DNA of 64,000 bases. It comes from Alphaproteobacteria bacterium. GTDB lineage: Bacteria > Pseudomonadota > Alphaproteobacteria > UBA8366 > GCA-2717185. Location: positions 1 to 64,000 of the forward strand of contig JBBDQU010000074.1 in assembly GCA_040905865.1 (NCBI GenBank). The letters run 5' to 3'. The notes under the pieces were generated by a model that was not told the origin of the DNA, did not search any database, and worked only from the letters and a program-made list of their open reading frames with translations. This document shows positions 1-64,000 of this stretch, in pieces (positions within the stretch are counted from its first letter, which is position 1; each line of letters begins with the position of its first letter). Made by a program: the position numbers and the translations under genes.

Positions 1-489
1 GAAGACATAGGTATAATGATCGACGGCGTCGTCGCCGAAGCGGACATTCAGCATCCGTTCGGCAAGCGCCATGCCGACGGCGTTGGCGATACCCTGGCCG
101 AGCGGCCCGGTGGTGGTTTCGATGCCCGGGGCATGGCCGTATTCCGGGTGGCCCGCGGTTCGCGCCCCCATCTGCCGGAAATTCTTCAGCTCCTCGATCG
201 TCATGTTCGGATAGCCGGTCAGATACAGCAGCGCATACAGCAGCATCGAACCGTGGCCGTTCGACAGCACGAAACGGTCGCGGTCCGGCCATTCCGGACG
301 GCTCGCGTCGAACTTCAGAAACCGCGAAAACAGCACCGTCGCCACGTCCGCCATCCCCATCGGCATGCCGGGATGGCCCGAATTCGCCTTTTGAACCGCA
401 TCCATGGCAAGAAAGCGGATCGCATTGGCCATTTCATCGTGGCTTACCTGCGATAGTGCCGTTGCCGTCCCCGATTGCGCCGCCGTCAT
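1..489 (-). CDS. tkt: Transketolase, N-terminal part (cut by window edge)
   Basis: Transketolase is the TPP-dependent enzyme that moves two-carbon ketol units in the pentose phosphate and Calvin cycles, in the cytoplasm. The visible 163 codons carry the family's N-terminal landmarks: [21 protein letters not shown] at about residues 23-43 (including the SGHPG motif), [11 protein letters not shown] (about 70-80), and [16 protein letters not shown]. The TPP-binding half and the C-terminal domains lie beyond position 1. The start is the ATG at 487-489, preceded five bases upstream by AAGGAGAG. The upstream 279 bases (490-768) hold no gene, but a 7-bp stem with a 4-base loop lies at 615-632. The ADH gene upstream is on the same strand but too far away to assume one operon. 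Confidence 0.93.
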
Positions 490-768
490 TCAAACTCTCC
501 TTACACCGTCTCGCCCGCTCCCGGTTTGGGAAGCTCAGAACGGCCCGCGCGCGGGCAGGCCGCAAAACCGAATGTCTCCCAGGAATAATTCAAGACTTAC
601 AATACTTTACAGAAGGTTCTTGATAAAGAACCGGAAAAAGAAACACGGCCTTCCCGAGCCCTCGCACCCTCCCTTTCGGCGAGGCTATTTCTACCCGCAA
701 TGACGGGCCCGATCAACGATTCCAAGCCCCGGCGCCCCGGCTTTTTGCAAACCCGGCGGCGGGAAAAA

Positions 769-1947
769 TTACCAAGCCATTTCAAGGATTTCGATCAGGT
801 CATCGACCCCCTTGATCGGCCGCGGGTTGGCCTTGACGGTACCGGTATGCAGGCTGTGCTCGGCGATGTCGTGAAAATCCGCCTTATCGATTCCCACGGC
901 GCGCAACCGGTACGGCAAATTGAGCGCCTTGATCAACCCCTCGATCACGTCGCCGGCGGCGTCGCCAGGGCGCCCCATCGCGGCGCTGATCCGGGCCTGG
1001 GCATCGACCGTCACGGCGGCGTTGTAGCGCATCACGCTCGGCAGCACGACACACGACGTCTCGCCGTGGGGAATGCCGTAACCGCCGCCCAAGGTATGGC
1101 CGAAGCCGTGGCTGGCGCCGAAGTTGACGCCGGTCAGCGAGCGCGAGCTGCGGGCCAGCCAGATCGCCTGCTGGCAGCTGTTGCGGGCCTCGAGATCGTT
1201 CGGATCGGCTTTGCTTTTCGGCAGGTTCTCGGCCAGCAGGCGGGCCGCGATCAACGCCATTTCCGTACACATGGGATCGGGCTTTTTCGTACAGATGACC
1301 TCGACGGCATGGTCCAAAGCCTTGATGCCGGTCGCGAGCCAAAGGCGCGGCGGCGTCAGCGCAGCGAGCGACGGATCGTACACCACGGCAATGGGCATCA
1401 AGAGCGGATGGCCGTAGCCCTCCTTCACGTTGCGCGCGGGATCGGTGCAGCCGATGTTCTGGCCGATATCGCCGCCGGACAACGTGGACGGCACCGCGAT
1501 CATGCGGGCCTTGGGCGGCGTCTTTTTCGGGCTGTGGCGGCGGCCCTGCTCGTCGACCGTATCGCGCAACGGGTCCATGTCCGCCATCGTCTTGACGCCG
1601 TTGGCGAGGCAAAGACCGACCATCTTGGCGGTATCGACCACGGCGCCGCCGCCGACGGCGATGAAAAGATCGCATTCGCCGGCCGCGCGCACGATCTCCA
1701 GGGCTTCCATCACGTTGTCGCGTGGCGTGTGGGACTTGCATCGGTCGAAGAGCCCCAAGAAGCGGTTTCCGAGTGCTTTTTTCAGGGACTCGATCTTGTC
1801 GGTTTCGCGGTTCAAGGTGCCGCTGCACATCACGAAGACGCTGTTCGCGCCCAAGCGCTCGACCTCCGCCATGACCGCCTCGACGAACGGCGTGGCGAAG
1901 TAAATCCGCTCCATTTTGTTGATTTTATAAACTCTCGGCTCGACCAT
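769..1947 (-). CDS. Iron-containing alcohol dehydrogenase family protein
   Basis: This is a member of the group III metal-dependent alcohol dehydrogenases (Fe-ADH, PF00465 type), which reduce or oxidise small alcohols and aldehydes, or maleylacetate, with NAD(P). The 392 residues match the usual family length. The dinucleotide-binding stretch AVGGGAVVDTAK is at about residues 97-108. The metal-ligand region is seen as ALDHAVEV and then SHGFGHTLGGGYGIPHGETS. The spacing GFGHTLGG...PHGE resembles maleylacetate reductase and hydroxyacid-oxoacid transhydrogenase relatives, so the substrate cannot be fixed. It stands alone on the minus strand. A long inverted repeat at 1999-2055 lies just upstream of its start. 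Only the family is certain. Confidence 0.9.
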   Translation of the reverse strand: MVEPRVYKINKMERIYFATPFVEAVMAEVERLGANSVFVMCSGTLNRETDKIESLKKALGNRFLGLFDRCKSHTPRDNVMEALEIVRAAGECDLFIAVGGGAVVDTAKMVGLCLANGVKTMADMDPLRDTVDEQGRRHSPKKTPPKARMIAVPSTLSGGDIGQNIGCTDPARNVKEGYGHPLLMPIAVVYDPSLAALTPPRLWLATGIKALDHAVEVICTKKPDPMCTEMALIAARLLAENLPKSKADPNDLEARNSCQQAIWLARSSRSLTGVNFGASHGFGHTLGGGYGIPHGETSCVVLPSVMRYNAAVTVDAQARISAAMGRPGDAAGDVIEGLIKALNLPYRLRAVGIDKADFHDIAEHSLHTGTVKANPRPIKGVDDLIEILEMAW

Positions 1948-1998
1948 CCGCCGCCTCCCCCTCGTTTAGCGCGTATTGTTTTTAATGCCGCGATACTA

Positions 1999-2055
1999 GA
2001 TCGGATCATGATTTATCGAAAGCACCATTCGGTTCCGATAAATCATGATCCGATC
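1999..2055. repeat. 20-bp perfect inverted repeat, 17-nt loop
   Basis: The arms 1999-2018 (GATCGGATCATGATTTATCG) and 2036-2055 are exact reverse complements separated by 17 bases. Each arm also contains the small palindrome ATCATGAT. It sits 51 bases upstream of the iron-ADH start and 26 bases before the dispersed motif at 2082. No U-tract follows on either strand, so it is not a canonical terminator. The arm ends (GATCGGATCATG) resemble the right arm of the dispersed palindrome family near 41600. Confidence 0.85.
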
Positions 2056-2081
2056 GACATCAATAATTTAGAAATTTAGAG

Positions 2082-2107
2082 CAGATTCACATGGTTGTCG
2101 GATCGCC
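2082..2107 (+). repeat. Dispersed GATCAGATTCAC-family motif, copy A (left arm only)
   Basis: The 26-mer beginning CAGATTCACATGGTTGTCGG is identical to that at 41550-41575 and nearly identical to 38070-38095. It lies 41 bases past the stop codon of the minus-strand methyltransferase. The complementary right arm seen in the other copies is missing here, so this looks like a partial copy. Confidence 0.8.
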
Positions 2108-2147
2108 GAGTGCCCCGGTCTCCGGCGACGGCTCGCGCTCGGCGGAA

Positions 2148-3002
2148 TCACCGCATTTTTCTACACAGGAATATGTCCTCGACGGTCTTGAGGCCGCACC
2201 GCGCCACCACGTTACGATCGAGCCGGCGTTGCGGCCGCTCGACGCTGACCGAAAATCTCGCGGCGGCGAGCCTGTCCTTGAAATCGCGGCCGTAGACCCG
2301 GACATGGTCGGGCTGACCGAAAAGCCGCCGCCTGAGGTTGGGATTCGTGATCGTCGGATCCTCGAATGTGACGTCCCGTTCGATCGGCACCTGAAGCACG
2401 GCCCAGCCGCCGGGACGCAATACGCGATGCAATTCCCGGATAGCCTGTTGATCGTCGGGGATGTGTTCCAACACGTGTATGCAACAGAGTCCATCGAACG
2501 TCTGCGAACGAAAGGGCATGCCGGTAATGTCGGCCCGCATCATGGCGCTTTGGCGGATATCCATGGAGACGTATGACTCTTGAGCACATTCCTGAAAAAC
2601 ATTCGCCACGGGCGGCTCCGGCGCCACATGTAAGATCCGCTTCGTCTTCCGCAGCAAGTCGTGCCGATTGCGCAAGAATATCGACACGAGGCGGTGGCGT
2701 TCGAGGGAGCCGCAAACCGGACAAAGCGCCTCCGGTCGCATCCGTTCGCCGAACGCGCCAAAACCGCGGACATGACTGTCGCAACACGGGCAATATCGCC
2801 GTGTCCCCGCATGGGCCGCGCGCGCAGCCCAAACGCGCAGTTTCCAGCGGTACTGTGGAGGGACTATCGATTTAACGATTCGTTTGGTCGTATTTGTTCG
2901 TATCAAAACCACACAACTTGTTATGGCGGGTTGTTTGAAATTGCGCGGAGTCGTCGCCTTGCGGCGTTTACGGAAAAACGCGCCGCTGCTCCACACATTC
3001 AT
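2148..3002 (-). CDS. Class I SAM-dependent methyltransferase with N-terminal Cys cluster
   Basis: The 284 residues combine a basic N-terminus, a possible zinc-binding knuckle (CPCC at about residue 71 and CPVCGSLERHR about 25 residues later), and a Methyltransf_11-type fold. In the fold, ILHVAPEPP serves as a divergent motif I, DITGMPFRSQTFDGLCCIHV as the acidic-loop/motif II region followed by LEHIPDD, and ELHRVLRPGGWAVLQVP as the post-motif. The CPVCGSLERHRL plus APE arrangement is typical of methyltransferases found among polysaccharide and cell-surface genes. The substrate is unknown. The glycine-rich motif I is atypical (AP rather than GxG), as in other members of this subgroup. The ATG at 3002 has no strong ribosome-binding site. 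The gene is isolated and reads away from the TylF-like gene at 3413. Confidence 0.8.
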   Translation of the reverse strand: MNVWSSGAFFRKRRKATTPRNFKQPAITSCVVLIRTNTTKRIVKSIVPPQYRWKLRVWAARAAHAGTRRYCPCCDSHVRGFGAFGERMRPEALCPVCGSLERHRLVSIFLRNRHDLLRKTKRILHVAPEPPVANVFQECAQESYVSMDIRQSAMMRADITGMPFRSQTFDGLCCIHVLEHIPDDQQAIRELHRVLRPGGWAVLQVPIERDVTFEDPTITNPNLRRRLFGQPDHVRVYGRDFKDRLAAARFSVSVERPQRRLDRNVVARCGLKTVEDIFLCRKMR

Positions 3003-3072
3003 GGCCGCTAACTGATGGGCCGTGACCTGAACGGCCGCAAATATAAGAGACCGTAACCTAAACGGCCCAAAG

Positions 3073-3111
3073 CCCGATCTGTTCGTCTATAGGGTATGAC
3101 GAACGATCGGG
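3073..3111. repeat. Hairpin, 14-bp stem with one bulged base
   Basis: CCCGATC(T)GTTCGTC at 3073-3087 pairs with GACGAACGATCGGG at 3098-3111 around a 10-base loop; the only irregularity is one bulged T. It lies between divergent genes. AT-rich bases but no run of T follow, so terminator, operator and structural roles are all possible. Confidence 0.75.
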
Positions 3112-3179
3112 TGTATTATTCCTTAGCCCGTCGAAAAAGAAAGCATACTATTATATGCGTCCCGTATGTGAATCCCGGT

Positions 3180-3252
3180 GCCGAGCCCGGCCGCCGCACA
3201 TTGAATATCGCCTTAAATATCGCCCTAGATTTCGATCGTGTCGCCGCTGTCC
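3180..3252 (-). pseudogene. Remnant of an SDR gene 3' end
   Basis: Read on the minus strand this fragment ends ALDSGDTIEI-stop (stop at 3225-3227), matching the last residues FVDGGDTIDI-stop of the SDR gene at 4358-5140. DNA similarity continues past the stop into the 3' flank: 3200-3252 and 4333-4385 agree at 45 of 53 aligned bases. Upstream of the fragment there is no SDR-like sequence. It is therefore a decayed copy of one gene end, left on the far side of the TylF-like methyltransferase. Confidence 0.65.
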
Positions 3253-3337
3253 AACGCCACCCGACGTAGGTTGGTTTTAGCGCTCCGGACAATCTCGGGC
3301 CGGCGCGGGCTGTGGAACTCCGACGCCAGTGGCCGCG

Positions 3338-3366
3338 TTGTTTTTAGGGGTGTTTTAGGGTATCCT
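3338..3366 (+). promoter_or_regulatory. Candidate sigma-70 promoter for the TylF-like gene
   Basis: TTGTTT (3338-3343), a 17-base spacer, then TATCCT (3361-3366). The start codon at 3413 follows about 40 bases after the expected transcription start. Match quality is moderate (3/6 and 4/6 to consensus) and the spacing is ideal. Confidence 0.35.
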
Positions 3367-3412
3367 AAAGGTATTATTAGGGGGGTATGAGGGGTAACCT
3401 TAGGAGGCGGAC

Positions 3413-4255
3413 ATGCTACCTGAGAGGAACGAACTGGAATGGACCAGTACCCCAACTACCGAAGTGCCGGCGCTGCCGACATGGAAGAACAATGCTCTCT
3501 ATCGTTTCCTGCGGCGCTCGAAATTTCTTCGGCGCGTGAAGATCCTCGCCAATTCCCACATCCAGGGCGTGAAGCTGCGCCGCGAGGTGGAGCGTGGTTT
3601 CCGGCTGGTCCCCGAAAAGGAATTGGAGGATTGCTACAGGGCGGCCTTCCAGCGCCTGCGCGAGGAGGACCCTCACGAGCCGCGTGGCGACTACCTCGAA
3701 TTCGGCGTGTGCCACGGTGCCTCCATGGCATGCATGCACCGCGTTATCCGGGAGCTTCGCCTATCCGGTATCCGCTTGATTGGTTTCGATTCCTTCGAGG
3801 GGCTTCCCCCGGAAGCGGATCAGCCGGGCCAAGGCACGTGGCGTCCGGGTGAATACAGGTCGTCCGTTAGCTTCACGCGTAATTTCCTCACCAAAGCAGG
3901 AATCGACTGGACACGCACCGCCCTAGTCAAGGGATGGTTCCGTGACACGCTCACAGCGGAGACGCGAGCCCGATACGGCATTACGAGGGCAAGCGTGATC
4001 ATGATTGACTGCGACATCTACTCGTCCGCTCGCGAGGCGCTGGAGTTCTGTGAATCCTTGATCCGGGACCGTGCGGTGATCCTGTTCGACGATTGGCATT
4101 CGGGCAATCTGGCGGCCCGAGGCATGGGCGAAAAGCGCGCCTTCGATGAGTTCTTGGCCGACCATCCAGACCTGACGGTCACGCCGCTCCCCAGCTACGC
4201 CAAGAATGCCGAGGTGTTTCTGGTTCAGCAGGCCCACCTCCGCGAGGCGGCGTAA
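3413..4255 (+). CDS. TylF/MycF-like (macrocin O-methyltransferase family) methyltransferase
   Basis: A 280-residue SAM methyltransferase. The core starts with GDYLEFGVCHGASM (about residues 92-105), the family form of motif I, followed by GFDSFEGLPP (motif II) and IDCDIYSSAREAL...ILFDDWH, whose Asp residues supply the metal and substrate-binding sites of TylF-type enzymes. Members methylate hydroxyls of sugars in macrolides and, in Gram-negatives, in surface polysaccharides. The start ATG is supported by TAGGAGGCGG six bases or so upstream. The gene stands alone, bounded on both sides by homologous SDR-3'-end sequence (3180-3252 and 4311-4385), which suggests it was inserted there. A surface-glycan substrate is inferred only from context. 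Confidence 0.85.
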   Translation: MLPERNELEWTSTPTTEVPALPTWKNNALYRFLRRSKFLRRVKILANSHIQGVKLRREVERGFRLVPEKELEDCYRAAFQRLREEDPHEPRGDYLEFGVCHGASMACMHRVIRELRLSGIRLIGFDSFEGLPPEADQPGQGTWRPGEYRSSVSFTRNFLTKAGIDWTRTALVKGWFRDTLTAETRARYGITRASVIMIDCDIYSSAREALEFCESLIRDRAVILFDDWHSGNLAARGMGEKRAFDEFLADHPDLTVTPLPSYAKNAEVFLVQQAHLREAA

Positions 4256-4310
4256 CCGGGAAAGGCATGGCAGGACGTTTTAGCTGGATGTAAACCCAGC
4301 CTTGCGCGAA

Positions 4311-4385
4311 CGCCGGGCCCGGGCCGATGCGAATTGAATATCGTCCTAAATAGCGCCCTAAATATCTATCGTGTCGCCGCCGTCG
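4311..4385. repeat. Right-hand copy of the SDR 3'-end repeat
   Basis: Positions 4311-4385 (end of the intact SDR gene plus its 3' flank) are about 85 percent identical to 3180-3252. The two copies are in direct orientation and bracket the TylF-like methyltransferase. Confidence 0.65.
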
Positions 4386-5140
4386 ACGAAGAAGGTCTGG
4401 CCGGTGATCCAGGAGCCGGCGTCCGATGCCAACAGCACCGCCATGCCGGCGATGTCCTCGGGCTCGCCGATCCGGCGCAACGGGATTTTCGCGAGACGCT
4501 TGTTCAAGGCGTCCGGATTTTCCCACAGCACCCTCGAGAAATGGGTTTTGACCAAGCCGGGCGCGATCGCGTTGACGCGGATGTTGTCGGGTCCGTGCTC
4601 GACGGCCAGGTTGCGCACCAACTGGCTGAGCGCCGCCTTGGTGAGCGAATACCCGGTCGTGTTGTTGCCCTTCTTCACCGCAACCGACGACATCATGATG
4701 ATCGCGCCGTCGCGCCGCGCGGTCATCTCGGGCACCACCAGGCGGCAGAGATGCAGATTGGCGCGCACGTTGGCCCGCATGAACAGATCGAATTTATCGT
4801 CGGGCATCTCGATCGCCGGGCCGAAATACGGGCTGATGGCGGCGTTGCCGACCAGGATGTCGACGCGCCCCCAGGCTTCGCGGGTTTTCGCGATCAGGGC
4901 ATCCAGGTCCGCCGACTCGACGATATTGCACGGCACCGCCATCGCATCGCCGCCCCGGGCCTTGACGTCGAGCTCGCGAATTTTTGCCGCCGCCTCCTCG
5001 CAGGCATCGGGCTTGCGGCTCGACACCACGACCCGGGCGCCGCGCTCGGCCAAAGCCCGGGCGATGGCGAAACCGATACCGCGGCTCGAACCGGTGATGA
5101 CGGCGACTTTTTGGCTAAGATCGAACGGATCGGAAGACAT
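4358..5140 (-). CDS. Short-chain dehydrogenase/reductase (SDR)
   Basis: A classical SDR of 260 residues, an NAD(P)-dependent oxidoreductase of the cytoplasm. The cofactor motif TGSSRGIG is at residues 16-23, the NAA motif appears in LVGNAAISPY, and the catalytic Ser and Tyr-x-x-x-Lys appear in MMSSVAVKKGNNTTGYSLTK. The C-terminus LASDAGSWITGQTFFVDGG is characteristic. Such proteins are usually dehydrogenases of secondary alcohols or sugars, or FabG-like ketoreductases; the substrate cannot be read here. It lies divergent from the TauD-like pair starting at 5283, with 142 bases between them. Its 3' end is duplicated at 3180-3252. Confidence 0.93.
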   Translation of the reverse strand: MSSDPFDLSQKVAVITGSSRGIGFAIARALAERGARVVVSSRKPDACEEAAAKIRELDVKARGGDAMAVPCNIVESADLDALIAKTREAWGRVDILVGNAAISPYFGPAIEMPDDKFDLFMRANVRANLHLCRLVVPEMTARRDGAIIMMSSVAVKKGNNTTGYSLTKAALSQLVRNLAVEHGPDNIRVNAIAPGLVKTHFSRVLWENPDALNKRLAKIPLRRIGEPEDIAGMAVLLASDAGSWITGQTFFVDGGDTIDI

Positions 5141-5282
5141 TTTTGATAATTCTCGATAGTTGCACGATTTTTAGGGGTCTTTTGCATGCCCGCGGATTTG
5201 CGCTAGACTATAGAAAATCAAAACCTTTCCGACTACATACCTTTTAACCCTTAACTCTTTGCCGGGAATCACCGTTCACGCC

Positions 5283-6155
5283 ATGACGGCCACCAAGATC
5301 GAAATCATCCCCCTGAGCGAGCCTATCGGCGCCGAAATCCGCGGCCTGGACGTCAAGAAAATGGACGCGGGGTCCTACAGGATCGTGCGCCGGGCCTGGC
5401 TCGATTATGGCGGGATCCTGCTGTTTCGCGACCAGGAGATGGACTGCCCCGCACTCCTCGCATTCAGCGAATGGTTCGGCGACATCGACATGCCGCGCAA
5501 AACCCGCGTCGACAACGATCCCTGGATTCCCCAATTCCCGCAGTTCATCCTCGTGACCAACCTCAAGGGCGAAAGCGGCCAACCACTCGGCGCGCTCGGC
5601 AACGGCGAAGCCTTCTGGCACGCCGACATGACTTACCTGGACGAGGTGCCGCGCGCGAGCATCCTGTATTCCGTCGAAGTGCCGCCGGAAGGCGGCGACA
5701 CGGGTTTTCTCAATATTTACGAAGCGATCCGAACCATGCCCCCGGCGTTGCGTAAAAAAATCGAGGGCCGCGTGCAACTGCACGATCATGTCCACAACTC
5801 GACCGGCGCCCTCACGCCGAATTGGGACGAGCAGCAAGAGCCGCGCGAAACGCCCGGCGCGCGCCATCCGATGATCATCAAGCATCCGGAAACCGGGCGC
5901 GAGGCGCTGATGATCGGGCGCCGCCCGTACGCCTACATCCACGGCTACGACTTGGAGGAAAGCGAGCAAATCCTCAACGACGTCTGGGCCCACGCCACGC
6001 AGGAGAAATTCACCTGGCATCACGCATGGCGGCCCGGCGACATCGTAATCTGGGATAACTTCTGCGCCATGCACCACCGCAACCCGTTCGACGACGCCAA
6101 GCGGCGCGTAATGTTACGCACGCAAATCAAGGGAGAGCGGCCGCGCGCCGCCTGA
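5283..6155 (+). CDS. TauD/TfdA-family Fe(II)/2-oxoglutarate dioxygenase
   Basis: A 290-residue non-heme iron dioxygenase that couples 2-oxoglutarate decarboxylation to substrate hydroxylation, as taurine and 2,4-D dioxygenases do. The metal-binding triad is visible as His113-x-Asp115 in GEAFWHADMTY and His264 in CAMHHRNPFD. An Arg near the C-terminus (RRVMLRTQIKG) binds 2-oxoglutarate. I start at the ATG at 5283 because the family begins near IEIIPLSEPIGAEI; a TTG at 5259 would add eight residues. The next gene follows after 6 bases and is a paralogue, so the two are probably co-transcribed and arose by tandem duplication. The substrate is unknown. Confidence 0.92.
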   Translation: MTATKIEIIPLSEPIGAEIRGLDVKKMDAGSYRIVRRAWLDYGGILLFRDQEMDCPALLAFSEWFGDIDMPRKTRVDNDPWIPQFPQFILVTNLKGESGQPLGALGNGEAFWHADMTYLDEVPRASILYSVEVPPEGGDTGFLNIYEAIRTMPPALRKKIEGRVQLHDHVHNSTGALTPNWDEQQEPRETPGARHPMIIKHPETGREALMIGRRPYAYIHGYDLEESEQILNDVWAHATQEKFTWHHAWRPGDIVIWDNFCAMHHRNPFDDAKRRVMLRTQIKGERPRAA

Positions 6156-6161
6156 AACGCC

Positions 6162-7055
6162 ATGGAATCAGCCATCGAGAAATCGGAGATCAAGACCGCC
6201 GGCCTTCAAGTCATCCCCACCGGAGCCGCGCTCGGCGCCGAAGTCATCGTCGACGACCTGCGCTCGATCGATGCCGGGGCCTTCAAGCAAATCGAGGCCG
6301 CGTGGTTCAAGCATTCGGTTCTGCTGTTTCGCAATCAGACCCTGAGCGACGACGACCTTCAGGACTTCGCCAAACGGTTCGGCGAACTCGAGTTGCCGGC
6401 CCGTTCGCGCATCGGCCAGCCGTGGATTCCCGAGTCGCCCTACCTGACCTGCATCTCGAACGTCAAAACCGACACCGGCAAGCCGACCGGCTCCCTCGGC
6501 GACGGCGAAGCGGTCTGGCACGCCGATCTGACGTTTCTCGAACAACCGCCGACGGGCTGTTTCCTCTACGGCATCGAAATCCCCGACCATGGCGGCGACA
6601 CCGGTTTTTGCAGCCTGTACCGGGCGTACGACACGTTGCCGGCGAACCTGAAGAAGAGAATCGAAGGCCGCACGCTCATTCACGATCACACCCGCAACAG
6701 CGCCGGCTTTCTCCGCCCGAACCAGCCCGAAAACCTCGACAACCCGGAAGACAACCCGGGCGCGCGCCATCCGATCATTTGCACCCATCCCAAGTCGGGG
6801 CGCAAACTGCTGTTCCTCGGCCGCCGTCCGCACGCCTTCATCATCGGCATGTCCCTCGAGGAAAGCGACGAGGTGCTCGATGCCCTGTGGGACCACACGA
6901 CGCAAAAGCAGAACACCTGGCATCATTCCTGGCGGCGCGGCGATCTCATTCTGTGGGACAATACGTGCGTGCTGCACCGGCGCGATTCGTTCGACCCGAA
7001 CGCGCGCCGCGTCCTGCACCGGACTCAAATCAAGGGCTCCCGTCCCCGCGCCTAA
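6162..7055 (+). CDS. TauD/TfdA-family Fe(II)/2-oxoglutarate dioxygenase (tandem paralogue)
   Basis: A 297-residue paralogue of the preceding dioxygenase with the same order of motifs: a shared hydrophobic LLFRNQTL block, His120-x-Asp122 in GEAVWHADLTF, the distal His in CVLHRRDSFD and the Arg of RRVLHRTQIKG. Both proteins share the signature GARHPI(I) followed by HP.(S/T)GR, so they belong to one subfamily. It is 6 bases downstream of its partner and likely in the same transcript. A dispersed repeat remnant begins 3 bases past the stop, and a GC-rich hairpin follows at 7102-7133. Confidence 0.92.
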   Translation: MESAIEKSEIKTAGLQVIPTGAALGAEVIVDDLRSIDAGAFKQIEAAWFKHSVLLFRNQTLSDDDLQDFAKRFGELELPARSRIGQPWIPESPYLTCISNVKTDTGKPTGSLGDGEAVWHADLTFLEQPPTGCFLYGIEIPDHGGDTGFCSLYRAYDTLPANLKKRIEGRTLIHDHTRNSAGFLRPNQPENLDNPEDNPGARHPIICTHPKSGRKLLFLGRRPHAFIIGMSLEESDEVLDALWDHTTQKQNTWHHSWRRGDLILWDNTCVLHRRDSFDPNARRVLHRTQIKGSRPRA

Positions 7056-7057
7056 AG

Positions 7058-7074
7058 CAGGTTCACATGATTTA
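7058..7074 (+). repeat. Dispersed motif, copy B (degenerate)
   Basis: CAGGTTCACATGATTTA matches the first part of the dispersed 26-mer (CAGATTCACATGGTTGT) at 13 of 17 positions and then diverges. As in the other copies it lies immediately after a stop codon. Confidence 0.45.
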
Positions 7075-7101
7075 GGCACCTCACCTTGCAAAACGGTTCC
7101 G

Positions 7102-7133
7102 CCCGGGCCTGCCTACTAGTAGATAGGCCCGGG
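7102..7133. repeat. GC-rich hairpin after the dioxygenase pair
   Basis: CCCGGGCCT (7102-7110) pairs with AGGCCCGGG (7125-7133); the loop itself contains the palindrome CTACTAGTAG. It may end transcription of the dioxygenase pair, but no T-tract follows, so intrinsic termination is uncertain. Confidence 0.6.
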
Positions 7134-7359
7134 GTCGCGTTCCGGCCCAAAAGCCGGCCCTGACGGATTGCTTCGTCTCGCGGTACGGTCTGTGATATCC
7201 TTTCGGGAAAGCGCCAAGACTTGGGGGAGGACACGGCCATGCCGAAACGACTCCCATGGTCCCGTTCCTCCTCTAATCGATCGACACGCAACCGGTTGCC
7301 CCGTTTGCAACGCAGCACGCCGGTTGTCCCATCAGGGTATTGGTTTGCAGGAGGGACTC

Positions 7360-7794
7360 ATGCGCGTATCGAACATTCTCAGCCTGAAAGGCCGCGACGT
7401 CTTCACGGTCGTTCCGGACACGACCGTCGCCAAGGTCGTGAAAACGCTGCAGCAAAAACGGATCGGCGCGATTCTGGTCGTGGACGCCGGCAAGATCGCG
7501 GGCATCGTGTCCGAACGCGACGTCACGCGGGGGCTCGCCGACCACGGCGCCGAGGTTCTGGACATGCCGGTTTCCGCTCTGATGACGCGCGCGGTCACGA
7601 CATGCTCGCCCGACTCCACCATCGATCATATCATGCACATGATGACGGAAAGCCGCGTCCGCCATCTACCGGTGGTCGAGCGCGACCGTCTCGTCGGCTT
7701 CATTTCCATCGGCGACGTGGTGAAAAACCGGCTTCAGGAACTCGAGGCCGAGGAAAATCAACTGCGCGAATACGTGACCGGCAGCAGCTATTGA
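7360..7794 (+). CDS. CBS-domain pair protein
   Basis: A 144-residue protein made of two CBS modules, which bind adenosine nucleotides and often sense energy state. The first runs from DVFTVVPDTTVAKVVKTL to ILVVDAGKIAGIVSERDVTR, the second from ALMTRAVTTCSPDSTI to HLPVVERDRLVGFISIGDVV. The C-terminal tail (LEAEENQLREYVTGSSY) is the form seen in stand-alone alphaproteobacterial CBS proteins. The ATG at 7360 is chosen over a longer frame because CAGGAGGGACTC precedes it at ideal distance and the first CBS domain begins at once. The last 101 bases recur, mutated, at 16465-16563, on the far side of the glycan cassette. Confidence 0.9.
   Translation: MRVSNILSLKGRDVFTVVPDTTVAKVVKTLQQKRIGAILVVDAGKIAGIVSERDVTRGLADHGAEVLDMPVSALMTRAVTTCSPDSTIDHIMHMMTESRVRHLPVVERDRLVGFISIGDVVKNRLQELEAEENQLREYVTGSSY
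7694..7794 (+). repeat. Left copy of a 100-bp direct repeat (CBS gene 3' end)
   Basis: The final 101 bases of the CBS gene, stop codon included, match 16465-16563 with two substitutions, a 2-base deletion and a changed stop codon (TGA to TAA). The two copies are in direct orientation and enclose 8.7 kb of surface-glycan genes. Confidence 0.9.
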
Positions 7795-7861
7795 GACGCA
7801 CCAGGCGATCCGACGGTGAAAACGGGAATATAGTCCCCCGACACCGACGCGGATTTACGCC

Positions 7862-9397
7862 CTATACACAAAAAGGTTTGTCGGAACAGTAATAGCGTCG
7901 TCCGTATTTGGCTTCGTCGTTCCGTGGCCCAAGCCATTTGCCTTCCGCGATCCGGCGCAAGGTCTGACGTCTCCGTACCGGCTCCAATTCGGGAGCATCA
8001 TCAATCGGATTGTTGAGCACCTCTACGACAATCCGCCGTTTGCTCTTATATCCCCGCACGCGCCACTGGGCGCCGTCGAGCATCAGTTCGTAATCACCCG
8101 ATTCGACCGGCAACCGCTCCGCCGACTGTCGCCAAAATGAATTCTCCGGCGGTTGGTAGAATGACGCCACGAGCGAACGCAGAGACCAAAGACTGCTGGC
8201 GGGTCCGGAATACGGATCGAGGAGACGCGGATCGGCGTCCCAATACCCTTGCGTGATCCCGCCATGACGGAGCGCCCCATGACGGATAAAATAACGCCAA
8301 ACCGTGTCGAGCGCGCGGCGCGCTTCCCCCGCAGAGACGATATCCGAATGACGTTCGCACCCGAATACGAGCGGCGCCGGTGCCGCCATTCGGTAACAGA
8401 GGCTTCGTCCCATAATGGGGATGCCCTCGGGTCCTATCAGGAACTTGTAACCCGATAGGAACTTTCGCAGGCTGTCTCGGATAAATTCAGGATCCCAATC
8501 CGGATCGATTTTGTCGATCCAGTCGAGAGCGTAATGAAAGCCCCAGGCGTTATAAAAATCGACCCTGCCGTTCGGCCCGTCCTTGAACCAACCGTCCCCG
8601 AGGTGGAACTCTTTGATGCGCTCATAATGAGCTTTAGCGCTTGAAATGCGGCCCGGATAGCCCAACGTGGCCAACACGCGATCGATTAAGACGAAAAAAA
8701 GATGCCAGTTATTATCGAGGCCCGGACACGAGTCCACGAGAGCGAGCCACGATACCACCTGATCGCGGCGGTCGGGGGGCAAGGAATTCCAAACGGTATC
8801 GCGGAAAAGCCATAAGGCAAGCGCAATGTCGGCAGCTTCGACAATCCGTTGATTACTCTTCCCGGGCATGTCTCCCCAATAGGAACGCGACCTGGGATCG
8901 GTTCCGGCAAGAAGGCCGCGCTCGAACTCTTTGGGAAGAGATATGCTTTTGTTACCCGGCAGGGTTAATTGCGGGTCTCGACCGGAGGCGCACCACGCTC
9001 CGAATAGCGGCATGATTCGGGAAAAGCCTTCGAGCTCATCCATTTTTCGACCGCTCCAACTCGGCAGGCCCGGATAAGCAGCACCTGCGCCGGAAGTGCA
9101 ACGGTACGCCGTCCAGCCGAGCGCAAAGTACCGGAAAAGGTCTTGGTATACTTTTGCATCCGGATGATCCATTGCCGAGAAGTTAGCAAGAAGCGCTTCA
9201 CCATGACGGGAAAAGCGCAATGGCCGCAAAACCGTTGGAGATCGCAGACAAAGCAGCCAGAGAAGCCTGCTCCGATCCAGAACTTGATTTCGCGCATTTT
9301 CCGCCAGCACGTGCAGGGCCCTCCGATTTGGCTGCTTAAAGGCTAAAGCATTCTTTTCATGCATGCAATTCGGCGTCAGATGATTCAATCTTGACAC
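7862..9397 (-). CDS. DUF2264-type protein, probable glycan-active enzyme
   Basis: A 511-residue protein resembling the DUF2264 family. Landmarks are LPSWSGRKMDELEGFSRIMP near residues 111-130, the run NSLPPDRRDQVVSWLALV, then DNNWHLFFVLIDRVLATLG, and FHLGDGWFKDGPNGRVDFYN, which are conserved in that family and suggest an alpha/alpha-toroid fold like those of unsaturated glycoside hydrolases and lyases. No signal peptide is evident. The first codon is a GTG at 9397; a downstream ATG at 9364 is an alternative. It is convergent with the CBS gene and divergent from the ABC exporter, inside the glycan cassette, which fits a role in handling surface polysaccharide. The activity is not established by sequence. 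Confidence 0.75.
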   Translation of the reverse strand: MSRLNHLTPNCMHEKNALAFKQPNRRALHVLAENARNQVLDRSRLLWLLCLRSPTVLRPLRFSRHGEALLANFSAMDHPDAKVYQDLFRYFALGWTAYRCTSGAGAAYPGLPSWSGRKMDELEGFSRIMPLFGAWCASGRDPQLTLPGNKSISLPKEFERGLLAGTDPRSRSYWGDMPGKSNQRIVEAADIALALWLFRDTVWNSLPPDRRDQVVSWLALVDSCPGLDNNWHLFFVLIDRVLATLGYPGRISSAKAHYERIKEFHLGDGWFKDGPNGRVDFYNAWGFHYALDWIDKIDPDWDPEFIRDSLRKFLSGYKFLIGPEGIPIMGRSLCYRMAAPAPLVFGCERHSDIVSAGEARRALDTVWRYFIRHGALRHGGITQGYWDADPRLLDPYSGPASSLWSLRSLVASFYQPPENSFWRQSAERLPVESGDYELMLDGAQWRVRGYKSKRRIVVEVLNNPIDDAPELEPVRRRQTLRRIAEGKWLGPRNDEAKYGRRYYCSDKPFCV

Positions 9398-9412
9398 AAC
9401 CTGATCACACGA

Positions 9413-9427
9413 AAGCCTTCAAGGCTT
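9413..9427. promoter_or_regulatory. Perfect 15-bp palindrome in the divergent control region
   Basis: AAGCCTT-C-AAGGCTT lies between the minus-strand DUF2264 gene and the plus-strand exporter operon, 16 bases from the DUF2264 start. Its symmetry and position suit a dimeric repressor site, but no regulator is encoded in the cassette. Confidence 0.3.
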
Positions 9428-9488
9428 CGTTACGATTCAAAAATTAAATGAACAGGCAAAATAAAAGGAGGTCAGCGAGAAAAATAAT

Positions 9489-9626
9489 ATGGCATACACC
9501 GAAAACCGGTTTAGCCATCTGCAAGAGTCTCTTCTTGTTCGACGCTTGCCGAAAATTCCAAATGCTTCTCTTCCATTGTTCCTAAAAACACGTATCAAGC
9601 CGTTATCCAAGAAACGGTCCGGCTGA
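9489..9626 (+). CDS. Possible 45-residue leader peptide before the exporter
   Basis: An ATG at 9489 opens a 45-codon frame whose TGA (9624-9626) overlaps the ATG of the ABC exporter by one base (TGATG), a layout typical of translational coupling. The peptide is basic (many Lys and Arg) without a membrane segment. A strong GGAGG lies at 9467-9471, but 17 bases from the ATG, which is too far for an efficient start. It may be a coupling leader or a chance frame. Confidence 0.3.
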   Translation: MAYTENRFSHLQESLLVRRLPKIPNASLPLFLKTRIKPLSKKRSG

Positions 9627-11425
9627 TGCTCGTCTCACTCAAGAAACTCGTCGCTCTTCTAACACGGCACAACCGGCGCACGATCGTGATCTTGTTCGGT
9701 TTGATGATCGCGGGCTCGTTGCTTGAGGTGGTTGGCATTGCGGCTATCCCCATCTTCGTGAGCACGATTGTCGACCCTTCGGCGCTAAATAAGTTTCCGG
9801 CTTTGCAAGAATTCCTCGCCACATACCAAATGACCGACAAACGAGAATTGGTTTTATGGGGCGCTCTCATTCTGATCGTCGTGTTCGGTATTAAGAACGG
9901 CTTTCTTGTTTTCAGTTTCTACTGGCAGATGGTGTTCGTTAAAAATCGACGCATCGAACTTTCACGATCCCTCACCCACGCTTATATGGGAGCGCCGTAT
10001 ACATTCCATCTCACGCACAACACTTCCGAAATCATGAGCAATATCGACCGTGAGGTCACGTTGATCGCCAATCAGGTAATCACGCCGATTCTCGAGATTG
10101 CCACACGTTTTCTGATGCTTCTTGGGATTTTAGTTTTCCTGTTCGCGGTTGAACCCTTAATCACTCTTTTTTGGCTGCTGGCTTTCAGTTTGATCGGTGT
10201 GCTCGGCATTGTCGCCCTAAGTACAAAGTTGAAGCTTTTCGGCCTCGAGGAACAGCAGAACCGGCGGCGGTTCGTCAAAGCACTCTATCAAGGGTTCGGA
10301 ATTATCAAGGAGGCACGAATCCTGAATCGCGAATCGTTTTTTTCCAAACAAATCGTGGAAACCGTAAGCCGGATGGCGAAGACGTTGGCGTTCAAGCAAT
10401 TTGCGACAAAGGCGGTTCCCCCGGTCACCGAATTCGCCGCATTGACCAGTTTGCTGTGTCTCGTGGTGGGTCTGATTCTTCTCGGCCGATCGACCGAGTC
10501 GATTCTCATCACGTTATCGCTGTTTATCGTCGGCCTGATCAGAATGCGCGAAACCATCAGCGCCGCCATGGCTCACTTTGCCACATTGCGCTACTCGATC
10601 GTCTCGATCGATCCCGTCTACAACGACCTCAAATATTTGGAGTCACGCAGCAAAACCTCGCATTTAGAGTCGGCGGCCACTCCCCAGCCGTATCACATGC
10701 ATCAACAGATCGAATTGCGCGACGTTTCCTATCGTTATGACGGCGCACCGCACGACGCTCTCAAGGATATTAATCTCGTTATCCCGGCAGGTTCCGCGGT
10801 CGGTTTTGTGGGCAGCACCGGAGCCGGCAAGTCGACTATCGTGGACACGATCCTGGGATTGCTCGATCCGGTAAAAGGGGGCGTGTTCGTCGATGGGAGA
10901 GACATCCGCGAGCGTGGGATCGATTCGTGGCAGGCGACGATAGGCTATGTGCCCCAGTCCATCTATCTCCTCGACGATACGATCCGTCGTAATATTGCGC
11001 TCGGCATTTCCGATGACGAAATAGACGAACGTGCGGTGTGGAATGCGCTAAAAGCGGCACAGCTCGAGAATTTCGTGAATCATCACCCCGCGGGCTTGGA
11101 TTCCGTAGTCGGCGAACAAGGTGTCAGATTATCGGGCGGAGAACGCCAACGCATCGGGATTGCGCGCGCCCTCTATCACGATCCGGACGTGCTCATCCTC
11201 GATGAAGCGACCTCTTCACTCGACGCGGCCACGGAACGCAGCATCGCCGCCTCGGTCGAGGAACTCAAGGGGCGCCGTACCATCATCATGATCGCGCACC
11301 GTCTTTCGACGGTGAGAAAGTGCGACATGTTGTACTTCCTTAAGGACGGCAAAATCGAGGCACACGGAGATTACGACGAACTCCAAGTTCGTCATCCAGA
11401 TTTCAAAGTCATGGCAACGATATAA
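9626..11425 (+). CDS. ABC exporter, fused permease and ATPase (PglK/MsbA-like)
   Basis: A 599-residue half-transporter. The N-terminal 320 residues form an exporter-type membrane domain with hydrophobic segments at about 20-45, 76-103, 160-200 and 265-305. The ATPase domain carries Walker A GSTGAGKST (396-404), the Q-loop in GYVPQSIYLLDD, signature LSGGERQR (501-508), Walker B VLILDE (521-526) and the switch His in IAHRLSTV. The family includes flippases of lipid-linked oligosaccharides (PglK) and lipid A (MsbA). With glycosyltransferases directly downstream, moving a lipid-linked glycan across the inner membrane is the likely role. It is the first full gene of a plus-strand operon through 16419. 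Confidence 0.9.
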   Translation: MLVSLKKLVALLTRHNRRTIVILFGLMIAGSLLEVVGIAAIPIFVSTIVDPSALNKFPALQEFLATYQMTDKRELVLWGALILIVVFGIKNGFLVFSFYWQMVFVKNRRIELSRSLTHAYMGAPYTFHLTHNTSEIMSNIDREVTLIANQVITPILEIATRFLMLLGILVFLFAVEPLITLFWLLAFSLIGVLGIVALSTKLKLFGLEEQQNRRRFVKALYQGFGIIKEARILNRESFFSKQIVETVSRMAKTLAFKQFATKAVPPVTEFAALTSLLCLVVGLILLGRSTESILITLSLFIVGLIRMRETISAAMAHFATLRYSIVSIDPVYNDLKYLESRSKTSHLESAATPQPYHMHQQIELRDVSYRYDGAPHDALKDINLVIPAGSAVGFVGSTGAGKSTIVDTILGLLDPVKGGVFVDGRDIRERGIDSWQATIGYVPQSIYLLDDTIRRNIALGISDDEIDERAVWNALKAAQLENFVNHHPAGLDSVVGEQGVRLSGGERQRIGIARALYHDPDVLILDEATSSLDAATERSIAASVEELKGRRTIIMIAHRLSTVRKCDMLYFLKDGKIEAHGDYDELQVRHPDFKVMATI

Positions 11426-11456
11426 ATCACGTTGAGTTTGCGAATTGAGGCTAGTA

Positions 11457-12713
11457 ATGGCGAACATAACAGATTCCATCGACCGTCACGAACTCTCCGA
11501 TACCTTCGCATACAAGACCCTGAGAAAGATCGGCGGCCGCATACGCCGCGGCCTGATGCACCTGCCGCCCCGACTGATGGCCGCCGGCCTCCCGCCATCC
11601 TGGGTCGGATACCGGTGGATGGCCGAGGAAAAGGTCGCCGCTTACTTTGCGCGCCACCGCAGGACCCTTGCGCCGGCCGAGTCCTACGAAACGATCCACC
11701 CGCGTGCCGTCGCCGCGAATCCTCTGCCGCTCAATGTCTTCGACCGGGAAACACTTCCGAAGGAACGAGGCTGGTGGGGATATTCGTTCTACGACGTTCC
11801 CGAACGGGTCAGCGATGAGACCTTCATCGCAACGGTAGCCGATTGCCGTATTTACTTCGCTTTCGATTCGAGAAAACAGTTTTATCCTTGCATCGTAACG
11901 AAAGACGACCGGGCGCTTTATCTAAGGGAAATCGCCTTCAAGCCGCACCACTTTCCCGTCGTCAGGGAGGCACGCCAACCCATTCGTATCCAACAAGCGA
12001 CATGGATTCTCGAGCGCGTGTACCATAATCATTCGCATTGGCTGACGGCCCATCTCCCCAAACTGAACTTGCTTAAATCACGCCAGGCTCTCGAAAACGT
12101 GCTGCTGCCGCCGAGCCTCGGTGGCGCCATGGACGCGTCGCTGCGGCTGCTCGGCCTCGACCCCGCCGATTTTCAAACGTTCGATCCGACCCGCCCGATC
12201 GAAGTAAAAGAACTAACGGTCGTCGGCACGGACCGTTTCCGCCCGGAATTGCTGCGCCCGGTACGCGATACGCTTGCTATCGCGGGGACACGGCCGCCGG
12301 AGCGGCGCATCTTCATCAGCCGGGCCCGCTCTCACGGGCGGCAACTCGTCAACGAAGACGAAATTTGGCCGATTTTGCGGAATGCCGGCTTCGAACGTGT
12401 GTTCATGGAAGAACTCTCCTTCGAGGAACAGGTCCGTTTAATGGGAGAAACCGCTGTCCTCCTTGCCCCCCATGGCGCGGGCATGACCAATATGATGTTC
12501 TGTCCGGCGGGCGCGCAGGTTGTCGAAATCGCGGATCTCGGTTTTCCAAACCCGAACTTTTACGCCCTTGCCTCCGCCATGGGACACGGTTACCGGATCG
12601 TGCCGGCCCAGGCCTTGGGGGAGGTCCACCCGTTGCATAAGGACCTCGCGGTCAATCCATCGGCCGTTCGCGAGGCGATCGGACAAATCGAAGCAGCAAA
12701 GGCGGCGGAATGA
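11457..12713 (+). CDS. Glycosyltransferase family 61 protein
   Basis: A protein of about 418 residues with the GT61/DUF563 C-terminal region. VVGTDRFRPELLRPVRD is followed by RRIFISRARSHGRQLVNEDEI (the usual R.RR...NE.E block), then FERVFMEELSFEEQV and the diagnostic LLAPHGAGMTNMMFCPAGAQVVEI. GT61 enzymes add xylose, arabinose or GlcNAc-type residues; bacterial members occur in capsule and O-antigen clusters. The start ATG at 11457 is preferred over one codon group upstream because GAGG precedes it at about 7 bases. Its stop overlaps the next start by four bases (ATGA), showing tight coupling. Confidence 0.88.
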   Translation: MANITDSIDRHELSDTFAYKTLRKIGGRIRRGLMHLPPRLMAAGLPPSWVGYRWMAEEKVAAYFARHRRTLAPAESYETIHPRAVAANPLPLNVFDRETLPKERGWWGYSFYDVPERVSDETFIATVADCRIYFAFDSRKQFYPCIVTKDDRALYLREIAFKPHHFPVVREARQPIRIQQATWILERVYHNHSHWLTAHLPKLNLLKSRQALENVLLPPSLGGAMDASLRLLGLDPADFQTFDPTRPIEVKELTVVGTDRFRPELLRPVRDTLAIAGTRPPERRIFISRARSHGRQLVNEDEIWPILRNAGFERVFMEELSFEEQVRLMGETAVLLAPHGAGMTNMMFCPAGAQVVEIADLGFPNPNFYALASAMGHGYRIVPAQALGEVHPLHKDLAVNPSAVREAIGQIEAAKAAE

Positions 12714-14683
12714 GAGTTTCGGTCGTCATTCCCTGTCGCAACGGCGCGGACTTGATCGCTTCAACACTCGACTCGCTTTTTAACCAGACCCTCCTCCCAT
12801 CCGAAACGATCCTGGTGGACAACGGTTCTACAGACGAGAGCGTGGCTATTGCCGAGACTTACGGCAAGCGCGTTTCCATTCTCTCCGAGCCTAGACCCGG
12901 CGCTTCGGTCACGCGGAATACGGGAGCGGCAGTCGCCACGGGCGATGCGATCATGTTCCTGGATGCCGACGATCTGCTCGGCCCGACGGCGCTTGAAAGC
13001 TTGGTTGCCGCTTTGGCCGACAATACCGGCAAGGTGGCCTGCTGTCCTTGGTATCGTTTCGAGCCGCACGGCAACTGTTGGTTCAGCGCGCCGCCGTCCT
13101 GCGCACCGCGCTGGCCCTGGCAAGACGACCTCGCCGCCTGGCTCACCGGCTGGTATCACCCGCCCTGCTCCGTGCTGTGGTCCCGCGAGGCCTACGAAAG
13201 AACCGACGGTTGGAGCGAGGACGTAAAAGTCAATACCGACGGCGACATCATGATGCGCGGCTTCATTCTCGGGAACCGGCTCGTGCGGACCCGCGCGGGT
13301 GCTGCGTACTACCGCCGGTTGCCGGCAGGGCAAGTCTCTCTCAGCGCAACGCGCAATACCGAGAAGGGTCTCGCGTCCCGTCTCCTGGTCCTGAAACGTG
13401 TCGGGGAAATGCTCGAAACCAGGAGCCGTCTTAACCGTTACCGCACTCCGCTCGGCATGGCGTTCGACGCCCTGGCTGCGGATAGTTCTGCTTACCCCGA
13501 GCTACAGCAAAAATGCCTAGCCGAGGCGAAACGGTGTTGTGGTCCACCCTCGTTGCGGCAGATGCGGCGTGTGCCCGCCGATGTGGCTTCGAAACTACGT
13601 TGGCGGGCCATTAGAGCACATGACTCCCTAGAACCCGAAATCGCACCGATTATGCCGGCCCGTGCCGAAGCACCGGCGGCGGACACCGTTTTCTCCACCG
13701 AACATACCGGCCCAAAACCGAAAGTCACCGTCATCATTCCAACCTTCGACCGGGCTCACATTTTGCCACGCGCCATCGATAGCGTTCTCGAGCAAAGCTT
13801 CGGGGATTTTGAGCTACTGGTAATCGACGACGCCTCACACGACGAGACGAAGGATGTCGTCGCCCAATATTCAGATCCGCGCCTGCAATACATAAAGCTC
13901 GAAAAAAATGGCGGTGTCGCGGCAGCCCGGAATTCGGGAATTCGTCGCGCACGCGGTGACTATATCGCCTTTCTCGACTCGGATGATGAATGGTTGTCCG
14001 AAAAACTGGCCCTGCAAGTCGGACTTCTCGATCGGCTGCCGAAGTCCACGGGACTCGTTTATTCCGCCATCGAAATTCTCGGCAGAGAAAGCGGCGTGGA
14101 GATTCTTGTTCCGGAAACACATGGCTACCCGCATCGCGCCCATCTATCCGGAACATTCATCGGCGCTGGGGGGTCCAACATCATGATACGCAAGGATGTA
14201 ACCCGAATGATCGGTTTCTTCGACGAATCCTTGCCTGCTATTGAAGATTTCGACTTTTGTCTTCGAGTCGGGCGTTTCTTCCGGATCGAGTTCATAGACC
14301 AGCCGCTCGTACGCTATCACGACACCGTGCAGGAAAGCGACTGTCAAGCCGGCGATCAGCGGCGATCACGCAATTTTATGCGGAACTTTCAGGCTCGCCA
14401 TGAGTTATTTAGAAGGAATCGTCATGAAATGCACGATTTGGGAGTCGAGCATTTATTCAGGCTTGAAACAGCGAAACGGCATTTAAATTGGCCTGAAGGA
14501 AACCATGCGATCGCCCGGCGAATGCTTCTACAGGGAATCCTGCGACAACCCGGCGAGCCCTCTCTCTATCCCTGGCTCGGCAAGTCTCTTTTGCCGGCGC
14601 GGCTTAGACCGTATGCCGGTGCCTTCGTGCGGCAGTTCCGCAATGCGTTCACGCCGGGCCCGCAGTTGAGCAAGAAATCATAA
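12710..14683 (+). CDS. Two-domain family 2 glycosyltransferase
   Basis: 657 residues with two complete GT-A glycosyltransferase domains in one chain. Domain 1 begins VSVVIPCRNGADLI and has the donor-site ILVDNGSTDES and the acidic FLDADDLL. Domain 2 begins near residue 338 with KVTVIIPTFDRAHILPRAID, then LLVIDDASHDET, the NGGVAAARNSG block and FLDSDDEWL. Such double GT2 proteins can build alternating or disaccharide units in capsules and O-chains. It starts within the stop of the GT61 gene (ATGA overlap). A 70-base gap then precedes the FkbM gene. The sugar specificities cannot be read. Confidence 0.9.
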   Translation: MRVSVVIPCRNGADLIASTLDSLFNQTLLPSETILVDNGSTDESVAIAETYGKRVSILSEPRPGASVTRNTGAAVATGDAIMFLDADDLLGPTALESLVAALADNTGKVACCPWYRFEPHGNCWFSAPPSCAPRWPWQDDLAAWLTGWYHPPCSVLWSREAYERTDGWSEDVKVNTDGDIMMRGFILGNRLVRTRAGAAYYRRLPAGQVSLSATRNTEKGLASRLLVLKRVGEMLETRSRLNRYRTPLGMAFDALAADSSAYPELQQKCLAEAKRCCGPPSLRQMRRVPADVASKLRWRAIRAHDSLEPEIAPIMPARAEAPAADTVFSTEHTGPKPKVTVIIPTFDRAHILPRAIDSVLEQSFGDFELLVIDDASHDETKDVVAQYSDPRLQYIKLEKNGGVAAARNSGIRRARGDYIAFLDSDDEWLSEKLALQVGLLDRLPKSTGLVYSAIEILGRESGVEILVPETHGYPHRAHLSGTFIGAGGSNIMIRKDVTRMIGFFDESLPAIEDFDFCLRVGRFFRIEFIDQPLVRYHDTVQESDCQAGDQRRSRNFMRNFQARHELFRRNRHEMHDLGVEHLFRLETAKRHLNWPEGNHAIARRMLLQGILRQPGEPSLYPWLGKSLLPARLRPYAGAFVRQFRNAFTPGPQLSKKS

Positions 14684-14753
14684 GCCGCAGCGCGCCGACG
14701 ACCGGCACGATACTTAGCGGATGAAAAACTTAAATCGGTAACGGAGATATACC

Positions 14754-15641
14754 ATGCACGACCTAACGCTCTCAATGCGAGCCGTGATGACGGCGCGCCG
14801 GATGGGTAAAAAATTTGCGAAGCGGATCGGCGGATATGTCGATTACGACTTACACCTTTATGAAGCAATCGAGAGCCTCCGCCAATGGTCCTCAAAGGAT
14901 ATCATTTTCGATGTAGGCGCCAATGACGGGCGGACGGTTTCCCGTCTTATGAACCACCTGCCATCACCGAAAATTTACGCTTTCGAGCCCGTGACCGAGA
15001 CATACCGGTTGCTGGTTAAGGAAACATCGAAACTATCCAACGTCATCCCGATGAATCTCGCTCTGGGGACCGAGGTCGGCAAACAAATAATGTATCTAAA
15101 CGATCAAAGCGTGCTCAGTTCCCTCTATCCTGAATGGTCGGATTACGACAAAACCGAAGAGATCGACATAACGACTGTCGATTCAATGGTAGATAAACTC
15201 GGCATTGACTCGATAGCCCTTCTGAAAATCGATGCGGAAGGACATGACTTCGATGTCGTGAAAGGCGCCGAGAACTCCATCCGTTCCGGAAGCATCAATA
15301 TGATCCAGGTTGAAGCCGGTTTCGATGCACCGGGGTGGCGCAAAATGCCGTCCCTCTGGGACTTTCGAGACTACCTAGATTCCTTCGGCTATTACCTGCA
15401 CGGAGTCTACAACCAATGCAAAGCGCCAATTTCGGCAGTCGATAACGACGGATTCGCCGACGCCGATAAACTAAATAAGAACATTCTTGTGTTTTGCGAC
15501 GCTCTTTTTGTGCGACATGGAAATCCAAATAAATCGCTAAATCAATTATTAGGACTGTTGCCCGGACGAGAAAACACGCGTCAACAGCTACATAAACACG
15601 ACGCAAATAAATTATCCGAGAAAGAAATAGAAGGAGGATGA
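14754..15641 (+). CDS. FkbM-family methyltransferase
   Basis: A 295-residue SAM methyltransferase of the FkbM type. Motif I is IIFDVGANDGRTVSRL (about residues 50-65), followed by KIYAFEPVTETYRLL, the NLALGTEVGK block, TTVDSMVDKL and the characteristic LLKIDAEGHDFDVVKGAENS. FkbM enzymes O-methylate sugars or polyketides, and in bacterial surface clusters they usually methylate glycans. It follows the double glycosyltransferase and lies one base before the next methyltransferase, so the two are surely co-translated. The DNA here is visibly more AT-rich than the flanking core genes. Confidence 0.92.
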   Translation: MHDLTLSMRAVMTARRMGKKFAKRIGGYVDYDLHLYEAIESLRQWSSKDIIFDVGANDGRTVSRLMNHLPSPKIYAFEPVTETYRLLVKETSKLSNVIPMNLALGTEVGKQIMYLNDQSVLSSLYPEWSDYDKTEEIDITTVDSMVDKLGIDSIALLKIDAEGHDFDVVKGAENSIRSGSINMIQVEAGFDAPGWRKMPSLWDFRDYLDSFGYYLHGVYNQCKAPISAVDNDGFADADKLNKNILVFCDALFVRHGNPNKSLNQLLGLLPGRENTRQQLHKHDANKLSEKEIEGG

Positions 15642-15642
15642 G

Positions 15643-16419
15643 ATGAATTTCGAAAAAATTCACGATCTTATCGGCCACATTCCCTTCATCACCGAGCAAA
15701 ATGCACGTTACATTTACGAGCTCATCATTGAAAAGAAGATTCAGGACGTTCTTGAATTGGGGATCGGCCACGGGGCCGCCATCTGCTATATCGCAGCCGC
15801 CCTTGACGAATTGAAACGAGGCACGGTAACCGGCGTAGATTTGCTCGAGGCCGCGGATATGTTCATGCCTTCGGCTGAAGAACTCGTGCAGCAATTTGGC
15901 CTAGAACGTTATGTAGAAATTTACCGCATGGAGTCCGGCTACAACTGGTTCCTGCATGACAAGATCGCAAGTCAAACGAAGGATAATGCCTGCGAAGAGT
16001 GCTACGATCTATGCATCATCGACGGGCCGAAGAACTGGACGATCGATGGCGCGGCCTTTTTCATGGTGGACAAGCTTTTGCGCAAGGATGGCCGCCTTAT
16101 CTTCGATGATTATGATTGGACTTACTCTCAAGCACATGAAACCCGTGACGCCACGGACGGCATAACGCACCGCGGGCTCTCGACAGAGGAGCTTACGACA
16201 CCCCACATCAAGGAAGTCGTCGACCTTCTCGTTCTCCAACACCCGAACTACGGCAAGCTCACGATGTTGAACGGCACCGAATGGGTCATCGCTGAAAAGG
16301 TTGCCGCCCAAAGGAAAGTGGTGGAGTTGACCCGCTCCCTTACGTTGAAGGAATGTGTGCATCGACTCGTGATGCTTCTAAAAGAAACATCGTACCCGAA
16401 AGCTGTTCGCAAACCTTAG
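15643..16419 (+). CDS. Class I SAM methyltransferase (Methyltransf_24-like)
   Basis: A 258-residue protein with the SAM-binding motif VLELGIGHGAAICYIAAAL (about residues 38-56), GTVTGVDLLEAAD, the acidic LCIIDGPKNWTIDGAAFF and GRLIFDDYDWTY. This order matches the Methyltransf_24/cephalosporin-hydroxylase-like group that modifies sugars in surface polymers and natural products. AGGAGGATGAG gives a strong ribosome-binding site overlapping the end of the FkbM gene. It is the last gene of the cassette. The duplicated CBS tail begins 46 bases after its stop. The acceptor is unknown. Confidence 0.83.
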   Translation: MNFEKIHDLIGHIPFITEQNARYIYELIIEKKIQDVLELGIGHGAAICYIAAALDELKRGTVTGVDLLEAADMFMPSAEELVQQFGLERYVEIYRMESGYNWFLHDKIASQTKDNACEECYDLCIIDGPKNWTIDGAAFFMVDKLLRKDGRLIFDDYDWTYSQAHETRDATDGITHRGLSTEELTTPHIKEVVDLLVLQHPNYGKLTMLNGTEWVIAEKVAAQRKVVELTRSLTLKECVHRLVMLLKETSYPKAVRKP

Positions 16420-16464
16420 AATTCCTACCGCTTGCCTCGGCATTTCTCGCACCGACCGGCGAGA

Positions 16465-16563
16465 TCGGCTTTATTTCCATCGGCGACGTGGTGAAAAACC
16501 GGCTTCAGGATCAAGGCCGAGGAAAATCAACTGCGCGAATACGTGACCGGCAGCAGCTATTAA
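16465..16563 (+). pseudogene. Truncated copy of the CBS gene 3' end
   Basis: About 99 bases repeat 7694-7794 in direct orientation (two substitutions, a 2-base deletion that shifts the frame, stop TAA in place of TGA). No start codon, promoter or upstream part of the gene accompanies it. It marks the right boundary of the glycan cassette and shows that the cassette was placed next to, or copied together with, this gene end. Confidence 0.9.
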
Positions 16564-16904
16564 AACCGTACACCGGTTCTTTCCGCGCAGACGATGGCTC
16601 CGGAGATTATCCTCGGATGCCGATAATCGCGGCCGGGCCATTCAGGGCCGTTCCCGTCGGCATGGTCCCGGATGATCGTCTCGCTCACAAAAACAAAACC
16701 GTTTTTCACACCCTCGGGAAGATAAAGAGCGGGCGTCCGACGGACGCTGACCGCTTCTCGTGTTTCGTTCTAAAAATTTTTCAACGGGGCGCGATACGGG
16801 AAATAAAACGGCTGGCATTGAAATACAGGCGGCCATAATTTATACATGATAATTCATAAAACGAATGACAACCGTCAAACACATAACAAACAAGGGGTGC
16901 TTCA
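16564..16904. other. Intergenic region right of the glycan cassette
   Basis: 341 bases with no gene-like frame. The open frame at 16353-16838 only reads the frameshifted CBS remnant. The last 90 bases turn AT-rich and contain a good promoter candidate (16818-16846) for the receptor gene. Confidence 0.5.
16818..16846 (+). promoter_or_regulatory. Candidate sigma-70 promoter for the Bug-type receptor gene
   Basis: TTGAAA (16818-16823), exactly 17 bases, then TATACA (16841-16846). The start codon at 16905 is about 50 bases past the expected transcription start, with AAGGGG just before it. Confidence 0.5.
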
Positions 16905-18038
16905 ATGTTCTTACCTAAACGGGAGGCAAACACGGCCGTGCGTTGCCTGAAATCGATTGGCGTCGTTGCGATGATCGCTTTTGCCGCAAGCGCGTTCCTC
17001 AATTCTTCTTCCGCTTTTGCGGTCGATTTTTCGGGAAAGAAAATCACCGCCCTCGTGCCGTTTAAGGAAGGCGGCGGCATGGATAACTTCACGCGCCTCT
17101 TCGCACCGTACTTTTCAAAATACCTTCCCGGCCAACCGACGATCCTCGTGCGCAACATGCCGGGCGGCGGCAGCATTCGCGCGAACAATTGGTTCCAGAG
17201 CAACGCCAAGCCCGACGGGTCGATCTATCTGGGCGTCGCGATCTCAAATCAGACGAATTTCGTGATGGGCGGCGACAAGGTCAAATACGATATGCGGCAA
17301 TGGGAATATATCCTGAACTCACCGCAGGGATGGGTGGTGCTCGCGCGTCCGGAAACCGGGGTCAAAGGTAAGAACATCCACGACGATATTACCGCGCTTC
17401 GGAACATCCAAGTCATCGAGGGCACCAAAACGCCGGCCTCGAGCGGCTTGACCGATTTTCTCGCTTTCGAACTGCTCGGCATTAAGAACGTAAAACCGGT
17501 GTTCGGCCTGTCGACGGGCGGACGGCGCAAGGCGACCTTGCGCGGCGAGCTCAACGTCAATCACGAAACCGGCCTGGTCTATCAAAAACGCATTACGAAA
17601 TACGTGAAAGCGGGCAAGCTCGTCCCCCTGATGACTCTGGGCTTCACCGATAAAAGCGGCAATATCGTGCGCGATCCGAGCTACCCCGATATACCGACCA
17701 TCGTCGACGCCTATAAGGCCGTGAACGGCGGCAAGATGCCCTCGGGAATTCTGTGGGAGGCTTACAAGAACCTCTACACCATGGCGGCCATGGCGACGAA
17801 CGGCTTCGCCCTGCCCCCGAAGACGCCGAAAGCGATCCTCGACGTTTACGTCGGGGCGGCGAAGAAGATCATGACGGACAAGGATTTCCTGAAAACGGCG
17901 GGCAAGACGTTCGGCAACTACCCGGTCTACTTCGGCGAAGACGCCAGGAAAAACTACATGGCCGCGATCGACATCTCGCCCGAGGTCAAGACGTTCCTGA
18001 AGGACTTCATTTCCAAGAAATACGGCACGAACATCTAG
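16905..18038 (+). CDS. Bug/TctC-family periplasmic solute receptor
   Basis: 377 residues with a signal peptide (basic start, hydrophobic VVAMIAFAASAFLNSSSAFA, cleavage near residue 42) and a TctC/Bug body: ITALVPFKEGGGMDNFTRLF at the start of the mature protein, then LVRNMPGGGSIRANNWF, which matches the family's P.GGG.D...R and GG...A.N signatures. These proteins bind carboxylates for tripartite tricarboxylate transporters or for sensing. No TctA or TctB membrane genes lie nearby, so it is an orphan receptor, common in Proteobacteria. AAGGGGTGCTTCA supports the ATG. It faces the minus-strand dioxygenase at 18204. Confidence 0.88.
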   Translation: MFLPKREANTAVRCLKSIGVVAMIAFAASAFLNSSSAFAVDFSGKKITALVPFKEGGGMDNFTRLFAPYFSKYLPGQPTILVRNMPGGGSIRANNWFQSNAKPDGSIYLGVAISNQTNFVMGGDKVKYDMRQWEYILNSPQGWVVLARPETGVKGKNIHDDITALRNIQVIEGTKTPASSGLTDFLAFELLGIKNVKPVFGLSTGGRRKATLRGELNVNHETGLVYQKRITKYVKAGKLVPLMTLGFTDKSGNIVRDPSYPDIPTIVDAYKAVNGGKMPSGILWEAYKNLYTMAAMATNGFALPPKTPKAILDVYVGAAKKIMTDKDFLKTAGKTFGNYPVYFGEDARKNYMAAIDISPEVKTFLKDFISKKYGTNI

Positions 18039-18193
18039 CAGGCTACTGAAAAACGCCTTGGGTGCCTTGCCTCGCCCTTCGAGACGCTCGCCCTCAGGGT
18101 GAGGCAGGCATTGAAACGATTGACCTCATGCTGAGGAGCGCAGCGTCTCGAAGCACGAGGTCAATCATGAAATCTCGTTTTTTAGCAGCCTGT
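18039..18193. repeat. REP-like palindromic element, about 155 bp
   Basis: The ends AGGCTACTGAAAAACG (just past 18040) and CGTTTTTTAGCAGCCT (up to about 18192) are inverted repeats with two mismatches. Inside lie CTTCGAGACGCTCGCCCTCAG and CTGAGGAGCGCAGCGTCTCG, again inverted. This arrangement is that of the short non-coding palindromic elements common between convergent genes in alphaproteobacteria. It fills the gap between the receptor and the dioxygenase and may also end both transcripts. Confidence 0.75.
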
Positions 18194-18203
18194 TAGAGCA
18201 GAG

Positions 18204-19136
18204 TCACCGGCCGCGCGGGTGCGCTTCCGCGCGCGATCCCTTCGGATCGTAGAACGGCTTGGTGCCTGCCGTTTGCAGCCGGTGCATGATGCGCCGCGCG
18301 TTCGGATCGAACGGATCGCGGTGATGCATGGCGCAGCGGTTGTCCCAGATGACGATGTCGCCGACCCGCCACGCGTGATGCCAGCTGAACCGTTCGTGCT
18401 CGGTGTGCTCGAACAGGCGGTCCAACAACTCTTCGGACTCCGCCACCGAATAGCCGTTGATGTAGCCGAGCGGCCGGCGCCCCAGATAGAGCGCATTGTA
18501 TTTCGTCTCGGGATGGGTGCGGATGATCGGATGGATCGGCCCCGGCGAACACGAAACATCCGTCACCGGCGGTGCATCCGACCGGATTTCCCCGGCGCTG
18601 GTACGGGTGTCGTCGCACTTGATGGTGCGGCCCTCGATCTTTTCCCGAAGCGCGCCCGGCAACTCGCCCAGCGCCGCGTACATGTTCAGGAACCCGGTAT
18701 TGCCGCCCCAGGTATCGGGAATTTCCATCGCCATCAGGATGCTCGCGTCGTAGGGAATGGGCGAGAACGAGGCGTCCGTGTGCCAGATGCATTCACCGTC
18801 GCCCAGCACGCCGATCTTCTTGCCGTTCGCGTCCTTGACGTTGGAAACCACGCGAACCTCGGGACATTCCCGATGATCGGCTCCCTCGCGAATTCGTTCT
18901 TTGTAATAGGCCGTGGTGGCGCCGATCTGCGGCGTGCCGAAAATCTTGCCAAACTCAACGAACTCGGGATTGGTGAGGTGCTGGCCCCGGAACAACAGCA
19001 CGATGTTATCGAGCCAGGCCTGGCGAACGGCCTTGCGGTCGTCCTCGTCCAGCAGGCGGACGTCGTCGCACTTGATCTCGGCCCCGAGGGCCCCCTCGAT
19101 CGGGATAATTTCGAATTTGGTCATCGTTTTGGTCAT
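18204..19136 (-). CDS. TauD/TfdA-family Fe(II)/2-oxoglutarate dioxygenase (third paralogue)
   Basis: A 310-residue relative of the pair at 5283-7055. Iron ligands are His119-x-Asp121 in GECIWHTDASF and the distal His in CAMHHRDPFD, with the 2-oxoglutarate Arg in RRIMHRLQTAG. The N-terminus FEIIPIEGALGAEIKCDDV aligns with the other two copies. It has a longer insertion before the ligand pair (YYKERIREGADH). Two in-frame ATGs lie four codons apart, and I keep the first. It is monocistronic, with the tRNA-His gene upstream. The substrate is unknown. Confidence 0.92.
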   Translation of the reverse strand: MTKTMTKFEIIPIEGALGAEIKCDDVRLLDEDDRKAVRQAWLDNIVLLFRGQHLTNPEFVEFGKIFGTPQIGATTAYYKERIREGADHRECPEVRVVSNVKDANGKKIGVLGDGECIWHTDASFSPIPYDASILMAMEIPDTWGGNTGFLNMYAALGELPGALREKIEGRTIKCDDTRTSAGEIRSDAPPVTDVSCSPGPIHPIIRTHPETKYNALYLGRRPLGYINGYSVAESEELLDRLFEHTEHERFSWHHAWRVGDIVIWDNRCAMHHRDPFDPNARRIMHRLQTAGTKPFYDPKGSRAEAHPRGR

Positions 19137-19215
19137 CGTGAAGCCCGTTATTGTTGGTTGTTGAGCCGATTATAGAACCGGCCCCGGGCAAGATTCAATC
19201 GCAGCGCAAGGAAAA

Positions 19216-19293
19216 TGGGGTGGCTGATGGGAATTGAACCCACGACCCCTAGATCCACAATCTAGTGCTCTAACCAACTGAGCTACAGCCACC
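19216..19293 (-). tRNA. tRNA-His (GTG)
   Basis: Read on the minus strand, the 7-bp acceptor stem GTGGCTG/CAGCCAC is closed by the extra G at position -1 opposite C73, the tRNA-His hallmark. The D-arm is AGCTCAGTTGGTTAGAGC, the anticodon stem-loop is CTAGATTGTGGATCTAG with anticodon GTG, and the T-arm is GTGGGTTCAATTCCCA(T). CCA is encoded at 19216-19218. Confidence 0.97.
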
Positions 19294-19306
19294 ACGAATG
19301 GGGCCT

Positions 19307-19335
19307 GATTTAGTCCCCTGCCCCCGGCGCGTCAA
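19307..19335 (-). promoter_or_regulatory. Candidate promoter of tRNA-His
   Basis: On the minus strand TTGACG (19330-19335) is followed by a 17-base spacer and TAAATC (19307-19312), placing the transcription start a few bases before the tRNA 5' end. Confidence 0.45.
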
Positions 19336-19430
19336 GCGCCGAGCGCGCCTCGTTTGCACGCGGATACTGGACAAACCGGCGCCGGTCGCGCATGAGTCTG
19401 CCCGGTATTTAATCAGCAGGGAAGATCGCC

Positions 19431-20603
19431 ATGTTGCAGATGGCCGAAAGCATGAGCCGCCTCGGTACCGAATCCGCCTTCGAGGTCCTGGCCCGCGCCG
19501 CAAAACTGGAAGCCCAGGGCAAAAGCATCATCAATCTGGGCATCGGCCAGCCGGATTTCAAAACGCCGGACCACATTGTCGAGGCCGCCATCAAGGCGTT
19601 GCGCGACGGGCATCACGGCTATACGCCCGCCAACGGCATCCTGCCGCTGCGCGAAGCGGTCGCCGCCGATTTCGAGAAACGCAACGGCGTCGCGGTGAAC
19701 CCGGACAATGTCGTCGTCGTGCCCGGCGGCAAGGTGACCATGTTTTTCAGCATCCTGATGTTCGGCGGGGCCGGGGTCGATATCCTGTACCCGGACCCCG
19801 GATTCCCGATCTACCGTTCGGTCATCGAATATTCCGGCGCGCGCGCCATTCCCATTCCGCTGCGCGAGGAAAACGAATTTTCGTTCAGCGCCGACGAACT
19901 GCTGTCGCTGATCACGCCGCGCACGAAGATGATCATCCTGAACAGCCCCGCCAATCCGACCGGCGGCGTGCTGGACACGGGCGAACTGGACAAGCTGGTT
20001 GCGGGGCTGGAAGCCCATCCGGACATCGTGATCCTGTCCGATGAAATCTACAGCCAGATGCTTTATGACGGCCGGCGGCATGTCAGCCTGATGACGTATG
20101 AATCGATCCGCGACCGGGTTATCCTGCTGGACGGCTGGTCGAAAACCTATGCCATGACCGGCTGGCGGCTGGGTTACGCCGTCTGGCCGACGGAGCTGGC
20201 AGAATCCGCCACGCGACTGGCGATCAACTGCCATTCCTGCGTCAACGCGCCCACCCAGTTCGCCGGGCTGGCGGCGCTGACCGGGCCGCAGGATGCCGTG
20301 CATGACATGGTAAAGGCATTCGACGAACGCCGGAAGATCATTGTCGAGGAACTGAACAACATTCCCGGATTCCATTGCGTGAATCCCGGCGGCGCCTTTT
20401 ACGCCTTCCCGAATATCGGCGGCACGGGCCTCACGGCGCGCCAGGCGCAGGACGGGTTGCTGACCGAAACCGGCGTCGCCACGGTGGCCGGCACCAGCTT
20501 CGGCGAATACGGCGAAGGCTTCCTGAGATTTTCATACGCCAACAGCGTCGAAAATATCCGCGAGGCCCTGCAGCGTATCCGGGTCTGGCTCCAGGCGCGA
20601 TAG
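19431..20603 (+). CDS. Class I/II PLP-dependent aminotransferase
   Basis: A 390-residue fold-type I aminotransferase, using PLP to move amino groups between amino acids and 2-oxo acids. Signatures include INLGIGQPDFKTPDHI, GYTPANGILPLREAVA, the NSPANPTGGVL loop that holds PLP, SDEIYSQMLYDG, and the Schiff-base lysine in LDGWSKTYAMTGWRLGY. A near-C-terminal Arg in GEGFLRFSYANS binds the substrate carboxylate. The closest group by feel is the AspC/AlaA-like class found next to glnB-glnA in Rhodospirillales. The start ATG at 19431 follows CAGGGAAG; an ATG three codons later is possible. A small stem (20607-20621) follows the stop. Confidence 0.92.
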   Translation: MLQMAESMSRLGTESAFEVLARAAKLEAQGKSIINLGIGQPDFKTPDHIVEAAIKALRDGHHGYTPANGILPLREAVAADFEKRNGVAVNPDNVVVVPGGKVTMFFSILMFGGAGVDILYPDPGFPIYRSVIEYSGARAIPIPLREENEFSFSADELLSLITPRTKMIILNSPANPTGGVLDTGELDKLVAGLEAHPDIVILSDEIYSQMLYDGRRHVSLMTYESIRDRVILLDGWSKTYAMTGWRLGYAVWPTELAESATRLAINCHSCVNAPTQFAGLAALTGPQDAVHDMVKAFDERRKIIVEELNNIPGFHCVNPGGAFYAFPNIGGTGLTARQAQDGLLTETGVATVAGTSFGEYGEGFLRFSYANSVENIREALQRIRVWLQAR

Positions 20604-20642
20604 AACGCCTAAAAATTAGGCTCCATAAAGATGAAAAAATAG

Positions 20643-21167
<525 letters not shown>

Positions 21168-21250
21168 GTCCGCCGCCACCCGGCAGTCAACGATAAAAAA
21201 ACCCGTCAAGACCCGCAATTTCTGGAACCAAGGGAATAGGAAAGTCAATA

Positions 21251-22660
21251 ATGTCCGATATTAAGAATGCCTTGAAAATGATCGAGGAAAACGACGTCGC
21301 TTTTGTGGACCTCCGTTTCACGGACCCGCGCGGCAAGTGGCAGCATCTTGGCATGTGCGCCCATGAAATGACCGAGGAAGCCTTCACCGATGGCGTCATG
21401 TTCGACGGTTCCTCCATCGCCGGCTGGCGCGCGATCAACGAGTCCGACATGACGCTGATCCCCGACGCATCCACCGCGGTCATGGATCCGTTCGCGGCGC
21501 AGCCGATGCTGATCGTTTATTGCGACATTTTCGAACCGCTCTCCGGCCAGCCCTATGACCGCGACCCGCGTTCCACCGCCCGCCGCGGCGAAGCCTACCT
21601 GAAATCCACCGGCATCGGCGACACCATCTATTTCGGCCCGGAAGCCGAATTCTTCATATTCGATGACGTGCGCTACAGCACGCAGCAGCACAGCATGTCC
21701 TACGCCATCGATTCCGAAGAAGGCCCCTACAATACGGGGAAAGTTTACGACGAAGGCAATACGGGCCATCGCCCGCGGGCCAAGGGCGGCTATTTCCCGG
21801 TACCGCCGGTCGACTCCGCGAACGACCTGCGCGCCGAGATGGTCACCGTGATGGCCGAGATGGGCCTGAAGATGGAAAAGCACCATCACGAAGTGGCGCC
21901 GTCGCAGCACGAACTGGGCCTGCGGTTCAACACGATGACGCGCGCTGCGGACGAAATCCAGATCTACAAATATGTCACCCACATGGTCGCGCATTCCTAT
22001 GGCAAGACCGCAACCTTCATGCCCAAGCCGATCGTCGGCGACAACGGGTCCGGCATGCATTGCCACCAGTCGATCTGGAAGGACGGCAAGAACACGTTCG
22101 CCGGGTCGCAGTATGCCGACCTGTCGGAAACCTGTCTGCACTATATCGGCGGCATCATGAAACATGCCCGTGCGATCAACGCCTTCACCAACCCGACGAC
22201 GAACAGCTACAAGCGCCTCGTCCCGCATTTCGAAGCGCCGGTCCTGCTGGCCTATTCCGCCCGTAACCGCTCCGCGTCCTGCCGTATCCCCTATGTCGCG
22301 AGCCCGAACGGCAAGCGCGTCGAGGTTCGGTTCCCGGATCCGTCCGCCAACCCGTATCTCGGCTTCACCGCGATGCTGATGGCCGGCCTCGACGGCATCC
22401 AGAACAAGATCAACCCGGGCGATCCGATGGACAAGGATCTGTATGACCTGCCGCCCGAAGAACTGGCCGATATCCCCACCGTCTGCCACTCGCTGCAGAT
22501 GGCGCTGGAAGCCCTGAGTGCGGATCGCGAATTCCTGAAAAAGGGCGACGTGTTCACGGACGACCAGATCGACTCCTATATCGCCCTGAAGATGGAAGAC
22601 GTTCAGCGTCTGGACATGACCCCGCATCCGGTCGAATTCGACATGTACTACTCCGTCTGA
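21251..22660 (+). CDS. glnA: Glutamine synthetase, type I
   Basis: A 469-residue dodecameric GSI that makes glutamine from glutamate, ammonia and ATP. Visible are [12 protein letters not shown], the metal-ligand strand [26 protein letters not shown], the ATP/ammonium motif [25 protein letters not shown], and the adenylylation site Tyr398 in [10 protein letters not shown], so activity is controlled by GlnE/PII. It lies downstream of glnB under the sigma-54 promoter and is followed by a strong terminator at 22697-22728. Length and all motifs are intact. Confidence 0.98.
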
Positions 22661-22696
22661 TCGCGGACCGGATACCGTTTCGTAAAATCGGGAACA

Positions 22697-22728
22697 CCCC
22701 CGACGGCATCGTCCGTCGGGGGTTTTTT
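22697..22728 (+). terminator. Rho-independent terminator of glnBA
   Basis: CCCCCGACGG (22697-22706), a 6-base loop and CCGTCGGGGG (22713-22722) form a perfect 10-bp stem followed by six T residues. It starts 37 bases past the glnA stop. Confidence 0.95.
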
Positions 22729-22762
22729 CACGCCGTTCCATCCCGTTCGGTGCAGGGCCGCG

Positions 22763-23005
22763 TCAGGGTAGCGGCACCAGCATCTCCGCCCCGCCGTAAC
22801 CATGCACCAGGTCGTGCGCCCGCACGGTCACCCGGTCGACCCCGGCCGGAACGGACACCCCTGGCGGCGACCGGGTAAACGGCTGCTCGTCCTCATGCGG
22901 ATGCAGCAGGACACGGGTGCCCGGCACCGTGCCGTCCGGCGCCGCCACATCCCACTTGTCCGCATAATGCTTCCGGCGTTCACCGGCAACAGCGCGATCA
23001 GGCAA
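22763..23005 (-). CDS. Small conserved-looking hypothetical protein
   Basis: An 80-residue frame starting at a TTG. Its composition looks real: HYADKWDVAAPDGTV, TRVLLHPHEDEQPF with several His and acidic residues, and a hydrophobic-charged end VTVRAHDLVHGYGGAEM. This pattern suggests a small beta-sandwich domain, as in exported immunoglobulin-like or superoxide-reductase-like proteins. No ATG fits. The frame just upstream (a short run ending GRLARYMNLAVA-stop) is in another phase, so the gene may have lost its true N-terminus by frameshift. I do not assign a function. It is convergent with glnA. Confidence 0.5.
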   Translation of the reverse strand: MPDRAVAGERRKHYADKWDVAAPDGTVPGTRVLLHPHEDEQPFTRSPPGVSVPAGVDRVTVRAHDLVHGYGGAEMLVPLP

Positions 23006-23289
23006 CGGCCAGGTTCATGTAACGCGCCAGTCTCCCAAAGTCGCTTTCCACGATTTTACCGCCTCGCAGTCTCGGGAAGAGTTTCTCTTTCTACATCCAG
23101 GATAAGTAAATTAATCTCGTAGTATTAATATTTACAGATTAAACATGTGTAATAAATTTCCATTACCGGAGTTTAATTACACTTATGCTCTGTATATTTT
23201 TCCTATCTTTAAATAAAAATTTTTCTACGTTTTGTTTTGCTTCATGTATAATTTTTTAATATTATGTTTCTGAAATCAGGAACCATGTA
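23006..23289. other. AT-rich intergenic region
   Basis: 284 bases, far more AT-rich than the surroundings, without a gene. A perfect -10 box TATAAT lies at 23247-23252, 38 bases before the next start codon, but no good -35 element accompanies it. It may be the promoter of the gene at 23290. Confidence 0.4.
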
Positions 23290-23694
23290 ATGCACAAACA
23301 AGCCACCGATCTGAAACATGTCATGGAAGACCTGATCGCGACGGAAATCCGCCGTCTCGTCGCGCAGGCCGATGTCTATGTTTTCGCGCTCTACGATCCG
23401 CGCGACCCGGACGGGGGTCCCGTCGATTTCCGCTGCTATCAGCGCGAGGAAGGCTCGCGCTCAATCAAGGTCGACGTCCAGTTCGATTTCGACGGCATCG
23501 GCGCCTGGTATATCTGCCGGCGGCATGGCGATACCTTCACGGTCCGGCATATCATGGCGCATATCCGCAACGGCCATTTCCGCGGCGGTTCGGTCACCAG
23601 TTTCGAAGGATACTGGGAGGAATTCCCGCAATTCGTGACCGAGGACCGCTGGGTCAAGACCTTTTGCCGCAAGGAACTCGCCAATAATCCATGA
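23290..23694 (+). CDS. Hypothetical protein, 134 residues
   Basis: I do not recognise this protein. It has an acidic, soluble composition. An N-terminal helix (LKHVMEDLIATEIRRLVAQA) is followed by a mixed stretch with strands (VYVFALYDPRDPDG, KVDVQFDFDGIGAWYICRRH) and an aromatic C-terminal part (FEGYWEEFPQFVTEDRW). There is no signal peptide or membrane segment and no cysteine pattern beyond two isolated Cys residues. CAGGAACC lies before the ATG. Codon use is like the core genes although its upstream region is AT-rich. It precedes parE by 112 bases on the same strand. Confidence 0.7.
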   Translation: MHKQATDLKHVMEDLIATEIRRLVAQADVYVFALYDPRDPDGGPVDFRCYQREEGSRSIKVDVQFDFDGIGAWYICRRHGDTFTVRHIMAHIRNGHFRGGSVTSFEGYWEEFPQFVTEDRWVKTFCRKELANNP

Positions 23695-23806
23695 TCCGCG
23701 CGGCGGCTTCACGGACTCCGGCGACCATCTACCATATATTGGCCTCATCGGCCGTTCAGCTACCCTATGAGCTTGCCTCCACAGGTTCAGAATCTATAAT
23801 GGCAAC

Positions 23807-25798
23807 ATGGCAGACCTGTTCCAGAATACGGCAAGCAGCCGCAACACATCCTATTCGGCCAAGGATATCGAAGTCCTCGAAGGGCTGGAGCCGGTGCGCC
23901 GGCGGCCCGGCATGTATATCGGCGGCACGGATGAATCGGCGCTGCATCACCTCGCCGCCGAAGTCCTCGACAATGCGATGGACGAAGCCGTTGCCGGGCA
24001 TGCCAGCCGCATCGACGTGACCCTGCTGGACGACGGTTCGCTTGCCGTCACCGATAACGGGCGCGGCATCCCGATCGACCCGCATCCGAAGTTCAGGGAC
24101 AAATCGGCGCTGGAAGTCATCATGACCACGCTGCATTCCGGCGGCAAGTTTTCCGGCGACGCCTATCAGACGTCGGGCGGGTTGCACGGTGTCGGGATAT
24201 CGGTGGTCAACGCCCTGTCGGACCGGCTCGATGTGGAAGTCGCGCGCGACCGCAAACTCTATGTCCAGTCCTTTTCACGGGGCGCGCCGACCGGCAGGCT
24301 GCGCGACGAAGGCGCCGTCCAGAACCGCCGCGGCACGACCGTCACCTTCCATCCGGACCCCGAAATATTCGGCGAAGCCGCGGGCTTCCGGGCCAGCCGG
24401 CTGTACCGCATGGCGCGGTCGAAAGCCTATCTGTTCCGCGGCGTTGAGATCCGCTGGACCTGCGATCCGAAACATTTGCGCGGCGACGACAAGACACCAC
24501 CGACGGACATACTGCACTTTCCAGGCGGATTGTCTGATTTCCTGACCTCCACCGTCGCCGCGCGGCCGACCATGACCCCCACCGCCTTCACCGGCCGGGT
24601 CGCCGCCGATGACGAGGGCGGCAAGGTTGAATGGGCGATCTGCTGGCCGATGGACCAGGACGGCTTCGTTTCCTCGTATTGCAACACGGTTCCCACCCCG
24701 CAGGGCGGCAGCCACGAGGCGGGCTTCCGCACGGCGCTGGCCCGCAGCCTTCGCGCCTATGGTGAAATGACCGGCAACAAGAAGGCCGCGCGCATTACCG
24801 CCGAGGACATTATCGGCGGCGCCTGCGCCATGCTGTCGGTCTTCGTCCGGAATCCGCAATTCCAGGGCCAGACCAAGGAGAAGCTGTCCTCGCCGGAGGC
24901 CGCCCGGCTGGTCGAGGGCGCGGTCAAGGATCATTTCGACCTGTGGCTGGCGAACGATCCGGGCGCCGCAACCGACCTGCTGGAACACGTGCTGGAGCGC
25001 GCCGAGGACCGCCAAAGCCGCCGCGCCGCGAAGGACCTTGGCCGCAAATCCGCCACACGCAAATTGCGGCTGCCCGGCAAACTGACCGACTGCACCCGCA
25101 GCACGTCGGAAGGCACGGAAATCTTTCTGGTCGAAGGCGATTCCGCCGGCGGCTCGGCCAAACAGGCGCGAATCCGCGAAACCCAGGCGATCCTGCCGCT
25201 GCGAGGCAAGATCCTGAATGTCGCCAGCGCGACCGCCGACAAGCTGGCGGGCAATCAGGAACTGCGCGACCTGCTGCAGGCGCTGGGCTGCGGGTCACGG
25301 GGCGATTTCGACGTGGAGAAGCTGCGCTATGAGCGCGTGATCATCATGACCGACGCCGATGTCGACGGCGCCCATATCGCCGCCCTGCTGATGACTTTTT
25401 TCTACCGCGAACTGCCGGGATTGATCGAGAGCGGCCACCTGTTCCTCGCCCTGCCGCCGCTCTACCGTCTGACACAGGGAGCGACATCGCTCTATGCCCG
25501 CGACGACGCACACAAGGACGAGCTGATGGAATCCGGTTTCTCCGGCCGGGGCAAGATCGAGGTCAGCCGTTTCAAGGGGCTGGGCGAAATGCCGCCGGCG
25601 CAATTGCGCGAAACGACCATGGACCCGACGAAGCGCACCCTGCTGCAGGTCCAGGTACCGCGCAAACTGGACCCGGAACAGGCTGTCGCCGCCCGCGACA
25701 CGGCAAAATTCGTCGAAGCCCTGATGGGCCGCAAACCGGAAAGCCGCTTCAACTATATCCAGCAGAATGCGCCTTTCGTGACGGATCTGGACGTTTGA
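23807..25798 (+). CDS. parE: DNA topoisomerase IV subunit B
   Basis: 663 residues of a type IIA topoisomerase ATPase subunit, which with ParC decatenates daughter chromosomes. The GHKL ATPase part opens with LEGLEPVRRRPGMYIGG, then VLDNAMDEAVAG, DNGRGIPIDPHPKF and the lid loop GGKFSGDAYQTSGGLHGVG. The Toprim domain shows LVEGDSAGGSAKQARIRETQ and MTDADVDGAHI with the catalytic Glu and DxD, and the end SRFNYIQQNA is canonical. The length and an insertion-free Toprim domain favour ParE over GyrB. The ATG at 23807 is preceded by a weak ribosome-binding site. Confidence 0.95.
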   Translation: MADLFQNTASSRNTSYSAKDIEVLEGLEPVRRRPGMYIGGTDESALHHLAAEVLDNAMDEAVAGHASRIDVTLLDDGSLAVTDNGRGIPIDPHPKFRDKSALEVIMTTLHSGGKFSGDAYQTSGGLHGVGISVVNALSDRLDVEVARDRKLYVQSFSRGAPTGRLRDEGAVQNRRGTTVTFHPDPEIFGEAAGFRASRLYRMARSKAYLFRGVEIRWTCDPKHLRGDDKTPPTDILHFPGGLSDFLTSTVAARPTMTPTAFTGRVAADDEGGKVEWAICWPMDQDGFVSSYCNTVPTPQGGSHEAGFRTALARSLRAYGEMTGNKKAARITAEDIIGGACAMLSVFVRNPQFQGQTKEKLSSPEAARLVEGAVKDHFDLWLANDPGAATDLLEHVLERAEDRQSRRAAKDLGRKSATRKLRLPGKLTDCTRSTSEGTEIFLVEGDSAGGSAKQARIRETQAILPLRGKILNVASATADKLAGNQELRDLLQALGCGSRGDFDVEKLRYERVIIMTDADVDGAHIAALLMTFFYRELPGLIESGHLFLALPPLYRLTQGATSLYARDDAHKDELMESGFSGRGKIEVSRFKGLGEMPPAQLRETTMDPTKRTLLQVQVPRKLDPEQAVAARDTAKFVEALMGRKPESRFNYIQQNAPFVTDLDV

Positions 25799-25823
25799 CG
25801 GTATTGCGTGCGAATGCCGCGGA

Positions 25824-25952
25824 TCAGCCCCGCAGGGTATCGACAACCGTCACATCGGCGATGTCATTGAGATAGCGAATTTGGTGAGACCACAAAATTT
25901 CGTTGCATAAAAGTTCCGGGACCAGCAAAAGTGGTAATTGTGACGCCAAATC
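25824..25952 (-). pseudogene. N-terminal remnant of an alpha/beta-hydrolase gene
   Basis: On the minus strand a frame reads LPLLLVPELLCNEILWSHQ followed by IRYLNDIADVTVVDTLRG and a TGA at 25824-25826. This matches the typical start of small alpha/beta hydrolases (LLLxPGLLCDxxLWxxQ...AxxADVTVxDxTR), with the oxyanion-region G replaced by E and a stop where the lid region should follow. The frame has no start codon at the right place, and the catalytic part is absent. It looks like a dying gene fragment. Confidence 0.5.
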
Positions 25953-26035
25953 GGCATATCCCTTTAAATTTCGGCCTTTCGCACCATATTGAACGGAACG
26001 AAGCGGCGAATCGAGCGCATTTATGTTGACATGGA

Positions 26036-26063
26036 GGGGTAACCTCCTACGATCCCCCGCACA
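26036..26063 (+). promoter_or_regulatory. Promoter of the DEAD-box helicase gene, with internal dyad
   Basis: A perfect TTGACA (26036-26041), 16 bases, then TACGAT (26058-26063). The spacer contains GGAGG-GGTAA-CCTCC, a 5-bp dyad that could be an operator. The 5' untranslated region would be about 40 bases. The rest of the gap 25799-26112 holds only the hydrolase remnant. Confidence 0.55.
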
Positions 26064-26112
26064 TTAGACGATCCGGATGGATCGCCCATAACCATTACCA
26101 AATAAAGACTGT

Positions 26113-27564
26113 ATGAAATTTTCCGACCTTGGACTTAGTGACGATATCCTGCGTGCGGTTGCGGATGCCGGATATGATACGCCGACGCCGATTCAGGCTC
26201 AGGCGATTCCTTATGTGCTGATGAACCGGGACCTGCTGGGCTGCGCCCAGACCGGCACCGGCAAGACGGCCTCCTTTACCCTTCCCATGATCGAGATACT
26301 GGCGGAGGGACGCGCCCGGGCGCGGATGCCGCGCTCGCTGATCCTGGAACCCACCCGCGAACTGGCGGCGCAGGTCGCCGAGCAGTTCGTGACCTATGGC
26401 AAGTATCACAAGCTGACGATGGCATTGCTGATCGGGGGCGTTTCCTTCGACGAACAGAACAAGGCGCTCGACCGGGGCGTCGATGTCCTTATCGCGACAC
26501 CGGGCCGCCTGCTGGACCATGCAGAACGCGGCAAGATCCTGTTGCGCGACGTCAAGACCCTGGTGATCGACGAAGCCGACCGCATGCTCGACATGGGCTT
26601 CATGCCGGATGTGGAAAAAATCGTCGGGCTGCTGCCCAAGATCCGCCAGACACTGTTCTTCTCGGCAACGATGCCGAATGAAATCCGGCGGCTGTCGTCC
26701 AAGTTCCTGATGAATCCGAAGGAAGTATCCGTCGACCCGCCGGCCAGCGCGGCCCAGACCGTGCAACAGTCCGTCATCCGATGCCAGACGAAGGACAAAC
26801 GCGATGTCCTGCGCAGCCTCATCAAATCCGAAGGCGCGGAAAGCGCCATCATTTTCTGCAATCGCAAACGTGACATCGGCGTGTTGCAGCGCTCGCTGCA
26901 GCGCCATGGGCTGAATGCCGGCGCCCTGCATGGCGATATGGACCAGTTCAGCCGCACGAAAACGCTGGCGCAGTTCAAAGGCGGCGAAATCACGTTTCTT
27001 GTATGTTCGGATGTCGCCGCCCGGGGACTCGACATTCCCTCCATGGGGCATGTCTTCAATTTCGATGTACCGACCCATGCGGAAGACTACATACACCGGA
27101 TCGGCCGCACGGGGCGCGCCGGCCGGTCCGGCCGCGCCATCACGCTCGCGACGCGCGAAGACAACCGCTATCTCGATTCAATTCACAAGATGCTCGGCAA
27201 ACCGATTCCGGTAATGGAACTCGGCAGCCGGGTCGCCGCGGAAACGACGGTCGATACGGCGGACGGGGAAGAAGAACTCCCGGAAATCGAAGAATCCGCA
27301 GAAGCCGTGGACACCACGGAAGCTGCGGAAGCAAGCGTCGAGACAAAACACGACGCGGAACTGCCGCCCGTCGGACAGCGCGGCCGTTCGCCGCGCAGAC
27401 GGTCGCAGCCGCAGCGTAGCGCCCGTGACAGCAAGCCTGCGCAACGTACTCGGCATGGCCATGGCGGATCGGGCGATTACGGTGACGCAATGCCCGACGA
27501 CAACCAGCCTTTCGGCAAGGGCGAACACGTTCCGGCGTTCCTGTTGCGCGAGCCGCCCCGCTAG
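26113..27564 (+). CDS. rhlE: DEAD-box ATP-dependent RNA helicase (RhlE-like)
   Basis: 483 residues, cytoplasmic, acting in RNA remodelling and ribosome or mRNA turnover. Motifs in order: Q-motif TPTPIQAQAIP, motif I AQTGTGKT, PTREL, TPGRLLD, motif II DEAD in VIDEADRMLDMGF, motif III SAT, then the second RecA domain with VCSDVAARGLDIP and HRIGRTGRAG. After residue 385 comes an acidic linker (many E and D) and then an Arg-rich tail (RGRSPRRRSQPQRS), which likely binds RNA. The tail and overall pattern fit RhlE. A dispersed palindrome starts 8 bases past the stop. Confidence 0.93.
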   Translation: MKFSDLGLSDDILRAVADAGYDTPTPIQAQAIPYVLMNRDLLGCAQTGTGKTASFTLPMIEILAEGRARARMPRSLILEPTRELAAQVAEQFVTYGKYHKLTMALLIGGVSFDEQNKALDRGVDVLIATPGRLLDHAERGKILLRDVKTLVIDEADRMLDMGFMPDVEKIVGLLPKIRQTLFFSATMPNEIRRLSSKFLMNPKEVSVDPPASAAQTVQQSVIRCQTKDKRDVLRSLIKSEGAESAIIFCNRKRDIGVLQRSLQRHGLNAGALHGDMDQFSRTKTLAQFKGGEITFLVCSDVAARGLDIPSMGHVFNFDVPTHAEDYIHRIGRTGRAGRSGRAITLATREDNRYLDSIHKMLGKPIPVMELGSRVAAETTVDTADGEEELPEIEESAEAVDTTEAAEASVETKHDAELPPVGQRGRSPRRRSQPQRSARDSKPAQRTRHGHGGSGDYGDAMPDDNQPFGKGEHVPAFLLREPPR

Positions 27565-27571
27565 ATCAGAT

Positions 27572-27596
27572 CAGATTCACGTGATTGCTGGGATCG
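27572..27596 (+). repeat. Dispersed motif, copy C
   Basis: CAGATTCACGTGATTGCTGGGATCG follows the helicase stop codon at once, preceded by GATCAGAT. The last bases GGGATCG pair with CGATCCC 14 bases further on (27590-27617), so this copy ends in its own hairpin and could serve as a terminator. Confidence 0.7.
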
Positions 27597-27636
27597 ATGC
27601 GTTGCCGCACCGATCCCGCCCGGACGCGGCGCCGCG

Positions 27637-28845
27637 TTACTTGCGGCGCTTTTCCACCAGAATCCCGTTTTCCGCCAGAGCGGCGATCTCGTCTTCGCTG
27701 TACCCGAATTCCGTCAGCACCTCGCGCCCATGTTCGCTGAACTTCGGCGGCGTTGACCGGATCGATCCCGGCGTCCGCGAGAACTTGATGGGAATGCCGG
27801 TATTCCGGTACCAGTCCAGCTTGGCGTCCATGCCGCGATGCTGGGTGTGCGGATGGTTCAGCATCTGCTCGGTGTTCAACACCGGCCCCGCGGGAACGCC
27901 GGCAGCCATCAGCGTGTTGCAGACATCTTCACCGTCCCAATCGGCAAAAATGCCTTCCAGGGTCTGCCGGAACGCTTCCTTGTTATTGATCCGGTCGGCA
28001 TTGTTGGCGAAACGCGGATCGGTGGCGAGTTCCGGATGACCCAGCGCCTCGGCGAATTTCGCGAAGGCCCGGTTGTTGCCGCAGCCAACGAAGATATCGA
28101 CCGTTTTGGTCGAGAACTTGTCATAGGGGCTGAGGTTCGGATGCGCGTTCCCCGTCGACCGGGGCACCTTGCCGGACAGCACATAATTGATGACATAGGG
28201 ATGCATGAGCGCAACCGCGCTGTCATACAGGGTCATATCGATATACTGGCCCTTGCCGGACGACTCGCGTTCCAGCAGCGCCATCAGGATGCCGATTGCC
28301 GCATACAGCCCGGTGCCCATATCGACCATCGGGATACCGACACGGGTCGGCCCCGCCTCACTGCCTCCATTGACGCTGAACCAGCCGGCCATCGCCTGGA
28401 TAATGGCGTCATACCCCGGCGCACCGCCCATCGGCCCTTCGCCGCCATATCCGCTGACCCGCAGGTGTACGAGGCGCGGAAAGCGCTTGCTCAGATAGTC
28501 GTGATAGCCGATCCCCCATTTTTCCAGCGAGCCCGGCTTGTAATTTTCGACGAGGACGTCCGCCCCTTCGAGCAGACGCATCAGCACGTCGCGGCCTTCC
28601 TGCTTCGACAGATCCAGGCCGATCGACCGCTTGTTGCGGTTCAGCCCGATGAAATACGAGGCGTCCTCATCATGGAACGGCGGCCCCCAATCGCGAACCT
28701 CGTCGCCCTGCGGCGGCTCCACCTTGATGACTTCCGCGCCATGATCGCCCAGGATCTGGGTACAATAGGGGCCGCCAAGGACGCGCGTCAGATCGACAAT
28801 CCGTTTCCCGGCAAGAGCGCCGGCCGCAATTTTTGTGTCACTCAT
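27637..28845 (-). CDS. Class III (CaiB/BaiF-type) acyl-CoA transferase
   Basis: About 402 residues of the formyl-CoA/carnitine CoA-transferase family, which passes CoA between carboxylic acids through an aspartyl-CoA thioester. Signatures are GKRIVDLTRVLGGPYCTQIL, the DHGAEVIKVEPPQGDEVRDWGPP block, FIGLNRNKRSIGLDLSK, ADVLVENYKPGSLEKWGIGY and a YDAIIQAMAG-type core containing the catalytic Asp region. I choose the ATG at 28845 rather than an upstream GTG because AAAGAG lies about 9 bases before it. It is monocistronic and divergent from the TRAP genes across a 580-base gap. The acids handled are unknown. Confidence 0.92.
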   Translation of the reverse strand: MSDTKIAAGALAGKRIVDLTRVLGGPYCTQILGDHGAEVIKVEPPQGDEVRDWGPPFHDEDASYFIGLNRNKRSIGLDLSKQEGRDVLMRLLEGADVLVENYKPGSLEKWGIGYHDYLSKRFPRLVHLRVSGYGGEGPMGGAPGYDAIIQAMAGWFSVNGGSEAGPTRVGIPMVDMGTGLYAAIGILMALLERESSGKGQYIDMTLYDSAVALMHPYVINYVLSGKVPRSTGNAHPNLSPYDKFSTKTVDIFVGCGNNRAFAKFAEALGHPELATDPRFANNADRINNKEAFRQTLEGIFADWDGEDVCNTLMAAGVPAGPVLNTEQMLNHPHTQHRGMDAKLDWYRNTGIPIKFSRTPGSIRSTPPKFSEHGREVLTEFGYSEDEIAALAENGILVEKRRK

Positions 28846-29425
28846 GAAATTCACTCTTTCCGTTTCCCGCAGGGCACAGCGATATCGCCACCGCAGCGAA
28901 GTCGCGGTTTCCTGTCAGGGCGCCAGGCGGGTCGTTACAGATTTACGGCGAAGAAATTCTCCGTTGTTCCTTGTAACAGGGTCGCCGCCACTCCGTCACC
29001 AATATCCTCAACGCTTCGGTTCGCCAACGGATAACATCATACCAGCCGTTTACCATTCTGAACGTTTCCCGCCGTGTTTGCCTGCGGACTCGCGCCGGTC
29101 ATGGCCTCGCAAAACCATGCCCAGTGGTGTTGATTCGTTTATCTCTTCCTTTCAGGGGTAATCTCGGCATAGCATCTCAGCGACAGCACGCGATGGTAGT
29201 TTGGTGCGCATCTTATGATAAGCATCGATGCTTCGTTTCACCCCTTTAGCCTTATAAAATCCTGCTGTTAGCCATCGTTGATTGCCCGTTTTTCCGCTTC
29301 CCGAGTCCGTATGGTGTTGCCGTTGCGTCGCTTTGACGGCGACAAAAACGCATGATACAAGAATTCTGAAAGCTGCCGCACAAGAGCAGTGAATGAACGA
29401 TCTAACAAACAGGGAGTGTCAGAAT
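28846..29425. other. 580-base divergent control region
   Basis: There is no gene-like frame in this stretch. On the minus strand an extended -10 box TGGTATGAT (hexamer at 29036-29041) with an upstream TTCAGA at 15 bases may drive the CoA-transferase. On the plus strand TATAAA at 29253-29258 may be the -10 of the TRAP operon. A perfect palindrome lies just before it (29220-29233). The length suggests regulated expression of both sides. Confidence 0.45.
29220..29233. promoter_or_regulatory. Perfect 14-bp palindrome, candidate operator
   Basis: AAGCATCGATGCTT is a perfect dyad 20 bases upstream of the TATAAA box of the TRAP operon, where the -35 region should be. A GntR- or LacI-type repressor site is possible. 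No such regulator is encoded beside it. Confidence 0.4.
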
Positions 29426-30460
29426 ATGGAAATTTTCCGTAAGAATACTGTTGCGTCCATCGCTGCCATAGGGATGGTCGCCGCCGGGATAGGCGCGGCA
29501 TCCGAAGTATCCGCCCAGACGATCTGGAACCATAATGTGTTCGGCGGCAAGCGTGCATTGACCGTAGGCCTTGAAGTCATGAAGGAGGAACTCGAAAAAG
29601 CCGGCGGCGGCGATTTCGAACTCAAGCTTCATTACGCCAGCGCACTTGGCCCGCCAAAGCAAATTCCCGAGAACATCAAGATCGGCGCCGTTGAATCCGG
29701 AATGAACTGCGCCGGGTACTATCCCAACAAATTTCCGCTGTTGACTGTCATGGAGCTCCCGTTCCTCGCGCCAGCGGATACTCGCCAGAGCGCCCTCGTC
29801 CAGAAAGAGATAATGGAGCACCCGCTGATCGTCGCAGAGCTCAAGGATCGCTGGAACGCGAAGTATTTCTCGCCGAACTTCCTGCCCCCGTACGAATTCA
29901 TGGGAAACAAGCGGATCGAAACGACCGCCGACATGAAGGGCGTAAAGATGCGTATCTCCGGGCTGAACGCAACGGCGCTAGAGGTATTCGGGGCCGTGCC
30001 GACCATGGTGACCGCGCCGGAAGGCTATACCGCCCTTGACCGTGGCACGATCGACAGCTTCGGTTTCCCGTATACATATGCATTCGGGGCATACAAGCTC
30101 TACGAAGTGTCAAAATACACGACTGAAGGCCTCGCCTTGAGCGGCTTCATGTGTTTCAACTCAGTTAACCTGGACACTTGGAACGCAACCCCGGAAAAAG
30201 TCCGAAACGCCTTGCCGGCAGCGCATGACCTCGCCACCGAAGGAATGATCCAGGCCTATGCGGAAGCGGACAAAAAGTGGCGGCCGGTCTTTAGCGAGAG
30301 GCTTGAAATCGTGGCCATCGACCCGAAAGTCCGGGCGGAACTGGCCAAGGGCGCAAATAAAATCTGGGAACAGTGGGTTGCCGACCAGGAAGCGGAGGGT
30401 CGTCCGGGCCGAGAAATGCTCGATTTCGCAAAGGCTACCGTCGCCAAACACTCGAAATAA
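29426..30460 (+). CDS. TRAP transporter substrate-binding protein (DctP type)
   Basis: About 344 residues, exported by a signal peptide (MEIFRKNTVASIAAIGMVAA, cleavage after the SAQ near residue 31). The mature chain shows the DctP fold: GLEVMKEELEKAGGGDFELK, YASALGPPKQIPENIKIGAV, ELPFLAP, then MKGVKMRISGLNATALEVFG with the conserved Arg that binds the carboxylate of the ligand, and ALDRGTIDSFGF. I start at the ATG at 29426 because AGGGAG lies 9 bases upstream and the signal peptide then begins properly. It is the first gene of a TRAP operon, and the likely ligand is an organic acid. Confidence 0.92.
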   Translation: MEIFRKNTVASIAAIGMVAAGIGAASEVSAQTIWNHNVFGGKRALTVGLEVMKEELEKAGGGDFELKLHYASALGPPKQIPENIKIGAVESGMNCAGYYPNKFPLLTVMELPFLAPADTRQSALVQKEIMEHPLIVAELKDRWNAKYFSPNFLPPYEFMGNKRIETTADMKGVKMRISGLNATALEVFGAVPTMVTAPEGYTALDRGTIDSFGFPYTYAFGAYKLYEVSKYTTEGLALSGFMCFNSVNLDTWNATPEKVRNALPAAHDLATEGMIQAYAEADKKWRPVFSERLEIVAIDPKVRAELAKGANKIWEQWVADQEAEGRPGREMLDFAKATVAKHSK

Positions 30461-30496
30461 TCCACACGACGACACTCAAAAGAAAGCAACCAGACA

Positions 30497-31102
30497 GTGC
30501 AGGAACTGCTGTACGTGCTGGGCGCGGACTTGGTTATCGCGATCATCGTTACGATCGCGGCAGCCAAGTCCGGTTTCGTCCTGGCGAAAATAGAGCGCGG
30601 CCTCACAATCGGCTCTACGCTTCTCATCCTTGTCACAATGGCGTTTGTCAGCCTGGAAGTGTTCATGCGCTATATCATGAACGCGCCTATTCCAGGTCAC
30701 CTTGAGCTGTCATCGCTCTTTGTGCCGGTCATGGTCTTCGGCGCTATTTCCTACGCCCAGTCGCAGGATGCCCATGTGGGCATGTCGCTTATTATCGACA
30801 ACCTGCCGCCAAGGGTGAAGAACAATGTCGAAATCGTCACCCTGCTGCTGACAGTCTTTACCTGCTCCGTTCTCAGTTACTTCAGTTTCAAGTTCGCCTA
30901 TGGCGAATGGGAAATTGACAACGTGACCGAAACGCCGCCGTATTTCCTGACCTGGCCGTCGGCAGTGTCGATCCCCATCGGCTATGGCCTGGTTGCCATC
31001 CGTTGCTACCTGCAGGCGCTGCATCGAATTGCGCCCGATTACTATGAAGAGAAAGACATTGTCCACGATGTCGATCTTCTGGCGGAAAGCGCCGCTGAAT
31101 AA
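30497..31102 (+). CDS. TRAP transporter small membrane subunit (DctQ type)
   Basis: 201 residues with four hydrophobic segments (about 6-24, 38-60, 75-92 in weaker form, 115-135, and 155-175), the usual layout of the DctQ subunit that links receptor and permease. The stretch LEVFMRYIMNAPIPGHLELS is the family hallmark (E-x-x-x-R-Y, then a proline). It starts at a GTG at 30497, 36 bases after the receptor gene, and ends 27 bases before the large permease, in one operon. Confidence 0.9.
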   Translation: MQELLYVLGADLVIAIIVTIAAAKSGFVLAKIERGLTIGSTLLILVTMAFVSLEVFMRYIMNAPIPGHLELSSLFVPVMVFGAISYAQSQDAHVGMSLIIDNLPPRVKNNVEIVTLLLTVFTCSVLSYFSFKFAYGEWEIDNVTETPPYFLTWPSAVSIPIGYGLVAIRCYLQALHRIAPDYYEEKDIVHDVDLLAESAAE

Positions 31103-31129
31103 CCGGCAACTCAGTTACAGGTAGACATC

Positions 31130-32428
31130 ATGGATCCGATCACCCTAGGGATAATCTCGCTTCTCGGCCTGACCGTCCTGCTTTTTTCCGGAATGCGCAT
31201 TGCATTCGCAACCGCCCTTTGCGGCTTTATCGGCCTGTGGGCCCTGCGCGGGTATGCGCCCGCCGCCGGCCTGGCCTCGATGACCCCCTTCGGGCATCTG
31301 GAAAGCTACACCTTCCTGGTCCTGCCCCTGTTCATCATGATGGGCTTTTTCGCCTATTTTGCCGGCATCACCAAGGACCTCTACTTCACGGCGCGGCAGT
31401 GGTTCGGGCACCTGCCCGGCGGTCTTGCCATCGCCACGATCTTCGGTTCCGCCGGCTTTGCCGCCGCCTGCGGCGCGTCGACGGCCTCTGCCGCCGTCAT
31501 GGGCAAGATCGCCCTGCCTGAGCTCAGGAAATACGGTTATGACGACCGGGTTTCGACGGGCTGCGTCGCCGCCGGCGGCACCATGGCGACCATGATACCC
31601 CCTTCGGTACTGATGGTCGTTTACGGCTTCATCGCGGAAGAATCAATTGGCGCGCTGCTGCTCGCGGGTATCCTGCCCGGTCTGATGGAAGCTGTCAGCT
31701 ACAGCCTGATGATCTGGATCCGTTTCAAGATCAACCCGTCGCTCGGCAAGTCGATTCCCAAGGCGAGCATGCAGGCTCGGGTGCACTCCATCGGCGGCGT
31801 CGGCGGGATGATGATCCTCGTCGTGCTGGTCATGGGCAGTATCTATACCGGCATTGCGACGCCGACCGAATCCGCCGCTGTCGGCGCGCTGGGCGCCCTG
31901 CTGCTGGCCTGGAAACGGCTCACCGTGGCCACCTTCAAGAGCGTGATGCTGGAAACGGCGAAGACCACGGGCATGATTTTCGCCATTGTCGCCGGTATCC
32001 TGATCTTCGTGCATTTCCTCGGCTTCACGGGCATGCCCGGCGCAATCGCCGAAAATATCATGGCGCTCGACGCGCCGCCGATGGTGATCCTGATCTGCAT
32101 CCTGCTTCTCTACCTGTTCCTCGGCATGTTCCTGGACGGTATTGGCATGCTGCTGCTGACGGTGCCGCTGGTCCTGCCGACGATCAAGGAACTCGGCATC
32201 GATCCTATCGTGTTCGGCGTGCTGGCCGTTCGCATGGTCGAGATCGGCCTGATCACCCCGCCGGTCGGGTTGAACGTCTATGTCCTGAAGGGCGTCGCCA
32301 AGGATGTCAGCATGGGCGACATGTTCCGGGGCTGCGGCTGGTTCGTTTTCGTCGACCTTATCAACGTCGCGATCCTGCTGGCCTTCCCGTCGATCATCCT
32401 GCTCATTCCCAGCACGATGATCAAATAG
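31130..32428 (+). CDS. TRAP transporter large permease (DctM type)
   Basis: 432 residues with about twelve membrane segments, the ion-coupled permease of the TRAP system. The family motifs FAAACGASTASAAVMGKIALPEL, GTMATMIPPSVLMVVYG, GIATPTESAAVGALGALLLA and LITPPVGLNVYVLKG are all seen, including the PPS and TPTESA hairpin motifs that carry Na+ and substrate sites. It closes the three-gene operon, ahead of the bidirectional terminator at 32454-32486. With the receptor it should import a carboxylate across the inner membrane. Confidence 0.94.
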   Translation: MDPITLGIISLLGLTVLLFSGMRIAFATALCGFIGLWALRGYAPAAGLASMTPFGHLESYTFLVLPLFIMMGFFAYFAGITKDLYFTARQWFGHLPGGLAIATIFGSAGFAAACGASTASAAVMGKIALPELRKYGYDDRVSTGCVAAGGTMATMIPPSVLMVVYGFIAEESIGALLLAGILPGLMEAVSYSLMIWIRFKINPSLGKSIPKASMQARVHSIGGVGGMMILVVLVMGSIYTGIATPTESAAVGALGALLLAWKRLTVATFKSVMLETAKTTGMIFAIVAGILIFVHFLGFTGMPGAIAENIMALDAPPMVILICILLLYLFLGMFLDGIGMLLLTVPLVLPTIKELGIDPIVFGVLAVRMVEIGLITPPVGLNVYVLKGVAKDVSMGDMFRGCGWFVFVDLINVAILLAFPSIILLIPSTMIK

Positions 32429-32453
32429 CGAAGCCGTCCGCAAAGCACAAAAA

Positions 32454-32486
32454 AACCCGGCAGCCATTCCGGTTGCCGGGTTTTTT
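32454..32486. terminator. Bidirectional terminator between convergent genes
   Basis: ACCCGGCAGCC (32454-32464) and GGTTGCCGGGT (32470-32480) form an 11-bp stem (one G-U pair) with a 5-base loop. Seven T residues follow on the plus strand and seven A residues precede it, so it can stop both the TRAP operon and the minus-strand TPP enzyme. Confidence 0.93.
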
Positions 32487-32518
32487 TCGTGCCTGTTGCA
32501 CAGATTGTTCGAAACGGG

Positions 32519-34204
32519 CTAGCGCTTGGCGGAAAGCCCCGCCTGCCGGACCTGGTCCAGTGTCGCGCTAGTTGAAATAACCTGCTGGTCGAGCTTGATT
32601 TCGATCAGCGAAATCCGGCCCGCCTTCAATGCGCCGTCAAAGGCCGGTGCGAAGTCCTCGGTCTTTTCCACCAGTGCGCCATAGGCGCCGAAGCTTTCGG
32701 CCCATTTGACAAAATCCGGATTGGTCAGCGCCGTCGCGACGATCCGTTCCGGATAGTTGCGTTCCTGATGCGCCCGGATCGTGCCGTACATGCTGTTGTT
32801 GACGACGATGATGATCGGGTCGATGCCGTACTGGGCCGCGGTCGCGAATTCCTGCGCCGCCATCATGAATCCGCCATCGCCGGCAAAACCGATGACCGGA
32901 TGGTCCGGGCTGACCAGACGGGCGCCAATCGCGGAGGGCACGCCATAGCCCATCGATCCGCTGGTCGGCGCGACCTGGGTGCGGAACCGGGAATATTTCC
33001 AGAAACGCTGCGCCCAGCCGGAAAAATTGCCGGCGTCGGACGTAATCACCGCATCGGGCGCTTTGGCGGCGATCTCCTGCATGATGGCCCACATATCGAC
33101 ATTGCCCGGATGGGACAGGCTGGGTTTCAGGTTTTCCAGATAGGCCTGACGCCCGCTGTCGCCCCAGTCGCTCCAGTTCGGGGCGGCCACCGGCGTGGAT
33201 TTGCGCGCCGCCGCGGCGAATTTGTCGACACCGGCCGCAATTGCCAGGTCCGCCTGATATACCCGGCCGATTTCATCCGGATCGGGATAGACATGGACGA
33301 TCTTCTGCGTCGGGCGGGGCACCTTGACGATGGAATAGCCCTTGGTCGTCATTTCCCCAAGGCGCGCGCCGACCACGAGCAGCAGGTCGGCATCCGCCAC
33401 CTGCTTCGACAGCGCATTACTGACGCTGGTGCCGAGTTCGCCGACATAGTTGGGATGATTGTTGTCGAACAGGTCCTGACAGCGGAACGAGGCCGCGGTC
33501 GGCAGGTTGTTGGCTTCGGCATAGGCGACAATATCGTCGCAGGCCTTCTGGTTCCAGCCGCCGCCGCCGACAATCATCAGCGGCTTCCGGGCCTGGGACA
33601 GCATGTCCTGCAGCGCCGCCATCTCGTCGGGGTCGACGCCGGGCCGGACCGTCTTGAAAGGATCCGCATCGGCAACGTCCGTCATGTCGCGCAACATGTC
33701 TTCCGGCAGCGCCAGCGCCACCGGACCCGGGCGACCCGACATGGCGTGATAGAACGCCTTGCTGAGCATTTCCGGAATGCGGTCGGCGCTTTCGATCTGT
33801 CCCGCCCATTTGCACAACGCGCCATAGAACTTCCGGTAGTCGAGTTCCTGGAAGGCTTCGCGGTATTCCTGATCGCGCGCCACCTGGCCGATCAGGATGA
33901 CCATCGGGGTCGAATCCTGCATGGCCGTATGAACACCGGCGCTGGCGTGACAGGCGCCCGGACCGCGCGTGACCATAAGGATGCCGGGTTTGCCGGTCAT
34001 CTTGGCATAGGCCTCCGCCATGTTCGCCGCGCCGCCTTCATGGCGGCAGGTGATGAACCTGATCTCGTTCGATGCATCGTGCATCGCGTCGATCACCGCG
34101 AGATAGCTCTCGCCGGGAACGCAGAAGGCCGTATCGACCCCGTGAATCTGCAACTGGTCGACCAAAACCTGTCCGCCGCTCCGCAGGCCTGCGCCTGTGC
34201 TCAT
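32519..34204 (-). CDS. Acetolactate synthase-like TPP-dependent enzyme
   Basis: 561 residues with the three-domain plan of TPP decarboxylases and acetohydroxyacid synthases. The N-terminal Pyr domain has CVPGESYLAVID and the catalytic Glu in TCRHEGGAANMAEAYAKM. The middle domain has KPLMIVGGGGWNQ. The C-terminal PP domain holds VITSDAGNFSGWAQRFW and the TPP/Mg motif GFAGDGGFMMAAQE...NNSMYGTIRAHQ. The closest relatives in layout are catabolic AHAS-like proteins of unknown substrate, not biosynthetic IlvB (no regulatory subunit nearby). The protein at 44161 is a related paralogue. It is monocistronic, with the NlpC gene divergent upstream. Confidence 0.9.
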   Translation of the reverse strand: MSTGAGLRSGGQVLVDQLQIHGVDTAFCVPGESYLAVIDAMHDASNEIRFITCRHEGGAANMAEAYAKMTGKPGILMVTRGPGACHASAGVHTAMQDSTPMVILIGQVARDQEYREAFQELDYRKFYGALCKWAGQIESADRIPEMLSKAFYHAMSGRPGPVALALPEDMLRDMTDVADADPFKTVRPGVDPDEMAALQDMLSQARKPLMIVGGGGWNQKACDDIVAYAEANNLPTAASFRCQDLFDNNHPNYVGELGTSVSNALSKQVADADLLLVVGARLGEMTTKGYSIVKVPRPTQKIVHVYPDPDEIGRVYQADLAIAAGVDKFAAAARKSTPVAAPNWSDWGDSGRQAYLENLKPSLSHPGNVDMWAIMQEIAAKAPDAVITSDAGNFSGWAQRFWKYSRFRTQVAPTSGSMGYGVPSAIGARLVSPDHPVIGFAGDGGFMMAAQEFATAAQYGIDPIIIVVNNSMYGTIRAHQERNYPERIVATALTNPDFVKWAESFGAYGALVEKTEDFAPAFDGALKAGRISLIEIKLDQQVISTSATLDQVRQAGLSAKR

Positions 34205-34362
34205 GTTTACGCTCCTTCATGTCCCAGAATATCGGGCACGGGCCCGCCCTCCCGGAGGGACCCTGCCGCATGCTTGATTGAGAAACCCATATCACGGATG
34301 CCGCGATCGGGGAAAGTCATGATGCGTTGACAGCCGCCGGAAAGCGGCCTATTCCGCCAGCC

Positions 34363-35214
34363 ATGGCCGATCCCGATCCCCGCATTCACCCGGTTCGACC
34401 CGACCTCGCGGCAGAGCATCTGCGCGATATGGTTGCGGCCCCGCGCTATGTCACGGGGACGGTACGAACCGTCGAGGCGGGTCGCGTCGCCCTGCGCCAC
34501 TCGCCGGATGATTCCGCCGCCCTGGACACCGAATTGCTCCTTGGCGAAACCGTAACGGTTTATGACGACGACGGCGGATGGTCCTGGCTGCAAAATGAAA
34601 CCGACGGATATGTCGGCTATGCCCGGTCCGATACGCTTGGCCCGCCGCTCGGCCCGCCAACGCACCGGGTCGCCGTGCTGCGCAGCTTCCTGTTTCCGGA
34701 ACCGGACCTGAAAACGCCGCCCGGCAAACTGGCGAGCCTCCATGCCGCCCTCCGCGTTACCGGGCAGGAAGGATCCTACAGCCGGCTGAGTGACGGCAAC
34801 TGGATCTATACCGCCCATCTGGCCGGCGCGGACAGGTTTGAATCTGATCACGCGGCCGTCGCGCTCCGGTTCCTCGGTACGCCCTATCTGTGGGGCGGCC
34901 GCAGCAGCATCGGCCTCGACTGTTCCGCGCTGGTGCAGCTTGTCCTGGCGCGCTGCGGCATATCGGCACCTCGCGATACCGACATGCAGTCAGCCGCCAT
35001 CGGGACCGCCGTCGATTATTCCGGCGACGATGCTGTGCTGCGGCGCGGCGACCTTGTGTTCTGGCGCGGCCATGTCGGCATCTGGATCGACCGGGAAACT
35101 TTCGTTCATGCCAACGCGACCGACATGATGGTCGCCACCGGCCCGCTAGCGGACATCGCCGCACGCATCGAAGCCGCTGGCGCCGGCCCGGTCACCGCCG
35201 TCCGCCGTCCCTGA
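34363..35214 (+). CDS. NlpC/P60-family cell-wall peptidase with SH3-like domains
   Basis: About 283 residues. Two bacterial SH3-type regions (TVRTVEAGRVALRHSPDDSA and a second around APHRVAVLRSFLFPEP-like positions 105-150) precede a C-terminal NlpC/P60 domain that cleaves D-Glu-(gamma)-diaminopimelate links in peptidoglycan. The catalytic Cys lies in GLDCSALVQLVLARCGI, the His in GDLVFWRGHVGIWI, and a third polar residue in FVHANATDMMV. There is no obvious signal peptide, as in the dipeptidyl-peptidase VI-like group that recycles wall peptides in the cytoplasm. The ATG at 34363 is used; a TTG twelve codons upstream is the alternative. Confidence 0.88.
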   Translation: MADPDPRIHPVRPDLAAEHLRDMVAAPRYVTGTVRTVEAGRVALRHSPDDSAALDTELLLGETVTVYDDDGGWSWLQNETDGYVGYARSDTLGPPLGPPTHRVAVLRSFLFPEPDLKTPPGKLASLHAALRVTGQEGSYSRLSDGNWIYTAHLAGADRFESDHAAVALRFLGTPYLWGGRSSIGLDCSALVQLVLARCGISAPRDTDMQSAAIGTAVDYSGDDAVLRRGDLVFWRGHVGIWIDRETFVHANATDMMVATGPLADIAARIEAAGAGPVTAVRRP

Positions 35215-35222
35215 CCCGAACG

Positions 35223-36413
35223 CTACTCAAACAGCCTTCCGCCCGGCCAGCGCCGCATCAGCAGGAACGCGGCAAGCCCGCCGGCGAAGGACAGCACTGT
35301 CATGGCGTGGAACGCACCGCCGCCATAATTGTCGAACAGTCCGCCCAGGAACGGGGCGATGATGGCCGATGCGATGCTCAGGGCGACGGCGCCATGCAGG
35401 CTTTGCGCGGTCGCGGACAGGCGGCCGGGAATCGCTTCGGCAATGAAGGCCATCGCCGCCAGATGCGCCGCGCCGAAGGTCACCCCGTGCAATGTCTGCG
35501 TCACGATCAGGACCGGCAGGGTCGTGGCATAGGCCAGCAGCGGCCAGCGGATCATTCCCGCGATGGCGGCCACGATGAACAGCCAGCCCGGCCGCAGGCG
35601 CGCCGTCACCCGCGCCCCCACGGCGAACAGCGCCACCTCTGCAATGACCCCCACGGCCCACAGGACGCCGATCATCGTGTCGCCGATCCCCGCGTTGCGC
35701 CAGTGCAGTGTCCCGAAGATGTAGACGACCAGGTGGCTGCTCTGCAGCAGGGCGCTTGCCAGCATCAGCAAGGCGAAGGTCGGATGGACGAACAGCCGCC
35801 AGATCGCCGACAGGCGCAGCGGCGCCGCGTCGACCCGCGAATCCGGCAGCAGCAGGCAAACCGCGAATACGCCGACGAAACTGGCCAGCAATATCCAGAA
35901 GATGACCGATTCCGGATAAAGCTCCAGCGCCTTGCCGCCGGCCAGCGACGCCAGGATAAAGCTGATCGAACCCCAGAGCCGCACCCGGCCATACTGAATC
36001 GGGCGCCTGCTCGTATTGACGATGGCCAGGCTGTCGCCCAGCGGCATGATCGTGCCCCAGGCCACGCCGACCAGGATCGCCACGAGGAAATACTGCCAGA
36101 ATTCGGTACAGACGGCGTAAATCAGGAACCCGGCCGCCGTGATCCCGCTCAGCACCAGCAGCGGCCGCCGCCGGTCGCCGCGGCGGTCGGCGATCTGCGC
36201 GATCAGCGGGCTGGACAGGACCCGCGCAAAGCGGCCGACCGAGAACAGCAGGCCGATCTCGACCGGCCCCAGCCCCCGGCTCGCGAGCCAGACCGGCCAA
36301 TAGGGCAGGTACAGCCCGGCATTGATGAAGACGAACACATAATACAGCGACAGCCGTATCGCGACCGACCGGTCCGACAGGTTGGCGTCATGCTGGTCGC
36401 TGGAAATTGCCAT
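35223..36413 (-). CDS. MFS transporter, HcaT/nucleoside-symporter-like
   Basis: About 396 residues with twelve hydrophobic segments. The opening FVFINAGLYLPYWPVWLASRGL followed by IGLLFSVGRFARVLSSPLI is typical of the 3-phenylpropionate (HcaT) and nucleoside-H+ symporter branch of the major facilitator superfamily, which transports small organic acids or nucleosides. The loop motif ADRRGDRRRPL sits between helices 2 and 3 as expected. The ATG at 36413 is preferred to a TTG at 36449. It ends 8 bases from the stop of the NlpC gene in convergent layout. The substrate is unknown. Confidence 0.88.
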   Translation of the reverse strand: MAISSDQHDANLSDRSVAIRLSLYYVFVFINAGLYLPYWPVWLASRGLGPVEIGLLFSVGRFARVLSSPLIAQIADRRGDRRRPLLVLSGITAAGFLIYAVCTEFWQYFLVAILVGVAWGTIMPLGDSLAIVNTSRRPIQYGRVRLWGSISFILASLAGGKALELYPESVIFWILLASFVGVFAVCLLLPDSRVDAAPLRLSAIWRLFVHPTFALLMLASALLQSSHLVVYIFGTLHWRNAGIGDTMIGVLWAVGVIAEVALFAVGARVTARLRPGWLFIVAAIAGMIRWPLLAYATTLPVLIVTQTLHGVTFGAAHLAAMAFIAEAIPGRLSATAQSLHGAVALSIASAIIAPFLGGLFDNYGGGAFHAMTVLSFAGGLAAFLLMRRWPGGRLFE

Positions 36414-36478
36414 GCGCTGCGCAATAAGCGCGAACGCCCGGCGGCGCAACCGGTTTTCGCATCGCCGCGAAACCGGTG

Positions 36479-36970
36479 TTACCGGCCGCGAAAGAAGTAC
36501 AGCATGTCCAGCGCCGGCGGGGCGACGTCGGTCTGGCTCAACATGTCATGGGCCTGGCCGCGGTGATGGGTCTGATGGTTGAAGAAATGCGCCAGCAGCG
36601 CCGCAAGCGCCATGCGCTGCGGGTCGCCGCTGGTGGTCTTGAACTGCACATCGCCGGCCATCGCTTCCTCGGTACTGTCGGCCATATAGGCGATGATATC
36701 CGCATCCATCCTTTCGCGCGCGGCGCGCAGCGCGGCCCGTTCGGCATACATTTCGGAGTCGAGCGCAATCGACGGCGAGGTGCCGTGCAGCCGCGACGTC
36801 CAGATCGTATCGCCGACCATCATGTGATTCAGCACGCCGTGGATCGACCCGAAGAATGCCTGCCGGGGCGCGAAATAGGCCTCATCCGCCAGCGTATCGA
36901 CGGCATCGTACAGCCGGGTATTGGCCCATTTGTTATATGCCGCGAACTGCCTGAAATGCGTCAGCATCAT
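36479..36970 (-). CDS. DinB-family protein
   Basis: 163 residues of the DinB/YfiT four-helix bundle, a metal-binding fold. The His triad is visible: HGVLNHMMVGDTIW (first His) and ALLAHFFNHQTHHRGQAHDM (two further His), followed by a conserved Gln. Members include bacillithiol- or mycothiol-type transferases and damage-inducible proteins; the role here is unknown. The start at 36970 follows GGAGAGGAA at 7 bases; a longer frame would start inside that site. It is transcribed away from the LysR gene and upstream of the MFS gene. Confidence 0.9.
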   Translation of the reverse strand: MMLTHFRQFAAYNKWANTRLYDAVDTLADEAYFAPRQAFFGSIHGVLNHMMVGDTIWTSRLHGTSPSIALDSEMYAERAALRAARERMDADIIAYMADSTEEAMAGDVQFKTTSGDPQRMALAALLAHFFNHQTHHRGQAHDMLSQTDVAPPALDMLYFFRGR

Positions 36971-37147
36971 TCTGTCGTTCCTCTCCATCGCCCCCCGCCA
37001 GAACCGGATTTAACCCTGTCCCGGTCCGGTTGAAAATCGATAAATTTTCCCCTTAAATTGAATTTTTCTCAATTATTATTGATTCATAAAAAATTGTAAG
37101 TTACTTTTATTAAATAATTTTTATGTTTTAAAGCTGAATATTTTTTA

Positions 37148-38044
37148 ATGATGAATTCCGCACGCCTGCCGCCACTGAACGCGTTGCGCGCCTTCGAGGC
37201 AACGGCGCGCCTGATGACTTTGGCAGCGGCGGCCGAAGAACTCAACGTCACCCCCTCCGCGATCAGCCACCAGATACGCTCCCTGGAGGATGCGCTGGGC
37301 GTTCCGCTGTTCCACCGGGTCAACCGGCGCCTGACCCTGACCCGGGAAGGCCGGCTTCTGCTGCCGGGCCTGTCGGATGCCTTCCGCCGGATGGTGTCGG
37401 CCATGTCCGCGCTGGAGTCGAACAAGCGCCAGGGCGTGCTGACGGTGAGCACACTCGAGACCCTGGCCATGCACTGGTTCATGCCACGGCTGCCGTCCTT
37501 TCAGGACACCCATCCCGAAATCGAAGTCCGTATTTCGACGACGATCCGCGTGGTCGATTTCGAGCATGACGACATCGATCTGGCCATCCGGCACGGGCGC
37601 GGCGCCTGGCCGGGCCTGTCGTCCGACTTCCTGTTTTCGCTGGAGACCATTCCGGTCTGCAGCCCCACCCTGGCAACCGCCAAAGCGCCGCTCGACAATC
37701 CGGCGGACCTGTCGCGGCATATCCTGCTGCATACCGATGCCAGCCCGGATGAATGGCCGGACTGGCTGGCCAGCGCGGGGCAGCCCGGACTGACGCCGTT
37801 ACGCAGCCTGATCTTCGAAAAGACAAACTTTGCCCTTGCGGCGGCCATGAAGGGAATCGGCGTCGCCATCGCGGACCGGCATATCGTGGCCGAAGACATC
37901 GATACCGGCCGGCTGATCGCCCCCTTCGCGCATGCTCTCAACCGCGATACCGGATATTATCTGGTGTATCCGTCGAACCGCGCCGAACATCCCAAAATCA
38001 GAGTTTTCCGGGACTGGCTGTTGTCCGTCGCACAGGACCATTGA
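37148..38044 (+). CDS. LysR-family transcriptional regulator (GcvA-like)
   Basis: 298 residues. The N-terminal winged helix reads LPPLNALRAFEATARLMTLA, then AAEELNVTPSAISHQIRSLE (the recognition helix) and LFHRVNRRLTLTREGR. The effector domain of the GcvA/AmpR type starts near residue 90 (GVLTVSTLETLAMHWFMPRL) and contains DIDLAIRHGRG and PVCSPTL. The regulon is unknown. A divergent DinB gene starts 177 bases away across an AT-rich stretch, a usual place for autoregulation. Two overlapping ATGs (37148, 37151) are available. Confidence 0.93.
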   Translation: MMNSARLPPLNALRAFEATARLMTLAAAAEELNVTPSAISHQIRSLEDALGVPLFHRVNRRLTLTREGRLLLPGLSDAFRRMVSAMSALESNKRQGVLTVSTLETLAMHWFMPRLPSFQDTHPEIEVRISTTIRVVDFEHDDIDLAIRHGRGAWPGLSSDFLFSLETIPVCSPTLATAKAPLDNPADLSRHILLHTDASPDEWPDWLASAGQPGLTPLRSLIFEKTNFALAAAMKGIGVAIADRHIVAEDIDTGRLIAPFAHALNRDTGYYLVYPSNRAEHPKIRVFRDWLLSVAQDH

Positions 38045-38066
38045 GGGCTCTATTTTCATTAAGGTC

Positions 38067-38126
38067 GATCAGATTCACGTGATTGTTGGATCGCCATCAG
38101 CGATTCCAGCAAACCACGATCTGATC
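38067..38126 (+). repeat. Dispersed palindrome, copy D (complete)
   Basis: GATCAGAT (38067-38074) and ATCTGATC (38119-38126) close an imperfect 60-base hairpin whose left half is the shared 26-mer (38070-38095, CAGATTCACGTGATTGTTGG and on). The right end touches the last base of the PhzF stop codon. It lies between the convergent lysR and phzF genes. Confidence 0.75.
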
Positions 38127-38920
38127 TATAAGCGGATCACGCCTTCCAGGAACGGCGTTACCTGCCCTGTCAGGATAATCCGGTCGCCGGCGACCGTGCA
38201 TCCGACCGCGCCGCCCCGCGGCGACAGTTGCCGCGCATCGAGCACGGGACGCGCCAGCCGTTCCGACCAGTAGGGCGCCAGCACGCAATGCGCCCGGCCG
38301 GTGACGGGGTCTTCGTTCACCCCCTTCGCCGGCGCGAAATAGCGCGAGACGAAATCGCAGTCGCGCCCCGGCGCCGTCACGATCAGTCCGGGCCGATCCA
38401 GCGCGCCAATGGCGGCAAAGTCGGGTTTCAACCCCCGGATTTCATCTTCGGACTCGAAGATCGCGACATAATCCGTATCGCCCCGCCGGCACCCCATGGG
38501 AACCGCCCCCAGCGCCCGGGCCAGCGCGTCCGGTACCGTATGCTGCCGGGTTCGCAGGGCCGGAAAATCCATCGACAGCCGCTCACCGGACCGGATCACG
38601 GTCAGCGGCCCGCTTTTCGTCCGGAATGTCACTGTATCGCCGAAATGCGTCGTCTTGTGGAAAACGACCCAGGCGGTCGCCATGGTCGCATGGCCGCACA
38701 GCGGCACCTCGACCCGTGGCGTAAACCAGCGCAATTCATGCGCCGCATCAGTCGCAACGCAGAACGCGGTTTCCGACAGGTTGTTTTCCGCCGCAATCGC
38801 CTGCATCACCCCGTCATCCAGCCACGACTGCAGCAGGCATACCGCCGCGGGATTACCGCTGAACGGGTGCTCCGGCCCCAGGGTAAAGGCATCGAGCTGA
38901 TAGACAGCGTACTCGGCCAC
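38126..38920 (-). CDS. PhzF-family isomerase
   Basis: 264 residues of the PhzF/diaminopimelate-epimerase fold. The N-terminus has QLDAFTLGPEHPFSGNPAAV, ending in the SGNPAAV signature. ENNLSETAFC follows with the catalytic-Glu-type position, then RWFTPRVEVPLCGHATM (P-x-x-E-x-x-x-CGHAT) and the second-half motif GVNEDPVTGRAHC. PhzF itself isomerises DHHA in phenazine synthesis, but most relatives are of unknown role. No phenazine genes occur here. It lies 24 bases after thiG on the same strand, so it probably ends the thiOSG operon and falls under the TPP riboswitch, which is not a usual partner. Confidence 0.9.
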   Translation of the reverse strand: MAEYAVYQLDAFTLGPEHPFSGNPAAVCLLQSWLDDGVMQAIAAENNLSETAFCVATDAAHELRWFTPRVEVPLCGHATMATAWVVFHKTTHFGDTVTFRTKSGPLTVIRSGERLSMDFPALRTRQHTVPDALARALGAVPMGCRRGDTDYVAIFESEDEIRGLKPDFAAIGALDRPGLIVTAPGRDCDFVSRYFAPAKGVNEDPVTGRAHCVLAPYWSERLARPVLDARQLSPRGGAVGCTVAGDRIILTGQVTPFLEGVIRL

Positions 38921-38944
38921 GGGTTATCCCGCCGCGGACCGGCT

Positions 38945-39715
38945 TCAGCCGCCGACCATTCCGGCCTTCGGGCTGGACGCCTCCGCATAGAGCTTGCGGG
39001 GGATCCGGCCCGCCTGCCAGGCCAGTCGCCCGGCCTTCACGCCGTAATTCATTGCTGTCGCCATCGCGACCGGATCGCGCGCCTTGGCGATGGCCGTATT
39101 CAGCAGAATGGCGTCACAGCCGAGTTCCAGCGCGATGGCCGCATCGGATGCCGTGCCGATCCCCGCATCGACGATAACGGGGACGGAGACCTGATCGCGG
39201 ATGATCTCGATGTTATACGGGTTGCGCAGCCCCATGCCCGATCCGATCGGCGCGCCCAGCGGCATAACGGCGGCGCAGCCGATATCCGCCAGCTTGCGGC
39301 AGGTGATCGGGTCGTCGCTGCAATAGGGCAGGACGATGAACCCGTCCTTCACCAGTTCGTCGGCGGCGGCCAGCAGGTGCTCGACATCGGGATACAGGGT
39401 TTCCTCATCGCCGATCACTTCCAGCTTGATCCAGTTCGATTCCACCGCCTCGCGAGCCAGTTGCGCGGTCAGCACCGCGTCTCTCGCCGTATAGCAGCCG
39501 GCGGTGTTCGGCAGGATGTGGTATTTGTCGCCGATCATGTCGATGACGCTTTCGCCACCGCCGGTGACATTGATCCGGCGGATCGCCACGGTGACGATTT
39601 CCGCGCCGGATGCTTCGATGGCGTCCATCATGACCTGGTTATTGGGATATCCCGACGACCCGATCAGCAACCGGGAGCCGAAGGTCTTGTCCGCAATGGT
39701 GAATGTGTCGCTCAT
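38945..39715 (-). CDS. thiG: Thiazole synthase
   Basis: 256 residues, a TIM-barrel enzyme that condenses DXP, the ThiO product and ThiS-thiocarboxylate into the thiazole phosphate of thiamine. Seen are [14 protein letters not shown], the block [19 protein letters not shown], the Schiff-base Lys97 in [28 protein letters not shown], and [31 protein letters not shown] begin at the ATG at 39715; the longer frame crosses thiS. It lies 61 bases downstream of thiS in the thiO-S-G order typical of alphaproteobacteria. Confidence 0.96.
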
Positions 39716-39776
39716 GATTTCAATCCGATAGTCCGTATTCTGTTCGATTTTGCCCGATTTTTGATTCCGGTCGCCA

Positions 39777-39986
39777 TCAGCCGCCGGATACCGGTTTGAC
39801 GATTTCGACATCGTCGCCGGCCGATACGCACTTCTCCGCCCAGTTCCGCCGCGGCACAACCGATCCGTTCAGCGCCACGGCCACAAAGCGGGCGTTTTCA
39901 TCGACGCCTTCCTCGCGCAGGATTTCGACAATTGTCGAGGCGGCGACGGTTCGCGCCGCGCCATTTATCCTGATATCTAGGCTCAT
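39777..39986 (-). CDS. thiS: Thiamine sulfur-carrier protein
   Basis: 69 residues with the ubiquitin-like fold pattern and the obligatory C-terminal Gly-Gly ([10 protein letters not shown]), which is adenylated and thiocarboxylated to donate sulfur for the thiazole ring. [18 protein letters not shown] is the conserved central strand. The start overlaps the thiO stop by 4 bases, so translation is coupled. Confidence 0.94.
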
Positions 39987-41158
39987 ACCTGTCCCCTTGC
40001 CACCTGCCGCGATTCGGACAGGTGGAACCTGTCGATCCCGAACGGCTGTATTGCCGTCCGGATATGCCCATCCAGCACAAAGCGGCTGACCGCGTCAATT
40101 GTCACGGGCGCCAGCAACACGCCGTTCCGGTGATGCCCGGTCGCGACGACAAGCCCGTCCACGGGGGTTGGCCCCAGAATCGGCGCATCGTCCCGACTGG
40201 TCGGGCGGAAGCCCACCCACATCTCCTTCACCGGCAATTCCTCGATCTGCGGCAGGATTTCCCAGGCCGCCTCCAGCAGCCGGAATATGCCGCCCGCCGT
40301 CAGGTCGCGGTCGAATCCCTTGTCTTCCACCGTCGCCCCCAGGATCAGCGTGCCGTCGCGGCGCGGGACGATATAGATGCCCGGGCCCCAGAGGACATGG
40401 TCGATGACCGGCGCGCGCGGATCCATGCGCAGCGATATCACCTGCCCCTTCAGCGGCCGGACCGGCGGCCGCGCCAGCGGCGGCAAGCCGTCGATATCGT
40501 AGGACCAGGCCCCCGCCGCCAGCAGCACGACATCGGCTTCGTGCAGGCGGCCGTCGACGACGACGCCGCGCACCCGGTTGCCCGTGACATCGACCGCATC
40601 GACCGTCGCATGTTCGTGCAACGCCCCGCCGGCCGCCAGAAACGCGGCGCGCAATGCGGTGACCAGTTGGCGGTTATCGACCTGATGGTCCTTCTGGCTG
40701 AACACGGCGCCGCTGACGCCCGGCGCCAGGTGCGGTTCCATGCGCCGCGCCTGTCCGCCGGTCAGCCAGCTTATCTCCAGTCCAAGGCCGCGCTGGAATT
40801 CATAGGTATTCCGCAATTCCGCCACGTCGTCGCGATGCGCCGCGACGACCAGCGTTCCCTCGTCCCGGTAACCGACATCAACGCCGGATACCGCCGCCAG
40901 TTCTTCGGCAAAGGCCGGCCAGGCGGCCTGGCTTTCCAGATTGAGAGCGAGCAGCGCCTCCTCGCCGGGTTCGGTTTCCACATGCGCGGCCAGCATGCCG
41001 GCGGCGGCCCAGCTTGCTTCCCGACCCGCCTCGCCCCGTTCGAAGATATCGACCCGGCAACCGGCCACCGCCAGCCGCCAGCCGATGCCCAGACCGCAAA
41101 TGCCGCCGCCAATGACGGCGACGCTTGGCCGGATAGAACTAATGGATTTTTCGCTCAT
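39983..41158 (-). CDS. thiO: Glycine oxidase
   Basis: 391-residue FAD enzyme of the DAO family that oxidises glycine to the imine used by ThiG. The dinucleotide fold SVAVIGGGICGLGIGWRLA at residues 12-30, the ATG-like AGWSYD-type region (LLAAGAWSYDIDGL), the typical REASWAAAGMLAAH after the FAD segment, GIYIVPRRDGTLILGATVED and the C-terminal GLVVATGHHRNGVLLAP all fit ThiO. First gene of thiOSG, directly under the TPP riboswitch at 41166-41240. Confidence 0.94.
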   Translation of the reverse strand: MSEKSISSIRPSVAVIGGGICGLGIGWRLAVAGCRVDIFERGEAGREASWAAAGMLAAHVETEPGEEALLALNLESQAAWPAFAEELAAVSGVDVGYRDEGTLVVAAHRDDVAELRNTYEFQRGLGLEISWLTGGQARRMEPHLAPGVSGAVFSQKDHQVDNRQLVTALRAAFLAAGGALHEHATVDAVDVTGNRVRGVVVDGRLHEADVVLLAAGAWSYDIDGLPPLARPPVRPLKGQVISLRMDPRAPVIDHVLWGPGIYIVPRRDGTLILGATVEDKGFDRDLTAGGIFRLLEAAWEILPQIEELPVKEMWVGFRPTSRDDAPILGPTPVDGLVVATGHHRNGVLLAPVTIDAVSRFVLDGHIRTAIQPFGIDRFHLSESRQVARGQV

Positions 41159-41165
41159 TCGAAAC

Positions 41166-41240
41166 AGCTCCCTACGCTGGCATTATCCAGGTCAGGTTTG
41201 TTGGGTATGATCTCAGCCGGAAACATCCGGCACCCCAGCT
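41166..41240 (-). ncRNA. TPP (THI-box) riboswitch of the thiOSG operon
   Basis: Minus-strand sequence 41240 to 41166 has all landmarks of the TPP aptamer: AGCTGGGGTGCCGG (P1/P2 start), GGCTGAGATCATACCC (P2/P3 and the pyrimidine-sensing CUGAGA loop), CCTGACCTGGATAATGCCAG and CGTAGGGAGCT (P4/P5 pyrophosphate pocket and closing P1). Only 7 bases separate it from the thiO start, so control is most likely at translation initiation by masking the start region when TPP is bound. Confidence 0.96.
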
Positions 41241-41247
41241 ATCGGCA

Positions 41248-41276
41248 ATAGTAAATCAAGTCCACGAATTTGAAAA
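41248..41276 (-). promoter_or_regulatory. Candidate promoter of the thi operon
   Basis: On the minus strand TTTTCA (41271-41276), 17 bases, then TACTAT (41248-41253), so that transcription would begin right at the riboswitch 5' end. Both boxes match consensus at 4 of 6 positions. Confidence 0.45.
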
Positions 41277-41476
41277 GTGGCTCGCGGCTATCGTCCCCGA
41301 CCGCCCCCGCCGGTCGTGGAGCCTGGCTCCCACCGTCTGGCCATTCTCCAAGGTCACGACATCGCCCTGCTGTAATGCCCTATTCCGTGGATATGGCCTC
41401 GCCTACCGAAATCTGCAACCCCACCGCAGAAACTGACCGTAATGTGCAAAATATCCGTAAAATAGAGTTCGTTTTT

Positions 41477-41528
41477 GCACATCAGGTTTGATTGGAACCT
41501 GTCGCGGTTCCAATCAAACCTGATGTGC
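41477..41528. repeat. 23-bp perfect inverted repeat, 6-nt loop
   Basis: Arms 41477-41499 (GCACATCAGGTTTGATTGGA and ACC) and 41506-41528 are exact reverse complements around TGTCGC. No T-run follows on the plus strand, and on the minus strand the next bases are AAAAAC, so it is not a normal terminator. As at 1999-2055, it is followed about 20 bases later by the dispersed CAGATTCACATGG motif. Confidence 0.9.
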
Positions 41529-41546
41529 TATATCTTTAGCAAGATA

Positions 41547-41608
41547 GATCAGATTCACATGGTTGTCGGATCGCCAGAGGCGCGAATCGTGCAAAGTATG
41601 ATCGGATC
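41547..41608 (+). repeat. Dispersed palindrome, copy E (complete)
   Basis: It starts GATCAGATTCACATGG and ends GATCGGATC, forming an imperfect hairpin of about 62 bases. The internal 26-mer (41550-41575) is identical to copy A at 2082-2107. It lies 60 bases before the CoxL-like gene's GTG start. Confidence 0.75.
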
Positions 41609-41668
41609 TGACGCCTTGGACCCACCGGTGTATTGTTCAGGCAGATAAACACGTTCGAAGGATTATCC

Positions 41669-44014
41669 GTGCCCGATAGCCGTCCAGAATCGTCCGACCA
41701 GGGTTCCGACCAGGGTATCGGCGCATCTGTCAAACGCGTTGAGGACGCGGCGCTACTGACGGGGCATGGCCGCTTCATCGACGATATCAACCTGCCCGGC
41801 CAGGCCCACGCCCATTTCGTCCGCTCCCCCTATCCGCACGCCCGGATCCAGGATATCGACGTAGCGGATGCCGTGGCGGCGCCGGGCGTGATCGCGGTCT
41901 TTACCGGCGCGGACATGAAAGCTGACGGTGTCGGGGACATTCGCGCCGCGGCGCCCGTCCGCAACCGTGACGGGTCGGCGCTCGATTTCCCGCCGCGGCA
42001 CTGTTTCGCTATCGATACCGCACGCTATATCGGCGATGCCGTTGCGGTCGTTATCGCCGAAACCGCCATGCAGGCCGCTGATGCGGCCGAATTACTGGCG
42101 ATAGATTACGATGGCCTGCCGTCGGTCACCGGAACGATGGCCGCGGCCCAACCGGATTCACCGGTCATCTGGCCGCAATTCGGCTCGAATATCGCGCTGG
42201 ACTGGGAGCGCGGCGACAAGGCCGCGACCGATTCCGCCTTCGCCCGCGCGGCGCATATCGCCCGGGTCGATCTCGTCAACAACCGGATCATGCTGGCGGC
42301 CATGGAAGTTCGCGGCGCCATCGCCGAATTCGACCCCGCCACCAGCCGCTATACGATCCATACGCCGACACAGGGCAGCAATCCGGTCCGCAACGCCATT
42401 GCCCGCAGCCTTGGCGTGCCGCTGAACGATGTCCGGCTGATCACGCCGGATGTCGGCGGCGGCTTCGGTATCAAGAACGATATCTATCCCGAGCAGATCG
42501 TCATCCCCTGGGCGGCGAAGAAGCTGGGCCGACCCGTCAAATGGTACCCGGACCGCAGCGATTCCTTCCTGACCGACTATCACTGCCGCGACCACGTCAC
42601 CCATGGCGAACTGGCGCTCGACGCCGATGGCGTTTTCCTGGCCATCCGCTGCAGCACGACCTCCAACATGGGAGCCTATATCACCGGCAATGCGCCGGTC
42701 ATTCCGACCGCGGGCGGCACGCGGATGCTGGCCAATGTCTACCGGATCCCGACGATTTACGCGGAAACACGATGCGTTGTGACCAATACGACGCCTGTCG
42801 CCTCCTTCCGGGGCGCCGGGAAGCCCGAATACTGCTACCTGGTGGAGCGGCTGGTGGACAAGGCGGCGCGCGGCATGGATATCGACCCGGCGGAACTGCG
42901 CCGGCGCAATCTGATCGCCGAGCAAGAACTGCCCTGGGAGACCCCGACGGGGCTCGTCTATGACAGCGGCAACTTCGCGGAAAGCCTGAACCAGGCGCTG
43001 TCGCTGGCCGATCAGCCCGGCTTTGCCGCCCGCAAGGCGGCGGCCCGCGACAGGGGCAAACTGCTGGGCTTCGGCTATGCGACCTATACGGAACCCGATG
43101 GCTTCATGGATAACCGGGTCAGCCTGCAATTCGATCCCTCCGGCATGCTGACCATGACGACGACCGGGCAGACCAACGGACAGGGGCATGTCACCACGTT
43201 CAGCCAGATCGTGGCCAGCCGCCTCGGCCTGCCGCTGGACGGTATCCGCGTATTGCAGGGCGATACGGACCGGATCGGTCCCGGATCGGGCACGGGCGGG
43301 TCGCGCACCACCACGGTTACCGGCGGCGCCATCGTTGAAAGCGCGGAGGTCATCATCGGCAAGGCCAGACGCATCGCCGCGCAACTGCTGGAAGCCAGCA
43401 CCGACGACCTGGAATTCGAGTCGGGCCGATTCACCATCGCCGGCACCGACCGCACGATCAGCCTGACCGAAATAGCCAAAGCCTCGTTCAACCGGGACAG
43501 CGTGCCTCCCGGCGACGGGCTGGGCCTGGAAGCCAGCGCCCATTATGTCGCCCGCGCCTACAGCTACCCCAGCGGCTGCCACGTCGCCGAGGTCGAAATC
43601 GACCGCGACACCGGACACGTGGCGGTAACGCGCTACGCGATGGTCAGCGATTTCGGCACCATCGTGAACCCGATGCTGCTGGAAGGACAGATGCATGGCG
43701 GCGTCATCAACGGGTTGGGCCAGGCGCTGTATGAAGAGAGCGCCTACGACCCCGAAAGCGGACAGCTGATCACCGGCTCGTTCATGGATTACTGCATTCC
43801 GCGCGCGCGGGAGATCCCATCCTTCGCATGGGGGCTTAATCCGACTGTCTGCAAGACCAATCCGCTGGGCGTGAAAGGCTGCGGCGAATCCGGCCCCACC
43901 GCCGGCATGCCCGCCATCGTCAACGCCATCGTCGACGCGCTGGCGGAATTCGGCGTCACGGAAATCGACATGCCGGTCACGCCGGAAAAAATCTGGCGGG
44001 CGATGCGCGGCTGA
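41669..44014 (+). CDS. Xanthine dehydrogenase-family molybdopterin subunit (CoxL-like), orphan
   Basis: About 781 residues of the large molybdenum subunit of CO/xanthine dehydrogenases. It begins with GASVKRVEDAALLTGHGRFI and PGQAHAHFVRSPYPHARI. The core has TPDVGGGFGIKND, FRGAGKPEYCYLVERLVD, TGQTNGQGHVTTFSQIVA, GGSRTTTVTGGAI, and the catalytic Glu in GVKGCGESGPTAGMPAIVNA. The CO-oxidising active-site loop (VAYxCSFR) is replaced by TTPVASFRGAG, so it is a general hydroxylase rather than CO dehydrogenase. The FAD and 2Fe-2S subunits usually encoded beside it are missing. The GTG at 41669 is chosen because GAAGGA lies six bases upstream. Confidence 0.9.
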   Translation: MPDSRPESSDQGSDQGIGASVKRVEDAALLTGHGRFIDDINLPGQAHAHFVRSPYPHARIQDIDVADAVAAPGVIAVFTGADMKADGVGDIRAAAPVRNRDGSALDFPPRHCFAIDTARYIGDAVAVVIAETAMQAADAAELLAIDYDGLPSVTGTMAAAQPDSPVIWPQFGSNIALDWERGDKAATDSAFARAAHIARVDLVNNRIMLAAMEVRGAIAEFDPATSRYTIHTPTQGSNPVRNAIARSLGVPLNDVRLITPDVGGGFGIKNDIYPEQIVIPWAAKKLGRPVKWYPDRSDSFLTDYHCRDHVTHGELALDADGVFLAIRCSTTSNMGAYITGNAPVIPTAGGTRMLANVYRIPTIYAETRCVVTNTTPVASFRGAGKPEYCYLVERLVDKAARGMDIDPAELRRRNLIAEQELPWETPTGLVYDSGNFAESLNQALSLADQPGFAARKAAARDRGKLLGFGYATYTEPDGFMDNRVSLQFDPSGMLTMTTTGQTNGQGHVTTFSQIVASRLGLPLDGIRVLQGDTDRIGPGSGTGGSRTTTVTGGAIVESAEVIIGKARRIAAQLLEASTDDLEFESGRFTIAGTDRTISLTEIAKASFNRDSVPPGDGLGLEASAHYVARAYSYPSGCHVAEVEIDRDTGHVAVTRYAMVSDFGTIVNPMLLEGQMHGGVINGLGQALYEESAYDPESGQLITGSFMDYCIPRAREIPSFAWGLNPTVCKTNPLGVKGCGESGPTAGMPAIVNAIVDALAEFGVTEIDMPVTPEKIWRAMRG

Positions 44015-44160
44015 CCGGCGCCGGGGCGCGACCTTCCCTTTCGCGGCCGAACCGGCCAGAATACCATCCGGCGTATCCGGACGGCTGGTGGCGATCGGCC
44101 GCCGCGATGGATACGTTGCGCGCCAAACCATCGTCACCCTGCAAACGAGGAAGTCCTTTC

Positions 44161-45819
44161 ATGTCCCAATCAGCCGCCCATGTCCTGGCCGCATCGCTCG
44201 ATGCCCATGGTGTCGACACCGCCTATTGCGTCCCCGGCGAAAGCTATCTGCCGCTGACCGACGCCCTGATCGACTTCCCCAATATCAAGCTGGTTGTCTG
44301 CCGGCATGAAGGCGGCGCGGGATACATGGCGGTCGCCCATGCGCGGCTGCGCAACGAACCCGGCGTCTGCGTCATCAGCCGGGGGCCCGGCGCCATGAAT
44401 GCGGCCATCGCCCTGCATGTCGCCTATCACGATGCGGAGCCGGTCGTGTTCCTGATCGGCCAGGCGGACCGCCCGGAGCTGGGCCGCATGACGGGCCAGG
44501 AAATGAATTACGCCAAGACATTTTCGGATACGGCGAAGCTGGTGATCGAAGTCATCGACGAGAACACGATCAGCGAATCCGTCGCGCGCGCCTTCCACAT
44601 CGCGCAAGCCGGCACGCCCGGTCCTGTCGTGGTCGTCCTGCCGGAAGACGTGCTGTACGGCCAGTCGGAAGAGCCCGTCTTTGGTCCACGGCCGAAAGCC
44701 GTCACCGCCCCGACCCCGGACGACGCCGCCCGCGCGCTGGACATGCTGCGCAAGGCCAGGCGCCCGCTGGTCATCGCCGGTGCGCGGCTGCATGGCGCCG
44801 CCGCGCTGGGCGACCTGACGGCCTTTGCCGAAGCCTTCGACCTTCCCGTCGCCGCGCCGCAACGGCGTTTCCATGTTTTCGACAGCCGCCATCCGAACTG
44901 CGCCGGACGGTTGCCGAACCGCGCCCCGGCCGAACTGGTCAGCCTGATGAAAACATCGGACCTGATCCTGGTCCTCGGCGAACGGCTGGCGCCTTCGATG
45001 ACGCAGAACTACACGCTGCCGCTCGCCCCGAAACCCGAACAGCCGCTGATCCATGTCTACCCCGACCCCGAAGAAGTCGGCCGGGTTTATGAAACGACGC
45101 TGGGCCTGGGCTGCGACCCGCATGAATTCATCAAGGCCATGCTGGCCGCCGGCGCCGGGGACCTGCCGCCCGCCCGGAAGGAATGGGTGAAGGAGCTGAA
45201 CGGGTTGCACCGGAAAATCATGACCTGGGAACCGAAATCGGCCAATGACGGCGTCGTTTTCGGCCATGTCACCGAAGCCCTCAACAAACATCTCGCCAAA
45301 GATGCCGTCATCACGACCGATGCCGGCAATTTCTCCAGCTGGCCGGCCCGCTATCTGCACATGGGGCAGGAAAACATGTTCCTCGGCGCCACGGTTGGCG
45401 CGATGGGCCCCGGCGTCCCCTCCGGCGTTGCCGCCGGCATATCGACACCGGGCCGGCAGATCGTGGTGTTCGTGGGCGATGGCGGCGTCATGATGACGGG
45501 GAACGAACTGGCGACCGCCGTGCAATACGGCGTGCCGATCAAGATTTTCCTCGCCAACAACAATTCCTTCGGCACGATCCGGATGCATCAGGCGCGGCAT
45601 TTCCCGGGCCGCGTTGCCTCTACCGCGCTGCAGAACCCGGATTTCGTCGCCTGGGCCGAATCCTTCGGCGCGAAGGGTTTCCGTATCGAAACCGAAGCGG
45701 AGGTCGCGCAGGTTGTCGCCGAAGCCATGGCGCATGACGGCCCCGCCGTCATCGAAACGCTGATCAGCCTGAACCATATCTCGCCTGCAACCACGATCGA
45801 CAAGATCGAATCGCAGTAG
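44161..45819 (+). CDS. Acetolactate synthase-like TPP-dependent enzyme (second)
   Basis: 552 residues and a paralogue of the protein at 32519. CVPGESYLPLTDALID and the catalytic Glu in VVCRHEGGAGYMAVAHARL form the Pyr domain. GPGAMNAAIALHVAYHDAEP and the mid-domain PLVIAGARLHGAA follow. The PP domain has ITTDAGNFSSWPARY and VFVGDGGVMMTGNE...NNNSFGTIRMHQ. ACGAGGAAG precedes the ATG at 44161. It is 11 bases upstream of the FAH gene, in the same operon, which suggests a catabolic 2-oxoacid or oxalyl-type reaction followed by cleavage. The substrate is not readable. Confidence 0.9.
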   Translation: MSQSAAHVLAASLDAHGVDTAYCVPGESYLPLTDALIDFPNIKLVVCRHEGGAGYMAVAHARLRNEPGVCVISRGPGAMNAAIALHVAYHDAEPVVFLIGQADRPELGRMTGQEMNYAKTFSDTAKLVIEVIDENTISESVARAFHIAQAGTPGPVVVVLPEDVLYGQSEEPVFGPRPKAVTAPTPDDAARALDMLRKARRPLVIAGARLHGAAALGDLTAFAEAFDLPVAAPQRRFHVFDSRHPNCAGRLPNRAPAELVSLMKTSDLILVLGERLAPSMTQNYTLPLAPKPEQPLIHVYPDPEEVGRVYETTLGLGCDPHEFIKAMLAAGAGDLPPARKEWVKELNGLHRKIMTWEPKSANDGVVFGHVTEALNKHLAKDAVITTDAGNFSSWPARYLHMGQENMFLGATVGAMGPGVPSGVAAGISTPGRQIVVFVGDGGVMMTGNELATAVQYGVPIKIFLANNNSFGTIRMHQARHFPGRVASTALQNPDFVAWAESFGAKGFRIETEAEVAQVVAEAMAHDGPAVIETLISLNHISPATTIDKIESQ

Positions 45820-45830
45820 GAGGCACGGTC

Positions 45831-46769
45831 ATGAAGCTATTGTATTTCAACGATTTCAGGCTTGGCGTCCTGAAGGGCGACCGGGTCGTCGATGTGACGG
45901 ATCAGGTCCGGGACATCCCGCATACGGGGCCGCATGACCTGATCAGCGGACTGATCGAACGATTCGACGATTATCGCGCAAAGCTTGAAGGCGCCGCCGC
46001 GACAGGCGAGGGTATCGCGGTCGACAGCGTCCGCATCCGCCCGCCCCTGCCCCGCCCGGGCAATATCGACTGCATGGCCGTCAATTACATGGAAGACGGC
46101 ACGCGCAGCGAACCGGCGGCGATCAACGGCTTTCACAAGGCGTCCAGCGCCGTTATCGGCCATGGCGACACAATGGTGCTGCCGGACGAGCCGGCCACCA
46201 TCTTCGAGGGCGAGGCGGAACTGGCGCTGGTCATCGGCAGGAAGGCAAGCCACGTATCGCAGGCCGAGGCCATGGATTACGTCTTTGGCTATGTCAATTT
46301 CATCGACGGCTCGGCACGCGAAATCCCGCCGCCGGGCAACAGCTTCTTTCAGGTGAAATCGCGCGATACCTTCGCCCCGATCGGCCCTTATCTGGTCACC
46401 GCCGACGAAATCGCCGACCCGCAGAAACTGGCGGTGCAGCTCTGGGTCAACGGCAGGCGGATGCAGCATTTCAATACCGACGACATGGCGCACAAAATCC
46501 CGCGCGTCATCGAATGGCTTTCCGGCATCCATGCGCTGCAACCGGGTGACCTGGTCGCCACCGGCACGAACCACCGGGGACTGAGCGCCTTCCAGGACGG
46601 CGATGTCGTCGAACTCGAGGTCGCGGGCCTGGGCCGGCTGCGCATCAACGTGCAGGACGACCTGAAACGCACCTGGTCGCGGGACACACGGCTGGAACAC
46701 GCCGAAAAGGGCCTGCCAGGCCGCGCGACACCGCAGCTTACCGGCAAATACGCACCGGGCGGCGGATGA
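45831..46769 (+). CDS. Fumarylacetoacetate hydrolase (FAH) family protein
   Basis: 312 residues of the FAH superfamily, Mg2+-dependent hydrolases, decarboxylases or isomerases of acylpyruvate-type substrates. The metal-binding acidic residues occur in IFEGEAELALVIG (E-x-E) and in the Asp of YVFGYVNFIDGSARE. The Lys-containing FFQVKSRDTFAPIGPYLVT and GDLVATGTNHRG with the conserved G-T-x-x-G are also typical. TAGGAGGCACGG gives a strong ribosome-binding site. It is coupled to the TPP enzyme upstream and was once followed by the LLM gene, whose head now lies broken at 46834. Confidence 0.93.
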   Translation: MKLLYFNDFRLGVLKGDRVVDVTDQVRDIPHTGPHDLISGLIERFDDYRAKLEGAAATGEGIAVDSVRIRPPLPRPGNIDCMAVNYMEDGTRSEPAAINGFHKASSAVIGHGDTMVLPDEPATIFEGEAELALVIGRKASHVSQAEAMDYVFGYVNFIDGSAREIPPPGNSFFQVKSRDTFAPIGPYLVTADEIADPQKLAVQLWVNGRRMQHFNTDDMAHKIPRVIEWLSGIHALQPGDLVATGTNHRGLSAFQDGDVVELEVAGLGRLRINVQDDLKRTWSRDTRLEHAEKGLPGRATPQLTGKYAPGGG

Positions 46770-46833
46770 ACTGGACAGCGGCGAAAAGCTGTGGCTATCC
46801 TGAAAGGCCTCGGAATCCGGGAGGAAGCAGATA

Positions 46834-46908
46834 ATGAAATTCGGCATCTTTACGAATACCAGATTCACGGTCCTGACGCGCAGCCGGATATTTAGCCTTC
46901 AAGGTTAA
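46834..46908 (+). pseudogene. Broken 5' end of the LLM oxidoreductase gene
   Basis: ATGAAATTCGGCATCTTTAC and onward repeats the first 40 or so bases of the intact gene at 47794, with one base deleted after codon 6, so the frame reads MKFGIFTNTRF and stops at 46906. GGGAGGAAG gives this copy the better Shine-Dalgarno sequence, and it lies 64 bases after the FAH stop, exactly where an operon partner would start. It is probably the original start, cut off by insertion of the methyltransferase. Confidence 0.8.
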
Positions 46909-46978
46909 CTGGAATGAAACATTTTTCTCATTCGATACTATTTCGTCCAGTCGTTAAACTTTTTCTCCCGGCACTCCC

Positions 46979-47698
46979 ATGAAAAATAATAAAAAAGTTG
47001 ACGACTTAAGAAACAGGTATTTCCCGGCTGATACACACCCGTTCAGAAAATTGGAGGTCACCCTTCAACAGTACATCGAGCCTTCTTTTACTGTTCTTGA
47101 AGTTGGCTGCGGACGCAAAGCCCCACTTCTACATAAATTCAGGCAAAAAGCATCCAGGATAATCGGGATAGATGTAGTCGATTTTACTGAAACAGATAAC
47201 GATTTAGAACTGTATCAGAATGATATAACAGATATGAAAGATGTTTCAACCAGCTCCGTTGATATCTGTTTTTCACGTAGTGTGATGGAGCATGTTCTCG
47301 ATACCGATAAAGCATTCTCCGAAATCAACCGGATTTTGAAACCAGGTGGCCGATACATTTTCTTGACTCCAAATTTTTATGATTACGCATCGATTGTCGC
47401 GGCAATTGTTCCTAATTTTTTGCACCCGAAAATCGTCAGAATGACCGAAGGGCGCGCCGAAGAAAATACATTCCCGACGCATTTTAACTGCAACACACGA
47501 CGGAAAATTGAACGTCTTTCTGTAAAGAATGGGTTCGAAATCGATAAATTTGAATATCTTGGACAATATCCGAATTATTTCAATTTCAACGCCACCCTAT
47601 TCAAGCTTGGCTGTTTGTATGCAAAATTTCTGGAAAGACATCCATCTCTTCATCTGCTACAGGGGTGGATTTTTTGTGTTATCCGGAAGAATAATTGA
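46979..47698 (+). CDS. Class I SAM-dependent methyltransferase, AT-rich insert
   Basis: 239 residues of a Methyltransf_11-type enzyme: FTVLEVGCGRKAPLLHKFR (motif I), RIIGIDVVDFTETDND, YQNDITDMKDVSTSSVDICF (motif II), SRSVMEHVLDTDKAFSEI and LKPGGRYIFLTPNFYDY. The DNA is strikingly AT-rich, and the codons end in A or T far more than in any neighbour, a strong sign of recent transfer. The ATG has no clear ribosome-binding site. The gene lies between the broken head (46834) and the intact copy (47794) of the LLM gene. By analogy with similar genes it may methylate surface sugars, but that is inference. Confidence 0.85.
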   Translation: MKNNKKVDDLRNRYFPADTHPFRKLEVTLQQYIEPSFTVLEVGCGRKAPLLHKFRQKASRIIGIDVVDFTETDNDLELYQNDITDMKDVSTSSVDICFSRSVMEHVLDTDKAFSEINRILKPGGRYIFLTPNFYDYASIVAAIVPNFLHPKIVRMTEGRAEENTFPTHFNCNTRRKIERLSVKNGFEIDKFEYLGQYPNYFNFNATLFKLGCLYAKFLERHPSLHLLQGWIFCVIRKNN

Positions 47699-47793
47699 TA
47701 CCGCCAACTTGATTTACATGGAGGCCCCGTTAAAGCAGAGTCGATAAAGATCCCCGCATTCGTGTTTTTACCAGTATCGGGAGTTAATCGCGC

Positions 47794-49032
47794 ATGAAAT
47801 TCGGCATCTTTTACGAACACCAGCTTCCCCGCCCCTGGAACGAGCGTTCCGAGTACCAGTTGTTACAGGATTCCCTGACGCAGATCGAACTCGCGGACCG
47901 GCTTGGCTACGATTATGCATGGGAGGTGGAACATCACTTCCTGGAGGAATACTCGCATTCCTCCGCGCCGGAAGTCTTTCTGGGCGCGGCCAGCCAGCGG
48001 ACCAAGAATATCCGGCTCGGCCATGGCGTCATCCAGACGACGACGAACCAGCCGCATCGCGTCGCCGAAAAAATTGCGACACTGGACCTGTTATCTGGCG
48101 GACGGGTCGATCTGGGCATGGGCGAAGGCGCCGGACCGGCCGAACTGCATCCGTTCGGGGTTCAGGTCCGCAGCAAGCGCGATCGCTGGGAGGAATCGAT
48201 CAAGGCGATCATTCCCATGTTTACGAAGGACAGTTGGGAATTCCACGGCGAATACCACGACTTCCCGGCTCGCAACGTCGTGCCCAAACCCTATCAGAAA
48301 CCGCATCCGCCGTTATGGGTCGCCTGCTCCAATATCCAGACCATCGGTAGCGCGGGGGAATGGGGCATGGGCGCGCTGGGCTTTACCTTCGTTTCGCCGA
48401 AAGCGGCCGAGGCCTGGGTCAACAAATACTATAACAACCTGCTGCATCATCCGAACCGGCTGGCCGATTACCCGGCGAACCCGAATATCGCAATGGTCGC
48501 GGGATTCATGTGCGCCGAAACCGACGCGGAAGCCTACGCCAAGGCATCGGGCTGGACGTTTTTCATCTTCGCCCTGTCCTATTACGGCCGCAAGGGCGTC
48601 GATGCGCCCGGTGAGGGCAATCTGTGGGAGGAATTCCAGGACTGGCGCCATAGCGAGAAGGCGCAGGACGCCTTCAAGGGGGCGCTGATCGGGTCGCCGG
48701 CGACCATACGGGAAAAACTGCACCAGTACCAGGAATCGCATGTCGACCAGGTGATCCTGCTGAATCAGGCAGGCAAGACCTCGCACCGGGATATCTGCGA
48801 CAGCCTGACAATGTTCGCCCGGGAGGTCATGCCGGAATTCCACGCCATGGAGCCCGCGCACGCCGAGTGGAAGGAAGGCGTGCTGTCGGGCCGGATTGTG
48901 CTGGAGGATATGGAAACCCGGCCATATGATATTTTCAGCCATCAGAATGCCGATATCGTGCGGCTGACGCCCGAACAGCTCAAGGCGCAGATGGCGGCGA
49001 AGGAAGCGGCGAAGAAACAAGCCTCCGACTGA
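47794..49032 (+). CDS. LLM-class flavin-dependent oxidoreductase (luciferase-like)
   Basis: 412 residues of the bacterial luciferase-like TIM-barrel family, FMN- or F420-dependent monooxygenases. The start MKFGIFYEHQLPRPW, YDYAWEVEHHFLEEYSHSS (the family W..EHH), RLGHGVIQTTTNQPHRVAEK, ATLDLLSGGRVDLGMGEGAG and KPHPPLWVACSN are canonical. The C-terminus has a charged helix (KAQMAAKEAAKKQASD). It needs an NAD(P)H:flavin reductase, which is not nearby. The first 40 bases are duplicated at 46834. The GGGAG before this ATG is weaker than that at the broken copy. It was probably once part of the TPP-enzyme-FAH operon. Confidence 0.93.
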   Translation: MKFGIFYEHQLPRPWNERSEYQLLQDSLTQIELADRLGYDYAWEVEHHFLEEYSHSSAPEVFLGAASQRTKNIRLGHGVIQTTTNQPHRVAEKIATLDLLSGGRVDLGMGEGAGPAELHPFGVQVRSKRDRWEESIKAIIPMFTKDSWEFHGEYHDFPARNVVPKPYQKPHPPLWVACSNIQTIGSAGEWGMGALGFTFVSPKAAEAWVNKYYNNLLHHPNRLADYPANPNIAMVAGFMCAETDAEAYAKASGWTFFIFALSYYGRKGVDAPGEGNLWEEFQDWRHSEKAQDAFKGALIGSPATIREKLHQYQESHVDQVILLNQAGKTSHRDICDSLTMFAREVMPEFHAMEPAHAEWKEGVLSGRIVLEDMETRPYDIFSHQNADIVRLTPEQLKAQMAAKEAAKKQASD

Positions 49033-49055
49033 CGGCGGACGGTTCCGCGACGAAT

Positions 49056-50261
49056 TCAGATCACGCCGTCTGCCGCAAGCGCGTCCAGGTCAGCGGCTGT
49101 CAGGCCAAGCAACGCGCCGTATACTTCCGCGTTATGCGCCCCCAGCGCCGGCCCCAGCGTATCGACCGATCCGGGCGTTCCGGTCAGGTTCGGCACGACA
49201 TTCGGCACCGCGAGATCGCCGATCCGGTCGTCGGCGACACGCACGATATTATGCCGCGCGGCGTATTGCGGATTGTCGAAAATCTCGTCGATCGATGCGA
49301 CAATCCCGCAGGGCACCTCCGCGCCTTCGCACAATGCCACGACTTCGGCCTGATCGTGATTCATCGTCCAGTCCGTGACCATACCGTCGACCCCGGCACG
49401 GTCGGCTTCACGTTGCCGGATGGTGCCGTATCGTCCGTCCCCGGCCACTTCCGGATATCCCATCAGTTTCGCCAGCCGGCCGTAAATCTTGTCGTTGGTG
49501 CAGGCAATGGCGACCCAGCGATTGTCCTTCGTCGGGTAATGGCTGTGGGGGCAGACATTGACCGTCGGCGCCCCCATGCGCTGGCGGATGAAATTGAACT
49601 TGTCATAGGCCGGCGCCAGTTCATCCAGGATCCGGAAAATCGGTTCATACAGGCCGATATCGACCTGCTGCCCGATACCGGTTGCGTCCGCGGAGCGCAT
49701 CGCCATGACAACCCCCAGCGCGCCGTACAGCCCCGCCATATAATCCGCCAGCGTCGCCGACCCCGGCGTTGCCGGCGGCCGGTCGGGGTCCCCGGCGAGG
49801 AAGGAAATGCCGCCGAAGGCGTTGCCGATCCGGCCAAAACCCGGCTTGTTCGCATAGGGTCCGGTCTGCCCGTAGCCGGATACCCGCAACATCACCAGTT
49901 TCGGGTTCAGCGCATGAATGACATCCCAGCCGAGGTTCCATTTTTCCAGGGTGCCGGGCCGGAAATTCTCGCACAACACGTCCGCCTTGCCGATGAGATC
50001 CTTGAGCATTTCCTGCCCCCTTGGATCCTTCAGATTCAGCGTCACGGATTTCTTGTTCCGCGCCTCGCTCAGCCACACCAGCGTGTCGCCGGTATCGCTG
50101 ACCGTGCCGAGCCGGCGGCAGGGATCGCCGACGCCGGGCATCTCCACCTTGATCACCTCGGCGCCGAATTCAGCCATGATTGTGGCGCAATACGGCGCCG
50201 CGATATAGGTCGCGATATCGAGGACCCGCACACCAGCTAACGGTTTCGATGCGACAGGCAT
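49056..50261 (-). CDS. Class III (CaiB/BaiF-type) acyl-CoA transferase (second)
   Basis: 401 residues of the same family as the gene at 27637. It opens PLAGVRVLDIATYIAAPYCA, then EFGAEVIKVEMPGVGDPCRR, ARNKKSVTLNLKDPRG, ADVLCENFRPGTLEKWNLGW and the YGQTGPYANKPGFG core. The start ATG at 50261 follows AAGAGGAACATC, and its first base is one base after the stop codon of the ligase gene upstream, so the two are translated as a coupled pair although their functions seem unrelated. Convergent with the LLM gene. The acids used are unknown. Confidence 0.92.
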   Translation of the reverse strand: MPVASKPLAGVRVLDIATYIAAPYCATIMAEFGAEVIKVEMPGVGDPCRRLGTVSDTGDTLVWLSEARNKKSVTLNLKDPRGQEMLKDLIGKADVLCENFRPGTLEKWNLGWDVIHALNPKLVMLRVSGYGQTGPYANKPGFGRIGNAFGGISFLAGDPDRPPATPGSATLADYMAGLYGALGVVMAMRSADATGIGQQVDIGLYEPIFRILDELAPAYDKFNFIRQRMGAPTVNVCPHSHYPTKDNRWVAIACTNDKIYGRLAKLMGYPEVAGDGRYGTIRQREADRAGVDGMVTDWTMNHDQAEVVALCEGAEVPCGIVASIDEIFDNPQYAARHNIVRVADDRIGDLAVPNVVPNLTGTPGSVDTLGPALGAHNAEVYGALLGLTAADLDALAADGVI

Positions 50262-50262
50262 C

Positions 50263-51579
50263 TCAGATGTTCCTCTTGCTGAATACATACTGACCGCTCA
50301 TCATTGGCAATGTCTCTGGCGTCGTAACGCGATTTTGCTCATTGGCCACAATGGTTCGAAGACGGGCAAGGACCACGATCAGGGCCAATGTGACATCGTA
50401 ATAGGCCATGCTGAGCGCGGCCCCGGCGACGAGGTATCCGGCCATACTGACCTGGATCATTTTTGATAGGTCTACGGCCCATTCCATGCCTGGAATTTTA
50501 TTTCCCCCCCGTATGACCGCGACAGAATTAAGCCATCCGGAAAAGAATATCATCAGGAAAACCGCTAACCCGACGAACCCCATATCCCCCAGCACCTGGA
50601 AATAGATGCTGTGTGCGGCGCGCAGGACAGATGGATCGTCGGCGGGTTTGTATTTCGCATAGACTGACGGATCCTGGGTTGCACTGAATCCGCCGCCGAG
50701 AATTGGATTTGCGACAGCCAGGTTAAACGACGTTTCCCATGATGCCAGACGGCTCTGAAATGAACTATCGTGTTCCGCCGCTGTTTCAATCGTATCCATG
50801 CGGTCCCACCATTTCTGGGGCATGAGATGGAATGCCGGGACGGCCAGAACAGCGATGATCACCGCAGAAGCCAGCTTATGCTTGCTTTTCCACCAGAACA
50901 CGGCTCCCATCGCCGCCAAACCAAGGAACCCGCCCCGTGAATACGTCACAAGAACCGTAATAACCCCAAGCCCCATTGATGCAAGCAAAGCAAGCCTTAC
51001 GAACTTGTTCTCCGAATACATCCGGATATAATTCATCAGTGGGATCACGATTACGATGGCGAGTGCCAGATGATTATTATCGCCGATATGCGTGCCTGGC
51101 GGGCCGGTAAAGCGACTATTGCCGCCTGAGAGAATTCCGACAAGCCCGCCATAGACGGCGAAATAGCCGACCGAAATGACAATGACCAACATAAACGCAT
51201 GGAGCCGCAAACGATTGTGGACTAGCGCCATAATCATGTACAGAAGAACGAATGTTTTGAGATTACGAACCAACAAATCCTGGGCCAGATACGGGGCCAT
51301 TGCCGGAATCGTTGAAAGAACCCATAAAATAGCGAATAGGAAAAGCAGAACGATACTGGTGTTCGATGGAATTGATTTTGGCTCACGCGAAAACATGAAG
51401 CCGAGAAGTGTTGCCAATGAAACGATCAGATTCAAGCGCAAGTCTGTCGCCAGACCCCAGGTCAGTTGGTGCGGCGACATAAATGAAAGCCAGCTCCACA
51501 CCAGAACGCCGGCAAAGGGATGAATCCACGAAACCGGGATAAGGCCCATTAGCGTAACAAGAAGCAGGTGACTTCTCAT
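50263..51579 (-). CDS. Putative O-glycan ligase, exosortase-A-associated type
   Basis: 438 residues with about eleven membrane segments and the opening PVSWIHPFAGVLVWSWLSFM followed by SPHQLTWGLA, the signature of the O-antigen-ligase/Wzy-like proteins tied to exosortase A systems. The large periplasmic loop contains the conserved YSRGGFLGLAAM and the HSIYFQVLGDMGFVGLAVF block with the key His. Such enzymes transfer or polymerise lipid-linked glycans in the periplasm. No exosortase, PEP-CTERM target or EPS cluster is present in the window. The gene is noticeably more AT-rich than the flagellar genes beside it and reads into the CoA-transferase gene with one base between them. Confidence 0.87.
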   Translation of the reverse strand: MRSHLLLVTLMGLIPVSWIHPFAGVLVWSWLSFMSPHQLTWGLATDLRLNLIVSLATLLGFMFSREPKSIPSNTSIVLLFLFAILWVLSTIPAMAPYLAQDLLVRNLKTFVLLYMIMALVHNRLRLHAFMLVIVISVGYFAVYGGLVGILSGGNSRFTGPPGTHIGDNNHLALAIVIVIPLMNYIRMYSENKFVRLALLASMGLGVITVLVTYSRGGFLGLAAMGAVFWWKSKHKLASAVIIAVLAVPAFHLMPQKWWDRMDTIETAAEHDSSFQSRLASWETSFNLAVANPILGGGFSATQDPSVYAKYKPADDPSVLRAAHSIYFQVLGDMGFVGLAVFLMIFFSGWLNSVAVIRGGNKIPGMEWAVDLSKMIQVSMAGYLVAGAALSMAYYDVTLALIVVLARLRTIVANEQNRVTTPETLPMMSGQYVFSKRNI

Positions 51580-51622
51580 ATGTCCGGTCTTCTAAAAGAT
51601 TACATCAAGTCGATTTTAAGAT

Positions 51623-51769
51623 TTATTCCCCGGATTCTCTTTTATTATCCTTCATCGCAAAGATTCCTGTCGATTTTTCTCCATTTTTTATCGCCTTTTC
51701 GTTCTTGATTACCCAATAAACCAGAAGAATAATCGCAAAAACTGCCGCGGCATAAACTAAACTACCCAT
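51623..51769 (-). CDS. 48-residue single-span membrane peptide
   Basis: A short frame starting MGSLVYAAAVFAIILLVYWV, one clear membrane helix, then a charged tail (IKNEKAIKNGEKSTGIFAMK and DNKRESGE). GGCAGGAATAAC precedes the ATG at a good distance. It is AT-rich like the ligase gene 44 bases downstream on the same strand, so the two may be co-transcribed and imported together. A partner or stabiliser of the ligase is possible. No homologue is recognised. Confidence 0.5.
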   Translation of the reverse strand: MGSLVYAAAVFAIILLVYWVIKNEKAIKNGEKSTGIFAMKDNKRESGE

Positions 51770-51830
51770 GTTATTCCTGCCTTTCACGGATCAATGACTG
51801 CATCGTCGCCGCGTGGTGACCGATCCAATA

Positions 51831-53537
51831 CTACCGGGACTCCATCGCATCTTTAACCTTTCCCGCAAGCTGTTGCAAACTGAAAGGTTTCGGCAGAAAT
51901 GTAACATTTTCAATAGCTTCCACTTCCCGGAGGATCGATTCTTCCGTGTAGCCGGAAATACAGATTACCGGAATATTGCCGTGCGTCCGGCGGGCCTCCC
52001 GGATAACCTCCGCACCGCCCACCCTGGGCATGACCATGTCCGTGATAAGCAGGTCGAATTTCTCGCTATCCATGAGTTCGAGCGCCGCTTCGCCGTTGCG
52101 CGCCTCGATGACCTTGTACCCCTTGCTGCGCAGCGCCCGCGCGCCGAACAACCTGACCGGGTCCTCGTCCTCGACAAGGAACACGGTGCCGCCTCCGGTC
52201 ACATCCTTCGGCGCATCCAGGCGCTCCGATTCCGCCGCGTTCTCGCGCTCCTGAACATCGTAGCGTTTCAGGAGGACGGTAAAGGTCGTCCCCTGCCCTT
52301 CGCCGCCGCTTTCGACGAGAATATATCCGCCGGTCTGCTTGACGATCCCGTAAACGGTCGACAGCCCCAGTCCCGTCCCGGCACCGACTTCCTTTGTGGT
52401 AAAAAAGGGATCAAAGATCCGTTCCAGATTTTCCGGCTTGATTCCCGTTCCCGTATCGCGGACCGAAATCGCCACATAATCACCTGGCGCAACCTCCTCG
52501 CCATGCGCCCGAATCGGCGATCTTACGGTCACATGATCCGTAGCAATCGTCATCTCGCCGCCGGTCTCCGCCATGGCGTCCCTTGCGTTGACGGCAAGGT
52601 TGATCACGACCTGGTCAAGCTGCCCCTGATCCACCTTCACCAGCCCCAGATCCCGTCCATGGGTCATTGTCATCTGCACCCGTTCCCCCAGCAGGCGCTG
52701 CAGCAAATTTGTCAGTTCCGCCAGCACATCCGCGACGCTCAGAAATTGGGGCTCCAGCGTCTGCTGACGCGAAAACGCCAGCAACTGGCGCACCAGCCGC
52801 GCCGCCCGGTTGGCGTTCTGTTTGATCTGCATGATGTCCGCAAACGACTGGTCGCCGGCCCGGTGGCGTTGCAGCAGCAGGTCGCAGAAACCGATCATCG
52901 CCGTCAAAAGATTATTGAAATCATGCGCAATGCCGCCAGCCAGTTGCCCCACCGCCTGCATCTTCTGGGATTGCGCGATCTGCTGTTCCAGCATGCTCAG
53001 CCGCGTCGTATCGATCAAGGTCAGAATGACCGACCCGTCATCGACCAGCTGCGCCGCATACACGGAAACCACATAATCGCTGTCATTCGCCAGGGAGACA
53101 ACCAGCGACGATTCGCTGTCGTTGCCTGCCGCTATTTCCGTCAGGCGCTGGCGCAATACCTCATGATGTTCTTCGGCCACGAATTCTTCGAAGGCGCGCC
53201 CGTCGGGCGCGTCATCGCCAAAGAGTCGCCGTAACGCAAGGTTTGACGCCGCGATCCGGTGCGCGCTGTCGATCTGCGCCATTGCCACGGGAGATTGGTT
53301 GAACAGTTCCTTGTATCGGTTATCTATATGCCGCGCCGCCGAGCCCGGACCATCCTGCGTTCCCGCTCTCACGACCAGGAGATACCAGCCGGCGGGAAAC
53401 GCCACTGCCAGTGCGATAACCAGCCAACTAAGCCAGAGAATCCCGCCAAGATACAGCGCGGCGACAAGACCGCCTGCGCCGGAAGCCAGCAACACGGTCA
53501 CAATGACAGTGTTCTGTCGCTGCAGTGGTACGGACAT
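51831..53537 (-). CDS. cckA: CckA-type hybrid sensor histidine kinase
   Basis: 568 residues with two N-terminal membrane helices (10-32, 36-57), a PAS domain (70-180), the dimerisation helix with phospho-acceptor His205 in GGIAHDFNNLL, the HATPase region (NLAVNARDAM, VRDTGTGIKPEN, GTGLGLSTVYGIV) and a C-terminal receiver with Asp500 in LLITDMVMP. This plan is CckA, which through ChpT controls CtrA and so cell cycle and motility in alphaproteobacteria. The start at 53537 lies 5 bases after the flhB stop, so kinase and flagellar export genes are co-transcribed. The PAS count is lower than in Caulobacter CckA. Confidence 0.9.
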   Translation of the reverse strand: MSVPLQRQNTVIVTVLLASGAGGLVAALYLGGILWLSWLVIALAVAFPAGWYLLVVRAGTQDGPGSAARHIDNRYKELFNQSPVAMAQIDSAHRIAASNLALRRLFGDDAPDGRAFEEFVAEEHHEVLRQRLTEIAAGNDSESSLVVSLANDSDYVVSVYAAQLVDDGSVILTLIDTTRLSMLEQQIAQSQKMQAVGQLAGGIAHDFNNLLTAMIGFCDLLLQRHRAGDQSFADIMQIKQNANRAARLVRQLLAFSRQQTLEPQFLSVADVLAELTNLLQRLLGERVQMTMTHGRDLGLVKVDQGQLDQVVINLAVNARDAMAETGGEMTIATDHVTVRSPIRAHGEEVAPGDYVAISVRDTGTGIKPENLERIFDPFFTTKEVGAGTGLGLSTVYGIVKQTGGYILVESGGEGQGTTFTVLLKRYDVQERENAAESERLDAPKDVTGGGTVFLVEDEDPVRLFGARALRSKGYKVIEARNGEAALELMDSEKFDLLITDMVMPRVGGAEVIREARRTHGNIPVICISGYTEESILREVEAIENVTFLPKPFSLQQLAGKVKDAMESR

Positions 53538-53542
53538 GCCGG

Positions 53543-54631
53543 TCACGCAGCCGGCCGGGAGCGGGACGCACGACCGCGAAGGCCCCACACAAAGCTGATC
53601 ACTTCGGCCACCGCCTTGTAATGTTCGGTCGGGATTTCCTGGTCTAGATCCACTGTCCGGAACAACGCCTGAGCGAGCGGCCGGTTCTCGACAATGGGAA
53701 CATCGTTCTCTTCTGCGACTTCCCTGATTTTCTGCGCGATAAAATCCTGCCCCTTTGCAACCACCACAGGCGCCTCCGTTTCGTCCTGCTTGTAACGCAG
53801 CGCCACGGCAAAATGCGTCGGGTTGGTCACAACGACATCCGCCTCCGGTACGGCCTGCATCATGCGATGCCGCGCCCGGTCCATCCGTATCTGGCGCAGC
53901 CGTCCCTTGACATGGGGATCGCCTTCGGACTGTTTCATTTCGTCTTTTACTTCCTGGCGGGTCATGCGCAGCCTCTTCCTGTGTTGCGCCCGCTGGAAAA
54001 TAAGATCGATGCCGGCAATTACCGCGAGGACGGCGAGCACGTAAATCATCAGTTCGATAACGAGTTCGTACAGGATCGCCAGGATCACGGACAGTTCCAT
54101 GGTCGGCGTCGTGTCCAGGCTGCGGAATTCCGGCGCCAGAAGCATCACCGCAACCGTCGCCACGATCGAAATCTTGATCAGGCCCTTGACGAATTCGACC
54201 ATTTGCCGAACCGAGAAAAGCCGCTTCGCGCCTGCGATCGGGGAAATTTTTTCGACCTTCGGTTCCATCGCCTTGGGCGAGAACACCAGGCCGTTCTGGA
54301 CAATGCCGGTCGCAATCGCCGCGACCACCATGAAGACCGCCGGCAGCAGCAGCGCCCCGCCGACAGCCAGAACAGCGCGCATCAGCAAGCCGACGAGATT
54401 ATCGAATTCGAGGCTGAATTCATGCGGCCGCTCAACGAAGACCTGTGAGATCGAACGGATATCCGACATAAGCGCCGGCGCGAAAAAGACGATAATGATC
54501 GTGCCCGCGAACAGCATGAGCCATGTATTGACTTCCATGCTGCGCGCCACATTCCCCCGCTTACGTGCTTCATCCAGCTTTTTGGGGGTCGGCTCTTCGG
54601 TTTTTTGTGCCTCGTCTGTCTGGTCTGACAT
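53543..54631 (-). CDS. flhB: Flagellar export switch protein FlhB
   Basis: 362 residues. It starts QTDEAQKTEEPTPKKLDEAR, has four membrane helices (about 36-55, 87-112, 150-168, 182-212) and the cytoplasmic domain with the self-cleaving NPTH at 270-273 (VVVTNPTHFAVALRY), which switches export from hook to filament. The C-terminus ends with RSRPAA-stop. It is part of the minus-strand operon flgB-flgC-fliE-fliQ-fliR-flhB-cckA, four bases after fliR. A homologue of only its C-terminal domain is encoded at 57412. Confidence 0.97.
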   Translation of the reverse strand: MSDQTDEAQKTEEPTPKKLDEARKRGNVARSMEVNTWLMLFAGTIIIVFFAPALMSDIRSISQVFVERPHEFSLEFDNLVGLLMRAVLAVGGALLLPAVFMVVAAIATGIVQNGLVFSPKAMEPKVEKISPIAGAKRLFSVRQMVEFVKGLIKISIVATVAVMLLAPEFRSLDTTPTMELSVILAILYELVIELMIYVLAVLAVIAGIDLIFQRAQHRKRLRMTRQEVKDEMKQSEGDPHVKGRLRQIRMDRARHRMMQAVPEADVVVTNPTHFAVALRYKQDETEAPVVVAKGQDFIAQKIREVAEENDVPIVENRPLAQALFRTVDLDQEIPTEHYKAVAEVISFVWGLRGRASRSRPAA

Positions 54632-54635
54632 GTCT

Positions 54636-55400
54636 CTAGCGTGGCGCTATAAAGCCCGATATACCCGTTTCGAAATACTCCAGAAACCACAACATTATAG
54701 AAGAAACCGTTACCATGAACACCGCCAATCCCAGGATTATCTGCAAGGGCAGGCCGACAAAGAAAACCTGGAACTGGGGCATCAGCCGGGCCAGCAGGCC
54801 AAGCGAGATGTAAAACAGGGTGGAAACCAGGATGAACGGCGCCGACAGCTGAACGCCGACCCGGAAACTGCCCGACACGAGACGACTGATCGATTCCGCA
54901 AAATCCTCAAACGGCGGAACGTTGCCGGGTGCGAAGAGCGTGTAGCTGTCCGCCATGGCGACAAACATGAGGTGGTGGGCATTCGTTACGAAAATCAACA
55001 GCGTGCCCAGCAGCGACAAAAACACCGCCGTCAACGCGCCCTGGTCCTGGAGCATCGGGTTGAACAGCACCGCGTTGGCAAAACCGACCAGAAAGGCGAT
55101 AACTGTCCCCGCCGTAATCAGGGCAGCCACAAGGACCCGCGCCACTGTTCCGATAAAGACCCCTATCAACCCCTCGCCCAGCAGCAGCAGAGCGAGCGCC
55201 ATCAGCTTGTCCGGCGGTTCGGGCAGCAGCGGGGCAACGACCGGATAGATAATTACCGTGATCAGTATGGCGGCGACCAGCCGTATCCTGACCGGCACAT
55301 AGGCCTCGCCCAGACCGGGCATCAGCATGATCGTCGCGCCGAGTCGCGTAAACACCAGAAGATAGGAAAAGACTTCAAGTGTGAGCAGGCGCTCCAGCAC
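54636..55400 (-). CDS. fliR: Flagellar export protein FliR
   Basis: 254 residues with about six membrane helices; part of the FliPQR export gate. Typical pieces are FTRLGATIMLMPGLGEAYVP, LGEGLIGVFIGTVARVL and the C-terminal PQFQVFFVGLPLQIILGLAV. I start at the GTG at 55400, seven bases after the fliQ stop; the longer frame would run back through fliQ. Coupled with flhB downstream. Confidence 0.95.
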   Translation of the reverse strand: MLERLLTLEVFSYLLVFTRLGATIMLMPGLGEAYVPVRIRLVAAILITVIIYPVVAPLLPEPPDKLMALALLLLGEGLIGVFIGTVARVLVAALITAGTVIAFLVGFANAVLFNPMLQDQGALTAVFLSLLGTLLIFVTNAHHLMFVAMADSYTLFAPGNVPPFEDFAESISRLVSGSFRVGVQLSAPFILVSTLFYISLGLLARLMPQFQVFFVGLPLQIILGLAVFMVTVSSIMLWFLEYFETGISGFIAPR

Positions 55401-55407
55401 TGCGGTG

Positions 55408-55674
55408 CTACCCGAGCCCGGCGATACGGTCCGCAACGCCCTGCATGAACACCTGCATTGTATCGAGGATGAATGGCAGGAAGACCAGAAGCGAAAGAAA
55501 CACCACAATGATCTTGGGCACGAACGTAAGGGTCATTTCCTGGATCTGGGTGAGCGCCTGAAACAACGCGATTATCAACCCGACCACGAGCGCGATCAGC
55601 ATGATCGGCATGCCGACTTTCAGTATGGTCCAGATCGCCTCGCTGGCAAAATCAAGTGCCTGGACCTCGGTCAT
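55408..55674 (-). CDS. fliQ: Flagellar export protein FliQ
   Basis: 88 residues with two membrane helices, an export-gate subunit. The core IALVVGLIIALFQALTQIQE is followed by MTLTFVPKIIVVFLSLL, the standard FliQ signature. It lies upstream of fliR by 7 bases and 62 bases downstream of fliE. Confidence 0.96.
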   Translation of the reverse strand: MTEVQALDFASEAIWTILKVGMPIMLIALVVGLIIALFQALTQIQEMTLTFVPKIIVVFLSLLVFLPFILDTMQVFMQGVADRIAGLG

Positions 55675-55736
55675 GTTCCCGCTCTTTGGTTACCGCATAA
55701 CGTCAAGGCGTACCCGATCCATCAGGATGGCCGCCT

Positions 55737-56048
55737 TTATATCGGCATCCGCAGAATTTCCTGATAAGCGGAAATCATCCGGTCACGGACCGCGACCACC
55801 GTCTGCAGCGTGATTTCGGCATTCGCGATCGCGGTGACGACTTCGGTCAACTCCGCCTTTCCCTGAACCGCGCCCGCTGTCATCTGTTCGCCGAGCTTCC
55901 CGGCCTCGATCGCTTCTTCCGATACCTGTTTGACCATGTCCGCAAACTGGCCTGCTGGCGGCGCCTCGCGCGCTTCCATGCCGGCGGACTTGCCGAGTTG
56001 CGCCGCCCTGTTCAGCGCGTCAGCCGCTCTGGAAAACTCGATCGCCAT
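55737..56048 (-). CDS. fliE: Flagellar hook-basal body protein FliE
   Basis: 103 residues; links the MS ring to the rod and opens the export of rod proteins. The C-terminal half LTEVVTAIANAEITLQTVVA, then RDRMISAYQEILRMPI, is the conserved FliE end. It follows flgC after 26 bases in the operon. Confidence 0.95.
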   Translation of the reverse strand: MAIEFSRAADALNRAAQLGKSAGMEAREAPPAGQFADMVKQVSEEAIEAGKLGEQMTAGAVQGKAELTEVVTAIANAEITLQTVVAVRDRMISAYQEILRMPI

Positions 56049-56074
56049 TGTCTTCTCGTCTCCCTGTTTCCGCG

Positions 56075-56488
56075 CTACCGAAGCATATCGATTGTCCGCA
56101 TCATCATCGATCGGGACGATTCAATCAGGTTCAGATTCGCCTCATAACTCCGCTGCGCCTCGCGCATATCGGACATTTCCACCAGCGAGTTCACATTCGG
56201 CTTCTGGTAATAACCGTCCGGATCGGCGGCCGGATGGTTCGGATCGAACGCCTTGTCAAACTCACTCTTGTCGCCAACCACCTTGTGCACTTTCACAATA
56301 TCGGCTTTCAGGGCCCGATCAAAAACATTTTTGAATGTAATTATCTGGCGGCGATACGGGTCGCCGCCTGCCCTGTCAGCGGTGGAGTTCGCATTGGCGA
56401 CGTTTTCCGCGATTACCTTGACCCGGGCGCCCTGAACCCGAAGCCCCGTCGCCGATATCATGATGCTGGTCTGAAGATCAGATGCCAC
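56075..56488 (-). CDS. flgC: Flagellar basal-body rod protein FlgC
   Basis: 137 residues of proximal rod protein. The N-terminal rod motif SATGLRVQGARVKVIAENVA followed by NANSTADRAGGDPYRRQ, and the C-terminal EMSDMREAQRSYEANLNLIE are canonical and form the coiled ends of axial proteins. Second gene of the operon after flgB. Confidence 0.97.
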   Translation of the reverse strand: MASDLQTSIMISATGLRVQGARVKVIAENVANANSTADRAGGDPYRRQIITFKNVFDRALKADIVKVHKVVGDKSEFDKAFDPNHPAADPDGYYQKPNVNSLVEMSDMREAQRSYEANLNLIESSRSMMMRTIDMLR

Positions 56489-56572
56489 GTTTTTCTCTCC
56501 CGGAATTATAAATCGGGCGCCGATTCCTCACGGCGCCTTGAATATTGCGGAAATACCTCTTTACGCAACGCC

Positions 56573-56986
56573 TTACCCGCCTGCCTGCCTGCCCAGCGCA
56601 ATGCGAAACATGCCCAGTTGTTTACGATACAGATTCGTCATAAGCTGGTGCTCTGCAGCGGTATCGGCCACCTTGATCATCTGCTCTTCCAGAATCACCG
56701 CATTTCCGGTGGGCGATGTTTCATAATTATTCTTGCTTTTCTGTTCATTCCCGAACGCCGTCTTTTGGATGGTTCCCTGCCTATGCGCCTCGCTGGTCGT
56801 CGCGAGTTGCAGCCGGAACGACTCTTTTCTGACCGATTTCGTGTAATCCAGTGCCTTCAGGTCGTGCGGCACGTAGCCGGGCGTATCCGCATTGGCGACA
56901 TTCTGCGCCAGAACCCGTTGCCGATGTTCCAGCCATAGCATTTTGGCGGCCATCATTTTGAAAACCGGTATTTTCTGAATATCCAT
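56573..56986 (-). CDS. flgB: Flagellar basal-body rod protein FlgB
   Basis: 137 residues of the first rod protein. Landmarks are the rod motif MLWLEHRQRVLAQNVANADT followed by PGYVPHDLKALDY, and the C-terminal MIKVADTAAEHQLMTNLYRK. The ATG at 56986 is chosen because AGAGG lies 6 bases before it and the mature family starts here; an upstream ATG would add 20 unrelated residues. First gene of the minus-strand flagellar operon that ends with cckA. Confidence 0.95.
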   Translation of the reverse strand: MDIQKIPVFKMMAAKMLWLEHRQRVLAQNVANADTPGYVPHDLKALDYTKSVRKESFRLQLATTSEAHRQGTIQKTAFGNEQKSKNNYETSPTGNAVILEEQMIKVADTAAEHQLMTNLYRKQLGMFRIALGRQAGG

Positions 56987-57411
56987 CGGCAACCTCTGGA
57001 ACGCGCAATTTTCATGTTCGTCCCGTAATTGGAATGCAGGTTTCATGCCATAAGAACGGCGTCAGCGTCACCCAACGCACCCGTCATTGGCGGTGGCGCG
57101 CCGCCATCCGGACCCTGACCACGATCAGCCTTGAAGGCGAATCGGCAATATAGCGGCGGCAGAAGGACAGAATTTGGACAGGCCGGAAACCGTAATGTCT
57201 GTCCTCCCTTTCCGACCACCAAAGGCGTCATGATTTTTATTGTTATAAAACAAGTTATTATCGGTATTTACTGACATTTTTCTTTATGGAACGGATGCTT
57301 TGCTTCAATACAGCCATCTATGCCTTGTCCCATGCCGGAAATTCTGTAGTTTCATGAGTGCGGTCCCGCAGGTTCGGGGCTCACGCAGCGCGATATGATC
57401 GAACGGACAAC
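56987..57411. other. Divergent flagellar control region
   Basis: About 425 bases between flgB (minus) and the FlhB-like gene (plus). The middle (57225-57300) is very AT-rich and should hold the promoters of both operons. I do not find a clean sigma-54 or sigma-28 consensus. Open frames here are short and lack gene-like composition. Confidence 0.45.
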
Positions 57412-57768
57412 ATGAAACCGCCCGCGGATGCACAATCAGCAGGGTCAAAGTTTGCCGGTCGAGGTGATGGCGAACCGGCAAAAGATACCGTTGCGGTTGC
57501 CCTGCAAACGGCCGCGGGAAACCCGCAGGCAATTCCCCGGGTCGTCGCAACCGGTCGCGGCGAATTTGCCGAGGTCATCCTCGACATCGCATTTCGCAAT
57601 GGCGTCAAAGTGCGCAAGGATACCAACCTTGCGGAAATTCTCGCGGCAGTCGATCTTGACAGTGAAATTCCCGTGGAAGCCTTTATCGCGGTGGCCGAGA
57701 TTTTACGATACGTTTACGCAGCAGACACGCCAGACGAAACGAATACGAACCGGCCGGAAATCCCCTAG
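57412..57768 (+). CDS. FlhB C-terminal-domain homologue (FlhX-like)
   Basis: 118 residues. A disordered, Ala/Gly-rich start is followed by a domain that aligns with the part of FlhB after its cleavage site: GRGEFAEVILDIAFRNGVKV, then LAEILAAVDLDSEIPVEAFI and AVAEILRYVY, against FIAQKIREVAEENDVPI...QALFRTVDLDQEIPTEHYKAVAEVI in FlhB. It lacks the membrane half and the NPTH site. Such FlhX proteins can stand in for the FlhB C-fragment in the export gate. First gene of a plus-strand operon with fliO and fliP. The ATG at 57412 gives the sensible length. Confidence 0.85.
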   Translation: MKPPADAQSAGSKFAGRGDGEPAKDTVAVALQTAAGNPQAIPRVVATGRGEFAEVILDIAFRNGVKVRKDTNLAEILAAVDLDSEIPVEAFIAVAEILRYVYAADTPDETNTNRPEIP

Positions 57769-57798
57769 TCCCGAAATCAATATTCAGGAAATTTCGTT

Positions 57799-58110
57799 AT
57801 GACTTCCAAGGATGAAATCGTCACCAAGATTCAAGAAATCGCGAGCGAACTCGCCCATGCGCGCGAAGCGCTACTGAAAGGACAGGTCGTTCCCATCGAT
57901 AATATCAATGCACGAATAGACGACCAGTGCGCCGCAATCCTGGAAATAGACCCGGACGACGCCATCGCAATCAAGCCGGAACTGGACGAATTATTGCTGA
58001 ATCTTCAGACCTTCTCGCAGGAAATCAGTTACGTTCAGGACAAGGTGGCTGAAATACTGGCCGGAAAGGGAAACCAGAAGAAGGATGGCGATTCTTCGGA
58101 ATCGAAGTAA
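57799..58110 (+). CDS. Small helical protein of the fliO-fliP operon
   Basis: 103 residues, acidic and almost all helical: an N-terminal heptad stretch (KDEIVTKIQEIASELAHARE), a middle segment with paired acidic residues (ILEIDPDDAIAIKPELDELL) and a Lys/Ser-rich end. The size and coiled-coil character resemble flagellar chaperones or FlhB/FliO accessory proteins, but I cannot name it. CAGGAAATTT precedes the ATG. It is 30 bases after the FlhX-like gene and 42 before fliO, so it is likely a flagellar accessory. Confidence 0.7.
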   Translation: MTSKDEIVTKIQEIASELAHAREALLKGQVVPIDNINARIDDQCAAILEIDPDDAIAIKPELDELLLNLQTFSQEISYVQDKVAEILAGKGNQKKDGDSSESK

Positions 58111-58152
58111 CCCTGCGCGCGAATACTGTCTGACACGTCCTGAGAATATTCC

Positions 58153-58458
58153 ATGGAGCTAAGCGGATATATCAAATTCATGGTGGCGCTGGCATTCGTG
58201 CTCGGGCTGATACTGCTGCTTTCATACGCTATCCGGCGGTTCGGCATTGGCGGACTTCCGGTCATCGCGCGTCCCCGGGACGGCGCCCGTCGGCTCGCCA
58301 TTGTCGAAGTGACCGCGATTGATGCGAAACGACGGCTGGTGCTGGTGCGGCGCGACAATACGGAGCACCTGATCCTACTCGGCGCCAATTCGGAACTGCT
58401 GATCGAAAACAGTATTCCCGAACGCCCATCGCAGGCCGGCCCTCGTGCTGAATCGTAA
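58153..58458 (+). CDS. fliO: Flagellar biosynthesis protein FliO
   Basis: 101 residues: one membrane helix (YIKFMVALAFVLGLILLLSY) and the cytoplasmic FliO domain (RRLAIVEVTAIDAKRRLVLV, then RRDNTEHLILLGANSELLIE). FliO assists assembly of the FliP ring. It ends inside the start region of fliP, consistent with coupled translation. Confidence 0.92.
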   Translation: MELSGYIKFMVALAFVLGLILLLSYAIRRFGIGGLPVIARPRDGARRLAIVEVTAIDAKRRLVLVRRDNTEHLILLGANSELLIENSIPERPSQAGPRAES

Positions 58459-59227
58459 AGTGCTGAATCGTATAACCGCATCCGGTCCGCCGCGATGGTG
58501 CGTCACGGCAGCCTTTCTGGCATGGTCGCTCTTCCTGACCACCGGTGACGTCACTGCGCAAAGCCTGAGCCTGGACCTGGGCGACGGCGGCTCGTCAACG
58601 GGACGTATCCTCCAGATCGTCGTCCTGATGGCGGTTCTGACGCTGGCGCCATCCATCCTCATCATGGTGACGTCTTTCGTGCGCATCGTCGTGGTGCTGT
58701 CGTTCCTGCGGACCGCCCTGGGCGCCCAGCAGACTCCACCGAACGCGGTTCTGGTCAGCCTGGCCCTGTTCATGACCTTTTTCATCATGCAGCCCACTCT
58801 GGAAACCGCATATCAAAACGGAATCGCACCGCTTATCGCGGAAGAGATCACCGAACAGGAAGCACTGGAACGGACAACGCCGCCATTCCATACCTTCATG
58901 ATGCAGCAGGTCCGGGAAAAGGACCTGGAACTGTTCATGGACATCGCCCGTGCGGCGCCGGTCGCCACCGCCGAGGAAACGCCATTGCGGGTTCTCATCC
59001 CCGCGTTCATGATATCCGAATTGCGGCGCGCGTTCGAAATCGGGTTTCTGCTCTTTGTGCCCTTTCTGATTATCGATCTGGTCGTCGCGTCCGTCCTCAT
59101 GTCGATGGGTATGATGATGCTGCCGCCTGTCATCATTTCCCTGCCGTTCAAGTTGATTTTCTTCGTTCTCGTGGACGGGTGGTATCTCGTGGCGGGCAGT
59201 CTGGCGCGCAGTTTCACGCCCCTATAG
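58445..59227 (+). CDS. fliP: Flagellar export protein FliP
   Basis: 260 residues, export-gate core. A signal-like N-terminus is followed by IVVLMAVLTLAPSILIMVTS, FVRIVVVLSFLRTALGAQQT, the EKDLELFMDIARAAPVATAE loop and VLIPAFMISELRRAFEIGFL, ending with MGMMMLPPVIISLPFKLIFF, all standard. The 13-base sequence GTGCTGAATCGTA occurs twice in tandem (58445, 58460), so translation may begin at either GTG: inside fliO by 14 bases or just after its stop. The plus-strand operon ends here, convergent with the large repeat protein. Confidence 0.95.
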   Translation: MLNRKVLNRITASGPPRWCVTAAFLAWSLFLTTGDVTAQSLSLDLGDGGSSTGRILQIVVLMAVLTLAPSILIMVTSFVRIVVVLSFLRTALGAQQTPPNAVLVSLALFMTFFIMQPTLETAYQNGIAPLIAEEITEQEALERTTPPFHTFMMQQVREKDLELFMDIARAAPVATAEETPLRVLIPAFMISELRRAFEIGFLLFVPFLIIDLVVASVLMSMGMMMLPPVIISLPFKLIFFVLVDGWYLVAGSLARSFTPL

Positions 59228-59314
59228 CTCATCTGGTGAACAGGCGACCCTGCTGCCAAACACGATCTGACCTGACCCCGCCGCGCGCTGGTCCCAGGCC
59301 ACGAGGCACATTCG

Positions 59315-62300
59315 TCAGCCGCTCACCGGCGGCGCGGCAGCCGGGCGGGTGGCCTGCGGCGTTGCCGCGGGCGCCGCGGTGTCGGGGGCAGCAGGGCCAG
59401 GCGCTGGTGGCGCCGTATTGGACTTCAGAAGGCGTCTCTTGTTGTCTTCCAGGTATTCCGCCAGGAATGCGTCAAACATGTCCGTTTCCGCTATGCGGCC
59501 CGTTACGTTCTCGATATCCAACGGCTCGTCCGCGCCCGACGGGCTCGCGATGAACTGGAACGCGTTTGCCAACGGGCTTGCCTCCATGGCCGAACCGTAT
59601 AATTCCCGTAACACGGACAGGCCGCTTTCATCCCTGCTCAATCGCAACGCAACGGCCCAGTTCAAAACAACCTGCGCATCGGCCCTGTCATAGGTCGTGC
59701 CTTCCGCAGGCGGCTCGCCGGCGAAACGCTGCAGGGCCTTCGCCGCCTCCGGCCAGTTTTCCGATTTCCACTGGATATCCGCCCGCAGCAGATCCGCATT
59801 GCGCGACACGTCTCCCGCCAGCAACTCTACCGCTTCCTGTACGCGCCCGGTTTCGAAATAGGCCCGTGCCTGAATCCGGCGACGGTCATCATCCAGTTCT
59901 TCGGGGAGACGGGAATATGCCGTCGTCCGCAATGCCTCGATCGCCGCCTTCGGATCCCGGTCGAGCAGCCGGATAAGCGCCAGCTTGGCCCCAACGACCG
60001 CGCGTTCCTCACCCTGCAGGCGGAACTTGACCTGATGCTCCAGCAAATCCGCCGCGCGCTTCAGAAGATCGACATCGACCAGGCGCTCCGCCAGTTTCTG
60101 AATCATGACATTGCCATCCGGGCCCGCCGGCGTCAGTTCCCGGAATTCGTCATACAGCGCCAGCGCAGTCAGCGGCGGCAGCGTATCCGCCTTTCCTTCA
60201 AGGTACAGTTCCTTGAAGGTATCGGTCATGATCTGGGCAATCCGCTTGGTATCGGGATGATCGGGAAAATAGGTCGCGATGACCCGGTATATCCCGAGCC
60301 CGTTACGATAATCGTCCTTGTCGAGATACAGCCCGCCCAGACGCCGCAGAACATCCAGTTCGAATTCGTCGCCGCGCCACCGGTACCGAAGATCTTCCAG
60401 TCGCGAAATCGCTTCGTCAATCGGCATCGTCTCCTGCAACAGCCCCAGATTGACCAGCGACAGCGCGGCCCGCGCGGCGTTCCATGCATCGCCGCTCTTC
60501 TGCAATTCGGTCCACAACTCCATCGCCCGGTTCAGGTCCCGATTGACGAACGCGACCCGGCCCTGCAGGTATTGCATTGTGGCCCGCTGGCCGCGCGTCA
60601 TGTGGTCGGTCTTCTTGCTGATTTCATTCAGCCAGCGACTCGCGGCGCCCGGATCCCGGGCGTTCAGGGCGGCATCGACGACAATCAGCGCCAGCCGGGA
60701 TTTCATGGGTTCCGGATAGCCGTGCAGGACGGCTTCGCCGTTCTGAAACAGCAACGATGCCTGCTTGTCATTTCCGACGGCGGCGGCAACAAGGCCGCGC
60801 CAGAGCTGGATTTCCTCGTATTTATCAAGCCGGGGGTCGTTCAGGTTCCGGGCCGCTTCATCAACGTCGCCGTGCAGGATGGCGATTGCGCCCTTGAGGG
60901 CCTTGAACTCCGGCTGGACCGCGGCGCGTTCGTCGACCGATTCCGCGACCTCCAGAACGCCCTTCGCCTCCGGCGCGAGGGTCCGGGCAAAATAGAACTG
61001 CGCCAGTTTCATCCGGCCTGTATTACGGCGTTCGCGCGGCAGTTGCGTTATCTCGTCCTGCAGTTTCTGGCGGAGATTGTAATAATTTTCCGCGTCGCCC
61101 TGCATCCATTCCGATATATTGAAGATTCGCCGTGCCCGCTCCCCTGCAGCGTTTCCGGCTTCCTGGCCGCCGTCGGGCGATACACCGGATACATGCAATC
61201 CGCCCGCAAGGGACAGGATCAGGCCGTCATCGGCCCTGGCAAGCTCCAGATCGTCGCTCAGCGGCACAACGGCGACGCCTTGTGTCGATGCAAGAATCTG
61301 GAATTGCGGGTAGGCCCGCTGTCCCGCAATGCCCTGGCTCGACGCCTGGACAGTCGCGACCATGATCATGTCGCCGACTTCGGGGTCGGGAATCTGATAG
61401 ATATTGCCGGCTTCTATCGCGGGAAAAAACAGTTCCGGCCCATTGTTACCGCCGGTTCGAACCTCGATAGGGATCTGTATTTCGGGACGGATACGACCTT
61501 CCCGGAATTCGATGACCCAGTTCGTACCGTCGCGTCGCGCAAAGGGGCTCAGATTTTCGTTCGCAACCATGCGCAGGACACTGGCGTTGCCGACGGGGAG
61601 TTGCTCCAGACGGGAGATCAATCCGCGGCCGGCGGCGCGCAAGGGCGCCAGGTCGAGGGGCGCCCGGCTGTCGAACACAATCCAGACATGGCCCGCCCGC
61701 GCGAAGACCGCCGCCCCGACCGGCTCCGGCCATTCAAATACCATGCTGACCGATGCGGCAACGGACGCCCCGATCGGCGCGTCGGATTTGGCGGCGGCGA
61801 ACGCGTCCTGCACCAACTGCCTTGCTTCGGCTTCGTGCTGCTGCGGCGCCTCCGACGCGGCGACCGCAGGCGTTTCTGCGGCAACGCCGCCGGAAGCCTG
61901 CGCCTGCTCCTGAAGCGACTGGTCAGGCGAAGCGGCTTCATGTGGCGCGGCAGCCGCCGTTGCCGTTCCGGATTCACGTCCGGCCGCATGTTCCTTCTCC
62001 TGGCTATCCGGCAACAGCCGCCGTGGCCCGACAGCCGCCGTCGGTGCGGGCTGAACCGGTTCGGCTGCCGGTGCTTTCTCCGGCGCGGCGGGCGCATCCG
62101 GCGCGGCAGGCACCGGTGCGGGAACAGCCGACGCCTGCGCACGGCGCACGGGTGCCGCCGCCGCAGCGGGCGCCGCAGGCGACGGCTTTTCCGCCGGTTC
62201 GGCCAGAATATCGACGACGACCTTTGTGCCGGACCGGAAATGGCGCAGCCGGGAATTGCCGGGAACGTCCAGGGAGAAAGCGACGCCATTTCCCGCATCC

Positions 62301-62872
62301 TGCGCCGCAGGGTTTACGATACCGGGCGGCAGGTCCCGCCGGATCGCGTCAAGATCGAGCCGTGCCGGGCGGTTGAAACGAACGAGCAGATTGGGGCCAC
62401 TAAGTTCGGCGCTATAGGTGACGGCGCTGTTCCAGTCGAAAACGAGCCGCGTATAGTTCGGATGCTCGCCGATACGGATGCCCAGCGGCGGTACCGTGCG
62501 GCTCTGCCCATCCGGATTGCGCAGGAGATCAACGACAACCGAGTTCCCGTTCTTGAACGTGCGCAGACTGAAATCGCCCGTCAGCGCGAACCGGGCCACC
62601 CGCCCGTCCGCGGAAACCGCGACATTGCCGATATAGTCCTGCAGGTATTCCCGAACCTCGTCGAAGCGACCGCTGATCGGCTGGTCGAAGCGGACAGCCA
62701 GTTGGCGGTCGGCAATTGCGGCGGAATAGTTCACCGGTGCGGGCCAGTCGAAAACAATTCGGCCGTATTCCGCATGCGCCCAACCGCGAACAGGTACATC
62801 CGCCGCCTGGCCTGTTCGTGTCAGAGCCAGCAGCGTCAGAAAAACCAGAACAAATATGCGTGTCGTCGCCAC
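59315..62872 (-). CDS. Large exported TPR/AMIN-like repeat protein of the motility cluster
   Basis: 1185 residues. A signal peptide (FVLVFLTLLALTRTGQA) leads to two beta-rich repeats (about 25-130 and 130-230) with the shared pattern YGRIVFDWPAPVNYSA / YTRLVFDWNSAVTYSA and VVVDLL / VVVDILA, which look like AMIN-type envelope-binding modules. A long Ala/Pro-rich linker (230-330) and a third related beta unit (390-470) follow. From about 620 to 1110 the chain is helical in a TPR-like pattern (LALIRLLDRDPKAAIEALRT). The tail is Ala/Pro-rich. It starts at a GTG overlapping the stop of the MotB-like gene, so the two are coupled. A motor-associated periplasmic scaffold is inferred from this linkage. 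Confidence 0.8.
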   Translation of the reverse strand: MATTRIFVLVFLTLLALTRTGQAADVPVRGWAHAEYGRIVFDWPAPVNYSAAIADRQLAVRFDQPISGRFDEVREYLQDYIGNVAVSADGRVARFALTGDFSLRTFKNGNSVVVDLLRNPDGQSRTVPPLGIRIGEHPNYTRLVFDWNSAVTYSAELSGPNLLVRFNRPARLDLDAIRRDLPPGIVNPAAQDAGNGVAFSLDVPGNSRLRHFRSGTKVVVDILAEPAEKPSPAAPAAAAAPVRRAQASAVPAPVPAAPDAPAAPEKAPAAEPVQPAPTAAVGPRRLLPDSQEKEHAAGRESGTATAAAAPHEAASPDQSLQEQAQASGGVAAETPAVAASEAPQQHEAEARQLVQDAFAAAKSDAPIGASVAASVSMVFEWPEPVGAAVFARAGHVWIVFDSRAPLDLAPLRAAGRGLISRLEQLPVGNASVLRMVANENLSPFARRDGTNWVIEFREGRIRPEIQIPIEVRTGGNNGPELFFPAIEAGNIYQIPDPEVGDMIMVATVQASSQGIAGQRAYPQFQILASTQGVAVVPLSDDLELARADDGLILSLAGGLHVSGVSPDGGQEAGNAAGERARRIFNISEWMQGDAENYYNLRQKLQDEITQLPRERRNTGRMKLAQFYFARTLAPEAKGVLEVAESVDERAAVQPEFKALKGAIAILHGDVDEAARNLNDPRLDKYEEIQLWRGLVAAAVGNDKQASLLFQNGEAVLHGYPEPMKSRLALIVVDAALNARDPGAASRWLNEISKKTDHMTRGQRATMQYLQGRVAFVNRDLNRAMELWTELQKSGDAWNAARAALSLVNLGLLQETMPIDEAISRLEDLRYRWRGDEFELDVLRRLGGLYLDKDDYRNGLGIYRVIATYFPDHPDTKRIAQIMTDTFKELYLEGKADTLPPLTALALYDEFRELTPAGPDGNVMIQKLAERLVDVDLLKRAADLLEHQVKFRLQGEERAVVGAKLALIRLLDRDPKAAIEALRTTAYSRLPEELDDDRRRIQARAYFETGRVQEAVELLAGDVSRNADLLRADIQWKSENWPEAAKALQRFAGEPPAEGTTYDRADAQVVLNWAVALRLSRDESGLSVLRELYGSAMEASPLANAFQFIASPSGADEPLDIENVTGRIAETDMFDAFLAEYLEDNKRRLLKSNTAPPAPGPAAPDTAAPAATPQATRPAAAPPVSG

Positions 62873-63570
62873 TAATTTTCCGTCACGCCGTGAACGATAA
62901 AATCAACCCGCCTGGACAGCGCCTCGCGCTGTTCGGCGCCAATCCGCGGATCCATTCGCTCAAACCGGGAGTCGCCCAGGCCGAGAACGATTATATTACG
63001 CTCGTAGCCCGTATCGTGCAGAATTTGCGCAACCGTTTCCGCGCGGCGCAGGGAGAGCCGCTGGTTTTCCTCGAAATCCTCGCCTTCGTCGGCTGAACGG
63101 CCCGCGTGGCCGCGAATCTCCAGTTGATTGACGATATTCGAAAAAACGCCGCCCAGTTGCACGATTGACGCCTTCGCCTCCGCCGACGGCTCGTCATCTC
63201 CCGGGGCAAACATCGTACCCGATGCAACGGAAAGGGAAACACGATTGTCCTGGAGACGTACCACCGTATCGCGCAGTGTCTCGTGCCCGCCGAGCTGTTC
63301 ACGCAGGATACCGGAGAGGTATTCGGTCGAAAGCGCCGGCTGCAACTGGGTGATCGGAATCGATACGTCCGATTGGGGGTTCGGCGCCATGCCGGATTGG
63401 GAAAACCGAAGGCTTTGCGACAGCGTCCCGACGACCGCGTCCCAGTCTTCCGACGGTATCCGAGCCGTCGCATACAGCATCACAAAAAACGTCAGCAACA
63501 ACGCTATGACGTCGCCGAACGTCACCAGCCATATCGGCGCCTTGGCATGTTCCGGTTCGAATTCGTTCAT
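62872..63570 (-). CDS. MotB-like stator/OmpA-domain protein
   Basis: 232 residues. The N-terminal helix has the MotB plug-and-pore form WLVTFGDVIALLLTFFVMLY with the proton-carrying Asp at residue 20. The C-terminal OmpA-like peptidoglycan-binding domain shows LEIRGHAGRSADEG, LSLRRAETVAQIL and NIIVLGLGDSRF. This is the stator subunit or a close paralogue; the MotA partner is not in the window. The ATG at 63570 overlaps the previous stop (ATGA), and its own stop overlaps the next start (TAGTG), a tightly coupled trio. Confidence 0.9.
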   Translation of the reverse strand: MNEFEPEHAKAPIWLVTFGDVIALLLTFFVMLYATARIPSEDWDAVVGTLSQSLRFSQSGMAPNPQSDVSIPITQLQPALSTEYLSGILREQLGGHETLRDTVVRLQDNRVSLSVASGTMFAPGDDEPSAEAKASIVQLGGVFSNIVNQLEIRGHAGRSADEGEDFEENQRLSLRRAETVAQILHDTGYERNIIVLGLGDSRFERMDPRIGAEQREALSRRVDFIVHGVTEN

Positions 63571-64000
63571 GGGGAAGTCCCCTGGGTCGCATATTCTCCA
63601 AAATCGACATACGCCTTGCTTTCGTCCCGGACATGGAAGCGCATGCGAATCTGCCGCGCTTCGCCCCATTGCGTTCCCACGGTCACCGTGTCGGGCGGCG
63701 CCCCGTTCGCAATCAGTTCGCGCGCGATTGCCGCGGCGCGCACAACCTGCACGGACTCGCCGCTCCTTCGCAGCCCCTTCTCGACGCCGAACACGAATTC
63801 CAGTTCATTGACAAAGCCGTCCGACTTGAACGCCAGCGCCCTGGCCGTGTTGACGAAGAGCGTCACCCTGTCAGCCCGAAGACCGGCGCCGGGTCCGACG
63901 AAAAATTCGTTTGTCGGCATGTTGACCTCCATCGTTCGCCCCTGCGACAGACGTGTCACCTTCAGCAACGGTATGGAGGCGACCCAGAGCCGTTCGAATT
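63567..64000 (-). CDS. OmpA-domain motility protein, C-terminal part (cut by window edge)
   Basis: The frame is open to the window edge (reads FERLWVASIPLLKVTRLSQG at the border), so the start lies outside. The visible 144 residues end with a second OmpA-like half-domain (VVRAAAIARELIANGAPPDT, then QIRMRFHVRDESKAYVDFGE). It precedes the MotB-like gene with a 4-base overlap and should belong to the same protein group. Possibly a second MotB-like or PomB-like protein. Confidence in the gene is high, in its name moderate. Confidence 0.75.
   Translation of the reverse strand, partial: FERLWVASIPLLKVTRLSQGRTMEVNMPTNEFFVGPGAGLRADRVTLFVNTARALAFKSDGFVNELEFVFGVEKGLRRSGESVQVVRAAAIARELIANGAPPDTVTVGTQWGEARQIRMRFHVRDESKAYVDFGEYATQGTSP

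Follow-up and report, generated by a model that had tools for sequence, protein, structure and literature searches.

A gene end that is duplicated at the far side of a block of DNA is the usual scar of an insertion. In Islander-type islands (PMC4383910), an intact gene and a displaced 3′ fragment of it, in the same orientation, lie at opposite ends of foreign DNA; these islands target tRNA or tmRNA genes and carry an integrase. The locus described here, in a window of 64,000 nucleotides (the whole stretch of DNA that was analyzed), has the same arrangement of intact gene and displaced fragment, but the gene at its end encodes a protein and no integrase was found in the interval. Nesting has a described counterpart in CGI48 of Shewanella putrefaciens with its nested GI21 (PMC8978831), which resembles the locus in having a smaller insert within a tRNA-linked variable region. 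However, CGI48 and GI21 were excised upon expression of an integrase and an excisionase, whereas no integrase was found in the region studied here and its far tRNA-His end lies beyond the contig.

Two further comparisons concern the genes carried between the copies of the gene end. Plasmid pTHAF1_a from Palleronia sp. THAF1 (positions 11932 to 15045, locus L196) carries a GT61 glycosyltransferase gene directly ahead of a double GT2 gene, an order shared with the window, and the proteins are 49% and 43% identical to their respective counterparts. That cluster differs from ours in being plasmid-borne and set within a larger polysaccharide region, with no PglK-like exporter, FkbM, or DUF2264 gene annotated beside it. 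The second comparison is with the Campylobacter ABC flippase PglK, whose structures are matched over the full length of our exporter (residues 5 to 578; E value, 3e-70). However, the exporter scores only 286 bits against the NCBIfam PglK equivalog cutoff of 1000, and so it belongs to a different orthologue group.

The duplicated CBS gene end and the cassette it encloses

The window contains an intact CBS-domain gene of 144 amino acids (7360 to 7794, plus strand; two CBS domains by Pfam), the 3′ end of which recurs downstream. Copy 1 of the repeat (7694 to 7797, plus strand) is the in-frame end of the gene with the stop codon TGA, and copy 2 (16465 to 16566, plus strand) is a CBS gene end that has been displaced and frameshifted and still shows what was once its stop codon, now TAA. 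Both copies have the same orientation, and copy 2 lies 8.77 kb downstream of the 3′ end of CBS. Comparison within the window aligned 7694 to 7792 with 16465 to 16561 at 96% identity over 99 columns (E value, about 3e-39). No other repeat in the window is as strong, and the match extends to 7797/16566 when the stop codon and the bases just after it are included. Two gap-free blocks make up the alignment, 7694 to 7739 with 16465 to 16510 and 7742 to 7797 with 16511 to 16566; between them, near 7740, two bases are missing from copy 2, and because this indel shifts the frame, copy 2 is a dead gene end. The substitutions leading from copy 1 to copy 2 are C7701T, G7744A, G7793A, and G7795A, of which G7793A converts the stop TGA to TAA, and all four run from G/C to A/T. 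Such changes, together with a frame-breaking indel, are as expected of a released copy. The repeated CBS 3′ end reported in the original prediction is thus confirmed by the window alignment, with four substitutions and one 2-base deletion counted.

The longest exact stretch common to both copies is 48 nucleotides. On one side the homology stops 3 bases past the stop codon and on the other it stops inside the CBS gene, and similarity in the 60 bases beyond each repeat edge did not rise above that of shuffled sequence. The fragment is not an ordinary genome-wide repeat: no third copy was found in the 4.37-Mb genome. A match on contig C28 was rejected as a third copy, being only 51 bp long, 81% identical, directed at the sequence downstream of CBS, and located where an unrelated reading frame ends. 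We also discarded a possible micro-inversion at the left boundary of copy 2, as the flank alignments were at chance level.

Between the copies, Pfam bore out every gene family that had been proposed. A DUF2264 gene (7862 to 9397, minus strand; PF10022; E value, 3e-72) is convergent with CBS, and the remaining five genes lie on the plus strand. They encode an ABC exporter, which is a PglK/MsbA-like half transporter (9626 to 11425; PF00005 and PF00664), a GT61 glycosyltransferase (11445 to 12713; PF04577), a two-domain GT2 glycosyltransferase (12710 to 14683; PF00535 twice), an FkbM-family methyltransferase (14754 to 15641; PF05050, with TIGR01444 over its cutoff), and a second methyltransferase (15643 to 16419; Methyltransf_24, PF13578). 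Going by what is known of these families, we presume that a short oligosaccharide, lipid-linked or destined for the surface, is probably built in the cytoplasm and methylated by the cassette enzymes and that the PglK-like ABC protein would probably flip it across the inner membrane. None of the 384 other genomes of the class had a GT61 match at an E value of 1e-40, and no shared cassette was seen in the neighborhoods of the best ABC exporter matches in seven relatives, where a single weak GT2 match was the only one.

The six cassette genes are atypical in codon usage, with scores ranking 2 to 12 (rank 2 for the FkbM gene and rank 4 for the DUF2264, exporter, and Methyltransf_24 genes) against a background of 74 long open reading frames that were chosen by length from stretches of the same genome and may include spurious frames. 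Native-like ranks of 38 to 54 were obtained for the SDR, TauD1, TauD2, CBS, Bug, and TauD3 genes, and the shift in codon usage coincides with both repeat copies. On the left flank, these native-like genes include two tandem TauD-family dioxygenase genes (5259 to 7055, plus strand; PF02668; ranks 44 and 54). On the right flank, they are a gene for a Bug/TctC-like substrate-binding protein (16905 to 18038, plus strand; weak match to the Bug27 structure; rank 38) and a dioxygenase gene (18204 to 19136, minus strand; PF02668; rank 54) of the same TauD family as both genes left of CBS. Further to the left, the MT11 and TylF genes are atypical as well (ranks 5 and 14); the surroundings are patchy in codon usage and the region is not uniformly native. 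The mean GC content is 0.548 inside the cassette, 0.611 on its left, 0.577 on its right, and 0.603 across the remainder of the window. The cassette had been described as more AT-rich than its flanks, which is true on average, but the profile is uneven and the GT61/GT2 stretch around 12 to 14 kb reaches 0.60 to 0.63. Codon usage separates the cassette from its flanks better than GC content does.

A composite transposon was considered and rejected: inverted repeats at the cassette ends scored at the level of shuffled sequence, and there is no transposase. We also observed that three TauD-family genes occur within 14 kb and that the first and third share an 83-bp stretch, 87% identical, in inverted orientation.

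The CBS gene and the tRNA-His boundary

The CBS protein of the window is 48 to 50% identical to those of three congeners, and the latter are orthologues of another CBS protein of the same genome, encoded on contig C46 (63 to 85% identical). Judged by these identities, the window gene is not the CBS gene of the genus and is an accessory gene itself. A scan of 85,000 species genomes placed its nearest protein relatives at 54 to 55% identity, and plasmid-borne relatives are about 50% identical. The suggestion that CBS is a hot spot is not supported: in addition to the accessory nature of the gene, none of 40 CBS homologue loci (out of 80 fetched), each taken with as much as 10 kb of sequence to either side, had a duplicated gene end of similar length and identity, although these homologues are distant and make a weak test. 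Searches of relatives with the CBS DNA (98 genomes) or with the CBS, ABC exporter, and Bug proteins (59 genomes each) found neither an empty nor an occupied site, and the arrangement was not recovered with the 14-kb region (43 genomes of the order) or with GT61 (385 genomes of the class). No genome with CBS joined directly to 16562 onward turned up in the searches of relatives. The congeners have neither this CBS gene nor a syntenic match to anything in 3001 to 19215.

The wider setting became visible when the DNA of 3001 to 22900 was compared with ten relatives. Synteny was present only from 19216 rightward in the congener G003 and in two further relatives (G004 and G010); two others (G006 and G009) matched further to the right, and G007 matched the tRNA-His gene alone, at a contig end. 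A tRNA-His (GTG) gene (19216 to 19292, minus strand) has its 3′ (CCA) end at position 19216, and synteny with the relatives ends exactly there, as it does in tRNA-linked islands. This limit is a larger boundary that the original prediction missed. By this comparison, all DNA left of 19216 is variable region, and the cassette is nested in a tRNA-His-linked accessory region, which is a known kind of structure.

The tRNA-His end has two alternative neighbors, contig C52 of the same genome and the left arm of the window, which belong either to one chromosome or to this and another strain in the bin. C52 ends in 55 nucleotides identical to the 3′ part of tRNA-His (G000:C52:23191-23245), 55 being the likely assembly word size, and in G003 a block 3.6 kb beyond tRNA-His matches C52 at 73 to 79%. 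Matching the sibling as it does, the C52 neighbor is probably the older arrangement; the sequence data fit a mixture of strains as well as an island whose tRNA end was displaced. We found no third contig with a tRNA-His fragment in the genome and no extra tRNA-His fragments inside the window. In G009, a relative from the same family, a 49-nucleotide tRNA-His 3′ fragment adjoins a tyrosine integrase gene (locus L163; G009:C418, 4260 to 5701), which suggests that integrases use tRNA-His in this family. Within the window, Pfam recognized no integrase among the genes tested in 1 to 19215, and there was no PF00589 match on the whole contig.

Elsewhere, positions 2 to 432 of the window are 77% identical to DNA on another contig of the genome (G000:C5:199630-200060), near both contig ends, and this DNA holds a 146-amino-acid reading frame without a Pfam match. 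A TPP riboswitch lies at 41152 to 41247 on the minus strand.

Explanations for the duplicated gene end

We consider it probable that the six genes between 7862 and 16419 form a glycan cassette that was acquired horizontally and inserted at the 3′ end of CBS in a variable region beside tRNA-His. Of the earlier reading as an integrating element or a recombination product, insertion at a gene end is upheld by the intact CBS gene, the frameshifted displaced end, and the foreign codon usage, and the hot-spot part is not supported. We infer the following order of events. CBS would already have resided in the chromosomal variable region next to tRNA-His and would have been followed by 16562 onward, with its Bug-like receptor gene and TauD gene, a pre-insertion order that is drawn from composition only. 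Any insertion model implies a former junction between CBS and the sequence from 16562 onward, and the native-like codon usage on both flanks and the TauD genes on both sides agree with this. The incoming DNA would then have joined inside the CBS coding sequence, so that CBS kept one complete gene end and the second came to lie beyond the cassette, where it may have lost its function, taken a frameshift, and drifted toward AT. The joining itself may have been carried out by a site-specific recombinase that was since lost or acted in trans, or it may have been a RecA crossover within CBS, involving either a circular molecule or linear DNA with an illegitimate second end. An integrase, a RecA crossover with a circle, and one-sided linear integration would each leave such a scar, and the lack of an integrase tilts the choice slightly to the latter two.

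Two narrower versions of insertion at the CBS end can be weighed separately. The first, which is compatible with the general explanation and which we regard as possible, is homologous recombination with a donor in which the cassette followed the same CBS gene, the second end being joined illegitimately inside the recipient CBS and 100 bases being duplicated. Copy 2 starts abruptly inside the gene and runs past the stop codon, as this would predict, no recombinase is needed, and one-sided homologous integration is documented in bacteria (PMC3240628). However, the donor would have to possess the same rare CBS gene, and none that does was seen, the closest relative being about 54% identical.

The second narrower version, which we find slightly less likely, is a tyrosine-recombinase island for which the CBS 3′ end was the attachment site and the two copies are the attachment ends, the integrase having been lost. 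The locus does have the layout of a gene-end island, with a direct repeat at both ends, CBS intact or restored, and a displaced fragment in the same orientation, and attachment at gene ends is known both from tRNA genes and from protein genes (PMC4383910, PMC6563490). Against it, none of the genes between the copies was recognized by Pfam as an integrase, in agreement with what had been predicted, and full-length tyrosine recombinases number just two in the genome, possibly XerC and XerD, with a further fragment of 122 amino acids, none of them on the contig of the window. The lack of a comparable repeat at the 40 CBS homologue loci also argues against this version. A much bolder proposal, and in our view a very doubtful one, is that the cassette has no integrase of its own and moves by recombination at the CBS end, with the recombinase supplied in trans, which would make the surface sugar swappable within the species.

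Outside the insertion models, a CBS-containing segment may have been tandemly duplicated and then mostly deleted, leaving 100 bases beside a cassette that was there earlier. The two copies are 96% alike and the sole ones in the genome, which local duplication would accommodate, but it leaves the change in codon usage at both copies unexplained, and we judge it improbable. An assembly or binning artifact is more improbable still: the assembly is fragmented (85 contigs), the left arm starts where the contig does, and tRNA-His sequence is also present at the end of C52, but the copies differ at five places and have at most 48 exact bases in common, fewer than the apparent 55-base overlap from which the word size was inferred at the C52 end, so that duplication by the assembler is unlikely.

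Insertion at the CBS gene end, which remains our preferred explanation, leaves the knowledge of islands unchanged. Overall, the locus records the acquisition of glycan genes as a clean scar, in a lineage that has been little sampled and within a variable region linked to tRNA-His, and it illustrates how surface-glycan genes may arrive without a resident integrase.
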